Shown in pieces: positions 1 through 64,000 of a stretch of DNA of 64,000 bases. Location of the stretch: contig OY987251.1 in NCBI GenBank assembly GCA_963920765.1, forward strand, positions 14,945,219 through 15,009,218. The letters are read 5' to 3'. Position 1 is the stretch's first letter; every line of letters begins with the position of its first letter. Under the pieces are notes generated by a model. It ran no database searches. It was not told where the DNA came from and saw only the letters and a list, made by a program, of their open reading frames with translations. The stretch comes from Ulota crispa (Eukaryota > Streptophyta > Bryopsida > Orthotrichales > Orthotrichaceae). The translations under genes and the position numbers were made by a program.

Positions 1-112
1 CTCTATGAGGTGCCTCCTGCCACATGCTCTCTCTCCAATGCTAAGTACCCCACCTAGCATATCTCCTTTGGCCTAGAGCAAACTCTTAATGCTCTATTCC
101 AACCTTTCAACA
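1..112 (-). repeat. 3' LTR of copia copy A (cut by the window edge)
   Basis: The LTR starts (minus strand) with TGTTGAAAGG at 112, directly after a purine-rich tract at the end of the pol frame. It matches 5232-5343 almost completely. The rest lies to the left of the window. Confidence 0.9.
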
Positions 113-3100
113 CTCCCACTTTGCGAATGGCCAAAGTCCCCAAGGCCCATGGCTCTTGTCAAACGCTCATGTCTATCCCGCGTCAACGCCTTTGTCATCA
201 CATCTGCCAACATGTCCTCAGTTGGGCAATACTCCAATGTGATGCTTCCCTTCTCCACCTTCTCCCTCACAAAGTGGTGTTGCACCTCGATGTGCTTTGT
301 CCTCGCATGGTGCACCGGGTTCTTGGCAAGAGCTATGGCACCTTGGTTGTCACACAAGATCAACGTGCCCTCCACGTCCTCACACCCCACATCCTCCAAG
401 AGCTGCCTCAACCATATGGCCTCTCTCGTGCAATGGCTCGCCGCCATGTACTCTGCCTCCGTTGTGGATAAAGCCACCGTGGGTTGCTTCTTGCTACTCC
501 ATGATACCATGCCCTCTCCAAGGCTAAATGCATACCCCGTGGTGGACTTTCTGTCGTTGGCATCGCCAGCCCAATCTGCATCGCAATACCCCATCAAGCG
601 TATGTGCCTCCCTCCCAATTGCAACTTCACATGAGAAGTGCCCTTGAGGTACCTCATAATCCTCTTCACCGCCATCCAATGACTCCATCCCGGCCTCGCC
701 ATATGTTGGCTCACCGTGCTAATGGCAAAGGCCAAATCAGCCCTTGTGGCCACCATGGCATACATCAAGGATCCAACCGCTGATTTGTAAGGCACACTCA
801 CCATCCTTGAAGCATCCGCATCATACTCCTCGTTGCTAAGCTTCACCAACTTCACCTTGGTGTCCAATGGAGTGCCAATGGGTTTGCAATCCTCCATGCC
901 AAACCGCTTCAGCACCTCCTCCACATACTTGGTTTGGCTCATGGTGATGGTCCTCGCACCTCGATCTCGGGCAAACTCCACTCCAAGGCAATAGTGCAAT
1001 TCCCCCAAGTCCGTCATCTCGTACTCCGCTTCCAACTTGGCCTTCAATGCACCCATGGTCTTCACGTTGCTGGAAAGAATGATCAAGTCATCAACATACA
1101 CAAGCACAAGCATCACATCGGCTCCCACTTGTGTGAAATATAAGCTATGGTCAGCCACACTCCTCTCAAAGCCAAAATCCAAAAGACTTGCATCAATCTT
1201 TTGGTACCATGCCCTCGATGTTTGCTTCAGCCCGTATAAGGACTTTGCAAGTTTGCAAACTAAGTGCTCATGACCACGTTGCACAAACCCCTTGGGTTGC
1301 TCCATGTAGATGTCTTCCTCCAAGTCGCCGTTGAGGAAGGCCGCCTTCACATCCATTTGGTGCATTTCCAAGTCCAATGAAGCTCCAAGGGCCACAACAC
1401 ACCGTATGGTGGTAAACTTGGCCACGAGAGCAAAGGTCTCGTTGAAGTCCACTCCTTGGACTTGAGAGAACCCCCTTGCCACCAACCTTGCCTTGTGGCG
1501 CACAATCTCCCCCGTGGCATCCCTCTTAGTCTTGAACACCCACTTGCATCCCACGGCCTTGCAAGATGGAGGAAGGGTGGTCAACTCCCACGTGCCGTTG
1601 GCATGGAGGGAGTGGTACTCCTCCTCCATGGCTGCCTCCCACTTGCTTGCATCCCGAGACTCCAAGGCCTCTCTAAGTGTGGTGGGGTCATGAACAACAG
1701 CCACATTAGCATGATCCGAGTTCAAAGATGGTTGAGGGAAGATGTGGTTCTTCCACCACTCCCCCAACGGCTTGCTTACCCTTGTGGACCGCCGCACACC
1801 TCCCACGTGTTGGCTTCCTCCCACTTCAGCTCTTAGAGCAATGCCGTGTGCCTTCTTCTTCTTTGTGATCTTCTTGGGCTTGGAGCCGTCATCACCTTGG
1901 CTTGCACTTGCATCCTCCACAAGGTCACCATCTCCATCTACAAGGTCACCATCTCCATTTTCAAGGGGCTGGTCCTCATCGTTTCCGTCATCATCATCGC
2001 CACCATGCAAAGGCGTTGGAGGTGAGTCCACAACAAGGTCACCACTACTCCCACTTGGACCCAACTCCAAGTCTCCCTGCAACTCTCCTTGCTCACAGAA
2101 AGTCACATCACAACATCGAATGATCTTTTTGGACTCCAAACAAATGAGCCTATATGCCTTGGAGCCCTCACAATATCCCAAAAACAAACACCTCACCGCT
2201 TTTGCATCAAGTTTGGTCCTTGATGCATCCGGGATCTTGGCATATGCAACACACCCAAACACCCTTATGTGAGCCACGGAAGGCCTCCTCCCACTCCACG
2301 CCTCTTGTGGAGTTTTGCCATCCACCGCACTAGTGGGGCATCGATTGCGAATGTACACCGCGTTGCTCATCGCCTCGGCCCAATACTCCAACCCAAGCTT
2401 TTGGCCATAGAGCATGCTTCTAGCCATCTCCACAATGGTACGATTGGCCCTCTCAGCCACTCCATTTTGCTGCGGCGTATGTGGAGTTGAGGTTTGGTCC
2501 ACAATACCTTGGGTCTTCAAATAGGCCTCGAATTGGTTGGAAGTGTACTCCCCGCCGTTGTCGGACCGCAACACCTTCATGGAGCACTCCGCCTCCTTCT
2601 CCACCAAGGCCTTGAACTCCTTGAAGCGATCAAAACACTCGCTCTTGGCCTTGAGAAGGTACACCCACACCTTTTTTGAAAGGTCGTCAATGAAGGTCAA
2701 GAAATACCTTGCCCCACCCAATGACGTGGTCTTCATGGGGCCACACACATCTGAATGCACAATGCCCAACACCTTGGTGGCACGTGTGGCACCATCCTTT
2801 GGAAAGGAGTGCCGTTGTTGCTTGCCCTCAATGCAACCCTCACAAGCATTGGGCAAGCCATCACCATGAGATTTGGGAAGGTCAAGGCCACTCACCAAGC
2901 TTGGAAGAGCCCTCAAACTTTGTACATTTAGGTGCCCCATGCGTCGATGCCACAAAATCAGCCCATCCTTGGTAGAAGTGGCAACTTGGGCACTCTCTCC
3001 TCCATGCACAACCTTGCACCGCAAAAGATACAAGTTGCCCTCTCGTGTTGCCATGGCTTGGGTGTCTCCATTGAGAGACCTCACAATGCACCCAAAACCT

Positions 3101-5060
3101 CCAAATTGAACATTCAACCCTCCCTCCACTAGCTTGCTCACCGAAAGGAGGTTGCTTTGCAACTTGGGCACATATAACACATTTTTGAACCGAATGCGCT
3201 TGGTGCATCCTTCAACAAGGGTGTCCACCAAAATGGACCCCCTTCCAAAGGCTTGGAGCACCAAGTCGTCACCCATGAACACCTTCCTTTTCGCAATGGC
3301 CTCAAAGGTGTCAAAATGAGCTCTATGGGGTGACATGTAGGTGGTAGCTCCAGAATCCATGATCCAATCACCCTCGAAGTGCAATGGACCATCATGAGAG
3401 GCCATGAACGCATAGTCCTCACCACTCTCTTCTACCTTGGCTTTATTGGCCTTCTCACCCTTGCCACTCTTGCGTTTATAGCAATTACGAGCAAAGTGGC
3501 CCGGTTTGCCAGAATGGAAACATAGAAGGGGCTCACCTTGAACCTTGGTTGAATCTCCACCACTCTTGTGGCGAGCAACCAATGCCGCACTCTCCGTGGC
3601 CACCATCTGATGCTCCTTCTTCCTGGTCACTTCATGCATCAACCGCGACGTCACGTAGGTGAGGGTGAGCTCCTTGATGTCCTTGGTCTCCATGGCCACA
3701 ATCAAGTTCTCATAAGATGGTGGCAAGCTCTCCAAAATGGTCATGACAATGTCCCCTTGCGTCACGGGCACATCAAGGGCCTCAAGTTGGTCCGCAAGAG
3801 TCTTCACCTTGTTGATGTGTTGCAAGAGGTCATCGGTCTCTTGCATCTTCATAGTGAAGAACTTGCGCCTCAAGAACAACACATTGGCCAAGCTCTTGGT
3901 TTCGTGGATGTTGCGTAGGGTCCTCCATGCTTCCGCAGCTCCCTTGCAAGACTTGACGTGTTGGATTTGTGCATCCACCATGTGAGTGCACAAGATGCGA
4001 AACGCCGTCCTCTCACGCTTTTTGAAGGCCGAGATGACCTTGGGGTCACTCACACTTGAAGGAGGCGTCTCAGTGCCCTCCACAATGTCCCAAAGATCCT
4101 TCTCATCAAGGATCATCTCCATTTTGAACTTGAACAAGGAGAAATTGTCTCCATTGAATTTGTCCACAACACGGGGTGTCTCACCCTCATAGGCGGCCAT
4201 GGCTAAAGTATGCAACTCAACCACCTCTCAAACAAATCTCTAGCTCTCTATGCACACAAAGGGGCTGAAGTATGCAACTCAACCACCTCCCAAGCAAACC
4301 CTAGCTCTCTCCACACACAAGGGACTGAAGTATACAACCCAACCCTCAAAGGAGCACAAGATCTCCCAAAATGTGAGGTTATCACTCAAACCTCACCCTC
4401 AAACTCACTCCTTGCAATTTCAGCCCACTTTGAGCAAATACTATGCATCCACTTGAGCAAACAACCTCAAGCAAGGGTAGAAACCAACTAAAGCAAGTAC
4501 AAACTCACAAATCACCTCTTTGTGCTTCAAACAAGCACTTTGGTGGTGCAACTCCACCCTTAGCAACTCCACACCTCCAAAAACTTGTGCAACACCAAAT
4601 GGACCTCCAAATAAGCTTCGAAGTGGATCAATTCCTCCGATATGATAGATCAGATCCTCCAACAAGCTCCAAAAAGGTCCACACTTTCACAAACTCGAAT
4701 TTGGTGCTCCACCAAGGTAAATGAGGATCAGCCACTCTCCAAGAGGTAAAACAAGATCTCCAAAGACTCCAAAAGGCATGCAAAGAGAGATGAAGCTCTT
4801 CAAAGGTCCTCTCCCACCACAAATGCACCCCAAACCATGAAACAAGCACGAGTAGTCCTCCAAATGCTCCACAAGATAGGACAAGTGCTGAAGTAGCTCA
4901 AATGACAAGCAATCTCACTACAAAAACACCCCTAACACTAAAGGGAAGCTAAAGAAGTCCTCCAAGTGCACAAGGTCGAAATCTAAGGGCTGATGTACCT
5001 CAAATGTGATCTCCACTCACCATAATGCACCTCCACACTCTAAGTCATGGGCCCATAACC

Positions 5061-5343
5061 TATTGAAAACATAGGGAAGATAGAAGAGCAAAGGCACACA
5101 TGGTATACTCAAATGCATAAGATACAAATGGAAGAGATGAGAGGGTCACCCAACCCTATCATCTATGTACTCTCCCAATAACTCTCCCTTCACCTAACCA
5201 TATGGGATAACCACACTCATGGGCTGATCCTCTTTATGAGGTGCCTCCTGCCACATGCTCTCTCTCCAATGCTAAGTACCCCACCTAGCATATCTCCTTT
5301 GGCCTAGAGCAAACTCCTAATGCTCTATTCCAGCCTTTCCACA
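5061..5343 (-). repeat. 5' LTR of copia copy A
   Basis: A 283-bp LTR running on the minus strand from TGTTG-like to CAATA. The ends form a short inverted repeat (TGTTGAAA and TTTTCAATA). It abuts copy A's leader on the left and copy B's RT coding sequence on the right. Confidence 0.9.
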
Positions 5344-7116
5344 GAAGGCACGAGTGCAACTCCCGCAAGTCCGTCATCTTGTACTCTGCCTCCAACTTGG
5401 CCTTTAATGCACCCATGGTCTCCACGTTGCTAGAGAGAATGATCAAGTCATCAACATACACAAGCACAAGCATCACATGGGCTCCCACTTGTGCAAAATA
5501 CAAGCTATGGTCAGCCACACTGTTCTCAAAGCCAAAATCTAAAAGACTTGCATCAATCTTTTGGTACCATGCTCTCGATGCTTGCTTAAGTCCATACAAG
5601 GACTTTGTGAGCTTGCAAACTAGGTGCTCATGACCACGTTGCACAAACCCCTTGAGTTGCTCCATGTAGATGTCCTCCTCCAAGTCGCCATTGAAAAAGG
5701 CCGTCTTGACATTCATTTGATGCATCTCCAAATCCAACGAAGCTCCAAGGGCCACAATGCACCGTATGGTGGTGAACTTGGCCACCGGAGCAAAAGTCTC
5801 GTTGAAGTCCCCTCCTTGGACTTGAGAAAATCCCCTTGCCACCAACTTTGCCTTGTGACGCACAATCTCTCCTGTGGCATCTCTCTTAGACTTGAACATC
5901 CACTTGCATTCCACGGCCTTGTGAGATGGAGGGAGGGTGGTCAACTCCCACGTGCCGTTGGCATGAAGAGAGTGGTACTCCTCCTCCATGGTTGCCTCCC
6001 ACTTGCTTGCATCCCGAGACTCCAAGGGCTCTTCAAGTGTGGTCAAGTCATAAACAAGAGCCACATCTGCATGATCTGAGTTAGAAGATGGTTGAGGAAA
6101 AATGTGGTTCTTCCACCACTCCCCCAAAGGCTTGCTTACCCTTGTGGACAGTCGCACGCCTCCCTCACGTTGAGTACCTCCCTCTTCAGCTCTTGCAACA
6201 ATGCCTTGTGTGTTCTTCTTCTTTGTAACTTTCTTGGGCTTGGAGCCGTCATCACCTTGGCTTGCACTTGCATCCTCCACAAAGTCACCATCTCCATGCG
6301 CCTTGGCCTTGTTGGCCTTCTCACCCTTGCTACTCTTACATTTGTAGCAATTACGAGCAAAGTGGCCCGGTTTGCCACAATTGAAGCATAGAAGGGGCTC
6401 ACCTTGAGTTTTCGTTGAATCTCCACCACTCTTGTGACGAGCAACCAACGCCGCATTCTCCGTGGCCACAATCTGATGCTCCTTCTTCCTTGTCATTTCA
6501 TGCATTTATCGCGACGTCACGTAGGTGATGGTGAGCTCCTTGATGTCTTTGGTCTCCATGGCCACAATCAAGTTCTCATAAGATGGTGGCAAGCTCTCCA
6601 AAATGGTCATGACAATGTCTCCTTCTGTCACGGGCACATATAGGGCTTCGAGTTGGTCAGCAAGGGTCTTCACCTTGTTGATGTGTTGCAAGAGGTCATC
6701 CATCTCTTGCATCTTCATGGTGAAGAACTTGCGCCTCAAAAACAACACATTGGCCAAGCCCTTGGTTTCGTGGATGCCGCATAGAGTCTTCCATGCTTCC
6801 GCAGCTCCTTTACAAGACTTGACGTGTTGAATTTGTGCATCCACCAAGTGAGTGCACAAGATGCAAAACGCGGTTCTCTCACGCTTTTTGAAGGCAGAGA
6901 TGACCTTGGGGTCACTCTCACTTGAAGGAGCCGTCTCATTGCCCTCAACAATGTCCCAAAGATCCTTCTCATCGAGGATCATCTCCATCTTGAACTTGAA
7001 CAAGGAGAAGTTGTCTCCATTGAACTTGTCCACAACACGGGGTGTCTCACCTTCGTAGGTGGCCATGGCTAGAGTATGCAAGTCAAGGAGATCTCAATGT
7101 CACAAGAAAATCGCAA

Positions 7117-7460
7117 GGGGCTGAAGTATGCAACTCAACCACCTCCCAAGCAAGTTCTAGCTCTCTCAACACTCAAAGGGATAAAGTGAGCAACTCAACC
7201 ACTTTCAATGCTAGCTAGCTCCAAGACAAGGGGCTGAAGTATGCAACTCAACCACCTCCCAAGCAAGTTCTAGCTCTCTCAACACTCAAAGGGATAAAGT
7301 GAGCAACTCAACCACTTTCAATGCTAGCTAGCTCCAAGACAAGGGGCTGAAGTATGCAACTCAACCACCTCTCAAGCAAATCTCTAGCTTTCTATGCACA
7401 CAGAGGGGCTGAAGTAATCAACTCAACCACCTCCCAAGCAAACCCTAGCTCTCTCCACAC
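7117..7460 (-). repeat. Tandem repeat in the leader of copia copy B, 113-bp unit
   Basis: The words GGGGCTGAAGTATGCAACTC and CTAGCTAGCTCCAAGACAA recur with a period of 113 bp, with units starting near 7117, 7230 and 7343. A diverged partial unit starts near 7403. Copy A has a shorter version of the same motif array at about 4207-4345. Confidence 0.85.
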
Positions 7461-8205
7461 ACAAGGGCTGAAGTATACAACCCAACCCTCAAAGGAGCAC
7501 AAGATCTACCCAAAAGGTGAGGTTATGACTCAAACCTCACCCTCATACTCACTCTTTGCAATTTCAGCCCCCTTTGAGCAAATACCATGCATCCACTTGA
7601 GCAAACAACCTCAAGCAAGGGTAGAAACCAATCTAAAGCAAGTACAAACTCACAAATCACCTCCTTGTGCTTCAAAGAAGCACTTTGGTGATGCAACTCC
7701 ACCTTTAGCAATTCCAAACCTCCAAAAGCTTGTGCAACACCAAATGGACCTCCAAAAAGGCTCCAAAGTGGATCAACTCCTCCAATATGATAGATCAGAT
7801 CCTTCAACAAGTTCTAACAAGGTGCACACTTCCACAAACTCGAATTTGGTGTTCCACCAAGCTAAATGAGGATCAGCCACTCTCCAAGAGGCAAATCAAG
7901 ATCTCCAAAGACTCTAAAGGGCATGCAAAGAGAGGTGAAGCTCCTCAAAGGTCCTCTCTAACCACAAATGCACCACAAATCAAGAAACAAGCAAAAGAAG
8001 TCCTCCAAATGCTCCACAAGGTAGGACAAGTGCTGAAGTAGCTCAAATGAGAAGCAATGTGACTACAAAAACACCCCTTACACTAAAGAGTAGCTAAAGA
8101 AGTCCTCCAAGAGCACAAGGTCGAATTCCAAAAGCTGATTTAGCTCAAATGTGATCTCAACTCACCACAATGTACCTCCACACTCATAGAAGTGGGCCCA
8201 TAACC

Positions 8206-8488
8206 TATTGAAAACAGAGGGAAGATAGAAGAGCAAAGGCACACATGGTATACTCAAATGTATAAGATACAAATGGAAGAGATGAGAGGGTACCCAAACC
8301 CTCGCATCTATATACTCTCCCAACGACTCTCCCTTCACCAAACCATATGGGATAACCACACTCAAGGGCTGATCCTCCCTATGAGGTGCGTCCTACCACG
8401 TGCTCTCTCTCCAATGCTAAGTACCCCACCTAGCATATCTCCTTTGGCCTAGAGCAAACTCCTAATGCTCTATTCCAACCTTTCAACA
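8206..8488 (-). repeat. 5' LTR of copia copy B
   Basis: A 283-bp LTR, the same length and ends as the other copies. It runs on the minus strand with its outer end at 8488, directly against plus-strand RT coding sequence. Confidence 0.9.
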
Positions 8489-9745
8489 TTGATCATTCTT
8501 TCTAGCAACGTGGAGACCATGGATGCATTGAAGGCCAAGTTGGAAGCGCAGTACAAGATGACGGACTTGGGAGAGTTGCACTATTGCCTTGGAGTGGCGT
8601 TTGCAAGAGATCGAGATGCGAGGACCATCACCATGAGTCAAGCGAAGTATGTGGAGGAGGTGCTTAAGCGATTTGGCATGGAGGATTGCAAACCCATTGG
8701 TACTCCATTGGACACCAAGGTGAGGTTGGTGAAGCTCAACATGGAAGAATATGATGCGGATGCTTTAAGGATGGTGAGTGCGCCATACAAATCAGCGGTT
8801 GGATCATTGATGTATACCATAGTAGCTACACGGGCTGATTTGGCATTTGCTATTAGCACGGTAAGTCAGCACATGGCAAGGCCGGGATGGAGTCATTGGA
8901 TGGCGGTGAAGAGGATCATGAGATACCTCAAGGGCACCTCTCATGTGAAGTTGAAATTGGAAGGAGGGCACATACGCTTGATGGGATACTGTAATGCAGA
9001 TTGGGCTGGCGATGCCAATGACAGGAAGTCCACCACGGGTTACGCATTTAGCTTCGGAGAGGGCATGGTGTCATGGAGCAGCAAGAAACAATGCACGATG
9101 ACTTTATCTACAACGGAGGCAGAGTGCATGGCGGCGAGACATTGCACAACAAAGGCCATGTGGCTAAGGCAGCTCTTAGAGGATGTGGGGTGTGAGGACG
9201 TGGAGGGCACGTTGATCATGTGTGACAATCAAGGTGCCATAGGTCTTGCCAAGAACCCGGTGCACCATGCAAGGACGAAACACATTGAGGTGCAACACCA
9301 TTTTGTGAGGGAGAAAGCGGAGAAGGGAAGCATCACAATGGAGTATTGTCCAACTGAGAACATGTTGGCGGATGTGATGACAAAAGCGTTGGTGAGGGAT
9401 AGGCATGAGCATTTGACGAGAGCAATCGGCATTGGGGACTTTGGCCAATCGCAAAGTGGGAGTGTTGAAAGGTTGGAATAGAGCATTAAGAGTTTGCTCT
9501 AGGCCAAAGGAGATATGCTAGGTAGGGTACTTATCATTGGAGAGAGAGCACGTGGTAGGATGCACTTCATAGGGAGGATCAGCCCTTGAGTGTGGTTATC
9601 CCATATGGTTTGGTGAAGGGAGAGTGGTTGGGAGAGTATATAGATGAGAGGGTTTGGGTACCCTCTCATCTCTTCCATTTGTATCTTATACATTTGAATA
9701 TACCGTGTGTGCCTTTGCTCTTCTATCTTCCCTATGTTTACAATA
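8489..9745 (+). mobile_element. Ty1/copia copy C, right-hand part
   Basis: Plus-strand fossil of the same family. The visible part starts inside the RT active-site region (LIILSSNV), continues through RNase H (DWAGDAND) and ends in a 3' LTR at 9463-9745. The left end is the point where copy B is inserted, so the 5' part should lie beyond the left edge. The visible stretch is well preserved. Its LTR end at 9745 directly abuts internal sequence of copy D, so C sits inside D. Confidence 0.88.
9463..9745 (+). repeat. 3' LTR of copia copy C
   Basis: A 283-bp LTR, TGTTGAAAGG to CAATA. It contains a TATATAGA motif followed at once by a 10-bp inverted repeat (GATGAGAGGG and CCCTCTCATC, around 9653-9680). 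Confidence 0.9.
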
Positions 9746-11919
9746 GACACACCTCCAACGCTTTCGGATGATGATGATGATGATGGAGACGATGAGCACC
9801 ACCCCCTCAAGGATGGAGATGGTGACATTGTGGAGGATGCAAGTGCAAGCCAAGGCGATGAGGGCTCCAAGCCCAAGAAGGTCACAAGGAAGAAGAATGC
9901 ACAAAGCATTGCTCCAACAGCTGAAGTGGGAGGCACCCAACATGTGGGAGGCGTGCGGCGATCTATAAGGGTAAGCAAGCCTTTGGGAGAGTGGTGGAAG
10001 AACCACATCTTTCCTCTACCATCTTCCAACTCAGATCATGCAAATGTGGCCCTTGTTCATGACCCCACCACACTTGAAAAAGCCTTGGAGTCTCGGGATG
10101 CAAGCAAGTGGGAGGCAGCCATGGAGGAGGAGTACCACTCTCTTCATGCCAACGGCACGTGGGAGTTGACCACCCTTCCTCCATCTCGCAAGGTCGTGGG
10201 ATGCAAGTGGGTGTTCAAGTCCAAGACAAATGCCACGAGAGAGATTGTGCGTCACAAGGCAAGGTTGGTGGCAAGGGAATTCTCTTAAGTGCAAGAAGTG
10301 GACTTCAGCAACACTTTTGCTCCCGTGGCCAAGTTCACCTCCATACGGTGCATTGTGGCCCTTGGAGCTTCGTTAGATTTGGAGATGCATCAAATGGATG
10401 TAAAAACGGCCTTTCTCAACGGCGACTTCAAGGAGGACATCTACATGGAGCAACCCAAGGGGTTTGTGCAACGTGGTCATGAGCACCTAGTTTGCAAGCT
10501 CACAAAGTCTTTGTATGGACTAAAACAAGCATCGAGTGCATGGTACCAAAAGATTGATGCAAGTTTTTTGGATTTTGGCTTTGAGAACAGTGTGGTTGAC
10601 CATAGCTTGTATTTTGCACAAATGGAAGCCCATGTGATGCTTGTGCTAATATATGTTGATGATTTGATCATTCTCTCTAGCAACGTGCAGACCATGGGTA
10701 CATTGAAGGCCAAGTTGGAGGCGGAATACAAGATGACGAACTTGGGAGAGTTGCACTATTGCCCTGGAGTGGAGTTCGCAAGAGATCCAGGTGCAAGAAC
10801 CATTACCATGAGTCAAGCCAAGTATGTGGAGGAGGTGTTGAAGCGGTTTAGCATGGAGGATTGCAAACCCATTGGCACTCCATTGGACACCAAAGTGAAG
10901 TTGGTGAAGCTTAGCATGGAGGAGTATGATGCGCATGCTTCGAGGATGGTGAGTGTGCCATACAAATCAGCGATTGGGTCATTGATGTATGCCATGGTGG
11001 CTACAAAGGCTGATTTGGCCTTTGCCATTAGCACGGTGAGTCAGCACATGGCAAGGCCGAGATGGAGTCATTGGATGGCGGTGAAGAGGATCATGAGGTA
11101 CCTCAAGGGCACCTATCATGTGATGTTGAAATTGGGAGGAGGGCACATACGCTTGATGGGGTATTGTGATGCAGATTGGGCTGGCGATGCCAATGACAAG
11201 AAGTCCACCACGGGGTACGCATTTAGCTTTGGAGAGGGCATGGTGTCATGGAGCAGCAAGAAGCAATGCACGATGGCTTTATCTACGACAGAGGCAGAGT
11301 ACATGGCGGCGAGCCATTGCACAACAGAGGCCATATGGCGAAGGCAACTCTTGGAGGATATGGGGTGTGAGGACGTGGAAGGCATGCTGATCATGTATGA
11401 CAATCAAGGTGCCATAGCTTTTGCTAAGAACCGGTGCACCATGCGTGGGCGAAACACATGGAGGTACAACACCATTTTGTGAGGGAGAAAGTGGAGAAGG
11501 GAAGCATCACAATGGAGTATTGCCCAACTAAGAACATGTTGGCAGATGTGATGACAAAGGCGTTGGCGAGGGATAGGCATGAGCGTTTGAGAAGAGCCAT
11601 GGGCATTGGGGATTTTGGCCAATCGCAAAGTGGGAGTGTTGAAAGGTTGGAATAGAGCATTAGGAGTTTGTTCTAGGCCAAAGGAGATATGCTAGGTAGG
11701 GTACTTATCATTGGAGAGAAAGCACGTGGTAGGAGGCACTTCATATGGAGGATCAGCCCTTGAGTGTGGTTATCCCATATGGTTTGGTGAAGGGAGAGTG
11801 GTTGGGAGGGTATATAGATGAGAGGGTTCGGGAACCCTCTCATCTCTTCCATTTGTATCTTATACATTTGAATATACTATGCGTGCCTTTGCTCTTCTAT
11901 CTTCCCTATGTTTTCAATA
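9746..11919 (+). mobile_element. Ty1/copia copy D, right-hand part
   Basis: Plus-strand fossil of the same family. It begins in the acidic, low-complexity spacer between integrase and RT and continues through RT (YVDDLIIL) and RNase H to a 3' LTR at 11637-11919. It is broken, with a few breaks. Its left boundary is the LTR of copy C and its right LTR abuts internal pol sequence of copy E. It therefore looks interrupted by C and itself inserted into E. Confidence 0.88.
11637..11919 (+). repeat. 3' LTR of copia copy D
   Basis: A 283-bp LTR with the same ends and the same TATA-plus-hairpin arrangement as the other copies. Confidence 0.9.
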
Positions 11920-12962
11920 TTCTATTGGACACTAAGGTGAAGTTGGTGAAGCTTAGCATGGAGGAGTGTGATGCGCATGCTTCAAGGATGGTAAGTGTGT
12001 CATACAAATCAGCAGTGGGATCATTGATGTATGCCATGGTGGGTACAAGGGCTGATTTGGCTTTTGCCATTAGCACGATGAGCCAGCATATGGCAAGGCT
12101 GGGATGGAGTCATTGGATGGCGGTGAAGAGGATCATGAGATACCTCAAGAGCACCTCTCATATGAAATTGCAATTGGAAGGGTGGCACATTCGCTTGATG
12201 GGATATCGTGATGCAAATTGGGCTGGCAATGCCAACGACAAGAAGTCTACTACGGAGTATGCATTTAACTTTGGAGAGGGCATGGTGTCTTGGAGTAGCA
12301 AGAAGCAATCTACGGTGGCTTTATCCACAACAGAGGCTGAGTACATGGCGGCAAGCCATTGCACAGAAGAGGCCATATGGCTGAGGCAGCTCTTGGAGGA
12401 TGTGAATTGTGAAGACGTGGAGGGCACGTTGATCTTATGTAACAATCAAGGTGCTATAGCTCTTGCCAAAAACCCGGTGCACCATGCGAAGACAAAGCAC
12501 ATCAAGGTGCAACACCACTTTGTGAGAGAGAAGGTGGAGAAGGGAAGCATCACATTTGAGTAGTGCCCAACTGAGGACATGTTGGCAGATGTGATGACAA
12601 AAGCGTTGGTGAGGGATAGACATGAGCGTTTAACAAGAGCCATGAGCATTGGGGACTTTGACCAATCGCAAAGTGGGAGTGTTGAAAGGATGGAATAGAG
12701 CATTAGGAGTTTGGTTTAGGCCAAAGGAGATATGATAGGTGGGGTGCTTAGCATTGGAGAGAGAGCATGTGATAGGAGGCACCTCATAGAGATGATCAGC
12801 TCATGAGTGTGGTTATTCCATATGGTTAGATGAAGGAAGAGTGGTTGGAAGAATACATAGATGAGAGGATTTGGGAACCCTCTCATCTCTTCTATTTGTA
12901 TCATATATATTTAAGTATACCATGTGTACCTTTGCTTTTCTATTTTCTCTATGTTTTCAATA
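11920..12962 (+). mobile_element. Ty1/copia copy E, right-hand part
   Basis: Plus-strand fossil. It begins near the RT/RNase H boundary, directly after the LTR of copy D, carries RNase H and ends in a 3' LTR at 12680-12962. It is broken, and its LTR and coding part look more diverged than those of A to D, as expected for an older host element in a nest. The right LTR end abuts Ty3/gypsy pol sequence (copy F). Confidence 0.85.
12680..12962 (+). repeat. 3' LTR of copia copy E
   Basis: A 283-bp LTR, TGTTGAAAGG to CAATA. It appears to be the most diverged of the five full-length copies by eye. Confidence 0.88.
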
Positions 12963-13904
12963 GAAGTAAAGTCAATGATCATACTTGCGGATGACCAAGC
13001 TAAGTGCTACTACAACGAGCATGTGAGACAGCAGCCAAATTTCAGTAATGGAGATAGAGTCTTACTTTGTCAAGAAAACATCACTACGCACGCGCAGTTT
13101 GATCACAAATTTTTAAGTCCTTTTCATGTTTTGGCAAAGCTCTTTGATGTTACTTAACGACTCAGTTTACCATTGTCGCTTTGCATTCACAATGTATTTC
13201 TTGTCTCTCTTTTGGAGGCATGTCGACCGGACATTATCCTTGGGCGAGCACAAGCGCCTCCATCGCCAGTAACAACACCTAAGGGCGATACAAAGTATGT
13301 GGTTCATTAGATCAAGGATATCTGGATGCATCGACGGTGATGGCAGTTGTTGGTCTCCTGGGCAGGTTAAAAGCCGAAAGAGGACTCATGGGAGCCATTA
13401 TAGCATGTAGCAAATGCACAAGACATGATTGATAATTTCCATTCTCAACACTCGGGCATGGTTCACCCTTTAGTTTTCAAACGTTGAAACTTTTGAATAA
13501 CCACAACCCTCTCAAACACTCAAGCTTCTAAGGGGGAGGGTTATGACTTTGTCATAACATCTAGCACATTCAAAAACTAGGGTTAAACTGGTGCTAGACA
13601 AGTACTCGTAGCGTGTGAACATGAAGCAAGCTTAGACTTGGATATATAAGCACGGTTAGGATAAGGTTGTTGCACGCAACCTTCTATAACACCAGCTTTG
13701 AGGCACAGGAGAATACAGCTGATGTGTGACCTAATCAATGTGTGTATATACTAGTGCTTGATTCTCATTTACCTATACATGATTCTTGTTTGCTTTTAGC
13801 TGGTCTCGTTTGCTTTCCTTGGGGTTAAATTGCTACAAGAGCCAGCATGCGGTAGAATCGTGAGAGCGTTGACAATCTACAACGTTGTTGTTGGAGAATT
13901 GTCA
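12963..13904 (+). mobile_element. Ty3/gypsy element F, 3' end
   Basis: After copy E the plus strand encodes a peptide typical of the C-terminal part of a Ty3/gypsy integrase (ADDQAKCYYNEHV, then NGDRVLLCQENI and FLSPFHVL, about 12985-13150). A weaker continuation follows. A purine tract (AAGGGGGAGGG, about 13530-13540) precedes a putative 3' LTR (13541 to about 13904) with a TATATAAG box. It is broken, with several breaks, and looks old. Copy E appears to have inserted into it. Confidence 0.65.
13541..13904 (+). repeat. Putative 3' LTR of the gypsy element F
   Basis: It follows a polypurine tract and starts with a small palindrome (TTATGACTTTGTCATAAC). It holds a TATATAAG box near 13653-13660 and could end at the CA near 13904. 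No second copy lies in the window, so the right boundary is inferred. Confidence 0.45.
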
Positions 13905-15757
13905 CATCCCCATACTCTAAAGATTGAGAATGAAGTGAGAATGGTGTGACTACCTTTAATACCAATTTCTATAAAAATTATAATTTCATGATTTAGCACC
14001 CAATTAAAATCAAAAAATGATTGGTTACATCTACAATATTTGTGTGTTTGAAATTTCGTTAGAATTAAAATTTAATTGTTTATATATAAAAATTTGATAC
14101 ATCATTTTTCTTGTTATTCTAGAATATTTTGATAGTTGAAATGTGAATTCCATCAAAATAAAATTGCAAACAAATAAGTGTTACACTTTAAGTGGTTCCT
14201 ATTTTATGTTTATTTAAAGATTAGAGTTACTATTGTCTTAAATAAATTGCTGTAGATAGTGTGGGAGAAAATTACATCTATGTAATTCTAAAATGATACA
14301 TTGGTCCAGCTTAGCTAGTTCACAATCTCAATTAGCTCAATTAGGATGTCTATCACTAGCATTGAATGTTTACCATATTAAACTTTTTTTTTGAAAGCCA
14401 AGTTATTAAGAACCTATAACATTTGTGAACATTAAACAAATTGTATCAATTCCTTTGGTAGATTTTAGACAACATGTAGATTCATGTTTTTTTGCATAAT
14501 TATATTTAAATTATTATGCCCACCTTGAATGCCCTTGTGTTTGAATATGATTGTGTAAAGGAACTTTTGCAATGCATATTTTAACTAGACCTTTTAAAAT
14601 TGTAAGCAAATTAAGAGCAATTGATATTGCATTTAATGATCATTCTATTTTATTTCTTTGTGATCCTCATAAAAATGCAAGTTTCATGATCAATTTGTAG
14701 ATGTAAATGAAAGGATTTACTTTTGTTGAAGTAGGCTCAATTGAAGGTGGAGATTACAAATTTGAGATACACGCACACAAATGAATCCACATTTGACATG
14801 TACTATCTATGTTATGTCCTAATTTGATGGTTTTTTCATTTCTTAGATGATACTTGCTCCTAGTTTACATTGCTCATGGTGCTCATTGTCAAAACTATTT
14901 TTCCAATTTCATTTCATAAGTGCTTCCTATGACTTTTCTACATGTATGTGGGCCATTGCCTTGACTTTATGTAAAGTCAATTAGTAACAAAACATTTTTT
15001 GACATTATTTAATGTAATGAATTGGTTTACTTGGCTGCTAAGTGGAAAGAAAATGTGCCTATTTATAATTTCATGCCTTTAAGTGATGGTATTTGTGATA
15101 TCAAAATACTAGATTCTTAAAATTTTTGGTCATCGAAAGCATCATTGTGAAATGGAATTGCAATAAAGCAAAAGAAAGTGAAATGCATGATGAAAAATGT
15201 CATAATTTATATTCTTTGACATAGTTGGTAAATTCTTTTAAAAAATGACTTTGAAAAATTTGCAATTTTGAATTTTACACACATAATATGTAAAACCACA
15301 AAACTCTGTAGTTGAGATTTGTAATTTGCTTTTGTGTTAATGGATGATTGCATCTATTGATCAGTAATTCAAATATGTTGTAGGCTTTTTAAACATTCTT
15401 TTTGAGTCCTTGTAAGTGTTGTTTAACTCTATGTTGGAGCAAAACAACAGTATGAAAGTTATAAAACCCTAATTACAAAACTAATTTGATTTTTTTATGA
15501 AATCCTCCAACTATCCCAACTATCCCAACTATCCATTTTAGATGCCCTAATTGTATCATTTATCCCACCAAAGAGCACAGACGTAAAGAATTGGGCATAA
15601 CTTTAGATACTAAAAGTGGAAGTTGAATTTGATTTGTGCTTTTAGGAAAATTTTAGGTTTTGCTAAATTAGGCTCAAATAAAACACAGATTTAGAAGCAA
15701 AGTAAAGCAATCAAAAAGCCATAATTTGATTTTACTATTTGATTTTTCAATGATAAA
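13905..15757. other. AT-rich spacer upstream of the CEP104-like gene
   Basis: I see no convincing coding sequence here. A three-fold short repeat of ATCCCAACT lies at about 15510-15535. The promoter and 5' UTR of the downstream gene must lie in the last few hundred bases, but no clear TATA box can be singled out. Confidence 0.5.
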
Positions 15758-18700
15758 ATGCACTCCATGAATCATTGCTTGGCAAATGGAGATGCAACAA
15801 TGGTTGAATTGCAACCATCTGTAGAGGAAGATTCAAAATTCTTAGAGACAAGTTATAATGGCATTTCAACAACCAAACAATTAGCTTTCCATGTGGTCTA
15901 TTGCTCAAGTCAGGTAACTTGGATGCTTCAATGTTGAATTATTATTATTTTTGTTCTTCTTTCATAATTTAGAAATGTGTATATGGTTAGGGTTTGGTCA
16001 AGTTTTTTCTTCATAAAGATAGCAATATCAAAGAGAGCACTGCTATTGTTTGGTTTTCACTAATATAAGTTCCAGCCAATTCTTTGCAGGATGACAACTA
16101 TCCAGCCATAGAACTAAACAATGGTATACTACGACGGGGATGGCAAAGCTCTAGGCATATATCTTACCTAGAACTTGAATTCCTTGTGTTTAAAATTAAT
16201 GGTTTTGTTCAACCTAAAGATTGAGTTACATTTTGTGAATTTTTTGTGAAGTTATGAGGATAATAAAATTTTTAATAGCAAAATATAAGTTGAAGAATCT
16301 AAATTCTCCTATCCTAAGGCATACAGATTTTGCTATTATCCTCAAGAGATTGTGTTGGAATTGCAATGGCCATCACGTATCATCAACATGCAATTACTCT
16401 CTCATGAATTCAAAGTAAACAGTTTCATTTTTTTTCAAAATTTTGGATGTTTGCTCAATCAGTTATGCTAAATTGCTTCAAAATTATTTAATACTTTATA
16501 AAATATTTAATTCTATAGCCTTGGATCACTTCTAATAATATAAACTTGACAGATTTCTACAAAGGTTGAAGTTTTTGTAAGCATAATTGTACCATATGCG
16601 CATGAAGCTATTTGCCAAATGAAGCGGTTGGGGTAAATTATACATTTTCAATTATCTAAAAAAATCACTCATTGTCAAAAGTACGCAAATTTGAATTTTG
16701 TTTGAATCAACAATATATTGGGTTAGAAGAAGCCTCCATAATTTGAAACATCATCCTAGTTTTTGTTTATCAACAATAGCATTCTAAATATACCACATAA
16801 TTATTCAATGAGTGAATACAAAACATGTACATCTTAAATAAACATAGTATTTTTTTCTTCATACATATACTACATGATTTGTTTAGAAGTAATGAATCAT
16901 TTAAAGGATATTTTTCATTAGAATGCTATATGTAGATACTTGATGCTTGATTGCAACAATCAAAGTGGGCATCAAGCAAGGGAACTAAAGAGTGTGTCAG
17001 TTGATTCTCCGGCCACAATTATACGCTTGGTGTTTCACAAATGTCATCCCAACAATTATAATATATACAATCAGGTACTATAGATTGAGCTAGCCTATTG
17101 TTGTGCATTTAATTTATTGCTCAATCACATTAGATTGTTGATTCATTTGGAACAGAAGTGTAATCACTTGAATTTTTTAATGAGATCAACTTGCAAAGTT
17201 TGATGCATTTCTTAAAGTAGATAATTAGCATCAACCTCTAAAGTTGCTTCCCATGCTCAATATCAATGAAACACTTATTGGCAGGTGGGTCTAATGGCCT
17301 TAATATTAACAGGTGAACCTCTTGATGAGAACCAATGGACGCTTTTAATTCAACCTGGATTTGAAGACCTTTTACAAACTCCTAGGTAACAAACTTTTAA
17401 TAGTAATGAGTATTCTAATTTTACTATGTAAGAATTTTATGCATCTTTTTGCTTCCTTGAAGTTATACAATGAATTTTTTTGGAATGTGATTGAACATTT
17501 GTTGTATTTATCAAACGCCAATGAATAATATATAGTTTATGCCATGGTTAATTAATGATTGGAAGAGTTGCACTATGGATCTAGGAGACACAATCAAATG
17601 TCCAAGCCACTAGTGACAACAATGCAAGGATCAAGTTGCAACAATTTAGAAAAAAAGTGTGATGTTGATTTATCCATTACAAGTCGTATCGTACAAGTAT
17701 GTCAAACAAATAAACTATGATAAGTTTTCACCAAATTTACTCACCTTGACATACATGGCATATAAAGCTAATATAAGATTTTTCCTTTGCATACACAGAT
17801 TCTTCTCTACTTGAAATTCACATATGCGTTGGGGGCAACTGGTCTTTTTGCAGTTGCAAGAAGAGAAGAGTTGTGCAGTGCTTGGTGAGGATTACGATAA
17901 GGCTAAGCAACTAAAGGTCCCTTAATTTTTCCTAGCTACACAAATTATATCTCTCATCAAGAAAAAGAAAAAGAAAACTTGTATTCTCTCAATTCAAGCT
18001 AGAAACTTTTGAATTTATTATTGAAAGCATATTCTAAATTGGATGAGTGTTTTTGACACAATTCTAAGATGTTAACTAATTGCAATGTTTAGGATCTAAT
18101 TGAGAGGCTTAGGGCTCTTGGTGAGGAGATAAAACAATTAGAAAACAAAAAGCAAATAGCTGTTGAGAATGAAGACTATGATACTGCAAAATCATGCAAG
18201 GTGAATAAACTCTTGTTATCTATCTTTTCATTTTCATATTATCATGATGCAATGCTGTTTTTTAAACTTTAATATATTTCTACTACTTCTAATTGTGGAG
18301 CTAGAATGATAATTTCCATTTTCATGTTTCAATTTGTCATTCAATTTTCTAGTTTGGTGTCTAGTGCTCAAATCTATCCTACTTAATTGAATCAACATTG
18401 TACACTAAGTTTGAGCATGAGAAAATTAATATTTATCAACAATGTCTTATACCAAAATTATATGAAAAATTGACATATTTAATAAATCTGAGACAATAAA
18501 AAGTCCAAAACAATAATCCATTTACAAAACATTGAAGCATTTCTTGATGTTTTGCATATTTATATGCAATTTTTTTGAGGTTTTAGGCAAAATATTGGAT
18601 TTTTTTGCAATTCAAGTTATTCAACACTATGAAACTCTTCCTATGTCTTGTAAACAAAACCCAAAATTACGTGAATTGTTTAGATATAGTTGAATATAGC

Positions 18701-21700
18701 ATTTAAAAACTCCTAATCTTGTTTATATTTTATTAACTGAAGTTTGAACATGCAAAATAGAAGGAAATAGAAAAGCTACATTTGCAAGAGCATTTACCAG
18801 AATACAATGAACAAGCTGGAAAAGTTGATGAAGTCTCAAATTGGTTAGTAGTTACTACAAGGAAACACTGTCAATTTGGTCATTTTTTTGTCAGATAGGA
18901 TATTTTTTGTCAATTGGGACACTTTTTGTCAATTTGGACACACTTAGTCAATTCGGATGAGTCATTTAGATTTTACATTTTTTGTTATCATAATCTCTCA
19001 TGTAATAACAAGGAAACAATGTCTAAAGTAACACGTCCAAATTGACAGGTCCAAATCAACAAAAAATGACCAAATTGACAATGTTTCCTTGTAGTGCGTC
19101 ACTACACGGGAGTAGTGTCAATTTGGTCATTTTTTGTCAATTAAGTCATGCTGATTTGGACATTTTAGTCAATTTGGACATGCCATTGTAGACAATTTTT
19201 CTTGTAGTATATAGATGCAATATATGCTTCCATTTTTTTGAATTGCTACTTTATAGATTCTTCTTTGCATATAGTGGAGTAAGCTCAGAAGAAAGTGTAG
19301 AAGAGGCACATATGGCTGAACGCAGCTCTTCAGACGAGCCTATATTAGAGGTATTTTAGAACTAGTTTTACTTTATGTAAATGATGTATTGATTTATTTT
19401 AATAATGTAGGCACTATAAGGTTGGACTATAGTAATTATGTTAAAATTTTGAAAAAACATTTTACCACTTTTTATCGTGGATTGAATGTTTAACACCAAC
19501 ATGGTTTGTTGTTGATCCTCAATGTTGCTACTAACTATAATATCTAGAATGACTTCTATTTTTGAAGGACTTGGTTGAGAATTGTGTTGACTACCATAAA
19601 AAAGAATTTGGAACTCAAACATTGCCTTCACTCAAAAATATAATGGAGATGAAAGTAGATATGCAAAGCTTGTGCAAAACTCTAGATTTGAGACCACCTA
19701 AGCATTGTGAGCTTTCTATTTGCATATTGAGTTTAACTTGACGTTCAACAATCACAATTTAGATGTATGAGATTGTTCCAAAATTTAGGACACAATAATA
19801 GAAATATTCAATGATTTGTTGTTTTGATGAGATAAAAAGATATAAGTTGTAATGTAGTTAAAAAATTCTACTACAAGAAAAACCGTCCAAAATGACAAAA
19901 ATATGTCCAAATCAACATGGCCAAATTTACAAAAATTGTCCAACTTGATAGTTTTTTATCATTTTGAACACATTTGGTCAATTTGGACATGCCAATTAAG
20001 ACACAATTTCTTGTAGTGTCCTTATCTTGGTTTTGCATTTTCAATTCAATTTTTGAAATTTTCAAATATTAATTTTAGTTAACCAATATGATGGCTTTGA
20101 AACATTTAGTAGTAGAACTCTCCTTTGTTATGAAGCACAATAGTACATAATGTTTTTACAAGCTATGAGTTGTTTCTGTATTCAATTCAATGTCCAAATA
20201 TTATTTGGAAGAATGGTATACTTGCACCACAAGTCATCTAAATATAATTTAATTATGATATTTGGCCATTAAGTCTTGATTGTGGGTAGGTTCTGGAGCT
20301 AGCAGTAAAAGAAATGAGAAGAAGCCACGACTCTTATCAGCAGTGTTTCCATGGTGGCGTACAAAAAATGCTTCTAAATCTCTCCCTCCAACAAATGGGA
20401 TGCATGATGGTCAGCCCTACTGCTAAAACAGTTTATAACTCCAATTTAAAATTTTAATCCTCCTTTTTTGACACATTAATTAACTCATTAATTATAACTC
20501 ATGTATAATAAACTTTATGATTGTGGTGCTCCTTTGATACTTGTACATGAGATCACAATACAGTATTGTAAAAATGTTCAGACTCAATATACCATACTAA
20601 GTATAAACAATCAATTTATTAAATTGAATTTTTAATCTAGAAGCATGTTTTTGTATTAAAACATTTTCATGTCTCAATTTATCATTTATTGGAATTTTCA
20701 AGTAGTTTTGTAAACATTGTATACATTTATTGAATGGAAATTTAAATTGATATTATTTGCATGTGATACTCAGATACATTCATTCCAACAATGATAGCTC
20801 CAAACTTGATCTCTAATATGGATGGAGATGATACTTATGTACATGTTCTACCAACAGTATCATATAAGAATGGATCATCAACATTGTTGCCAATCATAAC
20901 ACGTCCAATGTGTCATGCTAATGGGTTGCACCCTCTTTTAAAAAATAATGAAAGTGAATGTAGAAAAACAGCAATGGCATTAAATAATTATCCAAATCAA
21001 CACTCATTGATAATTGAACATCCTCAAACTTTTTTGAAGTTATTTCCTACTTTATGCAATCAAAATCAACAAGTGCCAAAATCACCAATATGGAATACAA
21101 TCCATCAAAGTAACAAACCTTCATTATCAACCTCAATTGCCAAAAATGTTAGTTTGCTTTCTCCCATGAAACAAGCTTCATTTCAAGAATCAATTACAGT
21201 GGAAAATTTGGAACATACAAATTTAAACCATCATAAAGTTCAAGATGTGTATCTAAGTATGGAATCTAAACCTTCAATACAAAATGAAATTCATCAAAAT
21301 ATTAATAAAGAGAGAAGCAATGATTATCATAATTTGAATTCTCGGTTTGGAGCACTAGTTAAAGAATATAATGAAGCTAGAAGTAATGTTGAGCAACTTT
21401 CGAGAGTACAAAATAACGATCAAAAAGCTTTGAACAACCAATTTGGAGCATTAGTGAGAGAATATAATGAAGCTAGAAATTTTGCATCTACACAAAATGA
21501 AGAGAAGAAAATGAGAAACCAAAACATGAGCAACAAACAAGACTTGAGAGACAAAGTCTATATTGAACAAAATCTACAAATCATAAATAATGAATGCAAC
21601 AATGAAAATATTGCAAAGAAAAAATATAATGACTATTATGATTGTAAAATAGCAAGCTTTGAAAACAATGAACAATTATCAAGTTTATATAATGATGATA

Positions 21701-24700
21701 GTGAGCAAGAACAAACCATCAAAAGCAGCAAACAAATAATGCAAGTTCATAATAGTAGTTGTGAAGAAACAAAAAACTTTCAAAACAAAGATATGCAAAA
21801 AAAGCAAAATAATTGGTACAATCAAATGGACTATCAAAACAATGAACAAGCATCAAAAAAATCTCATAACAATCATGATAAAATGATAAGTTTGCAAAAC
21901 GACAAAGAGCCGCCAATGACTAAAACTAATGATGGTATTGAAGTGAACAATTTCCAACATAATATACAAATATCAAACATGCATAGAAAAGGTAATGACC
22001 AAACAAAAAGTTATCAAACTATTGATGATGAAAAAATAAAAGGTTTAGGTTCTTTTATTGATTTTAGTCCTTTGAATGGTTTAAGCAATTTGTGCAATTT
22101 GAATCCAAAGGAACTAAAGCTTCAAAGAGAAAATGAATTGTTTGCAAAAATGGAAAAAAAATTTCAAAGAAACACAAGATTAGAAACAAATAATAACAAA
22201 CAAGATACAAAAAATCAAAATATTCATGAGCAAACTTCAAAACTTGAACAAAAACAACAAGAAGAAAAATCATATAAGATTCCAAAGATTGACATCATGA
22301 ACAATGATGAAGAAGTCATAAAGGTAAAAAATACAAATAATAAAAACAAAAGAGACAACTCATCACCAATTAATAGTGATTGTGGACTAAATGGTTACAA
22401 TGAACTTGTAACTACACATTCAAGTTTATCAAATAATATTGAATATAATCTGGATACAACACCAAATTCTATGGCACTTTCAAAAAAACAAAAATGGCTC
22501 GCACAAAAAAATAGCAATGAACATGAATCAACAACAAAGATTCAAACACTAAGAAATGAATCTAGAAAGCAACCACTGCTTGATAGACCTTCCTCACCAA
22601 AGAAATCTCATGTTTCTATTCGAGAAAGGATTGCTCAAGCAGCTAAGCAAGCCATTGATGATTTGGTTCCAGAGCCTTTAACAGAATCTCAAATGTCAGA
22701 GGCAGGTCTTCTTTTGAAGCTAGTTGATGTTTATTATGTTCAATGTCTTTATAGTAAAGAATGGAAGCTACGTGACAAAGCCTTGCAATATTTCCTTCAA
22801 GAAATAAACAATAAACACATATTTGGTGATGCACTTGACGTATTTAGGTAAGCATTTATTCAATTTGATAATTGTAAAATCAAAAATAGCAATGAGTAAA
22901 AAAAAACCTTATAATTTCCAATAAAATAACTCATAAAACTTAAGATTCGTAACTCAAATATAGAATTTATTATGGATTCATAAAATGTATTATTAATTTT
23001 TACATTCAAACTTTTTTAATATTAAATTTTGGATGATATTTTCATTTCAATTACTTCAATTGAATATTTTCAATAATGATGTTCAAAACTTTACTTTTAA
23101 TCTCAAGTGATACCCAAAAATCCACTAGATTTCTATTAGATGTTTGTAAACTAACAAGATATAATTTAAAAATTTCAGGACAATAAACAAAGTAATTTTG
23201 AAAGGTTTAAATGACAAAGTATCCAACATATTTAATATTGCATTACAGGTTTGCATAGTTTGATTTTAACAAATTTCAAATTGTACACATATCAATAAAT
23301 AAAAATAGAAACTATTTTGTTTTATTTAGTCTTAATACTAGCATATTTATGTAATACTTGCTTATAGTATTTTTGGTTTGCAAATAAATGGTGCTTTTTG
23401 AATTTTTGCTTTTAACCACATTGTTGTGTTGTAATGAATATTATAATTCAAAACAACAATTGAACTATGTGTAATCAAGATTTTATAACCTCTTTTAAAT
23501 TCCTTAAATTTGAAATTATCCTACAAGTTGCAAAAAGCCCCATTCTATATGCTTTTAAAGATTTATCCTAACTCTTATTCAATGTGCACCCTTTTGAAAA
23601 TAATGGAGTAAACCTTGCATTTAATTCATTAACAATGAGTTGGCTTCTTTCCAAAATTAGTAAACTAATTTCACCTTTGTTACTCATGTTTGGCTAAAAT
23701 TTAGTCAACAAACTTTAATCATTATTAATAATTTTATATTTTAACTAAATGTAATAAAAATGCATGCAAAATATGAATTTGTTCTTTGAAAGTATGTTAC
23801 TTGAATCAGAATTCCTATGTCGTACTAAAAAAGAATATAAAATAGAGCAAAAAGAAAAACTACACATAGTCAAATGCAACTCAATAATATATATATATAT
23901 ATATATATACATATATATAGTCAATTTTACAACTAATAAATCCAAACATTGCATGAGTCTTTCTTATTTATTTCTATGTATAGAGAGATGTGGACAAAAA
24001 GATCCATTCCTCACCCAAACCCTTCCCATGCAATCAATTCTTCACTAAATCTAAAACCAATTACATATTTCAAAAGCCTAGAAAGTAGAAAGGGGGACAA
24101 TATGCCTTAAAATTTAAAAAGTATACTATTCCAACTCTATGCCTTTAACCCATGCCAAGTGCAATTTTGCACTATCAATTTATGATGTATTCATCAACCT
24201 CTACTCTTCCACCAATATTGTTTTTAAGCTTTTATCCACCTTTAAAAGCTTGAAATTGCCACAACTCAAGCAAGCCTCTTGTAGATAGAAAGAAGGACGC
24301 AATGCACTAAAATTTGACATGAATCAAATCAAGAGAGGTGTTAATAAATTTTTTTCAAAAAAACATCAAATGAGGATTAAATGTTTTTAATATTATTACA
24401 AATCCACCATCAATCTATCACTAATATGTTCTCAATTTATTCTACAAAATTTCAAAATATGTAATTACTAATTTTAGATTTAGTGAAGTGTTAATTGCAT
24501 GGAAGGGGTTTTAGTGAGAAATGGATCTTTTTGTCCCCATCTCAATCTATATTTACATATGTATAATGTAGACTGAATTGATTGTTTTTATCATCTACAT
24601 GTATTTTGTAGTTATCTCGAGTTTTTATTATTCGATATGCAAGCGGAATTCCAACCACTGATCTTCGAAATTATGTTAATGATTTGATTAACATCCTACT

Positions 24701-26178
24701 TGAGAAACTGGGTGACTCAAATTCTCGTACAAAAGAAGCAGCCACTGAAGCATTAATGTTTCTAGCTGCCAAGAAAGAAATTGGACTACCAATAATTGCT
24801 AATCCACTTTTAAGACCATCAAAAAATCATGTAAACTAGCATTCATTATTTTCATGTAATATAAAGCAATAAATAACTAAATGTATTAGTTTTTTTTCCC
24901 TTTGTATTTTCTGAAAATCTATACTTTTGTGAGTATCTTAAACTAAAATATCCAAATCAAACTTAAACTAAATTTATTGTTAGGCAAACATAATTTAGTT
25001 TTATACAACATGATTTAATTATTTGTACCTTTCGGTATATTGCAACCTAAATAACGCATAAAATACTTCAAAGTTCTTTAAACAATAACGTGTTGTTTAT
25101 TGCAGACTATATGGAGACCAATTTTAGGACGATTACAATTAATCTTAGTTGCAATTCCTACCTTTGGATTACATCCACCAAACAAAATGGGGTTGCAAAC
25201 CGAACCTTTAATGCTTTTTATTGATCAAGCATTCAACAATGCTAATGGAGATGTTAGAAATATTGCTGTTAAGGTTACAACAGAAGTTTATAGGCTCATG
25301 GGGTCTCCTATTGAAAAGTATTTGAAAAATGTCAAACCTCTTGTTCGTGAGGTTTGAAAATTTTTGATGAGTTATTTTATGCAATTTTTAGAAATCATCC
25401 TTGCTATTCATTTAGATTATCTTGTCATAATACTCAAAATTGAAATTTTAACAAGAGACAGTAAAATCCATTGTGTTGATATGATAATAATATAAACTTC
25501 ATGTAATATTTGGATTTGAATGTACCAGATGCAGTAATGCCTTTACATTAATATGATTTTGTAAGAGTGACAACTTATGTTAGATCAACTTTTTGTAACA
25601 CGTTTCTTATTAAGCAGGTTTTAACTAAAAATTTTGAAAAAATTTCCCAAGAATTTCAAACACACAGTCAAAGAAACACCTCCAAAGAAGAATCATGTTT
25701 TGAGTTTTGTACAACACCACCACAATGTACGTCTAATTTCATAAAAACTAATATTGACGAACAACATGTAGGCCCTTCTAAGGAATGTTTTAATGTTATA
25801 GGAAAAATTACTTCAAATATGTCAAATAATAATGAAAACAAGATTGAAAAAAACATGCCTGGAGAAGATTTAGCTCTTTCAATTTGTCAAGAAGGGTGTA
25901 TAGGAAGCAAGGATAGAATCAGAATCCATGCGCAAAATTCTATTGTAATTTTACCAAACAAAGTATCAAGAAAGAATATTAAGAAACTTCAACCCATAGT
26001 ATTTTCAAATCAATATGGACTTATACCAATAACTAATGGTCATGAGAATCAGAAGATTGCTACAACATGGGATTCTAATTCAACAATACCTTCAACGTCA
26101 AATACCTCAAGTATTCCATCACTTGTTTTATTTTGTTTTAAAACTAGAAAACATTACCATATTAATGATAACATGTGA
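15758..26178 (+). CDS. CEP104: CEP104/FAP256-like ciliary tip protein with Asn-rich expansion
   Basis: My exons: 15758-15913, 16090-16154, 16327-16414, 16553-16632, 16936-17074, 17285-17385, 17585-17696, 17854-17916, 18093-18200, 18761-18843, 19275-19350, 19568-19706, 20290-20409, 20774-22847, 23179-23248, 24612-24830, 25106-25351, 25618-26178 (1499 aa, phases consistent). The start is the first ATG after an in-frame stop. Residues ~43-180 match the CEP104 beta-sandwich (RELKSVSVD, YNIYNQ). Residues ~248-320 form a coiled coil with two UVR-like motifs (EDYDKAKQLK, EDYDTAKSCK), and ~1090-1320 match the TOG domain. CEP104 binds tubulin at ciliary tips, so a role in sperm flagella is inferred. 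The central exon (~691 aa, rich in N, Q, K, E, S) is far larger than in animals. I find no C-terminal zinc fingers. Intron 2 seems to start with GC. Exons 7, 8 and 18 are the least certain. Confidence 0.85.
18853..19096. mobile_element. CACTA-like miniature inverted-repeat element in CEP104 intron 10
   Basis: About 244 bp with inverted ends of roughly 35 bp. The left end reads TACTACAAGGAAACA and the right end reads the complement of CACTACAAGGAAACA. Inner arms share GTCAATTTGGTCATTTTTT. Ends of the CACTACAAGRAA type are known from the CACTA (En/Spm) superfamily. It has no coding capacity, so it is non-autonomous. Confidence 0.7.
19100..19209. mobile_element. Second CACTA-like miniature element, shortened
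   Basis: It starts CACTACACGGGAGTAGTGTC, shares GTCAATTTGGTCATTTTTTG with its neighbour 4 bp away, and ends TTTTTCTTGTAGTA. About 110 bp, so apparently internally shortened. Confidence 0.55.
19869..20018. mobile_element. Third CACTA-like miniature element, CEP104 intron 12
   Basis: About 150 bp. The left end is TACTACAAGAAAAACCGTCC and the right end is ACACAATTTCTTGTAGTG. The inside repeats words such as GTCAATTTGGACATGCCAAT that also occur in the second copy. Confidence 0.65.
21343..21477 (+). repeat. Internal duplication in the central exon of CEP104
   Basis: Two 13-codon units encode RFGALVKEYNEAR and QFGALVREYNEAR at 21343-21381 and 21439-21477, offset by exactly 96 bp (32 codons). The match at both DNA and protein level suggests an in-frame tandem duplication within the low-complexity exon. 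Confidence 0.8.
23887..23919. repeat. (AT)n microsatellite in a CEP104 intron
   Basis: About 33 bp of near-pure TA dinucleotides inside the large intron between the exons at 23179-23248 and 24612-24830. Confidence 0.85.
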
Positions 26179-29100
26179 ATTACTTTGATGCTTCTTTTAT
26201 TGGTTAATTAAATGAATTTATTTGGGTTTTTAACAGGAAAGATAAGATAGTATTCCAAAAATGGAAAAATGTCAATATTTGAATAACTTTGCAAGTTCCT
26301 TTATTTTTCTTTCAAAAACCAAACAAACAGTTTGGAAGATTGGAAAAGATGGACAAATTGGATATATTTTGTAACAAATTGATACACAATAAATGTAATT
26401 ATGACCACATAAAACACGGTAATTGATTTGCATTTTTAATACATATTATCTTAAGAATAACCTTTATTTAAATTTGAAACTTAATAAAAACCACCATTAA
26501 AGTCATCCTTGAACTTTTGTGATTTGTGGTTTAGATTGAAAGAAAATGATGTTTTTCTACTATGCGTTGTCATGTTCAACATGTCGAATCATACATAACA
26601 AAGGTCCCTAATTTTGATGTTTTTTTATACAAACAATTGAATCAGTTTCAAAATATTATAATGGAAGTTTTAAATACACTGAATAGACTTAAATCCTTGA
26701 ATTGGTTATTTAATTATAAGCAATCAAAATAAAAAATAAAAGATGTACCAGCTTTATTAGAATATTAATTATCAAATTTGATGAAATACTACAGGTTTGT
26801 TGTTAACATCGTGGACTTAGTGTATTGTGATTTGACAATAATATCACGGTATGTTCAAATATGTTGAGCCGAAGGTAACATATTCAAATCACCAAAGGTA
26901 ATTGATGGAATTTTGAAAATAAATGCGATTTTTTTGTATTGCCTATTGTATATTTGAGTAAAAATACTGGAAATTTTATGAACAAATTTGGATATTTTTG
27001 TTTTTGAATGCAGCATCAAAACAACATTGGTTTCAAAACAAAGACAAATGATGTGCTTAGGAGATAGTGGATGCAAACTGTTAATTCGATCTACCTCCTT
27101 TCAAGGATACTTGGAAATTTCCTTATATACACGGCCGAATTTGGGTGAGGGGATGATTTGAATGACACTTTTCAATTTTGAAGTTGAATTAAAAATTAAA
27201 AAAAAAAGATTCAACTGTAAACTTGTCATGCAGAAACAAGCAATGTAATCATACAAAATGGGTTCTTTCTTTATTAATAGAAACTAGATGTCATGCGACG
27301 TTCATATTTCATTTGGTGTTCATGTTGTGGGAATGTACATTTGGTTGGTGTTTGTAGTAGATGTTTGATAAATCATCTAACACTTTGTTAGAAGGTTGTA
27401 AAATTACAAGTTCTAATTGTATCAATCTTGGTAGAATTTTGGGTCTTTTTATTGTATAAACTCTTACCAGCTAGATAGCATTCAAAAATATGATTGTGCA
27501 TTGGTTTGGCTTTAATTAAAAATAACCACCTCAAAGAGTACCAACTAGTTTGTTTTTATTGACTAATGGTTTTGAGTTTTTAACATTGATGTGCAATTAG
27601 ATGTTGCTTACCTTTTAGTGACCTGTTTTTAACTTTAACATATCTCAATTTCAAATTTTTTTTGAAACATGCTTATTTTGTTATATTTGTTGCGCAATGG
27701 AACTTTCCTTTTTTACAAACATTAAAAATATACATTATAATAAGTATGATGGATAATGTTACTATAAAAGTGTAAAATCAATATTCAAGTACCTATAAAT
27801 TGTAAGTAACATGTGAACATAGTCTAAGCTTGTAGTATTTATATTACAAATTCTGAAAAACAAGAAAATTTAGACATTTAAAAAAATTTACTACCAAAAA
27901 TATAAAATTGAAATACAAGTAGAAGGGGCATTTGACTGATTGCCTTCTTTAAATCATTACTAAAGTTACTTTTTAAATATACTCAATATCATACTTGTAC
28001 CATGAAATACATTCTTTCATTTTTTTTTATATAATACCATTTATTCTTTAGCATGGAATATCAAAATTGTGTCAATAAAATTATGACACAAAATTTGACT
28101 CATGTAAATATTATTTGAATCTAATAATTTTTAAGATGGTTCGATGTTATGTGTGATCATAATGCTTATCATGAAAAGTAAAGTGTGGGTGTTGAACACT
28201 TATTACAAACTTTACAACTAAAATTCGGCATCTCCAACAACTAGAATTCTAACTCGTGTATAGAAAAATCTGATAAATTTATATGAAAAAAAGAAGAAGA
28301 ATAAAACTCACTCGTATTTTTGTTAAGATGTATGACTTCATTGGTTGATGCACAGAAGATTGATAAAAACAGCGTTTTGAATATTCATGTACTATAAAAA
28401 TATGAAAGAAGGGTGAATAACCAACAAATTTCCTTTTGCAGAATCTAAATACATTAAGCTTTTAGCAACTAAAAAGTATTTCAGATTTTCCAAAATATGA
28501 ATATATATATTTAAGCACTCCTTTTGTCCAAAAGTACTTGACTCTTATTACAAAATGTAGGATAAGCTTATTTATTTAGAATTGTAATAAAAAAGGTCAT
28601 TGTTGCAAAGTGTTGCAAAGTATTTTTATACACTATTTCAAGGGTATTTAACTAAAATTCTTTCTTGTTTACACATGCTCAAATGGCTTGAAACTAATCT
28701 CTCTCAGGGTTGTTGCAAGAAACGCATGTCAATTTTGTCTCAAACAGGCAAACAGCCTTAGTATTGGAGTATTGTGAGCTTTTGGAATATATATTTTTAA
28801 ATAAAATAGAATTTGAATAATTTGTAAAGCACTTAAAATAGCATACTTATGAAAATTCAAACCTAGAGAAAAAAAATTCTAAAAGTTATGCACAAAAATA
28901 GAGCGACAAAAAACACCAAGAAATAGAACACTTTGCTTTTTTCTTTTTAGAAAATAGTAAAAAAGTTCAAAAAAAAACTAAAATTTGGCCATTTTTCCTA
29001 ACTTGAAGGTGCTCCTGTTCCATCAAATTCATTTTTGGGAAAAATAGATTGTGTTGTGCACTTGTGCAAATGTAGTGCACTTTGCTCACACTTAGAAGGT

Positions 29101-32100
29101 GGATACTTTACTAGTTTTGAACTATCTTTGATAGGATTGTGTAACTTTAGAAAAGGAACTTGTTTTTGAATTTTAACCTTCAGATTTGCATTTTAGGGTC
29201 AAAAATAGTACTCAAAACCTCCAAAATGGCCAAAGTAGGCATCTAATTGGGTGTTGTTTAAAAATAGTAAACAAAATTTAAAAAAATTCAAAAACCTATC
29301 AGCTATGCCTAACTATCACGTTAACCCCTAAAGGAGCAAGCCCTTTTTTCTGTCAAAATCACTAAAAATTGCCACTTCTAGGGGATGAGTAAGAAGGTAG
29401 TTTTTTTTTTTTTTTTTTGAGAAATCCAACCGTAGGATCTTGCCTTAGACTAGAAGAGGTACTTGTGGGAAAAAAACCAGGTCATTCTAGATGGAGAGGA
29501 AGGAGATATGTACATTTGAAGTGAAAAAAAATGTTTTTTTCACTATTATCCAAAAAATTCCAAAGCCTTTGACCACTCTTACATGAAAAAAATTACTCTA
29601 CACAAAGATGAGGTTTACTTTTTCCATGTAGAAGACCAAGTTAGGCATGTGTGGGAGAATTTTCAAATCAATTAGAACTATACAACACATGGGAAAAAAT
29701 AGTAAGTAAAAAGAAGTAGAGAATAAGTCAAATCACTAAATTGTTAAGAATTTAATTATTGAAATGAAAAATGCAAATCCCAATGGTTATAATGCTGTAA
29801 TAAACAATCTACTTCCTTAGGTTTAGTTTTTTTTCCAAAACATTGAAAATTGTGGAAAATAAAGGACTTCAAAGTTTATTTTAGAGTAGAGGATTTGTAA
29901 TTGCCCACAAACTAAAACATCTCATAACTTTCATCTCATTGATTGAAATGGAATGATTCAAAGCTTCCCACATATTAAAACAATCTAAAGAACCAATTCC
30001 AGTTTTTTATGTTTTTAAATACAAGTTTTAAAGAAGTTTTTGGGTTGTCAAGATTGCCCTCCCTCCCTCGGGTAGCAGAAACTCTTGCATAACTTCTTTA
30101 TCAAATGTCAAAATGAGGAAAAAATTAGATGCCCACATAGATTTTTGAATTCCCAATCTTCCATAAAAGTTTCAAAAACTTACATAAAGTAGTTTAGTCA
30201 TAGGTACATGCCCGAAATCCCAATTATCCCCGAAGGGACAACAATCCTTTAGGGATTAAATGTTCAATACAAAAATGTAAGGCAGGCTGAAACATACTAA
30301 AATGATACTTCGAGCAACAAAAAAATTATTGGATTAGGAATATAAGTCAATTTAGAATAGTTTTATACAAAGACCTCGACAAAGACACTGTATACATATA
30401 TGAAGAGAGCAATGTGGAGACCTTACGTTTGCCAAATCTCCAAATTCCAAGTTTATATGAAATGGAGGCTCATTCACTACCACAACACAATCCTTCTAAC
30501 ACTGCGTCCCCAATTTACAACTAAAAAAAGGACTCATATTGGAGTACAAATGTGTTAAGTACTATCCAAGTCTTTGAAACTTTGGAGGCTTGCTTGTTGT
30601 TAATGCCTCTAAGCTTAGTATTAAAGACTCTCCTACGGTTATGGATGCACACTCAATTGCACACTGAATTGATAATAGAGTGAACCACCATCTTTTATTG
30701 AAGATGGGCAATTTTCTCACAAGTTATTTGTAGGATGTAGTCAAAGCATTTTTTGTGAAATAAGGAATCCAAGATGAAGGCTTTGTTTACTAAATGGTTC
30801 TATATGTAATTAATGACTTGAACTTTCATAAAATGAAGAGAGGTTCCTTCGAACTATTTTTTTTTGCCATTAAGTATTTTTGAGCTATTTTGTGGTCATT
30901 GGATATAACGGTGATTGAGTGCTATGGTTATCAAGTTCAATTTCCTACATTTCTTTGACCCAGTGAAGACCATGCCTCATAATGCTTAGTATGCCTACTT
31001 TCAATTGACTTGGTTACCAAATGCATAAAGAAAAAGGAAAATTAGGCATTGTGCCCAAAGATATTGCCAAATTTTATTTTAATTTAAATATCTCACTTGA
31101 TTTCTTATAGTTTACCTCTTAGAGTTATACTCAAATTCCAAACTAAATATGGCAAAAATAGGTGTCTATTTTGAAAATGCCTAATCTAGAAAGGCTTGCT
31201 TGAAACACATGTGCAAGAAGGTGTTCATAATTCATACAATTATCCATTGAAATTATGATAGCCACATCATGGGGTCATTCCAAACATTGTTGATGCTCCT
31301 AAACCTCAAATGTTTTGAATATATTACAATGAGGCTTTTTGTGGCTTTTTGTTAAAATCCCTACAACCTTTGTAGTTTATGTAATTATAATTTTTTGTTT
31401 AAACTTGCAATAAAAAAATTGGAATGCAAGATTTTTTTTGAAAATTTTATTTCAATTCATGGTTTGATTAAATACTAAATGTATATTTTTTGATGAAAGA
31501 TAGCATTCATTAGATTGCACCAATAGATTTTTTGGTATTTGGGCATCTATTTTTAACCATATATTGTAGGAAAACATGATGGTTAATAGAACCATATTCA
31601 TGCATTAAAAAGAGAGCTTAAAACCAATGCTCATTTTGTGAACAAAATCTTAGATTGTAGTGTTTAGCACCAGATTCAACATATTGGGACTTGGAACAAC
31701 AACATCTATATTTTTTAGCCAGTAATAATCAATTTCAAGTTGAATGCAAATATTGAACATATTGTACAAATATCATTGTGTATGGCTTTTTTGAGAAAAT
31801 GTAAACCTATAAGGCAGCTTTCCTATTTTTAATTAAAGAAATGGCAACCAACAATGGCAATAGAACTTGACATCAATAGTAAAGTTAGAGTTTTGAAGCT
31901 TAAGGTTTTCCCAATTGATCAAATTGGTGAAAACTTCATTGATTTAAGATCAAATGAAAATATAAGTTTCTAATTCAAAATACTTGGAGAAATCAAGGCA
32001 TCTACATAATTATAAATTTGAAAATTGATGATGGGTAATGGAGCAAGACAGAAAAGCTTCTTGAACTAAATAGGATAAAAGTTGGCCAAATTTTCAAATA

Positions 32101-32504
32101 ACAATTAAATATAGTATACATTATCCAATGCATGCACTCAAAAAACCAGTTGAAAATGAGAAATGTTGGATTTTTGCCAATGAAGCTCAAAATCTCCCAT
32201 GGCACTAATAGTGGGTAAACGAAATCCATGACTGATATACTAACATGAACATTGATGTCATTATAAAAGATAAACTACGAAAACAAAGTTACAATCTTAG
32301 ACTTTGCTTGTCCCTTTTTTTTTTATCTACATTGCTTAAGTTTTTATTAGATGTGGTTCATTTTATACACTACGTATTCAATGGGCTCATATCTTTACCA
32401 AATCTCAAGGTCCATTTTGCTACTATGAAGTTGGTAGCTGACGTGGTTTTGATGATAGACATTTTAAAAATAAACTAAAAACTATACTTGATTGGCATTT
32501 TAAT
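26179..32504. other. AT-rich spacer, no gene recognised
   Basis: This is the 3' UTR of the CEP104-like gene followed by long AT-rich DNA with only short chance reading frames. A T-run of about 19 bp lies at 29401-29419. Words of the type TTAACCCCTAAAGGAG (29322) and CCTTTAGGGATTAA (about 30249) hint at a decayed relative of the TTAA-ended element at 32505, but the pairing is weak. Confidence 0.5.
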
Positions 32505-32869
32505 TTAACCCTTAAACTTCATGTCAAGGAGGACAAAAAATGTCCTTTGGCTCCAAAAAAACTCTGTAGCCTAGAAGAAATTTGATTTTGATTTGATTTT
32601 TTTCAAAAGTGACCATAAATGCATAGCTTATCATGGAAGGCAAAAAAAAATTCATCAAATACACTCATATTTTTAGGTACCCCAAGTTGTGAATAAATTC
32701 AAAATCACTCTATTAGGCCAAGCTGCCCTTATTGCAATTTTCATAGAATCAAGCATGTACTATTGACTTGCAACTTTTTGAAGCAATATTATTGGTGCCC
32801 AACTGCGAAATAATGTAGAAACTAAAATCTGGGCAAGCCACGATGACCCACCCAACGCTTAAGGGTTAA
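32505..32869. mobile_element. Miniature element with TTAA flanks and CCCTTAA ends
   Basis: It is bounded by TTAA on both sides. The left end reads TTAACCCTTAAAC and the right end reads GCTTAAGGGTTAA, so the terminal inverted repeat is at least CCCTTAA. About 357 bp inside the TTAA copies, with no coding capacity. A TTAA target with CCCT-type termini is the signature of piggyBac transposons. The repeat is short, so the family assignment is an inference. Confidence 0.4.
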
Positions 32870-33078
32870 CCAAAGATGAAACTTTACAATACCATTAACC
32901 AAACCAAATACACATGTAAAGGTAGATGATGCTCAAACTGCAAAAATCTTAAAAACATGTTAATTCTTTCATTAATAACAAAATCCACAATTGTTAGATA
33001 TTGCGTTTTTCATTAGAAAAAAATCTAAACCTTCCTATATGGAAATCACTTAATTCTGTTAATGATTTATATATATTA

Positions 33079-33401
33079 GGGGTTTCAAACATAAAATCTA
33101 GTTTACAAGTTTCTCACCTCACAAGGTCCACACTCACTAGTGAATTATTTTCATTCACCCGCATGCCCAAAGTTTGACACACCTCTGAGTGTGCACTTAG
33201 GGTTTTGTGCACAAGTTGGGGTCTGAGCGTTTGAGACACTTGTGAGGCTGAGCCAAGCAAAAGTGAGTTTTTGAAATTCACTCCTAACGTGCAGCACGTT
33301 ACAAATGAATTCCAAAGGTGAGTCACCTTGCTATTCACTAGTAAATTCACCAAGGTGAATTGCAATGTGAGTCACCTAAAAAACTTCATGTTTAAAGCCC
33401 C
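33079..33401. mobile_element. Miniature inverted-repeat element, family GGGGTTTCAAACAT, copy 1
   Basis: About 323 bp. The left end is GGGGTTTCAAACATAAAATC and the right end is the near complement (ATGTTTAAAGCCCC). It is flanked on both sides by TATTA, read as a 5-bp target duplication. The inside has further palindromic words (CACTAGTGAATT, GGTGAGTCACC). A second copy lies at 45428-45825 in the opposite orientation, so this is a dispersed family. It is non-coding. Confidence 0.8.
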
Positions 33402-33406
33402 TATTA

Positions 33407-34838
33407 ATTCTCCTACTTCCATAGGGCATTAAAAAGTTTAAATGAAAATTTTATTTAATCACAACTGTGATATAAAATAATTACTACATCTTATAAGCAC
33501 CAAAATAAATGGCATACTAGTGTCAAATTAAGCAAAATCTAAACATTCCAATTACAATAGGTTACACCACCGAGGGATAAGTTTAGCGTACCAATGCCTA
33601 AGTTGAGAATTTGAGAATTCCAAAATAATCCATACGATGTCTAAACAAAATCGATTCAAAAGAATTAAAATTCCTTTTAGATTTAATTCAGAGTGAAAAA
33701 AAAATCATTTCTGAATATAATTTGTAATCATCACAATTACAAATCATGAAACTCTTTTTCTCTAACGGAAGGCCTGAGGACGTACAAAATTATGCAACAA
33801 AGAAATTCAAGACACATTCTATCCTAATTAAAGTATGATATACTCGCATATACTTGTTAGCCTGGACACACTAACCCCTGGTCTCCAAATGATATATTTT
33901 TCTTTTTGATCTTTCATCGAACTATTATTTTTCTTTAGTCTTACATCAATTGCGTAACACTTCAATGCAAATTGTACAAAAGGTACTTTCTATGATACTA
34001 ATATTCATGAATCAAAGGTTGGAAGTATTATGTCAATTCCAAAACAAGTCTTTTGTAGTTCAAGAAGTGCCCTTCAAAAACATTTTCACAAATTAATTTC
34101 TTAGGATTCTCAAAAAGTAGCCATGTTTAAGATTTTATAATCACAAGATCCACTGGAACTAAACCTACTCTAAAATTGTCAATATTAAGGATGTAAATAA
34201 TCTTAGAAGAAAACATTGAGATTTAAGTTTCAAAGACATAATTTCAGAGCAAAAGCCTTGAACTATTTAGTTGGTCATAAAGCATCTACATGAAACTTCA
34301 AATCAAGAGATGAGTAAAAGCGTTTAGGGGTTAAGAACCTCTTTATTGCGCTGAGACTGGTCGTCGATGACAAGGCTGCATTCTCAGAAAACAAAAAGAC
34401 ATACTTACACGGTACAGCCTTTCCAATTTGCCAAGAGCACTTTCTACGCCTGTGTAAATTACATAAATTTCCAACACGGAATTAGTATGTGGGTCACCCT
34501 GCTCCTTCTATCGCTATTGAAGCCCAAACTGCAAGTGGCACGAGTTTTAAATTCATCCAAGAGCTGCCTGTTCAGTCGGGTGTGGCCGGTATTTTTATGA
34601 AACACGCTGAAGGAAAAACCTCGAGAAAACAATAGAAACAATCTCTCAACACCATGACCTAAATCTACCTTTGATATGCTTGAAGTGGGAGGATGGTGTT
34701 AAAAAACAATAACGACACGGAGGAAACCAAGAACTTAGGAATGTTGCAAACTGGACATTTGACTTGGAACTCGTTCTAAATCTAGAGTACAAAAGTGAAA
34801 GATAATATCAGGCAGAAATCTTCTGATATGGATGGAAA
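33407..34838. other. Spacer and probable 3' UTR of the GH43 gene
   Basis: AT-rich and non-coding up to about 34300. The part nearest 34839 is less AT-rich and probably holds the 3' UTR of the minus-strand GH43-like gene. No RNA gene was recognised. Confidence 0.4.
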
Positions 34839-37309
34839 TTAACGCCGAGTAGGAGCATCATTCCAGCCTTCCGGAAGTTTCCACTTGTCAGCCCAAGAAA
34901 TAGCAACTTGTCTGCACTCTGGAAAGTTCAAGCTGACGTCTGTATCAAAAATTGGTACAGTTGGACGACCCATTGTCAATAGCAACCACACGTAGCGAGA
35001 ATCTGCAAGCTCTACTGGTCGCCACCTGCAGTCCATCAATAAAGCTGTTTAGATACAAACCAGTTCGAGGATATTGACGTGGCGCCCTACTACATAATGT
35101 CCAACTATACTCTAGCAAAAATTACTATGATTGGGAACAATGTGTACTTGTAATACCATTACGTGGTGAGACTCGAAAATCAGATGGGCTGTAGAAAACT
35201 TGGAAAAGCTGAAGAACGCGTCATGGTGACACTCCAAATTACAAATCAATGAAACGCCGAATTTTGCTTGATACATAGCAAAACAGATTTACCCTGTGAC
35301 AAAGACCATAGAGATGGAGAACTGGAACTAGGTGAAGTGACAAACCTGTCAGCCATGAATAGGAACGTATCAGAGAGACCGGGCAAGGGAAACACAAACG
35401 ATCCTTGTGAGAAAAATGTATGGGTTCGAAATTCTTCATCGTCACCTCCAACGCAGGGATCTCCTAGTATTGCCCAGGGCCCCAGCATCGACTCAGCTAC
35501 ATGCACCAAAGCGCCATTTGGATTCCAGCCAGTGCAACCTGATGTCACCATGTAGTAAATATTGCGGTGCTTAAAGACTGCTGGTGCTTCTCGATGTTGC
35601 TCAACCAACATCTTCGTCATTCCCCGTTCCACAACTTCCGTATAGTCTTCTGTCAACATCCCTGCAAGTTTTGACCAAGAAAAACAATCTACAACCTTAG
35701 GAGACGACGAAGATACACCAAAAACCACCTTCGAGTCCGTGCAACTATGTCATGACGTGGCGAAGCTCATTTTCGTTTCCAAGCCAAAAGTTACCGAATG
35801 TAGCAAATGCACTAGAAACATACCAACATGCAATTCACTGTTGGTTACGGATGAGTAGATGATGAAGGCGTCTCCATTGTCATCTTTAAATATAGTCATG
35901 TCACGGCTGTCACAACCATGAGGTCTTCTACTACCCATATAGTCAAAGGGACCCTCCGGTTGCGTGCTAACGGCCACACCGACAGCAGCTTTGGAATAGT
36001 TTCCGTTGTCAATATGCATCCACATGATGTAATTATTGGTTCTCTCATTGTATATAACTTTTGGTCGCTCTACCACATTTGTGTAGTACAGATCGCTAGT
36101 TTTGTCCGTCCTCTCGCCCCGCAAGGCAGTTCCTTCAAATTTCCACGTCCACAAATCCTTAGATGAATAGCAGCTAACGCCCAGCACGTCTACCTGTGAC
36201 ATACAGGGAGACATGCCACATGGCACATGATTAACCAATGCTGTAACCCAGTTCAGAATCTACACTAGTATGAGCACAACCATACTCTACTAATTGTGCA
36301 GTTAGAAATTGCAGTCACTGGAAACCTCAACCCAATTTTCTGGATCAGTTGAAACTGCTGTTCATCGGATCTCTCAATTCCCATGTGCATACTAATGCTT
36401 GCGTAAGGAAAACTCAAAGGAAAGTCCGTGCATGAGCAGCAATCTCCTCCTGAAACTAACTCAATCCAATCAATAGAACGTTAGCAAGACCCTGATACCA
36501 AGGTGTAGGGCCCTCTCATGTGCAGGTTTAGTGCCTATGACTGTGCGCTCAATTCTCAAGCACTAATTGTGGAACACTCCCATTAGCACAATCGAACAAA
36601 TGAAGAAATATGGCGAAATCAGGAGCGGAATCCTCGGCCGCCCCTCAAGCTACAGCTCAGGAATCACAGACACAATCGGGGGCTGCAGGCTACTGGTCAA
36701 AGGACTTACTCGGGCTGCTCCATTCTTGCCAGAATGGTATGTAGGCCCCCCTTTGTCTTCTCCATACCAATAGAATGTTCGAGTTTCTGCAATATACAGA
36801 ATGCCCCCACCATGTGCTTGAATGGTCTTCCCATCCGTATCTCGCCATTCTCGGCCTGGATAAAAACATTCCTGCTCACTGCTCGAAGCCGTCGTTGGAT
36901 CCACAGTGAATCTCCTGCCTGGGAACAGCATAGCCAGCCTTTGAAGAGCTGCGAGTTCCCTCGCTTCCTCCTCAGCCTTATCCCGGATCTTACTCTTGAA
37001 AGGGCCGACAACAGAATATGCCCCTTTTGTTTTACCCCTTGCAGTTTTCAGCACAGGCTGCTCTCTTCCATTGTTAGCAATTCTATTACCCTTGTCAATC
37101 CGCTGGTAAACCTCTGGGTCATTGTAAACATCTAGTGCCGCCTTCTCCCATGGAGAGTGAGGCTCAGGAAGCTGTATGCTGGAGGGGAATAGGGTATTAT
37201 ACACGTGAAGAAACAGAATCCAAGCTGCTAGAGACCAAAGTAGAGTGGACAAACAGCATTTACTTCCCACATTATAGCTTTTTAGCAGCCTATGTAGCAT
37301 TGGATTCAT
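34839..37309 (-). CDS. GH43 family galactan exo-beta-1,3-galactosidase-like, Golgi type II membrane protein
   Basis: Four exons on the minus strand: 37309-36710, 36193-35824, 35661-35346 and 35025-34839, joining in phase to 490 aa, close to Arabidopsis GH43A/GH43B. Those enzymes trim beta-1,3-galactan of arabinogalactan proteins in the Golgi. Residues ~19-37 form one hydrophobic anchor after a short basic N-terminus, as in type II Golgi enzymes. The catalytic module begins near residue 165 and shows CYSSKDLWTW, ERPKVIYNE (~242), DSRDMTIFKDD (~295), QHREAPAVFKH (~345) and SGCTGW (~364). The Glu in HREAP is the likely general acid. In this subfamily (GH43_24) a fungal enzyme is known to use Gln as base, and FFSQGSF (~406-412) may hold that Gln (inference). 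The start ATG is the first of the long exon 1 frame. Substrate is inferred from family only. Confidence 0.9.
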
Positions 37310-38995
37310 TTCATCTAGGGCTGTTGTTATTCTTTACTCCGGCTTGTCCTGGCCAAATGATATCAGATCTCTCTTGCCACATCAATACCAGCCTTGGTCG
37401 CTACCAGCGACATGACCTAAATTGAAATGCAGGCCTAAGTGTGTGCTTCCTGTGTCAGAATCTGCACAGCAAACAACTTATTACTCGTGATACGGCGGGG
37501 TGACACTTGGATTCAGTCCGACAGATACTTTGACAGGGCAAAAGAAATGGAAGCCAAATGTGAGCTCAGAAAATTGACATTGCTATATAAAACCGAAATC
37601 AAAAAGAGGTCGCAACACTGAGATGAAAATAAGACACTGAAATAGCGTGCTCGTTCGGACGTGTAGTAAGCATCCTCAGCAGAGGGAGAGATCAGCGACA
37701 AAATTCTAGCTACTGACAATCGATTGCTTTCAGGTGGCTCGCGTATCTGAATTCTCAAACTTTAGAACAACGCATTCTCAAACTCTCCAAGTCCTGGACC
37801 GTGATCAAAGACTTGGCGCAAAACAACGACATCTCAAAGAAGCTCCTTCTTAACGAGAGGATGGCGTCGCCTAAACCTAATTGGAGTAGGGGGGTTTTAC
37901 TACATGCGAAAGGGGCATCTACAGTCAGAAATCTCTGTAAGTGAGATGCTCACAAAGAGAAAGTACGTCTTGAAAGAAAAAGTACGTCTCAGTACTGACT
38001 GAGAGCACTTCAGGAAAATACCAAACAGAACACCTGAAACCCCTTGACACAAACTATGAATAAGCACCTTGATGGCGCACAAAACCGGTGATTCTAAGAT
38101 GAAATGCCACAGCGACAACAAGACTGCGAAAAGGAGAGGGTTCCGAAGCTTCTATGATGAAATACCACTTTAAAAAAGTTCACCTCTGACTCCATTCTAT
38201 AGAGAAGTCCGGTGCAAAACAAATGTTTCCAATATTACAAAAAAAAGGCTAGAGACAGAGCAGAGAGAGCTTCTTGAAGGCTAGTGAAAATGATACCACC
38301 ATGCAAAATCAACAGAAGATGTCGCGCTCAAATGTCACAGCACTAACCGCCCTGTGCTTGTTGACAACCAAAGAAGGAAAGAAACAGGATCGAGGGAGAA
38401 GAACGATAAAAACGCCCGCACGACCATGTTTTCTCTCTCAAGGAATTCTCACCTGTCACGGCGATCAATCATGAGCAGCAGCGCATCGAAAGAAACCCAA
38501 GGCAGAAAGAGAACCCCATGGCAGCCACCGCAGGAGCAATAATGCAATAATGCAAGATCTCAAAGACACGCAAGTGAGAGTCGAGTCGGGTCGACGGACT
38601 CTGCTGCACCCAGTTCAGCCGGGATAATCTTGTTCAAAGAAAATTCTGAAGTGGTCAGGCGGGAGGGCGGAATGCAGCGGTCGCGATGGTGCATTGCGCG
38701 ACTGACGAGCGAGTGAGCGAGTGAGTGAGTAAGAGCGACGGACGGACAGCACATGGAAACGGAAATCGGAGACGGGCGAATTTGTTGGGGTGCCTCCCTC
38801 CCTCGGTCCCTCCCTGAGTCCCTGGGTTTCGCCTTCGCGGTGGTGCTCCTCATTCTCGTCGAGGCACGTGCACACCGGTGCCCGTGTGTTGTAAAGTGCA
38901 GGCCTCATTACCGATCTGACGCTCTCTCTGTCTCTTTCTCCCTCTGTGTCTCTGAGTCTCTGGACTCTGGAGTCTGGTCAGTGGTAATGGGAAGA
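37310..38995 (-). promoter_or_regulatory. Long leader (5' UTR, probably with intron) of the GH43-like gene
   Basis: Between the GH43 start codon and a TATA box at 39021-39028 lie about 1.7 kb. The outer 450 bp (about 38550-39000) are strikingly GC- and CpG-rich, with GA/CT-rich runs and a short GAGC/GAGT repeat (38706-38732). No conserved protein is visible. A leader of this length would normally contain an intron, but I cannot place its ends securely. Several short upstream reading frames are present. Confidence 0.4.
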
Positions 38996-39020
38996 GCTTG
39001 CTTTAACTGAGGCCCTCTTT

Positions 39021-39028
39021 AATTTATA
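39021..39028 (-). promoter_or_regulatory. Candidate TATA box for the GH43-like gene
   Basis: The minus strand reads GAGTATAAATTAAAG here, an abrupt AT-rich TATA match at the upstream border of the GC-rich leader. A transcription start about 30 bp downstream (near 38990) would fit. This is a motif match only. Confidence 0.4.
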
Positions 39029-39029
39029 C

Positions 39030-42000
39030 TCGCATTGAGGGGCTGTGGTAAATACCAGCACATGTTCATATTCGGAAACTCCTCTCCAGAGTCTTCCCCT
39101 TTACCTCATCCCCAATAAAACAAGGTGAAAATTGGATGACCTTTTCTGTTCCTGTATAGAAATATTAGGGTTGCCAACAAGAATTTTACACTCATCTACA
39201 AACTAGATCAAATACTTGGAGTTGGCATTAAAATGCAAGTTCTCGATGATGCAAATGTAAATTTTATTTCCAAGTTTTTAAAACAATTTATTATAGAATA
39301 ACACCTTTCAAACAAACTAAATAAAGATACAAAGCACTAGCAACAAAATTAAAAAAAAAGGGCGCTTAACATTTCTTACTTTGTGTTTGTTTCTTGTCTG
39401 CATTCATGACTTTTAGCCTAAAAGGGTACTCAAGTTGTTTCGATTTGTGCAATCTATTTCCAACTAATTTTGATGAATTATCTAATTATTGTAAAAATGT
39501 GGCATGCCTCTAGCCCTTGTTCTCCAAGTATAATTTTGGTCACAATCTTGTGTAGTTCCTTGTGTAGCAACTTGTTGGAACAACCTCCATCCTTTGGCAT
39601 CCTTCTCACACTCTTTAGTTTAAATATATTTTAGCAAAAATCTCCTTGGAATTTTTCCCACTTTAGTTAAACTATTTGAGATTAGTTTTATACACTCTAC
39701 CCTAGAATGTATTGATTTAGACTATATGTTGTGAAATAATTTAATGATGCACTTTAAAATTTTACTGGTTTTTTGAATTAATTGCAAATTATTATTAAAA
39801 TTTGTGCAAAGCACAATATTAGAAATAACCCATACATTGTTCAATTAAGATTTTAGAGTGAATACATTTTTAATGGTTTCTTTGCCTCATAATCTTATCC
39901 AAGTGATCTTGTTTGTACATATGTTTTAAATTGATAGAAATCAAATTTTTGTTTTAAAAATAAATGCTAGGATAAGGATAAAAATCAAATTTATTGTCAA
40001 GGTTGCATCAACATCTTCTCTAATTCAAATTAGCCAATTAAATTTGGCTCTACTATATCAATCTAAACATGTTTCACTTGTTTCACATAATATTAAAAAG
40101 AAGGCATTATAATTCAAAGTTTCATTCATAATTCCTACTCTCACTACCATTCATAAAAATAAAAGACTAAATTTTAATGAATCAATTTGAATAGTTTTGC
40201 AACAAGTCATGCTAATAAAATTTGGTGTGACATCTTAGAATAGAGTTTCTTTTAACATTTTCACCTTTAATTTAACTAGGCATGAATTGGGCTTTTTGAA
40301 AGATCATAAATTGCTTGAAATAAAGAATGTAAGTCATAGATTGAAGTAGTCCACATTAGCAAAATAATGAACCCTATAGATGCCCCTTCTATGCCCCTTT
40401 CAAAAAAACTCCAACAAAGGTTTTATTTGTACTTTGGGATATAGTAAATACCTTACAACCTACTTTTCCTAGTCCAAAGCTGTGATTGCAATGATGACTA
40501 AGAGCCTTGAGTCCATTATAAAAAAGACAATGTTTTAGTCATGATGGTGCACAACACCAAAAACTCATAAAAAAACTGTGGCATAGTGCTTGATTGTGTC
40601 AACTCAAGTTTGCAATATCACATTGAATACATGCCTTTTATGGCGCTTACTACTTGCACAACAAGAAAATCATACAAAGTACCAACAGTTCACACACACT
40701 TTTGCTATACCTAGCCTAGGCTCAATACATTTTATTAGAGTCAAAAAATTAAAGGGCTCTTGGAGAGCTCATTTTTTTTGCTTATGAATATCAAAAGCAA
40801 TATTCACAAACTTGACCAAGTTTTACAAAATCTCTACAGATTCTTTGCTTAGAGATTATATATGTAAAACTTTTAATATTTGAAAGTTCAATTTTTGACC
40901 ACAAGCTAATTATTAAAATTAGATTTGAGTCCACTTATCATTGGCCAAGTAATTATTGCTCTAATATTAAGTCTTACAAAAACATATAGTGAGTTTCATT
41001 TAAATTTCACACCAGTTTAGTTTAACTTTAAACAGCTATTTGTTAATTTTACTTTTTCAACCATTCCACAAGGCTTCTTCATCTTGCTTATTTGTCTCCT
41101 ATGAAGTTGTTTATTAGTTTCCTTATCATATAGATGTGTGTAAGGAAATTTCAGCACATTATTTCTTTTATTCTTGTCTTGTAAAACGCAACTTGTAAGA
41201 TCCAACTTACTCAAATTTGGCCTAAAGTTATCACTTTGAGCTTAATTTGAAATAACTTGGTTGAAAAAATAGGCTCTAAAGTAGAATTTGCCATTGTTGT
41301 TACCCTCTTAATTGCAAAACTAATCTTTTGTTTCACAATACCTAACCAAAACAAAACTGCAAAGTGATGCCACTAAATAAAACACACTAGCATATTAATT
41401 GTTTACGGACCAAGCTCAATAATCTTAAAGCAAATATCATTTTAAACTCCATTTGTTTTTAAAAAATAATCACAAGTCTCATTTATGTGAATTTCCTGAG
41501 ACAATACAGTCTATACACATGATAACAATAATCTCAATTAAATTTTTTTTTTAAAACACCATTAACAGATTTTTTTTCTATCAAATCTTTTAAGTAGTAA
41601 TTTCTACAATGAAGATTGAGTTAGTATTAGTTATTTTCAAAAGTACAAGGAATGATATATAATGGTGAAAAACATGTTCAAGCAATTTTTTAATTTCTTA
41701 CACTAGAAAACCCTTAGAGAGATCCTTTCGATGTGATTGAACACAATCAAGCCAAATTTGGCTGGCACATTCTTTGACATTAATAGTATCTTCAAACTAA
41801 AATTTGGACTATGGTTTCTTCAAAAAAAAATGATAGAAAAGTATAGTTATTGGGATTTCTTGAAATATGCGTTTTAAAAAAACTATGCCAATTATGTCAT
41901 GTCCTGGAATAATTTACACTACATATCAAATAATTTAGAACTCCTAATAGAGACAAATAATGAACTTTTGAGTAAAACACACCAATGTATACTTAAATTA

Positions 42001-42187
42001 AAAACTAGAAATCTAATTTAGAGAAAGCATCACAAGAAAACAACACACCAATTTTAAACTAGGAAAGCTTGTAAGTAAAAACACTTGGTAAATCTTTGAA
42101 ATTTTGGTCTTAAAATAAATACAATAGAAACTAAACACATCATGCTTCATTTCCTAGCATAAGGAATGGATATTTTGAAAGGAAAAA
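39030..42187. other. AT-rich spacer
   Basis: No coding sequence, RNA gene or clear repeat was recognised in this stretch. Confidence 0.5.
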
Positions 42188-42248
42188 TTGACAAATACCC
42201 CTGAAATTTGCAATATTTGTACAAATGACCTTGGTTTTTCAAAAATTG

Positions 42249-42291
<43 letters not shown>

Positions 42292-42515
42292 TCATACCAT
42301 AATTTTTAGAAGTTTGTTCTATTGTGCATGTCACTTCCTTCTCTCTTTGTGCATAAACAATACATGAAAGAAATAGCTTGCACACAGAGGGAGAAGGAAG
42401 TAACATGCACAACAATACAAATGCTTAAAAATTATGGTTTGAGGGTATATGTGAAATTTCTGAAAACCTAGGACATTTGTACAAAAATCCCAAACTTTAA
42501 AGGGTATCCATCAAA
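42188..42515. mobile_element. Foldback (inverted-repeat) element with an (AT)n run
   Basis: Two arms of about 130 bp face each other. Left words TTTGTACAAATGACCTTGG, CATAATTTTTAGAAG and GTGCATGTCACTTCCTTCTC are matched in reverse complement on the right (about 42380-42500). An (AT)n run at about 42255-42288 interrupts the left arm and has no counterpart on the right, so it grew after the inverted repeat formed. Non-coding. Confidence 0.7.
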
Positions 42516-44006
42516 AAAATTCTTATTTTGTAAGCCATAACTCAATTTAACTAAGACGCATCTAGTTTTTGGATGCAAATTTACTACTCAAAGACAAGAA
42601 AATGCAACAAAGGAGATAAAAGATGAATGATATGCAGCAAAGTTTAACGCATTTATAAAAAAGTAAGATTGGTCCATGAAGAATTGGTATTCAACCATTT
42701 GCAACTTTGCACTATGCTCAAGCTTCCTTGGTTAAATTTAGAGATTTAGCACATTAGAGTCGGGTGGTGGCCAGTGCTATTAATTTTATTTTTGGTTTTT
42801 ATCTTTGCCTGCTAAAGACGTGGGTTGTAGGTTGAATTTTTTGCAGCTCACCTTGGATTTTAGTAGTGGGCAAGTTGCAATATTTTCTCATTTAGTTTAG
42901 TATTTTGTTTACAAGTGTTTTCTTGCCTAAGAACTTTTAGTTACATGTATGGCAGCTTATTAGGTTATATATGGCAACTTTTAAGTTTAATTCATACATT
43001 CTTCAATTATGTGAATTGGTGATGTCTAACATCAACCTTCAATAGTTGTTTTGTTTTATTAGTTATAATGCCAAACTTGGACATTTGCAAAGTGTACACT
43101 AACAATTTTGTCAAGAAGCCGCTAAAAGACTATTTAGTACATTCGTACAAGTGCCAAACCTTGCCATGACACAATAACTACAAGCAATTGTTTGAGGGAG
43201 GGCAGGTGAATAAAAAATGCATTTACATTTTGCATTATAGTTAGGGGAAATCAAATATGATTGATGGCTACTCAAGTTGTTTTAATCTACGATCCCATTA
43301 GCAACATGGCAGCAAGTCAAATTGCATCTCACCTCAAAGGCAGTTTTGCATCTTGAAACTTTGGCTACTTTTAAAATTTTCCACTTTATTTTTACAACAT
43401 AGTTTTAGCGCAATCAAATTTGAGATAGAAATTTAGCTAAATTTAGCCACTGCTATGGTGGCTATTTGAGCTAATTACAAAAATTGCAATTGACACCACA
43501 TGGATTACAATATTTAGGACTTGCGAGCGACTCTCGTCTTATTTTGCACGGCAGGTTAATTTCCAAACAAGGGTAACAATAATAATTTCCCCCTGTTTTT
43601 TTGTTGTTCAATTGTGTTCTCTTCTAGAGTCCTCCATCAGAAACAAAGTCTCAGACAGATCTAAATTCAAAATTTCAAAGTCCATCTATAGATGATAAAA
43701 TGATAAATTTCTGAAATCTCGTAATTTTTAAATGAGACATAATTTTTGAAATGCAACATAATTTTTGAAATGTGAAAAGTGGAGCTTTTCACCCTGGCCC
43801 CACCTCGCGAAATAGGGCGAGAGTGGCTTGCAGGTCCTTTTTATTGTTCACCGCACCACGGGTCTCAACTCACAACAACGTTGTCAATTGCTTGACCTTG
43901 ACCGTGACCGTCCTGCTCACATGCTTCAAGCTGACAAGATAAACAGATTGTTCCAGTGCCGGTACCAGTGCCCTCGGATGCCCAGGTCCTCCTCTGATGT
44001 GAACTA
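42516..44006. other. Spacer, no gene recognised
   Basis: AT-rich until about 43780, then a GC-richer 220-bp stretch (about 43790-44006) that may be a fragment of a former exon or element. No protein family was recognised. Confidence 0.4.
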
Positions 44007-44717
44007 AGGGTGGCTTCACACTATGGCCAAAGGTCGAGAGGCTGTCGGTTTGCACCAATTAGATTGTAAAAAATCCAAAGTCTAGCCATTCAACCTTTCA
44101 CACTAGTGGTCAAATTTCAAAGGTCGTCATCCTCCAAATGTTTACATGGCAGCACTTTATCATTCAAGGTTGACGGCCTCTCGGCAATAGTTTGGGTTTG
44201 CTAAGCAAATATGGAGACCCAAATTATGGTTGAGAGACCATCACATTGTTTTCATAAAATATTCAAAAGCTTATAAGATCTTGGCCATTGGATTTGGAAG
44301 GTCTCATAAATGTTATGGCTTTGGACTTTGGGCTCAGCCTTTGGAGGCTTCACATATGGCCATTCAAGTTGAGAGGCCATGAAAGTTTATGACTTTGGAC
44401 TTTGGGCTCGGCCTTTGGAGGCTTCACATATGGCCATTCAAGTTGAGAGGCCATGAAAGTTTATGACTTTGGACTTTGGGCTTGGCCTTTGGAGGTTTCA
44501 CACTATGGCCATTCAAGTTGAGAGTCCGTGGAAACTCATTGCCAAGAGTTTGGCCTTTGGACTTGGCCTTTGGAGGCCTCACACTAAAATCGACCAAAGG
44601 TATCAAAAACAGTATTTTAATACATATTTTCAACCCATTTTGTTGGCCTCTCACCAAAATTTGACCACTCAATCTCACGACCTCTCGACTTGGCCGGTCA
44701 TAGTGTGAAGCCGCCCT
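44007..44717. mobile_element. Non-autonomous DNA element, ends AGGGYGGCTTCACACTATG, copy 1
   Basis: About 711 bp. The left end is AGGGTGGCTTCACACTATGG and the right end is the complement of AGGGCGGCTTCACACTATGA. The inside is full of the word family TTTGGACTTTGGGCTCGGCC and holds a 74-bp tandem repeat. There is no transposase frame. A second, more decayed copy lies at 57997-58508. I cannot assign a superfamily because no clean target duplication is visible. Confidence 0.75.
44315..44510. repeat. Tandem repeat, 74-bp unit, about 2.6 copies
   Basis: The unit beginning TTGGACTTTGGGCT starts at 44321, 44395 and 44469, a constant 74-bp spacing. The first two units are nearly identical and the third has drifted. 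It lies wholly inside the element at 44007-44717. Confidence 0.85.
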
Positions 44718-45117
44718 AACTTAGTGAAGTGGAGATTGGAGAGGAAGCTTGTTTGGTTCCAGCCCATCAGGACATCAATCATGCTAACTTTAACTTACAC
44801 GAGGCTTCCAAGGAAAATTTTGCCAGCGGATTTTTGCCACTTCTTTCGACTCTGGCTTCCTTACTGAAAAAGCTGGGTGACATTGCCATACCCCCTCTTA
44901 TTGACCCATTAAACTTAGGTGCTCCAAAATTTGAATGGAAGGTACTGATTTGTTGATTTTATGGATGAGCGTGCACACCTGCATGCATTCTAAGGCAAGT
45001 GTGGCTCTGGCAATGAACAAACAAATATACGTCTTTGTCGCACTGGTTTCCACATATAGTATGGGCCAAGATATTTTCAAGTTTTATATTATTTTGGTTT
45101 CAAATATGGAGTAAAGT

Positions 45118-45340
45118 AGAGGGTTCTAAAATTGTGCCGGTTCTAAAACGGTGCACTTTTAGGAATGGCTAATATGTTCTCCTCAAATATCTATGACTGT
45201 CATTGATGAGCTAGGTGGGTTTAGCTTTATAGCTAAACCCACCTAACTCATCAATGATAATAATTGATATTTGAGGGGAACATGTCAACCATTCCTAAAA
45301 GTGCACTATTTTAGAACATGCACCATTTCAAAACCCTCTG
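45118..45340. repeat. Near-perfect hairpin (foldback) with a 6-nt loop
   Basis: Two arms of about 108 bp pair around the loop TTTATA near 45226-45231. Examples are AGGTGGGTTTAGC with GCTAAACCCACCT and TGCACTTTTAGGAATGG with CCATTCCTAAAAGTGCA. A transcript would fold into one long stem. It could be a young miniature element or a small-RNA precursor; I see no proof of either. Confidence 0.75.
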
Positions 45341-45427
45341 CCTTAGTGGAGGCCATGCCAATTAAACATCCACACTTAATTTTGAAGGATAGAAACTGTG
45401 TGCACAACACTTTTTAGTTGTATAATA

Positions 45428-45825
45428 GGGGGTTTCAAACATCAACTTTTTTAGGTGACTCAAGTCGTCGTTCACCTCCGTGGATTCACTAGTGAATAGG
45501 GAGGTGACTCACCTCTGAAGTTCACTCCTAATGTGATTCACCTTAGGAGTGAACTCCAAAAATCCACCTTTGTGGCTTTGGTGAGCACCAATTTGGACAC
45601 AACCATGAATGCCAACATAAGTCGCCACACCAATCTTGTTTCCACTCCCGCCTTGCTCTTGCGCTGCTTGTGCTTCTGCAAGTCATGCTCTTGCAGCATT
45701 GTTGTTGCAAAAATGGAACCCTACATGCAAAGTCACAGGTGTTTGAGAACAAATATAATTCACTAGTGACCTGAATTCCTGTGAGGTGAGAAACTCATAG
45801 GCCATATTTTATGTTTGAAACCCCC
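45428..45825. mobile_element. Miniature inverted-repeat element, family GGGGTTTCAAACAT, copy 2
   Basis: About 398 bp between GGGGGTTTCAAACAT and ATGTTTGAAACCCCC, flanked on both sides by TAATA. Its right end in reverse complement aligns well with the left end of copy 1 at 33079 (shared TTTCTCACCTCACA and TCACTAGTGAATTAT). This copy is therefore in the opposite orientation. The middle (about 45570-45720) is richer in GC and differs from copy 1. Confidence 0.8.
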
Positions 45826-45830
45826 TAATA

Positions 45831-48332
45831 GTGTGAGCTTAAACATGCACTTCCGTGATTTGGCTCTCCCCCAAGTGCACTTTGCGTTAACCCTAAAATG
45901 ACAATTTAGGCCTGGGACTCTTGTGGGGCAACCCCAAGCCACAACCAATGGCACTCATAAAGAGAGATTGTGCAAATACCAAATTTTGGTGTTGTCACTA
46001 CTTTGAGGTCCAATAAACCTAACTAAGTTGTTATTTTTAGTAGCTTGTATTTTAGAATTATTTCTTTGGAAGTCTAGTTTTAGCATCAAAAATCTAATTT
46101 TGAAAATGATTGATTACAATTTTTCTATTCAAGATTTTGTGCAAGGGTTTTGACTTTCTGTAGTGTTGAGAGCTCTTGAAAATGAGCCTCAAATACACTC
46201 GATCTTAGAGATTAATTTATACTAGAAATTTGTTATAAAAAATTGTAGAAGAGATTTTGAAAAGCCATAAAGCGATTAGAGTTATGTATGTTATGTCCTT
46301 TAACCTTAAAAAAATTTGGTGACCAATGTTTTAGATTCAACATGTGAAAAGATGATTGAAAGACTCCAAATCATTTTTGCAGTTTTAACACCCTCATGAT
46401 CAAACATTATAATCTTTCAATACATAAGGGATATTGTTGTGTTTTCTCTCTTATATGATCTCTAGCATATCTAGTTTGAATTGGTACAGATACAATTAAA
46501 CAAAAATCGATACAGCTTATTAAAATATTTGGTTATTGAAATAACTTTTAAAGATTTGACGGTTTTTGTTAGTTCTACATTTATTGTAAATTTTTTCCTT
46601 TTGTTATCCATTAGCTCCACTACATTTTAAAATTGCCATTTTTATTTTATTTTTTATTTTTGTCTTCTCGACCCCATGGGAGCCAAGTGCCTGATTATAA
46701 GTGCAAGTGCAAAAATGCCAAATTTGATACTAATTATAGTGTGTGAATGGAGGGAGTGTGTGTGAATGAAGGAGGTGCACAAGAGTTTAATTACATGCAA
46801 TAAAACAAATGTCCATACATAAATGGGCAAACTTGGGTGTCCGTCTAAGATATCTACCACAACACAGGTCTATTATCATTGATTGGGATCCATTCTATCA
46901 TCCAAAGTATTGCCAATCTAAGATAAACGGTGATGTGATGATTGTGATCTCCTGCAACATCTTATCAGCAATTCTGCATAAGCGGACATGTGTTGTAAAT
47001 AACTATCAATTTGGTCTCCACTAATTTTGAGCTAGCACTCATTTTTCTGGATCTCTTATATCCCATACAGGTACTAATGCGGCCTACACTAATTCTGAAC
47101 CATTATAATTTACTAGCTATGCAAAAACTAGAACACGACCTTTTCAAAGCTATTGCTAATGCCCAGACAATATTCAATTTTACATGAACGGTATGTTGGA
47201 GTAATCCCTACCGCTGTCTGCATCCTCAAGCTGGATGCGCCTCTGTCAAACTCTCAGTTGAGGGTTTGTAAACGTCCCTTTCTTGGGTTCATTTATATTA
47301 AGAAATCGAAGAATAAAAAATCTTTCATTTGTATTCTATAATTTTGCTCAAAACATTCTACAAATTTAATAAATAATTGCAATTGAAAGTTCAATGTGTC
47401 TATTTCGACCGTTCCAACATCAAGGCTTGTAACTAATTGGACAAATGTAAACAAAACTGGATTAAACGACGCGGCTACTACTTGGTTTTTGAAGAAAATA
47501 TGTTAAAAAATGCTCTGACATCTACAACAACCTCACATCTGTGTAGTATCTCATTTCAAACAAGATTTCAACATGATTCCCCAAAACATGTCACGGGGCA
47601 ATTTGTAGTTTCAAAAGAGTGAAGTAAAGAGGTGTTATGAACCTTGGAGACTAATTGATTGAGACTCTCCAACAAAAACAAAACAAAACAAAACAAAAGT
47701 AAGTTATATTGCAATCCAGAAATCATACCCATATGGATGAAGGAAAGTCAATGGGTGCCTATAAGATATTATTCCTTTATGTTTATAGTATCAAGTTCTC
47801 GTTGTGACAAGAAGAATTAAAACATTTTCTCAACCATACATACTATTCACAGTTCACAGAAGGCACTTCTTTTTATTTCGGTAAATGAACCAAGCTGGGC
47901 GCTACTTTGCATCATTCACGAGTTGAATCAAACATCAAACTACACCACAATGGGCAAGCCATCAAATTGCAAGCTGTTTGCAAAACTAGAAGCAAGAGAC
48001 CAGTTGCAAATCCAGTTGCAAATCATGTCTTGCCAACGCGAGACTTCCATCCTAAATTACAAAAATTACAAGATTGATAGCGACTTTCTGTACAGACTAG
48101 GATCACCTACACAAAACAGAGATGAGTGGTAATAGCATTTCGGCTACTGCTAAACACAAATTCTGACCTGCTCACGATAAACAAAGCACCTCCCAGTTGG
48201 CGCCCCAGGCCACGTTCACGAGATCAGCTCATGCAATGGAATGGAAAGAACTGTCAAGCTAAAGAAATTGTTCAGTATCACAATGGCATTGGGTATTCTA
48301 AGAACAGCCGCTAGATGCGGAATCAATTGAAG
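45831..48332. other. Spacer and 3' UTR of the DUF1421 gene
   Basis: AT-rich and non-coding. The last several hundred bases before 48333 are expected to contain the 3' UTR of the minus-strand gene. A (AAAAC)n-like run (ACAAAACAAAACAAAAC) lies near 47680-47697. Confidence 0.45.
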
Positions 48333-50941
48333 TTACCGTCCGTACCAACCTTTGGCAGGTGGAACTTCGTTTCTGGCACTGGAGTCGCCATTCATCAGCC
48401 TGTCCAGCACAACATTCAAGTCCACAGAGGTGCCATTTTCGGTCAGCCTGCGCACAACAGCCCGAACCTGGTCTCTGCCAAACCCCATGCCTGCTACTTT
48501 GTCGATCACTTCGTCCACGGAGACGCGATTGGCAGGCACAGGGGCAGGTCCTCCGTCCGACCCCATGGAGGCTTGAACTGGTCGAGCGGTAGGAAGGTTT
48601 TGGTAACCCCCACCAGGGCCAGCAGGCGCGGGACTCACAGGCTGAGCCATGCGGTACTGCGGAGGAGCATACTGGTTATACGCCTGCGCTGCATCCCGGC
48701 CTTGCGGAGGTTGCGCTTGCGGTGCTTGAGGATGGTAGGCACCGGGCATAGCAGGTGGACCGCCAGCGTTGCGAGGAGAATCGAACATCTGACCCCCACC
48801 CGGTCCATGCTGCTGCTGCTGCTGCTGCTGCTGGCTGGGCGGCACTTGTTGCATTGGGCCCATGGATGAAGGTGGCGGTGGAGCAGGGAGCGGCAAGAAA
48901 CGAAGCTCGTAGCCTCCAGGCACCGGTGGAGGGGCGAGCTCTTGGTTGTACTTCCCCTGCGGTGTTCCGTACGGACTGGAAACCTCTTGGTTGAGGGGAC
49001 TGTAATGCTGCTGCGACATGGCTGCACCTGGGCCCGGTGGTCCTGGTTGCTGTTGCTGACCGTAGAAAGGTTGCATTTGACCGGAATGTGGAGGTGCCCC
49101 TGGTGGGGCCTGCTGAGCTTGGTATTGAGGTTCCGGGGGTGCCTGCGCCTGTAACTGCTGATGCCCTGGAAGAGGATGCGGGGCCTGGGACTGAGAACTT
49201 TGCGGCGGCATCTGTGCAGGCTGAGGGGGGCCCTGCAGCTGCAGTTGATGCTGCAGAGGGGGGTGCACGCCTTGCATCTGCTGCTGTGGAAGAGGAGCGT
49301 TTTGTCCCTGCGCTTGCAGCTGTGGGGCGAGCTGTCCCTGTGGATGCATCTGCTGGTGCGTGGGTGGTCCTTGCATTTGGAGCTGCTGCTGCTGCTGATG
49401 ATGCAGCGGCGGGGGCAGACCTAGCTGCTGCAACTGGAGTCCTTGCGAGGGGAGCTGACCCTGAAGCTGCTGTTGCTGTGGCTGCATTTGCTGAGGGGGC
49501 TGGGGCAATTGCTGAAGAGACGGTTGAAGCTGTTGGGGCTGCTGCTGCTGCAAGAACGGAGCTGGTTGTGCAGGTGGAGCCTCCACAAGTTTCACTGTTG
49601 ACATCGGCAGTGATGCTTCAGTGGTCTCAACAGCGGGCGCCGAAACCACCGGTGGGGGAATCTCACGCTTAGCACTCAGCTGTAGCTTTTCAAGCTTCAT
49701 CTGCTCTTCAGCAATTTCCTGCTTATCGCGCAATACCTGCACACTTCGTTGAACCTGCAATATGTGGCACAAAGCATCAAATTCAGTAGAGTAACAGGAA
49801 CGTATTCTATGTCAAAACTTTCCATGGTGATACCTTATATGCATGCAAGAAGCAGAAACCCTAACAGCACCACAGATACGAAACACCATGGAGATGGGGT
49901 CGCATACTTCAGAAATTATATACTAGAACCCATAGTTGAGCGCAAACCTCTGCTTCATCAGGACCACGAATACCGACGATCACCAATCGGGCAAAACGGT
50001 GGAAGTCCCAGCAGAGGATGACGAAGAATATAAACCAAATCTACTGTGAAGAATTACCAAAGTATGGGTAGAGTTGATGAGAAAAACAGTGTCACCTCTC
50101 GAATCATGTTCTCCAAGGATCTCAATTTTCCATCAGTTGCACCAAAGTTATCAGCAGCCTCAACTTTGATTTTATCGACTGAGTGCTCCATGCGCAAGCT
50201 ATTGGATTCCAATTGTGTCAGTCGGCCGCTCATGCCTTCCAAAACCCGCAATAAGTTGTCTGCATACTTCTTCATTGTCCGTTCCACAGCCGCCACAGTT
50301 GCGGTTTCGACTGCTTCCTTGTCGGGACGCACATTCAATTCATACGAAGGAGCATGATTGCGCTGCTCCACCAATACCATCTCACAATGTCAAATTTAAC
50401 TGAATACAAACACCCCAAGAAACAAAGAAAAAGGACATTGCCATTCCTTACGATTTGACTACTATTGCAGTCAAAGCGCTCGAAATCGAAGCATCCGCAA
50501 TTTATTGATTTAGGACTAGACAAAAAATCAACCTACGTGAGAGTAAACAAATATAGCTGTAAACTTTGATCATGGCTTACATAGTCATGGTTAACAAGCT
50601 CGCAACAATCGCTACCAATAAAAGAAGCTTTGAAGACATCAGGTCAACGTCAAATTTCGCGATAGTAATGAAAGAAAAAAAAAGGGCAGGAAACGTACAG
50701 AATTTGCAGGTTGAGACTGCTGCCACCCGCGCAGGCTATCATCCGCCTTCCCCTTACCCCCTGTCTCCACGATCGGCTGGAAATCCATGCTCGGCAAGAT
50801 GTCATCGCCGGAAAAATACACAGGCGTAGAATTTTGCGCGCCATGGTACCCGGAGTTCGAGTTAGGTTGCAGCAAATCGAAGAAAGGCTCATCCTTCGAA
50901 TACGGATTCCCACTCGACGACGAAGATCCTAGATGATCCAT
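48333..50941 (-). CDS. DUF1421 protein of the FLOE1 type, Q/P-rich and prion-like
   Basis: Three minus-strand exons, 50941-50699, 50362-50096 and 49754-48333, join in phase 0 to 643 aa. The N-terminus (MDHLGSSSSSGNPY) is Ser/Asp-rich. Residues ~85-220 are predicted coiled coil (DNLLRVLEGMSGRLTQLES, LRDKQEIAEEQMKLEKL). Residues ~240-570 are Gln/Pro-rich disorder with a CAG-encoded Q run. The C-terminal ~50 residues are the DUF1421 core (DKVAGMGFGRDQVRAVVRRL, DLNVVLDRLMNG), which looks UBA-like. The same architecture defines Arabidopsis FLOE1 (At4g28300), a condensate-forming protein that responds to water content in seeds. Orthology with FLOE1 rather than a paralogue is an inference. GC-rich codon use contrasts with the AT-rich surroundings. 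Confidence 0.9.
48808..48833 (-). repeat. (CAG)n run encoding polyglutamine
   Basis: About 26 bp of pure TGC/CTG on the plus strand, giving a CAG-encoded run of 8 Gln in the DUF1421 protein. The other Q stretches in this protein use mixed CAA/CAG codons and are interrupted by P, L, M and H. Confidence 0.85.
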
Positions 50942-51660
50942 TGCGCATGAACCACAATACTAACAACACGAACACACCGAAGCTCTTCAAAAACAACAGA
51001 ATCCGATCAAAAATCTCTCAATTGCAAACGCGATCCCTTTTCCTGCTCTCGCCAAATTGATCAGAAACCCCAATTGCACTCAAACCCCAATAACCCAATT
51101 TACAGCACCTCCAACACTGAATCAAATTCCCCAATTCAAGCTATCGCACTTCGCAGTGACATCACTGACTCCACACGAAACCCCAACCCTAAGAGAGCAC
51201 CACCCGATGCAGCCAAGCAAACATGACAAAGCTGTAAACAAGTCAGACCCCACCAAGAAAGAAAAAAGGAGAAAAGCAAAAATCACCGCGCTTTCGTCAC
51301 CAAAACAATCAGTCAAAAGAAACTAAGTTACACCCCAGTGGAGCCTACTTTACGAAGGAGCTGAGAAGCACCGCCATTGATTTGAGAGGCGCAAGTCATG
51401 GCAATCGATCCCTTCAGCGTGGGCAAGAAGCATCGTCGCGGATGACTGATGACTGGGAAGCACAGGACGACCTGATCAAGGGACCTCCAACGACGAGCGC
51501 GATTACACGCACTCCACCATGCTTCGACGGATGGCGCTCCCAGTCCGTCAAGCGGCAACCGGGGGGGCATCTTTTTGACCTGCCCTATGACCACTCGTTA
51601 CTGTTTGTGCGGTCGCAAAGGGCAGGTAGAAAGAGGGCATCGTAAGAGCATCTCCTGTCA
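50942..51660 (-). promoter_or_regulatory. Upstream region and probable 5' UTR of the DUF1421 gene
   Basis: The stretch from the start codon to about 51640 is richer in GC than the spacer beyond it and contains only unrelated short frames. It probably holds the 5' UTR and core promoter. I could not single out a TATA box or start site. Confidence 0.35.
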
Positions 51661-51665
51661 CCTGC

Positions 51666-51897
51666 TTAACCCTTCAAGGACTGAGCTACTAAAATACATA
51701 CTATGTATAATTGGCATTTGCTGCCAACAAAAAGTTTTAATTTGGGGTTTTGACTACCTCATTAGAACAGCATTGATCTATATTCTAATTTTTTTGTTAA
51801 TTTCAAATGTAATAAAGGTGTGGATGCATTCCAAATACAAGAAAAATGCTCCATATTGTATTGGTCACAAAGGGCTACCTTGTCCTTTAAGGGTTAA
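51666..51897. mobile_element. Miniature element with TTAA flanks and CCCTTCAAGGAC ends
   Basis: About 232 bp including TTAA on both sides. The left end is TTAACCCTTCAAGGACT and the right end is TGTCCTTTAAGGGTTAA, giving a 12-bp terminal inverted repeat with one mismatch. It is non-coding. This is the better of two TTAA-bounded elements in the window (the other is at 32505). A TTAA target and CCCT ends are known for piggyBac. Confidence 0.5.
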
Positions 51898-54412
51898 TCT
51901 TACACCCCGCAGGGTATTTCAAAATACTTGCAAAATGGGACGTATTTTGTCCCCTTGGGCGGTGTAGGGTTAAAGAAGCTTTTGGAAACTAGGTTTGGAG
52001 GGAAAGGGAGCACGAAGTAGCGAGGTGGAGCATGAAGTTCTCTTGCAACCTGGCATGTCCCTACAACAGTGCAATAACAACGTCAAGGATCCCTCTTGCC
52101 CTAATTTCATTGTTTTTGGTTCCATGTGCAAGAGCCATTGAGGGGACTTGCTATGAATGTGGCTTAGCCCGAAAGGCCTTGCGCCTACACATCAACAAGT
52201 AGCTTGTTGTTGGAGACTTAAAACAAAAAAGCCGTTACGGCTTGAACTGGCAGGGCTCATTTGGCGAGTGACAAGAGATGCTCTAAGGCAATATGCCCAA
52301 AAATCGTCACTTTAAGGGTATTTTGGATTTTCATGGTCTTCCCAAGACAAAGATATCTTTTGTCTAATTTTTAAACAAATAAAAATAGATGTAAAATGAA
52401 ACACAATTATTTTCATATTTTTTGAAGCATTGTTGAATTGTTGATGAATTTTTAAATTTTTCTGTAATAGGCACCTATTTGTGACTTGTAAGTCTCCCAA
52501 AATTTATACCCTTGAAATTTGTAAAGAGATAGGTGAAATCAAGAAGTCTAATTGGCTCTTGCAAAAGAATATGCTTTTTTTTGTCCACTCAATGGCTAAA
52601 GAGGGTCCATTTAAGGACCACTACACATTCATTCCTAAGCTAATTATAGGACGCTTTAGGTGAGAGAGTTGCAATTCAAGTAGACTACCTTATTTCAATT
52701 CTTTTGCTTAGTGCTACTAATATAGTTAGGATCTCCAATGAATAATGAAGTATATTTCATCCATGGATGAATCGACACTCCTTTCACTACATCCAAACAT
52801 ATAGAGGGTTTCTCATAGATGTTTCTTACAAATAAATTTTCACTTATAACGCCAAATTTGTTAAATTGGGAAAAATAGAGGTACCATTTTGTATTCCACT
52901 TGAATCCAAAATACTCCCCTCAAACTAGATTCAAAAGTATCAGATTCAGTCTGAACCACTAAGATTTTTTCCCTCTCAAATTCCTCCTCTCAGGTGAGGA
53001 CATGTGTACCAAAAAAAACGCTAGAGCTCAGTTTGGGGCTTGCTTTGGGGTGATCACCCTAAACCTTCAGAAGTCCCAAAATGACCATTTTGGTCCAATT
53101 TAACAAATATGGCGATTTATCTCAAGTGATAATTGACTTTTTGAATGAAAGTTGTTTGTTATTTCTAGTTTCATGAAAACAAGGCAAATAATACATTTAT
53201 TCAATAATAGAAGCAAAATTAATGTGTGTAAGGAAGTAAAACAAGGGTTGGGATTAAATTGTTAAATTAGGTGTTTTAGTATAGTGTAGTGTGTAGTGAG
53301 TTTGTTCCAAGGTTTATTCAAGCAACACATTCTAGAAATGATGATGGCACAATATAGAATCTGAACTAAATGTAGAAATTTTGTTACAAAGCCACCGGAC
53401 TAAAAATATATAATTATTGAACAGCAATATATCAGTTTACGGATGGTTAACAAGTTGCCTATATTTGAACAGCCCTATGCTTATTTTTATTTCTTCTTAC
53501 TATACTTTGAGAGCAATATTTAAAATGACCACCAAGTTAGAATTGGATGAGTATAAATTTTAAAAAATACATTAGAATCAACATATTCAAATATAAGCAA
53601 TTCTTGATTTAAAAACAACAAAGTAATAGTTTTGGTTTTAGGATTGATACATCACTTGTAAGCAAGCTTGTAAAATTTTCTTAGATACAAACTTCAAAAT
53701 AATAGTCTCACATGTTTGCATATGACAATGTCACATTAAATAATTTATGGAATATCCAAAGTTTGAAATTAGAAAACCATTTTTTATTTTTTTGGAAATG
53801 TATGTAAAATCTTGAGAGATAGTCTTGTATATATATTGAGAGACATGTTGATGTTTTGCCAAAACATTACAAAGTCTTGTATGATTTGCATAATTAAAAA
53901 TCAAATGAAAAATCTAGAAAGTCAAGAGTTCTATGACAATTTGAAATTAGGTAGATGTTGGATAATATTGTAAAGTACTTACATGTTTTTGTAACAAGCA
54001 TTAACAATATGTTCTTTATAAAATAATAATGATTTTGGATACTACACTATATCAACATCATTTAAGTTGGTAAGGTTTATTATGTGCTTTTGATAGAAAT
54101 CCTAGATATTCATAATAAAATTAGGAATAAATCCATTGAATATAACATGTAGCAATGTTTTAAAGTATTTTTTGGTTTTTCATGACCTTGTGGATTCAAA
54201 AACAATTTTATCTACAAAAAAACTTAAAATTTCAAGAGAATTCATGGAAAGTAACATACATATTTTGCATTGTAAGTGACATTGGATCACAATTATCACA
54301 TAAGTAGTCAACAAATAATTAGATTTGCAAATGAAAAGCAAATTTGACTTCTTAAAATACGGATATAAAAGTGCAATTTTACTAGCTTAAAAATTTCATA
54401 TCTAAACTTTAG
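51898..54412. other. Spacer, no gene recognised
   Basis: A mixed-composition stretch (51960-52290) is followed by AT-rich DNA. No protein family, RNA gene or paired repeat was recognised. The part next to 54413 should include the 3' UTR of the SET-domain gene. Confidence 0.45.
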
Positions 54413-55024
54413 TTACAATTTTTTGTAACATCTAGTTGTTTGAAATGTTGGGTTTCCTGGTAAAGGTTCACCAACTTTGTTTGAAACAATACGCCATATG
54501 TTACCTAATTTTTTTGATTCACCTAATTTAAATTTACTAAATTTAAAAGGAACAAATGTCAAAACATCACTTAATAAAGTTCTTACATCTCTTACTAGTG
54601 GCAACGTTCTTGAGTTGGGAGTTTTACCAGAATTCTGTGCTCGTAAAGTATTAGTACTTATTCCAACCCATGTTTTTGTGTGAGTTTCAAGTTCTATTGG
54701 TGTGGGATGCCTAAAATTCTTATGTAACCAAAAGGCCCATTCTTTTGCTTTTGGCCATGGTTGAAGTTGACTACTTTCACCCCTTGCATGGATTGTACCC
54801 TCAATCCAACTAAAAATACGATGAATCTCATCTTGTGTAAACAAGCCTTCTTCCCAATCCTCAATGTTCTTAATTTTCTCTTCAACATTTGTTGTGTCCA
54901 AATTTGTAGTTTTTGTTTTACCTCTTGATTCCTTTAAAAAAAGAATAAAATTTAGCATACTATATTATTGGATTTTTGGAAAACATAATCATAAGAACAA
55001 ATATATATATATACATATATATAC

Positions 55025-55118
<94 letters not shown>

Positions 55119-57537
55119 TACAATTTACCAAGAAAATCTTAGGCTTGTAATTGAATAATACCTCTTTTGTTCCTGCAATATTTTGAGTAGTATCAATTTC
55201 ACTCAATTTTTCTTCTACATTGCCTGAGCAACTTGTTTTCATAGCCAAATCATATTGATTTAAATAAGGAGTGTTACTTGAATATGGACTTTTTTTTATG
55301 CTTCTTGATGATTGAGTAGGAGGAAAACATGATGGACTTGCGCACTTTGGTAAATCAAATGATGGATTTACGCATTTTGTCAAATCAAAGAAAGAAGAAA
55401 AACTTCCTGAACTTTCATGCTTTGTTAGTTTAGATTCTGCCAATAATCTGTCAATATCTTCTACACCCATTAAAACACACTTGTCATTGTCTTTTAGAGG
55501 TAGAGGAATTTTCACAGAGAGTGGTAAACCATCGTTTTTTAGTGCTTGAGTAACTCTAGATTCTGATACATAATGTTCTTGGGAAAACTTAGTAAGTGGT
55601 AAAGTTTCACCTTTCAAAACATATTTGTTAAAGTTTGCAGTCAGATATGATGGTGATGCTTTTGAAGTTGTGGATAAGGAATCAACTTCATCACTAGAGT
55701 CTTGTACTAGTTGATTACGAGATTGACATGTTGAATGAGTGAATCTAGAGTCTACACTCCTAAAGCTCTCAGAATCTACATCATCACCAAAATCAGGCAG
55801 TGCCTGAAGGTGTGAATATGTAGCTTCAATTAAGTGTTCAACTGTTTCTACCTCATCTATAATTTCAAGCTCTGCAAGTTTTGCTTTTGCCAGTAGGATA
55901 CCTTTCTTTAAGAAAATAGCTTTTTGTTTAGTAAGACGGAGTTCTTCAGTATGGTGTTTTAAGTTTTCTACCTCTATTTCTTCTTGATTTGAAAGTGGCA
56001 AGTTAGTGAGCAAAGCCATTTTCAATCGATCTAATCTTTGTAATTCGTAAATGTTGTGGGTTTCCATTTCATTCAAGATAGCCACATAACGTGGAATACT
56101 TCGTTGCATTACAACAAAAGAAACTTTTGCAATAAATGCACGGCAATTCTTTGATCCACATAAACAAATCTCCGCATATTTCACGTCATCAGGGTATTCC
56201 CAACTAGAATTGTTGTCATTTGAACAAAACAACAACCAAACAACTCAAAAATTATTCAAAATTCCATTGTATAGATTTTCAAATGTAATAACATTCATAA
56301 ACATCAATAGTTATAAATAACAAAAGCAAACAACTCTGTAAAACAAATTTATCAAAAAGGTAACAAACTAATATTTCTAACACAATCAACTTCCAAAATT
56401 CAAAAAGTCAAAATGCTAAACTCTTCCAATATCACTTACTTGTAATCAAATGTTAAAGAATCTCCTACAAAACAGTACTTCATGGTTTTTCCAACAATGT
56501 AGAGCTTCCCGTTTTGCCATCTATACTATAAACCAACAAAAATTTAGATTGTTATGTGGACCATAAGCCATTTCAAAACAATCAAAATACTATCAATAAA
56601 ATCTATATTCCATACACAAAACATACAATTCCAAACCTTTTCTATAGTTCTAATAAAGAAACATGAAATATTCTCAAATCTCATGTTTTCTAAAATTAGG
56701 TCAAAACCAAATTAGGCTTAAAATATTATGTTTCAAAATTGATGAATTATTGATGAGAGACAAAGAGAATTTGATTGATGTTGAATGTAAAAGTTTGAAT
56801 ATGACTCTAATTTTGTAGTGTAGATGTACAGTCAATCAATCACCACTTTCCCAACTTGGAACTTATGCTGAAAATACTATTGATGAAGCAAATGGTGGTG
56901 GTAGAATCAAGGCTGACATTTCAAACACTTCCACATTTGGGTCACAGCTATGGTTGGCAAATCCGGCAACTTCTTTGTAAGTATTGAGAACAAAAGTGGG
57001 AATGCCGTCTTTGCCAATGCCTTGCAATCGCTCACCTTGCCATTTGCCAACAATGGTGTTCAAGTCAATTCTCTTGTCTTTAATACTTTTCAAATATTTC
57101 TTCAAGGACGTCATCTCTCCAGTGAACACAAATGCTAGCCGTCCAGAGTCGATGTCCTCAGTTGTAAAGAGTTCTTCCCCGGCAATGCCAAGTCGAACAT
57201 CCACTTTGGGCAAGTGAAGAAAAGTGTTGGGAATGCACATTCCCTCACAAGCACACTCCACACTACAAGTCCTTCTCCAAGAATTGCAGGCACAGCCATA
57301 CTGGCATTGAAAGATGCCGTCAATGGTTTTGTTGGCGCACTTGCAAGTTTGCTTTGCCATGATTTCATTAATGTCCAATGATACGGCATTGTACTGCTTT
57401 TTGCACGGGATTCCCTCGTCCAACCCGTTCTCGACATCGGCAATGCGCTTCACTATTTTGTTGCGCCTTGTTTGTGTTTCTGCACTTTTTCTAAAATTAA
57501 AAATCCTGACAAGCTTCATGGATTTTTTGATTAACAA
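54413..57537 (-). CDS. SET-domain lysine methyltransferase with Cys-rich pre-SET and post-SET
   Basis: Minus-strand exons: 57537 (or 57490)-56918, 56520-56440, 56203-55162 and 54931-54413, all in phase. Exon 1 holds a Cys-rich AWS/pre-SET-like cluster ([28 protein letters not shown]) and the first half of SET ([20 protein letters not shown]). Exon 2 completes SET with the catalytic-type Tyr (DSLTFDYN). Exon 3 opens with a post-SET motif ([12 protein letters not shown]). The S-adenosylmethionine-binding NHSCDPN and the FDY motif are both kept, so activity is plausible; the substrate is unknown. About 500 further residues contain coiled coil, a Ser-rich stretch and a C-terminal globular part (WAFWLHKNF) that I do not recognise. 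The first donor is inferred as AT|GTCAGC. A good acceptor at 57491 suggests unseen upstream exons, so the start is uncertain. Confidence 0.8.
55001..55118. repeat. Long (AT)n microsatellite filling half an intron
   Basis: About 118 bp of TA dinucleotides with a few TACATATATA interruptions at its left end. It lies in the 230-bp last intron (54932-55161) of the SET-domain gene. Confidence 0.95.
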
Positions 57538-57996
57538 AATGATGATTTTATCACATAGAATCGGTCTATTGTTGACATCTTTGTCAAATTCACAACACTA
57601 AATATTATAGTTTCATATTTCCATTAATTATGCATTCCTCTATTTTTTGTAATTTTTTAATTCAAACTTGTTTCTTTTTTTCTTTTTCCAAAGTGTTTTT
57701 TGTAATTGCAACTTATGTAAGCCAAAAATACAACATAGCTTTATTGCTACTGACGTTTTACCATTTGTGTTATATGATGAAAAACGTTTTTTCCAATAAT
57801 TGATGCCTATTGCACATTGGGAGGGTTGGAAGGGCTGCTAGCTTCTAATTTAGTATCTTAATACATTATTATTTTTGCCAAAACTAGCATAGAGAAGAAC
57901 ACGAGAAGGGGTCAAATTGAATAAAAATTGGAAATTTGAAAAAATGAGGAGGAAAAAAAGAAAAGGTGCATATGTTCTTTGAAATAGTGTGCAATA
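57538..57996. other. Upstream region of the SET-domain gene
   Basis: AT-rich. It may contain the promoter, or an intron leading to upstream exons. Nothing decisive was seen. Confidence 0.35.
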
Positions 57997-58508
57997 AAGG
58001 CTACTTCACACTATGGCCAAAGGTCTAAGAGGTTGTTGATTTTAGATTGCAAGAAATCAAGAGCGGCCTCTTGACCCTTCATATTAGAGGTCAAACTCCA
58101 AAATCAATTGCCTTTTACAATGCCTACATGGCGTTATTTTTTAGCCAAAGCAATGACCTCTTGAAAAAGGTTTGGGTAAAGCATAAATGGAGATCCAAAC
58201 TATGATCAAAAGGCAATCTAGTAGTTTTCATAAATTAATCAAAAAATAATTAGATTTGACCATTAAATTGGAAAATTTGGACTTTGGGATTGGCTTTTGG
58301 AGGCTACACATACTATGGTCATTCAAGTCAAGAGGTAGTGAAAGGTTATTGCTATTAGTTTGAACTTTGGACTTGGCCTTTGTGGAGATTTCACATTTAG
58401 GCTAGCCAAAAATTTCAAAAACAATATTTTGTTGTCTATTTCAACTTATTTCTTTGACCTTTCACCCACGTCCTCTTGACTTGGTCAACCATAGTCTAAA
58501 GTTGCTCT
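57997..58508. mobile_element. Non-autonomous DNA element, ends AGGGYGGCTTCACACTATG, copy 2 (decayed)
   Basis: The left end AAAGGCTACTTCACACTATG and right end CATAGTCTAAAGTTGCTCT correspond to those of the element at 44007-44717. Inside are the same word series (GGCCAAAGGTC, AATTTGGACTTTGGGATTGG, TTCAAGTCAAGAGG). It lacks the tandem 74-bp units and is more AT-shifted, so it looks older. Confidence 0.7.
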
Positions 58509-61326
58509 AAGATTGTTACCAAATTAAAATTAGATCAAAACTTTTATTTTTGGAAAGCTACATTCCAACCTTGATTTTTTAATGGGATGAAAATTCAATT
58601 TCATAGAAGGAAGAAATTAAATTTTGATGAACATCTTTTTATAAAAAAGAGATATCAACATATTTGCAAAAAAACGCAATATTTGTTAATTTTGGGGGAA
58701 AGCCCCAATTATAAAGGAGTAAGCTTTGGAAGCACATGATACTAAATTATGGAAATGAATCTGACGAAGAGCTAAGCATGTGTCCTCTGGTCTTAGTATG
58801 ATGCGTTGAGGCTAAGATTAGCATAAACTGCAGTCTACAGCTAGAGGAACTGGAATTGAACTTCCACTTCCATGCATGGAAGTGCCAAACCTAGAAGATC
58901 TAAAGTGTGGGAACTAGAAGAGGCAGATGAACAAAAGAGGTAGATGGTTAGATGGTAATCAAAGGTCACCACCAAGATCAAACACTCAATTGCCAGCTCA
59001 TCACACCAATTTTGGGAGTTTTGAGTTTTTCATTTTTGAGAGTTTTTAGGCAATTTAGAGTGAATTTTATGATGGTTTCTTGTAGACCTTACATCAATGA
59101 TGAAATATCTTGAAGGAATTATCAAAAAACCCACTCTAAATCACCAAAATATTTTTACAAATGAAAAATTTAATACTTCCAAAATCTATTTTGGAAAAGT
59201 GTTTTTCTCAAATTAACAAATATTGTGTTACTTTAAAAAAATGATGTACAATTATATACTGTAAAAAACCCAAAATTTATCTTTAATTTTTTTTGAAACC
59301 ATGTGAATATTTGAGGTGGACATGAGTAATTTACTTTAATTTAAACTAAACTTAGATATTATGGGGCACAAGATTAAGTTATAATTTTAGTATTGATGTA
59401 AAACAAAACAAGTACATATGTTATAATTAACTAATATTTGGATTATTCATGTAATTATGACCTTTGTATGTAATATATAGGGAGATCTCTTGATATCAAG
59501 GGATGTCTCACTTGCTGTTTTGCACATATCTCTGAATGTTTTGTACAGGCCTCTCATGATGCTTTGCATTTTGGTTACTATTTTGGACTTTGTATAGTTT
59601 ATATTTAGTTAAATATGGCTGTCAACCTTATGCTTTACATTCATAAAAGATAAATTTTGAAGTAAATTATGTCAAAAAAAAATTATAAACAAAAAAAAAA
59701 TTGAAATACTGACAAAATGGTATCCAAAAGTCCATTAGAATTTTATCAATGTCTAAATAGGTGAAAACCAAGAACTACAATAATGAAAATTTGAAATTAA
59801 AGAGCAGCTATTTTCTAGAAAAGTCCATAGCAATAGAACAAAATCAAACATTTCCGTTACAAAATACTATTTTTGATTTACTTCAGTGAAAAGATCATAT
59901 GAACTTTGATAATCATACAATTGTTTCTGACAACTCTACTACTACCATTGTCAAACATTAAAAAAAAAACAAGAAAATTGGATGAATAAACATGTGACAT
60001 GTTCAACTAATTTTGGACTATTCAAGTAAATATGGACTACGGGGCTATGCCTATACTAGAACATGAAATATCTATTACCTTTCAATATGTTGCATATACT
60101 TTCTCTTTGTGGATTATTATCTCAATTATTATTTCAAAACATTGTGGATTATTATTTCAAAACATTGGACAATCCAAAATCAATGAAACATGGCATTGTA
60201 TTTTTGAGATGCTTTTGTTTTTTCTAATCTCAATGATAGTTGTTAAATTAAAATTGTTGATTTATGCCTTGATGGATGTACACTTAGGGCCAATTTCTAT
60301 GGTACATTGAAATTAAAGAATTGCAAAAAAGGCAAAGGAGTTACAAGTTGCGCATAGAAGTGTGTGCTAGAAACTTAAAGAACTAAAAGTTGGAAATGAT
60401 GTTCTAACAAGTTTTTTACAAAAAGCACAAGAATTTTGGAATTTTTGCTGACTCACGAGTGCTTCCTTTCCACAAGTTCCCGCATGTATGCTATTAGTCA
60501 TTGCATGCTTGAATATCAAATTGGTTCCTATGACAGCCCCATCGATTTTTTGTTTCTAGTTATCATTGAAATGCTGCAGAGGTCTTTAGATTTAGTACAT
60601 GCCAGACAGGCAGGCAAGCGTGTCCCTCAAGTTGTTCAAGTCGGTCAACTGGGGATTGGGGAATGTTGTGCAAGAGAGGGCAACAGATAATAACGTAGAC
60701 CTTACTATAGCACCAAAACTAGAGTGTTACTTGGTATTGTTGGAGGAGAGGTGTTCCTTACTTTAACAGCACCTAGTATGCTTTCTTGTCAAAATGACCA
60801 CTAAGCTCTTGAGAGTTGAGATTTGTTGATGCAACCACAACAACGCAACTTTGCAACAAATTCCATATTTTGTCAGCAAAATTCTCCATTTTGATCAAAA
60901 TTCACGTTAAATGAGGTTGACATTCTGTTTGCCATCATAGAGGGATTTGAAAATAGTCTTACAAAGCAGAGGATCCCACATGTGATGATGAAATTGTTGC
61001 AGTGGTTCGTGATCTTGCTGACAAGGTGCTCAATGATATGGAATAGTCAGAGGTGTGAAATCCAAACACGTGAGAACACTTCATTTCAACTTTTCAAGTA
61101 ATGTCTTGCTAGCATTGCTTATCAAGTCTAGAATTTTATACAAACAAATGTAATAGAAGTAGCATGAGCCTATTTTTCCTTTAGAGTTAATTTAACGTCA
61201 AGCAAAAAAATAAAAAATAAAATATCACACTTCTTGTCCAAAAATGCCACACGGCATCACTTGTTTCCAACTTGGCAAGGAGAAGTGTTTAACTTGCTAA
61301 TGACTAACAATAAAGAAATGCAGCTA
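58509..61326. other. AT-rich spacer with a possible coding remnant
   Basis: Mostly non-coding AT-rich DNA. A GC-richer patch lies at about 60560-60690 and a coding-like peptide ends at 61046 (listed separately). Nothing else was recognised. Confidence 0.4.
60963..61046 (+). pseudogene. Possible terminal exon or gene fragment, family unknown
   Basis: After a possible acceptor (CTTACAAAG) the plus strand reads 27 codons and a stop with protein-like composition (AEDPTCDDEIVAVVRDLADK). The frame is closed just upstream, so it would have to be a spliced last exon or a remnant. The GC-richer patch at 60560-60690 could belong to the same former gene. I do not recognise it and chance is possible. 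Confidence 0.15.
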
Positions 61327-61540
61327 AGGTAGACACACCCAATTTGGAGCATGATCCTAATGTGGTGCATATGTACACAATTAGAACATTTCAGATTTAA
61401 AATTTTAGCACGTCATAGATAGCTTATTTCTATGTCACAATATAAGTTATCAATGACTTACCTAGATTTTAGATCTGAAATGTACTAATTATGTACATAT
61501 GCACCACATTAGGATCATGCTCCAAGTTGGGTGTCTACCT
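61327..61540. mobile_element. Stowaway/mariner-like foldback miniature element with TA flanks
   Basis: About 214 bp of almost pure inverted repeat between AGGTAGACACACCCAATTTG and its complement, flanked by TA on both sides. The arms (about 105 bp) share GGAGCATGATCCTAATGTGG and GTGCATATGTACA. A TA target duplication and long terminal inverted repeats are typical of Tc1/mariner-derived miniature elements. The terminal sequence is not the classic Stowaway CTCCCTCC. Confidence 0.75.
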
Positions 61541-61542
61541 TA

Positions 61543-63150
61543 TCTTGATACATAGCATTTCATCAGAACTTGCTACAAACTCCTTAATAAGAGTTTAGAA
61601 ATTTAAAAACATAGAGAGAATAAAGTCAATTTTGGATCACTCACATTCAAATAGCATCATTTTTTCAAAGTTAATTATTGTCAAATTAGGAGGTGGTGAT
61701 GAATATTGTTTATATACACAAAAAGATATCCATTTCAATATTAAAAAAAAAAGGTTTTATACATATTTATGAAGACACCCTTTAGAATAAAAATTCAAAC
61801 AAAAAGCTCAAATTCCAAGGTCTTCTAAAATTACTTTATATATAGAAGTAATTAAGTATTTTAGACAAAAACATTATGAAGTTTAGTATTTATAATGTGC
61901 CATGTTACTATTTAAGTTGGATTTTCCCTATTGTACCAGAATTAGGATACTAAAAATGTAAAATATATTTCTGTGAGGATTTGAGGCTAAGGGCTTGTAG
62001 ATTGATTTGACAAAGTTTACAAGCAAATTTTAGCTTCAAATTTCTAATAACAATGCTTTGTATCTTTTCTTTTGTTGCAAACTTCAATTTTTTTCTAAAA
62101 AGGTATACACTACAGCACATCTAAGAATTGTATAGTACCCTAAAGAAAGAGTACACAAGTCCCTCCTATAGGATTCAAAGAAGTATGTACTAAAAATAAA
62201 TTAGTTTTTGGCAAAATAAACATATTATCATGTTTAGGTACAAACTTAATGACAATGTATGATTCAAATAACAAAAAATACTTTCCATAAAGAAATATGT
62301 ATTTTACTAAATTTGGTCATAATCACCCTAACATTAAAATCTCTACAAAAAAAAAATTGAATTTTTTTGGAAATGTTTGTTTGAAAGAAAGATGTGCATA
62401 TGGATGTCTTCTACATGTCTATGCACCAAATTTCAAAAATTCATCACCAATGTTTTTTAATTTATTTTCTTGTAAAACTATGATTTTGACACAATTTTTT
62501 TACCAAAAATAGGATTTTGGTTTTTAGTAACTGAAATTTGGTATGCTTGATCATGATTGCACAAGGTTCACATACAAAAAAATATGAGGATAAAATGCCA
62601 ATTATATTCTTTGTTATAGCAACTTTTATGGATGCCTTGAGAGGGACTTATATACTCTTTCTTTTAGGTACTGTACAGTACGAAGACTTCAGGCACTTGC
62701 GGACTGACTGGCAAAACTTCAAACCACTAACTTGCAAAGTCGTACTGATTTCAAGGGCGTTCCCTAAATTACAATGATAACCAGACAGAAAAAATCAAAG
62801 GACACATCTGAAATCTGAATAGAAACAAGCATGCGCTTACCCAGAGGTGCACTATTCGCATATCTAGAACCGATTAGGCTAGGTACCGAGAACCAAAACA
62901 GTCCGCAAAGTATCCGAGGTGATATATTCGAATCGATCTACCCACTCTTTATATTTGTGGTCTTCATGGTAAGAGGTAAGAAACCAATATGAACAACATA
63001 CCTACTTGTCTTCAAAGCTCCCAAAAAAGGCCCAAATCAGTTTACAATACAGATGCGCCACAGGTGGTCACAGAGCCCCCGCTACCAAATAAATCACAAA
63101 ACAAACCATATTTTGCGTTGTTTATACAAGATACGTAAAACAGATCACCA
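61543..63150. other. Spacer and 3' UTR of the ubiquitin-conjugating enzyme gene
   Basis: AT-rich and non-coding to about 62650, then less AT-rich. The part near 63150 is expected to be the 3' UTR of the minus-strand UBC gene. Confidence 0.4.
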
Positions 63151-63945
63151 CTACAATTTGGGTGGTGTAGGATCTGGTATCCCTACTTCTGACCTCATCA
63201 ATTTCTTGATAATCAGAGCAAGGATTGCAATTGTCAAAGCAATAGCTAAAAACGTGAGAGTAGAATCATTTGGTGGTTGTGGCACTACATGCCTTACTTG
63301 AGGGGCTGGAGAGCCCGCAACTGCTTGTACAGGATGGACATCTGCTTGCAGTTGATGCGGGGGTTGTGTCTCCGCAGCATCACCAGGAGAGGCACACCGA
63401 TCGTCTGCGCTGGAGTTTACAGCTACGGGTCCAGCATGAGCATTCACTTCAATCTCGTGCACATTCTCAACCACTGCGTCTCTTGCTGGCTCCTCGGCAA
63501 CAGGGATTTCCTCGCTAGACTCTCGATCCCCATCATCCTCTTCGGCAGACACCGCTTCCCCATTTGCAAGCGGCAGCTCGGGAACTGGTGGAAGTTTTTC
63601 AATCAAAGCTTCATGTATCTGGACAGATCCAAAAGGCGGGGTACTAGTAAATTATGGTATCAACCAAGAATACAATGTTTTAAAACATCAGTGAATAGAA
63701 GCAACCATGCACGATTTTTAGACACACTCTTGAAAAACAGCAACTCATAAAAACGCATCGCTGATTGAAGTGGCTATGTACCTCATCAATAAGAGCTTGC
63801 CTTCCTGCATTACCAAACTTTGGAGCTCCTAGTCTTGACTTGATGGCTAATGCACGGCGCTCCTCCTTGGTGTAGTCCAACGACCCTAGAGCACCATCTG
63901 GTTTTGTAGGCATGAACGCTATCAGAGCAACCAGGGCCGTCCGCA
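63151..63945 (-). CDS. Tail-anchored ubiquitin-conjugating enzyme E2, UBC32/33/34 (UBE2J) type, 3' end
   Basis: Two minus-strand exons are visible: 63945-63782 and 63618-63151. They join in phase to about 209 residues. The upper exon carries the C-terminal helices of the UBC fold as found in plant UBC32-34 (RTALVALIAFMP, GALGSLDYTKEERRALAIKS). The last exon gives an acidic, disordered linker and ends in a single hydrophobic segment (LTFLAIALTIAILALIIKKL) close to the C-terminus, the tail anchor for the ER membrane. Relatives act in ER-associated degradation. The exons with the catalytic Cys and the start lie beyond the right edge, so activity cannot be judged. Confidence 0.9.
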
Positions 63946-64000
63946 CTGCTCCATTACAGGAAATAATAATTTAGTGAGTTTGATGTTGTAGGATAACTTT

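Follow-up and report, generated by a model that had tools for sequence, protein, structure and literature searches.

The window, a 64,000-nucleotide stretch of DNA from the moss Ulota crispa, lies at the margin of the one dense cluster on chromosome 10 (C10) of the copia family to which element A, described below, belongs. We read the family block in it as the right edge of a centromere-type, RLC5-like copia cluster, in which centromere targeting builds nests while conversion and unequal exchange strip them, and we give this reading a probability of roughly 0.8. It has long been asked how centromeres change under suppressed crossing over. In mosses, centromeres of this type are small and their elements carry two LTRs that serve as a clock; a haploid genome thus lets insertion, conversion and deletion be followed from one junction to the next, and self-insertion can here be told apart from later DNA exchange from sequence alone.

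The block consists of A and the fragments B to E, with host F beyond it (negative positions lie to the left of the window; A-coordinates are positions along A, with strand given as A+ or A- where needed):

-170 to 5343, minus strand: element A, a complete copia copy, starting at C10:14945048-14945049
-170 to 112, 113 to 5060 and 5061 to 5343, minus strand: 3' LTR, interior and 5' LTR of A
5344 to 8488, minus strand: fragment B, with a 5' LTR at 8206-8488 and interior to A-coordinate 4359
7114 to 7487, strand not applicable: tandem duplication with units of about 60/113 bp, in B's leader region
8489 to 9745, plus strand: fragment C, A-coordinates 4258-5514, with a 3' LTR at 9463-9745
9746 to 11919, plus strand: fragment D, A-coordinates 3316-5514, with a 3' LTR at 11637-11919
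11920 to 12962, plus strand: fragment E, A-coordinates 4473-5514, with a 3' LTR at 12680-12962
12963 to 13154, plus strand: host F, a 64-codon piece of a dispersed repeat

The A-type LTR is 283 bp long and runs from TGTTG to CAATA; the 3' LTR is preceded by GCAAAGTGGGAG, interpreted as a polypurine tract. Pfam domains in A follow the order Retrotran_gag_2, rve, SH3_retrovirus and RVT_2, that is gag, integrase and reverse transcriptase (RT) in copia order. With LTRs, gag, and an integrase before the reverse transcriptase all present, the family is a Ty1/copia LTR retrotransposon. A first-pass annotation had called all the copies fossils, a label not confirmed for A: its stop-to-stop frame covers 1377 codons (94-4227, minus strand), it has the gag, integrase and RT domains, and its two LTRs are mismatched at 8 of 283 sites. 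A is the only one of the five, A to E, to keep both LTRs. The same annotation was right about the 283-bp LTR of one family and about all five junctions, where we confirm LTR outer ends at 5343, 8488, 9745, 11919 and 12962, and about the inversion of B relative to C. The first four junctions adjoin same-family interior, at A-coordinates 4359 (minus), 4258, 3316 and 4473, and the LTR ending at 12962 adjoins non-family DNA, E being the right margin of the family block. Fragment B, which adjoins the 5' LTR of A at 5343, is missing A-coordinates 1910-3406 and has no 3' end. The window gave no matches in scans for Rfam families or tRNAs.

The family is strongly clustered. In a search with the RT domain, in which 150 of 512 candidates were scored, 84 of the 99 listed matches of at least 85% identity fell within one 180-kb window per chromosome on all 11 chromosomes, at 4-12 close matches per cluster among those listed, and 15 of the 99 lay outside. 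Those 99 include 67 that were sampled and 11 in the stretches of C9, C10 and C11 that were read. Host F, searched likewise, had by eye a single one of its 150 listed matches in a cluster window, namely its own. The C10 cluster measures 125 kb, and the flanks of its three blocks, when compared, had no sequence in common. One dense copia cluster, as in RLC5-type clusters, is thus present on each of the 11 chromosomes, which explains much of the self-nesting.

This arrangement has close counterparts in other mosses. In Physcomitrium patens, RLC5/tRLC5 copia elements are described as forming one cluster per chromosome, of 64-221 kb, proposed to be the centromere (PMC7466625, PMC12885004); the Ulota crispa family resembles them in moss host, copia superfamily, single cluster per chromosome and similar cluster size. 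The likeness is one of cluster pattern, and in Ulota crispa target-duplication junctions and DNA-level exchange are read as well. The account of Sphagnum RLC5 gives at least one dense copia cluster per chromosome, likewise read as the centromere (PMC9946827). There, the reading is backed by suppressed recombination in a pedigree, whereas the Ulota crispa clusters, likewise dense and on each chromosome, are known from sequence alone. From the parallel with P. patens and Sphagnum, the stretch is very probably the edge of a moss centromere; this would add a further species to a centromere type already described in mosses.

Same-family insertion within the clusters is genuine and repeated. Of 17 complete cluster copies (both LTRs present in the hit lists or stretches; 14 paired by spacing and strand), 8 have 5-bp target duplications with at most 1 mismatch, and all 8 lie inside a family copy with both halves of the same-family host in place. 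Among the 9 without a duplication, 2 have non-family DNA on both sides. Outside the clusters, 3 of 4 complete copies have a 5-bp duplication by the same threshold and 1 does not. At 3' junctions, 31 of 50 usable cluster copies adjoin the same family, compared with 0 of 13 outside. Four of the 54 cluster junctions sampled were left out (L074 and L089, whose LTR is common with the next copy; L065 and L087, which yielded no LTR end), and one (L044) was reassigned from non-family to same-family because it is located in the end of an LTR. Repeated same-family insertion, as first proposed, is therefore real, although the specific nest built on it is unsupported. The accompanying claim of a preferred landing in the integrase-RNase H half describes the four same-family points in the window and does not extend to a bias across the clusters, where 22 of 39 landings fall in that half against 18.8 expected. 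Landing points are scattered along the element on both strands, in contrast to reported autoinsertions of plant LTR retrotransposons, which prefer 3' untranslated regions (PMC6911290).

An integration complex drawn directly to DNA of its own family, whether or not the chromatin is centromeric, could also yield such insertions; this is the most probable of the alternatives, though we consider it unlikely. All 8 copies with target duplications do lie in family DNA, and 31 of 50 same-family landings exceed the family share of the C10 cluster (32.6%; binomial p 2e-5). However, the same 31 of 50 fall below the share in two denser stretches, which are about 80% family and had been chosen for holding copies (p 0.004), so that the extent assumed for the target zone decides whether there is an excess. 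The dispersal of landing points over both strands also argues against intrinsic family targeting, as do the non-family surroundings of copies outside the clusters.

Under the centromere-targeting reading, new cDNA copies would integrate mostly into one 100-180 kb site per chromosome, as their distribution indicates, with the integrase most likely recognising centromeric (CENH3) chromatin. Such recognition is reported for Tal1 of Arabidopsis lyrata, a centromere-integrating LTR retrotransposon for which the integrase C-terminus and CENH3 chromatin are held responsible (PMC12859917, a meeting report); Tal1 reportedly lands in satellite repeats of A. thaliana, whereas the target in Ulota crispa is often the family itself, and the portion of the block inside the window has only two short tandem arrays. 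Since the target site contains many older copies, most insertions hit family DNA, and they are seen to do so at scattered points and with 5-bp duplications. Later, copies on one chromosome would overwrite one another as DNA, as is seen for A and its inverted twin (below), probably by gene conversion, and unequal exchange may delete partner halves, so that LTR/interior junctions remain in one-sided series such as A-B-C-D-E.

Clustering could in principle arise with no targeting at all, if insertion were random and copies survived only in gene-poor, low-recombination DNA. Selection against arm insertions is plausible, and the 15 listed close copies outside the clusters are compatible with it. 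Slow loss from the arms, however, predicts that the copies closest to A should be the least clustered, and the reverse is found: among listed RT matches, the clustered fraction is 22/25 at 95-100% identity to A, 44/49 at 90-95%, 18/25 at 85-90%, 5/21 at 80-85% and 4/30 below, where identity is a rough measure of age only and divergent matches may belong to other families. We therefore regard untargeted insertion as improbable.

Evidence for exchange between copies comes mainly from a single fully resolved pair, A and its inverted twin A2 (window -64946 to -59414, opposite strand). The two differ by 16 mismatches in 5.5 kb, and their RT domains are identical, the next nearest being 2.3% away (20 rows). 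At LTR positions 164 and 186, a T is confined to two of 96 rows each, the 5' LTRs of A and A2; neither 3' LTR of the two has it, and all four flanks of A and A2 differ. The A/A2 match stops at the LTR ends, which led us to reject a duplication of A with its flanks included. Mutations that arose after insertion are thus shared by LTRs whose flanks are not, the pattern expected of interlocus gene conversion, here in one pair. We conclude that A and A2 exchanged sequence as DNA, with conversion the probable route. By 3' LTR the two are not mutual nearest relatives, that of A2 being 0.9% from a copy on C1. More broadly, 26.2 of 65 cluster copies have their nearest LTR relative on their own chromosome, against a mean of 6.0 in shuffles, none of 2000 of which was as high. 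Close same-chromosome pairs had no notable bias to inverted orientation (7 opposite and 4 same, against a background of 101 and 93). Gene conversion, as non-crossover exchange, has been described in maize centromere cores, which are rich in centromeric retrotransposon (PMC2834711); the maize account draws on the segregation of markers and on population data around CRM2, and ours on LTR mutations common to two copies in one haploid genome. At somewhat less than even odds, the arrays may be maintained in two steps, self-targeted insertion followed by chromosome-local conversion that replaces copies almost in full (about 5 kb in A/A2, inverted copies included), with the outer LTR ends as exchange borders and each centromere evolving its own element versions.

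The block was first described as a nest of six levels, A in B, B in C and so on, which taken literally implies ordinary retrotransposition with every host half retained. Junction order, orientation and LTR ends match that description, and LTR distance to the nearest relative climbs from A (1.1%) through B (3.5%), C (3.9%) and D (4.2%) to E (9.9%, the closest of 29 others compared), the pattern expected if inner copies are younger. To the left of A, however, where mirrored parts with matching target duplications had been predicted, there is a single 2.8-kb plus-strand 5' piece (A-coordinates 1-2732) and then non-family DNA. The two flanks of A come from separate host sites, A+2732 on one side and A-4359 on the other; its flanking 5-mers, CAAAG and GAAGG, differ at 2 of 5 positions. 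Neither the flank nor the C10 cluster held the mirrored parts: the missing halves of B to E were not found across 200 kb, and no left-side junction in the cluster lies at 4359, 4258, 3316 or 4473. A literal nest is thus very improbable and in its full form is refuted, while any single junction may still mark one side of a genuine insertion. Autointegration of cDNA into itself as the origin of A's landing was rejected because A and its neighbours are about 10% different. Elsewhere on C10, an LTR truncated at position 67 (left junction, window -76009) lies 17 kb from an LTR piece starting at position 56 (right junction, -59112); the two overlap by 12 bp where 5 would be expected and were not counted as a pair.

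That misjoined repeats created false one-sided junctions is just as improbable: the C10 cluster does contain a 200-N gap, flanked on each side by a repeat of about 490 bp and with inverted arms at 99.89%, and 742 gaps are given for the published assembly, but target duplications at 8 complete copies (none of them on C10) support correct assembly there, copies except A and A2 diverge about 10% from A, and the matching flank pairs that a false A/A2 inversion would produce are not seen. Such an inversion was also rejected as the cause of the target duplications missing at A and A2, because the pairs it predicts (A+1652 with A-2732; A+302 with A-4359) are different host sites.

Host F had been taken for a gypsy element; its 64-aa frame matched no Pfam family at E<=1, which leaves that assignment unconfirmed. 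At least 150 listed matches to the frame are scattered across the chromosomes, a dispersal compatible with a gypsy relic though not proof of one.

Window bases 1-12,962 are made up of a single Ty1/copia family with a 283-bp LTR (TGTTG...CAATA), in which GCAAAGTGGGAG precedes the 3' LTR. Mapping onto the complete copy A as reference (5514 bp; A-coordinates are positions along it) placed the junctions between copies A to E and non-family DNA where the first-pass annotation had put them. Negative coordinates lie left of the window.

Copies of the copia family at the left edge of the window
A: window -170 to 5343, minus strand, complete copy
B: right of A, minus strand, 5' LTR and interior to A-coordinate 4359, with 1910-3406 absent
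C: right of B, plus strand, A-coordinates 4258-5514
D: right of C, plus strand, A-coordinates 3316-5514
E: right of D, plus strand, A-coordinates 4473-5514, with non-family DNA beyond

Among these, only A has both LTRs. The two differ at 8 of 283 sites, and the stop-to-stop frame of 1377 codons contains gag, integrase and reverse transcriptase (RT) domains of copia type, so A is no obvious fossil, as it had been labelled. The distance of each LTR to its nearest relative climbs from 1.1% in A through 3.5% in B, 3.9% in C and 4.2% in D to 9.9% in E. The leader of B carries a tandem duplication (window 7114-7487).

The annotation had proposed a six-level nest, with the opposite halves mirrored to the left of A and matching target duplications. 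The window corresponds to C10:14945219-15009218, and its left side was read for 200 kb. Immediately left of A, in place of mirrored halves, is one plus-strand 5' piece (window -3012 to -173, A-coordinates 1-2732), followed by non-family DNA; the missing part of B (A-coordinates 4360-5514) is absent left of A. The 5' piece stops too early for C, D or E to continue it directly. Within the C10 cluster, the dense site of the family on this chromosome, the family occupies 40.8 of 125.3 kb, split into three blocks (window -112.3 to -105.0 kb, -76.1 to -58.4 kb and -3.0 to +13.0 kb). No left-side junction in these blocks fits target points 4359, 4258, 3316 or 4473, and no target duplication was found at the three complete copies of this cluster (A, its inverted twin A2 at -64946 to -59414, and a copy at -76009 to -70355). 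Because the left flank lacks the mirrored parts and the C10 blocks lack matching left-side junctions, the literal nest fails. Any of the A-E junctions may still mark one side of a genuine insertion.

Two LTR-in-LTR junctions, at window -76009 and -59112, are 17 kb apart; the overlap between the pieces of host LTR is 12 bp rather than 5. At C10:14832891-14840264 (window -112327 to -104954), inverted arms of family sequence, with 99.89% similarity across 2.7 kb, flank a solo LTR without target duplication. This locus also has a 200-N gap, on either side of which the same stretch of about 490 bp occurs; the locus is in part an assembly break, and perhaps a true palindrome.

Repeated insertion into the same family is real. 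Comparison of the left and right outer flanks of 17 complete cluster copies revealed target duplications at 8: identical 5-bp flanks in 6 of a first set of 10 (none in 4), and a duplication with 0 or 1 mismatch in 2 of a second set of 7 (none in 5). The host of each of these 8 is another family copy, whose halves run on to the left and right and overlap by about 5 bp; in one case the host site is the end of an LTR. Two of the four copies lacking a duplication in the first set are flanked left and right by non-family DNA. Of 4 complete copies outside clusters, 3 have target duplications (at most 1 mismatch), and all 4 are in non-family DNA. From a sample of 67 3' junctions, 50 in clusters and 13 outside were usable, and 31/50 versus 0/13 were same-family. 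The 39 3'-side landings used range from A-coordinates 302 to 5292 on both strands. The integrase-RNase H part (A 2569-5231, our own borders set from Pfam positions) received 22 landings against 18.8 expected (four-zone test, p = 0.06), and the bias to this half claimed earlier from a small sample did not hold up.

An RT search gave 150 listed matches of 512 candidates, 99 of them with at least 85% identity to A. Of these 99, 84 fall in one 180-kb window per chromosome, on 11 of 11 chromosomes with 4-12 each. In contrast, the 150 matches listed for a 64-aa piece of the host DNA right of E are dispersed along chromosomes. One copia cluster per chromosome is also the hallmark described for RLC5, the copia family of moss centromere clusters, in P. 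patens and Sphagnum (excerpts of PMC7466625, PMC9946827 and PMC12885004). Because of this shared hallmark, it is strongly suggested that the Ulota crispa clusters are centromeres, of a kind already known in mosses.

Do the insertions reflect targeting rather than chance? Even insertion over the C10 cluster predicts 32.6% same-family junctions, which 31/50 exceeds (p = 2e-5), yet the same count is low (p = 0.004) against the family share of about 80% in two denser stretches on C9 and C11. The excess may thus just reflect a target zone narrower than the cluster. Among the RT matches listed, clustering is strongest in the copies nearest A, the clustered share going from 22/25 at 95-100% identity through 44/49, 18/25 and 5/21 to 4/30 below 80%. 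This trend favours targeting over a slow loss of copies from the arms, with the caution that likeness to A only roughly tracks age and that the more distant matches may belong to other families.

A2 lies 60 kb from A on the other strand. Aligned over 5.5 kb, the two copies show 16 mismatches and 23 gap columns; their RT domains are identical, the next nearest among the rows compared being 2.3% away. Fresh retrotransposition leaves the two LTRs of a copy alike. Between the 5' LTR of A and that of A2 there are differences at 3 of 283 sites, versus 8 between A's own 5' and 3' LTRs and 5 in A2, and among 96 LTR rows only these 5' LTRs have T at positions 164 and 186. Because retrotransposition equalises LTRs, yet the 5' LTRs alone share mutations, the sequences indicate that A and A2 have a common history after insertion. 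All four flanks are different, and the likeness stops at the LTR ends. LTRs are 10% of the A/A2 length but hold 6 of the 16 mismatches (p = 0.004), as if exchange had halted before the ends. Judged by the 3' LTR only, the two copies are not each other's nearest relatives, since that of A2 is 0.9% from a C1 copy. Over about 225 bp of LTR in 65 sampled cluster copies, the nearest relative was on the same chromosome for 26.2, versus 6.0 after shuffling (none of 2000 shuffles reached the observed value), and 11 of 16 mutual nearest pairs share a chromosome. An inverted pair on C1, with 99.85% similarity across the 3.27 kb that were read and its own perfect target duplication at each copy, is consistent with the state that conversion would leave; it may instead represent two recent insertions.

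A mechanism for the observed clustering, self-insertion, common LTR mutations and absent partner halves would have the integrase recognise CENH3 chromatin, by analogy with Tal1, a centromere-integrating LTR retrotransposon of Arabidopsis lyrata (excerpts of PMC12859917). Gene conversion would be the route of exchange between copies, and unequal exchange could have caused the loss of partner halves. The closest precedent found is gene conversion in maize centromere cores (excerpts of PMC2834711). A literature search of limited coverage found no report of RLC5 gene conversion or of a Ulota crispa centromere; the species and the resolved A/A2 pair look new.

Clusters of C1, C2, C3, C5, C7, C8, C9 and C10 (8/11 chromosomes) are in the outer tenth (relative position >0.9 or <0.03), that of C7 being the most extreme. 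If the clusters are centromeres, most chromosomes would be nearly telocentric. C11, at 6.3 Mb far smaller than the others, carries 12 of the 99 close RT matches listed and may correspond to the m-chromosome, a small chromosome of mosses. Roughly 8 kb beyond the border of the putative centromere, gene-like sequence sets in, with reading frames at window 20767-22848 (plus) and 48333-49811 (minus) that have CEP104-like TOG and DUF1421 matches. Outside the cluster, window 44313-44583 is a tandem array of 3.6 copies of a 74-bp unit. On C4, 8 light-harvesting chlorophyll a/b protein matches of equal or near-equal score lie within 0.4 Mb (21.39-21.77 Mb), 0.5-0.9 Mb from the C4 cluster.
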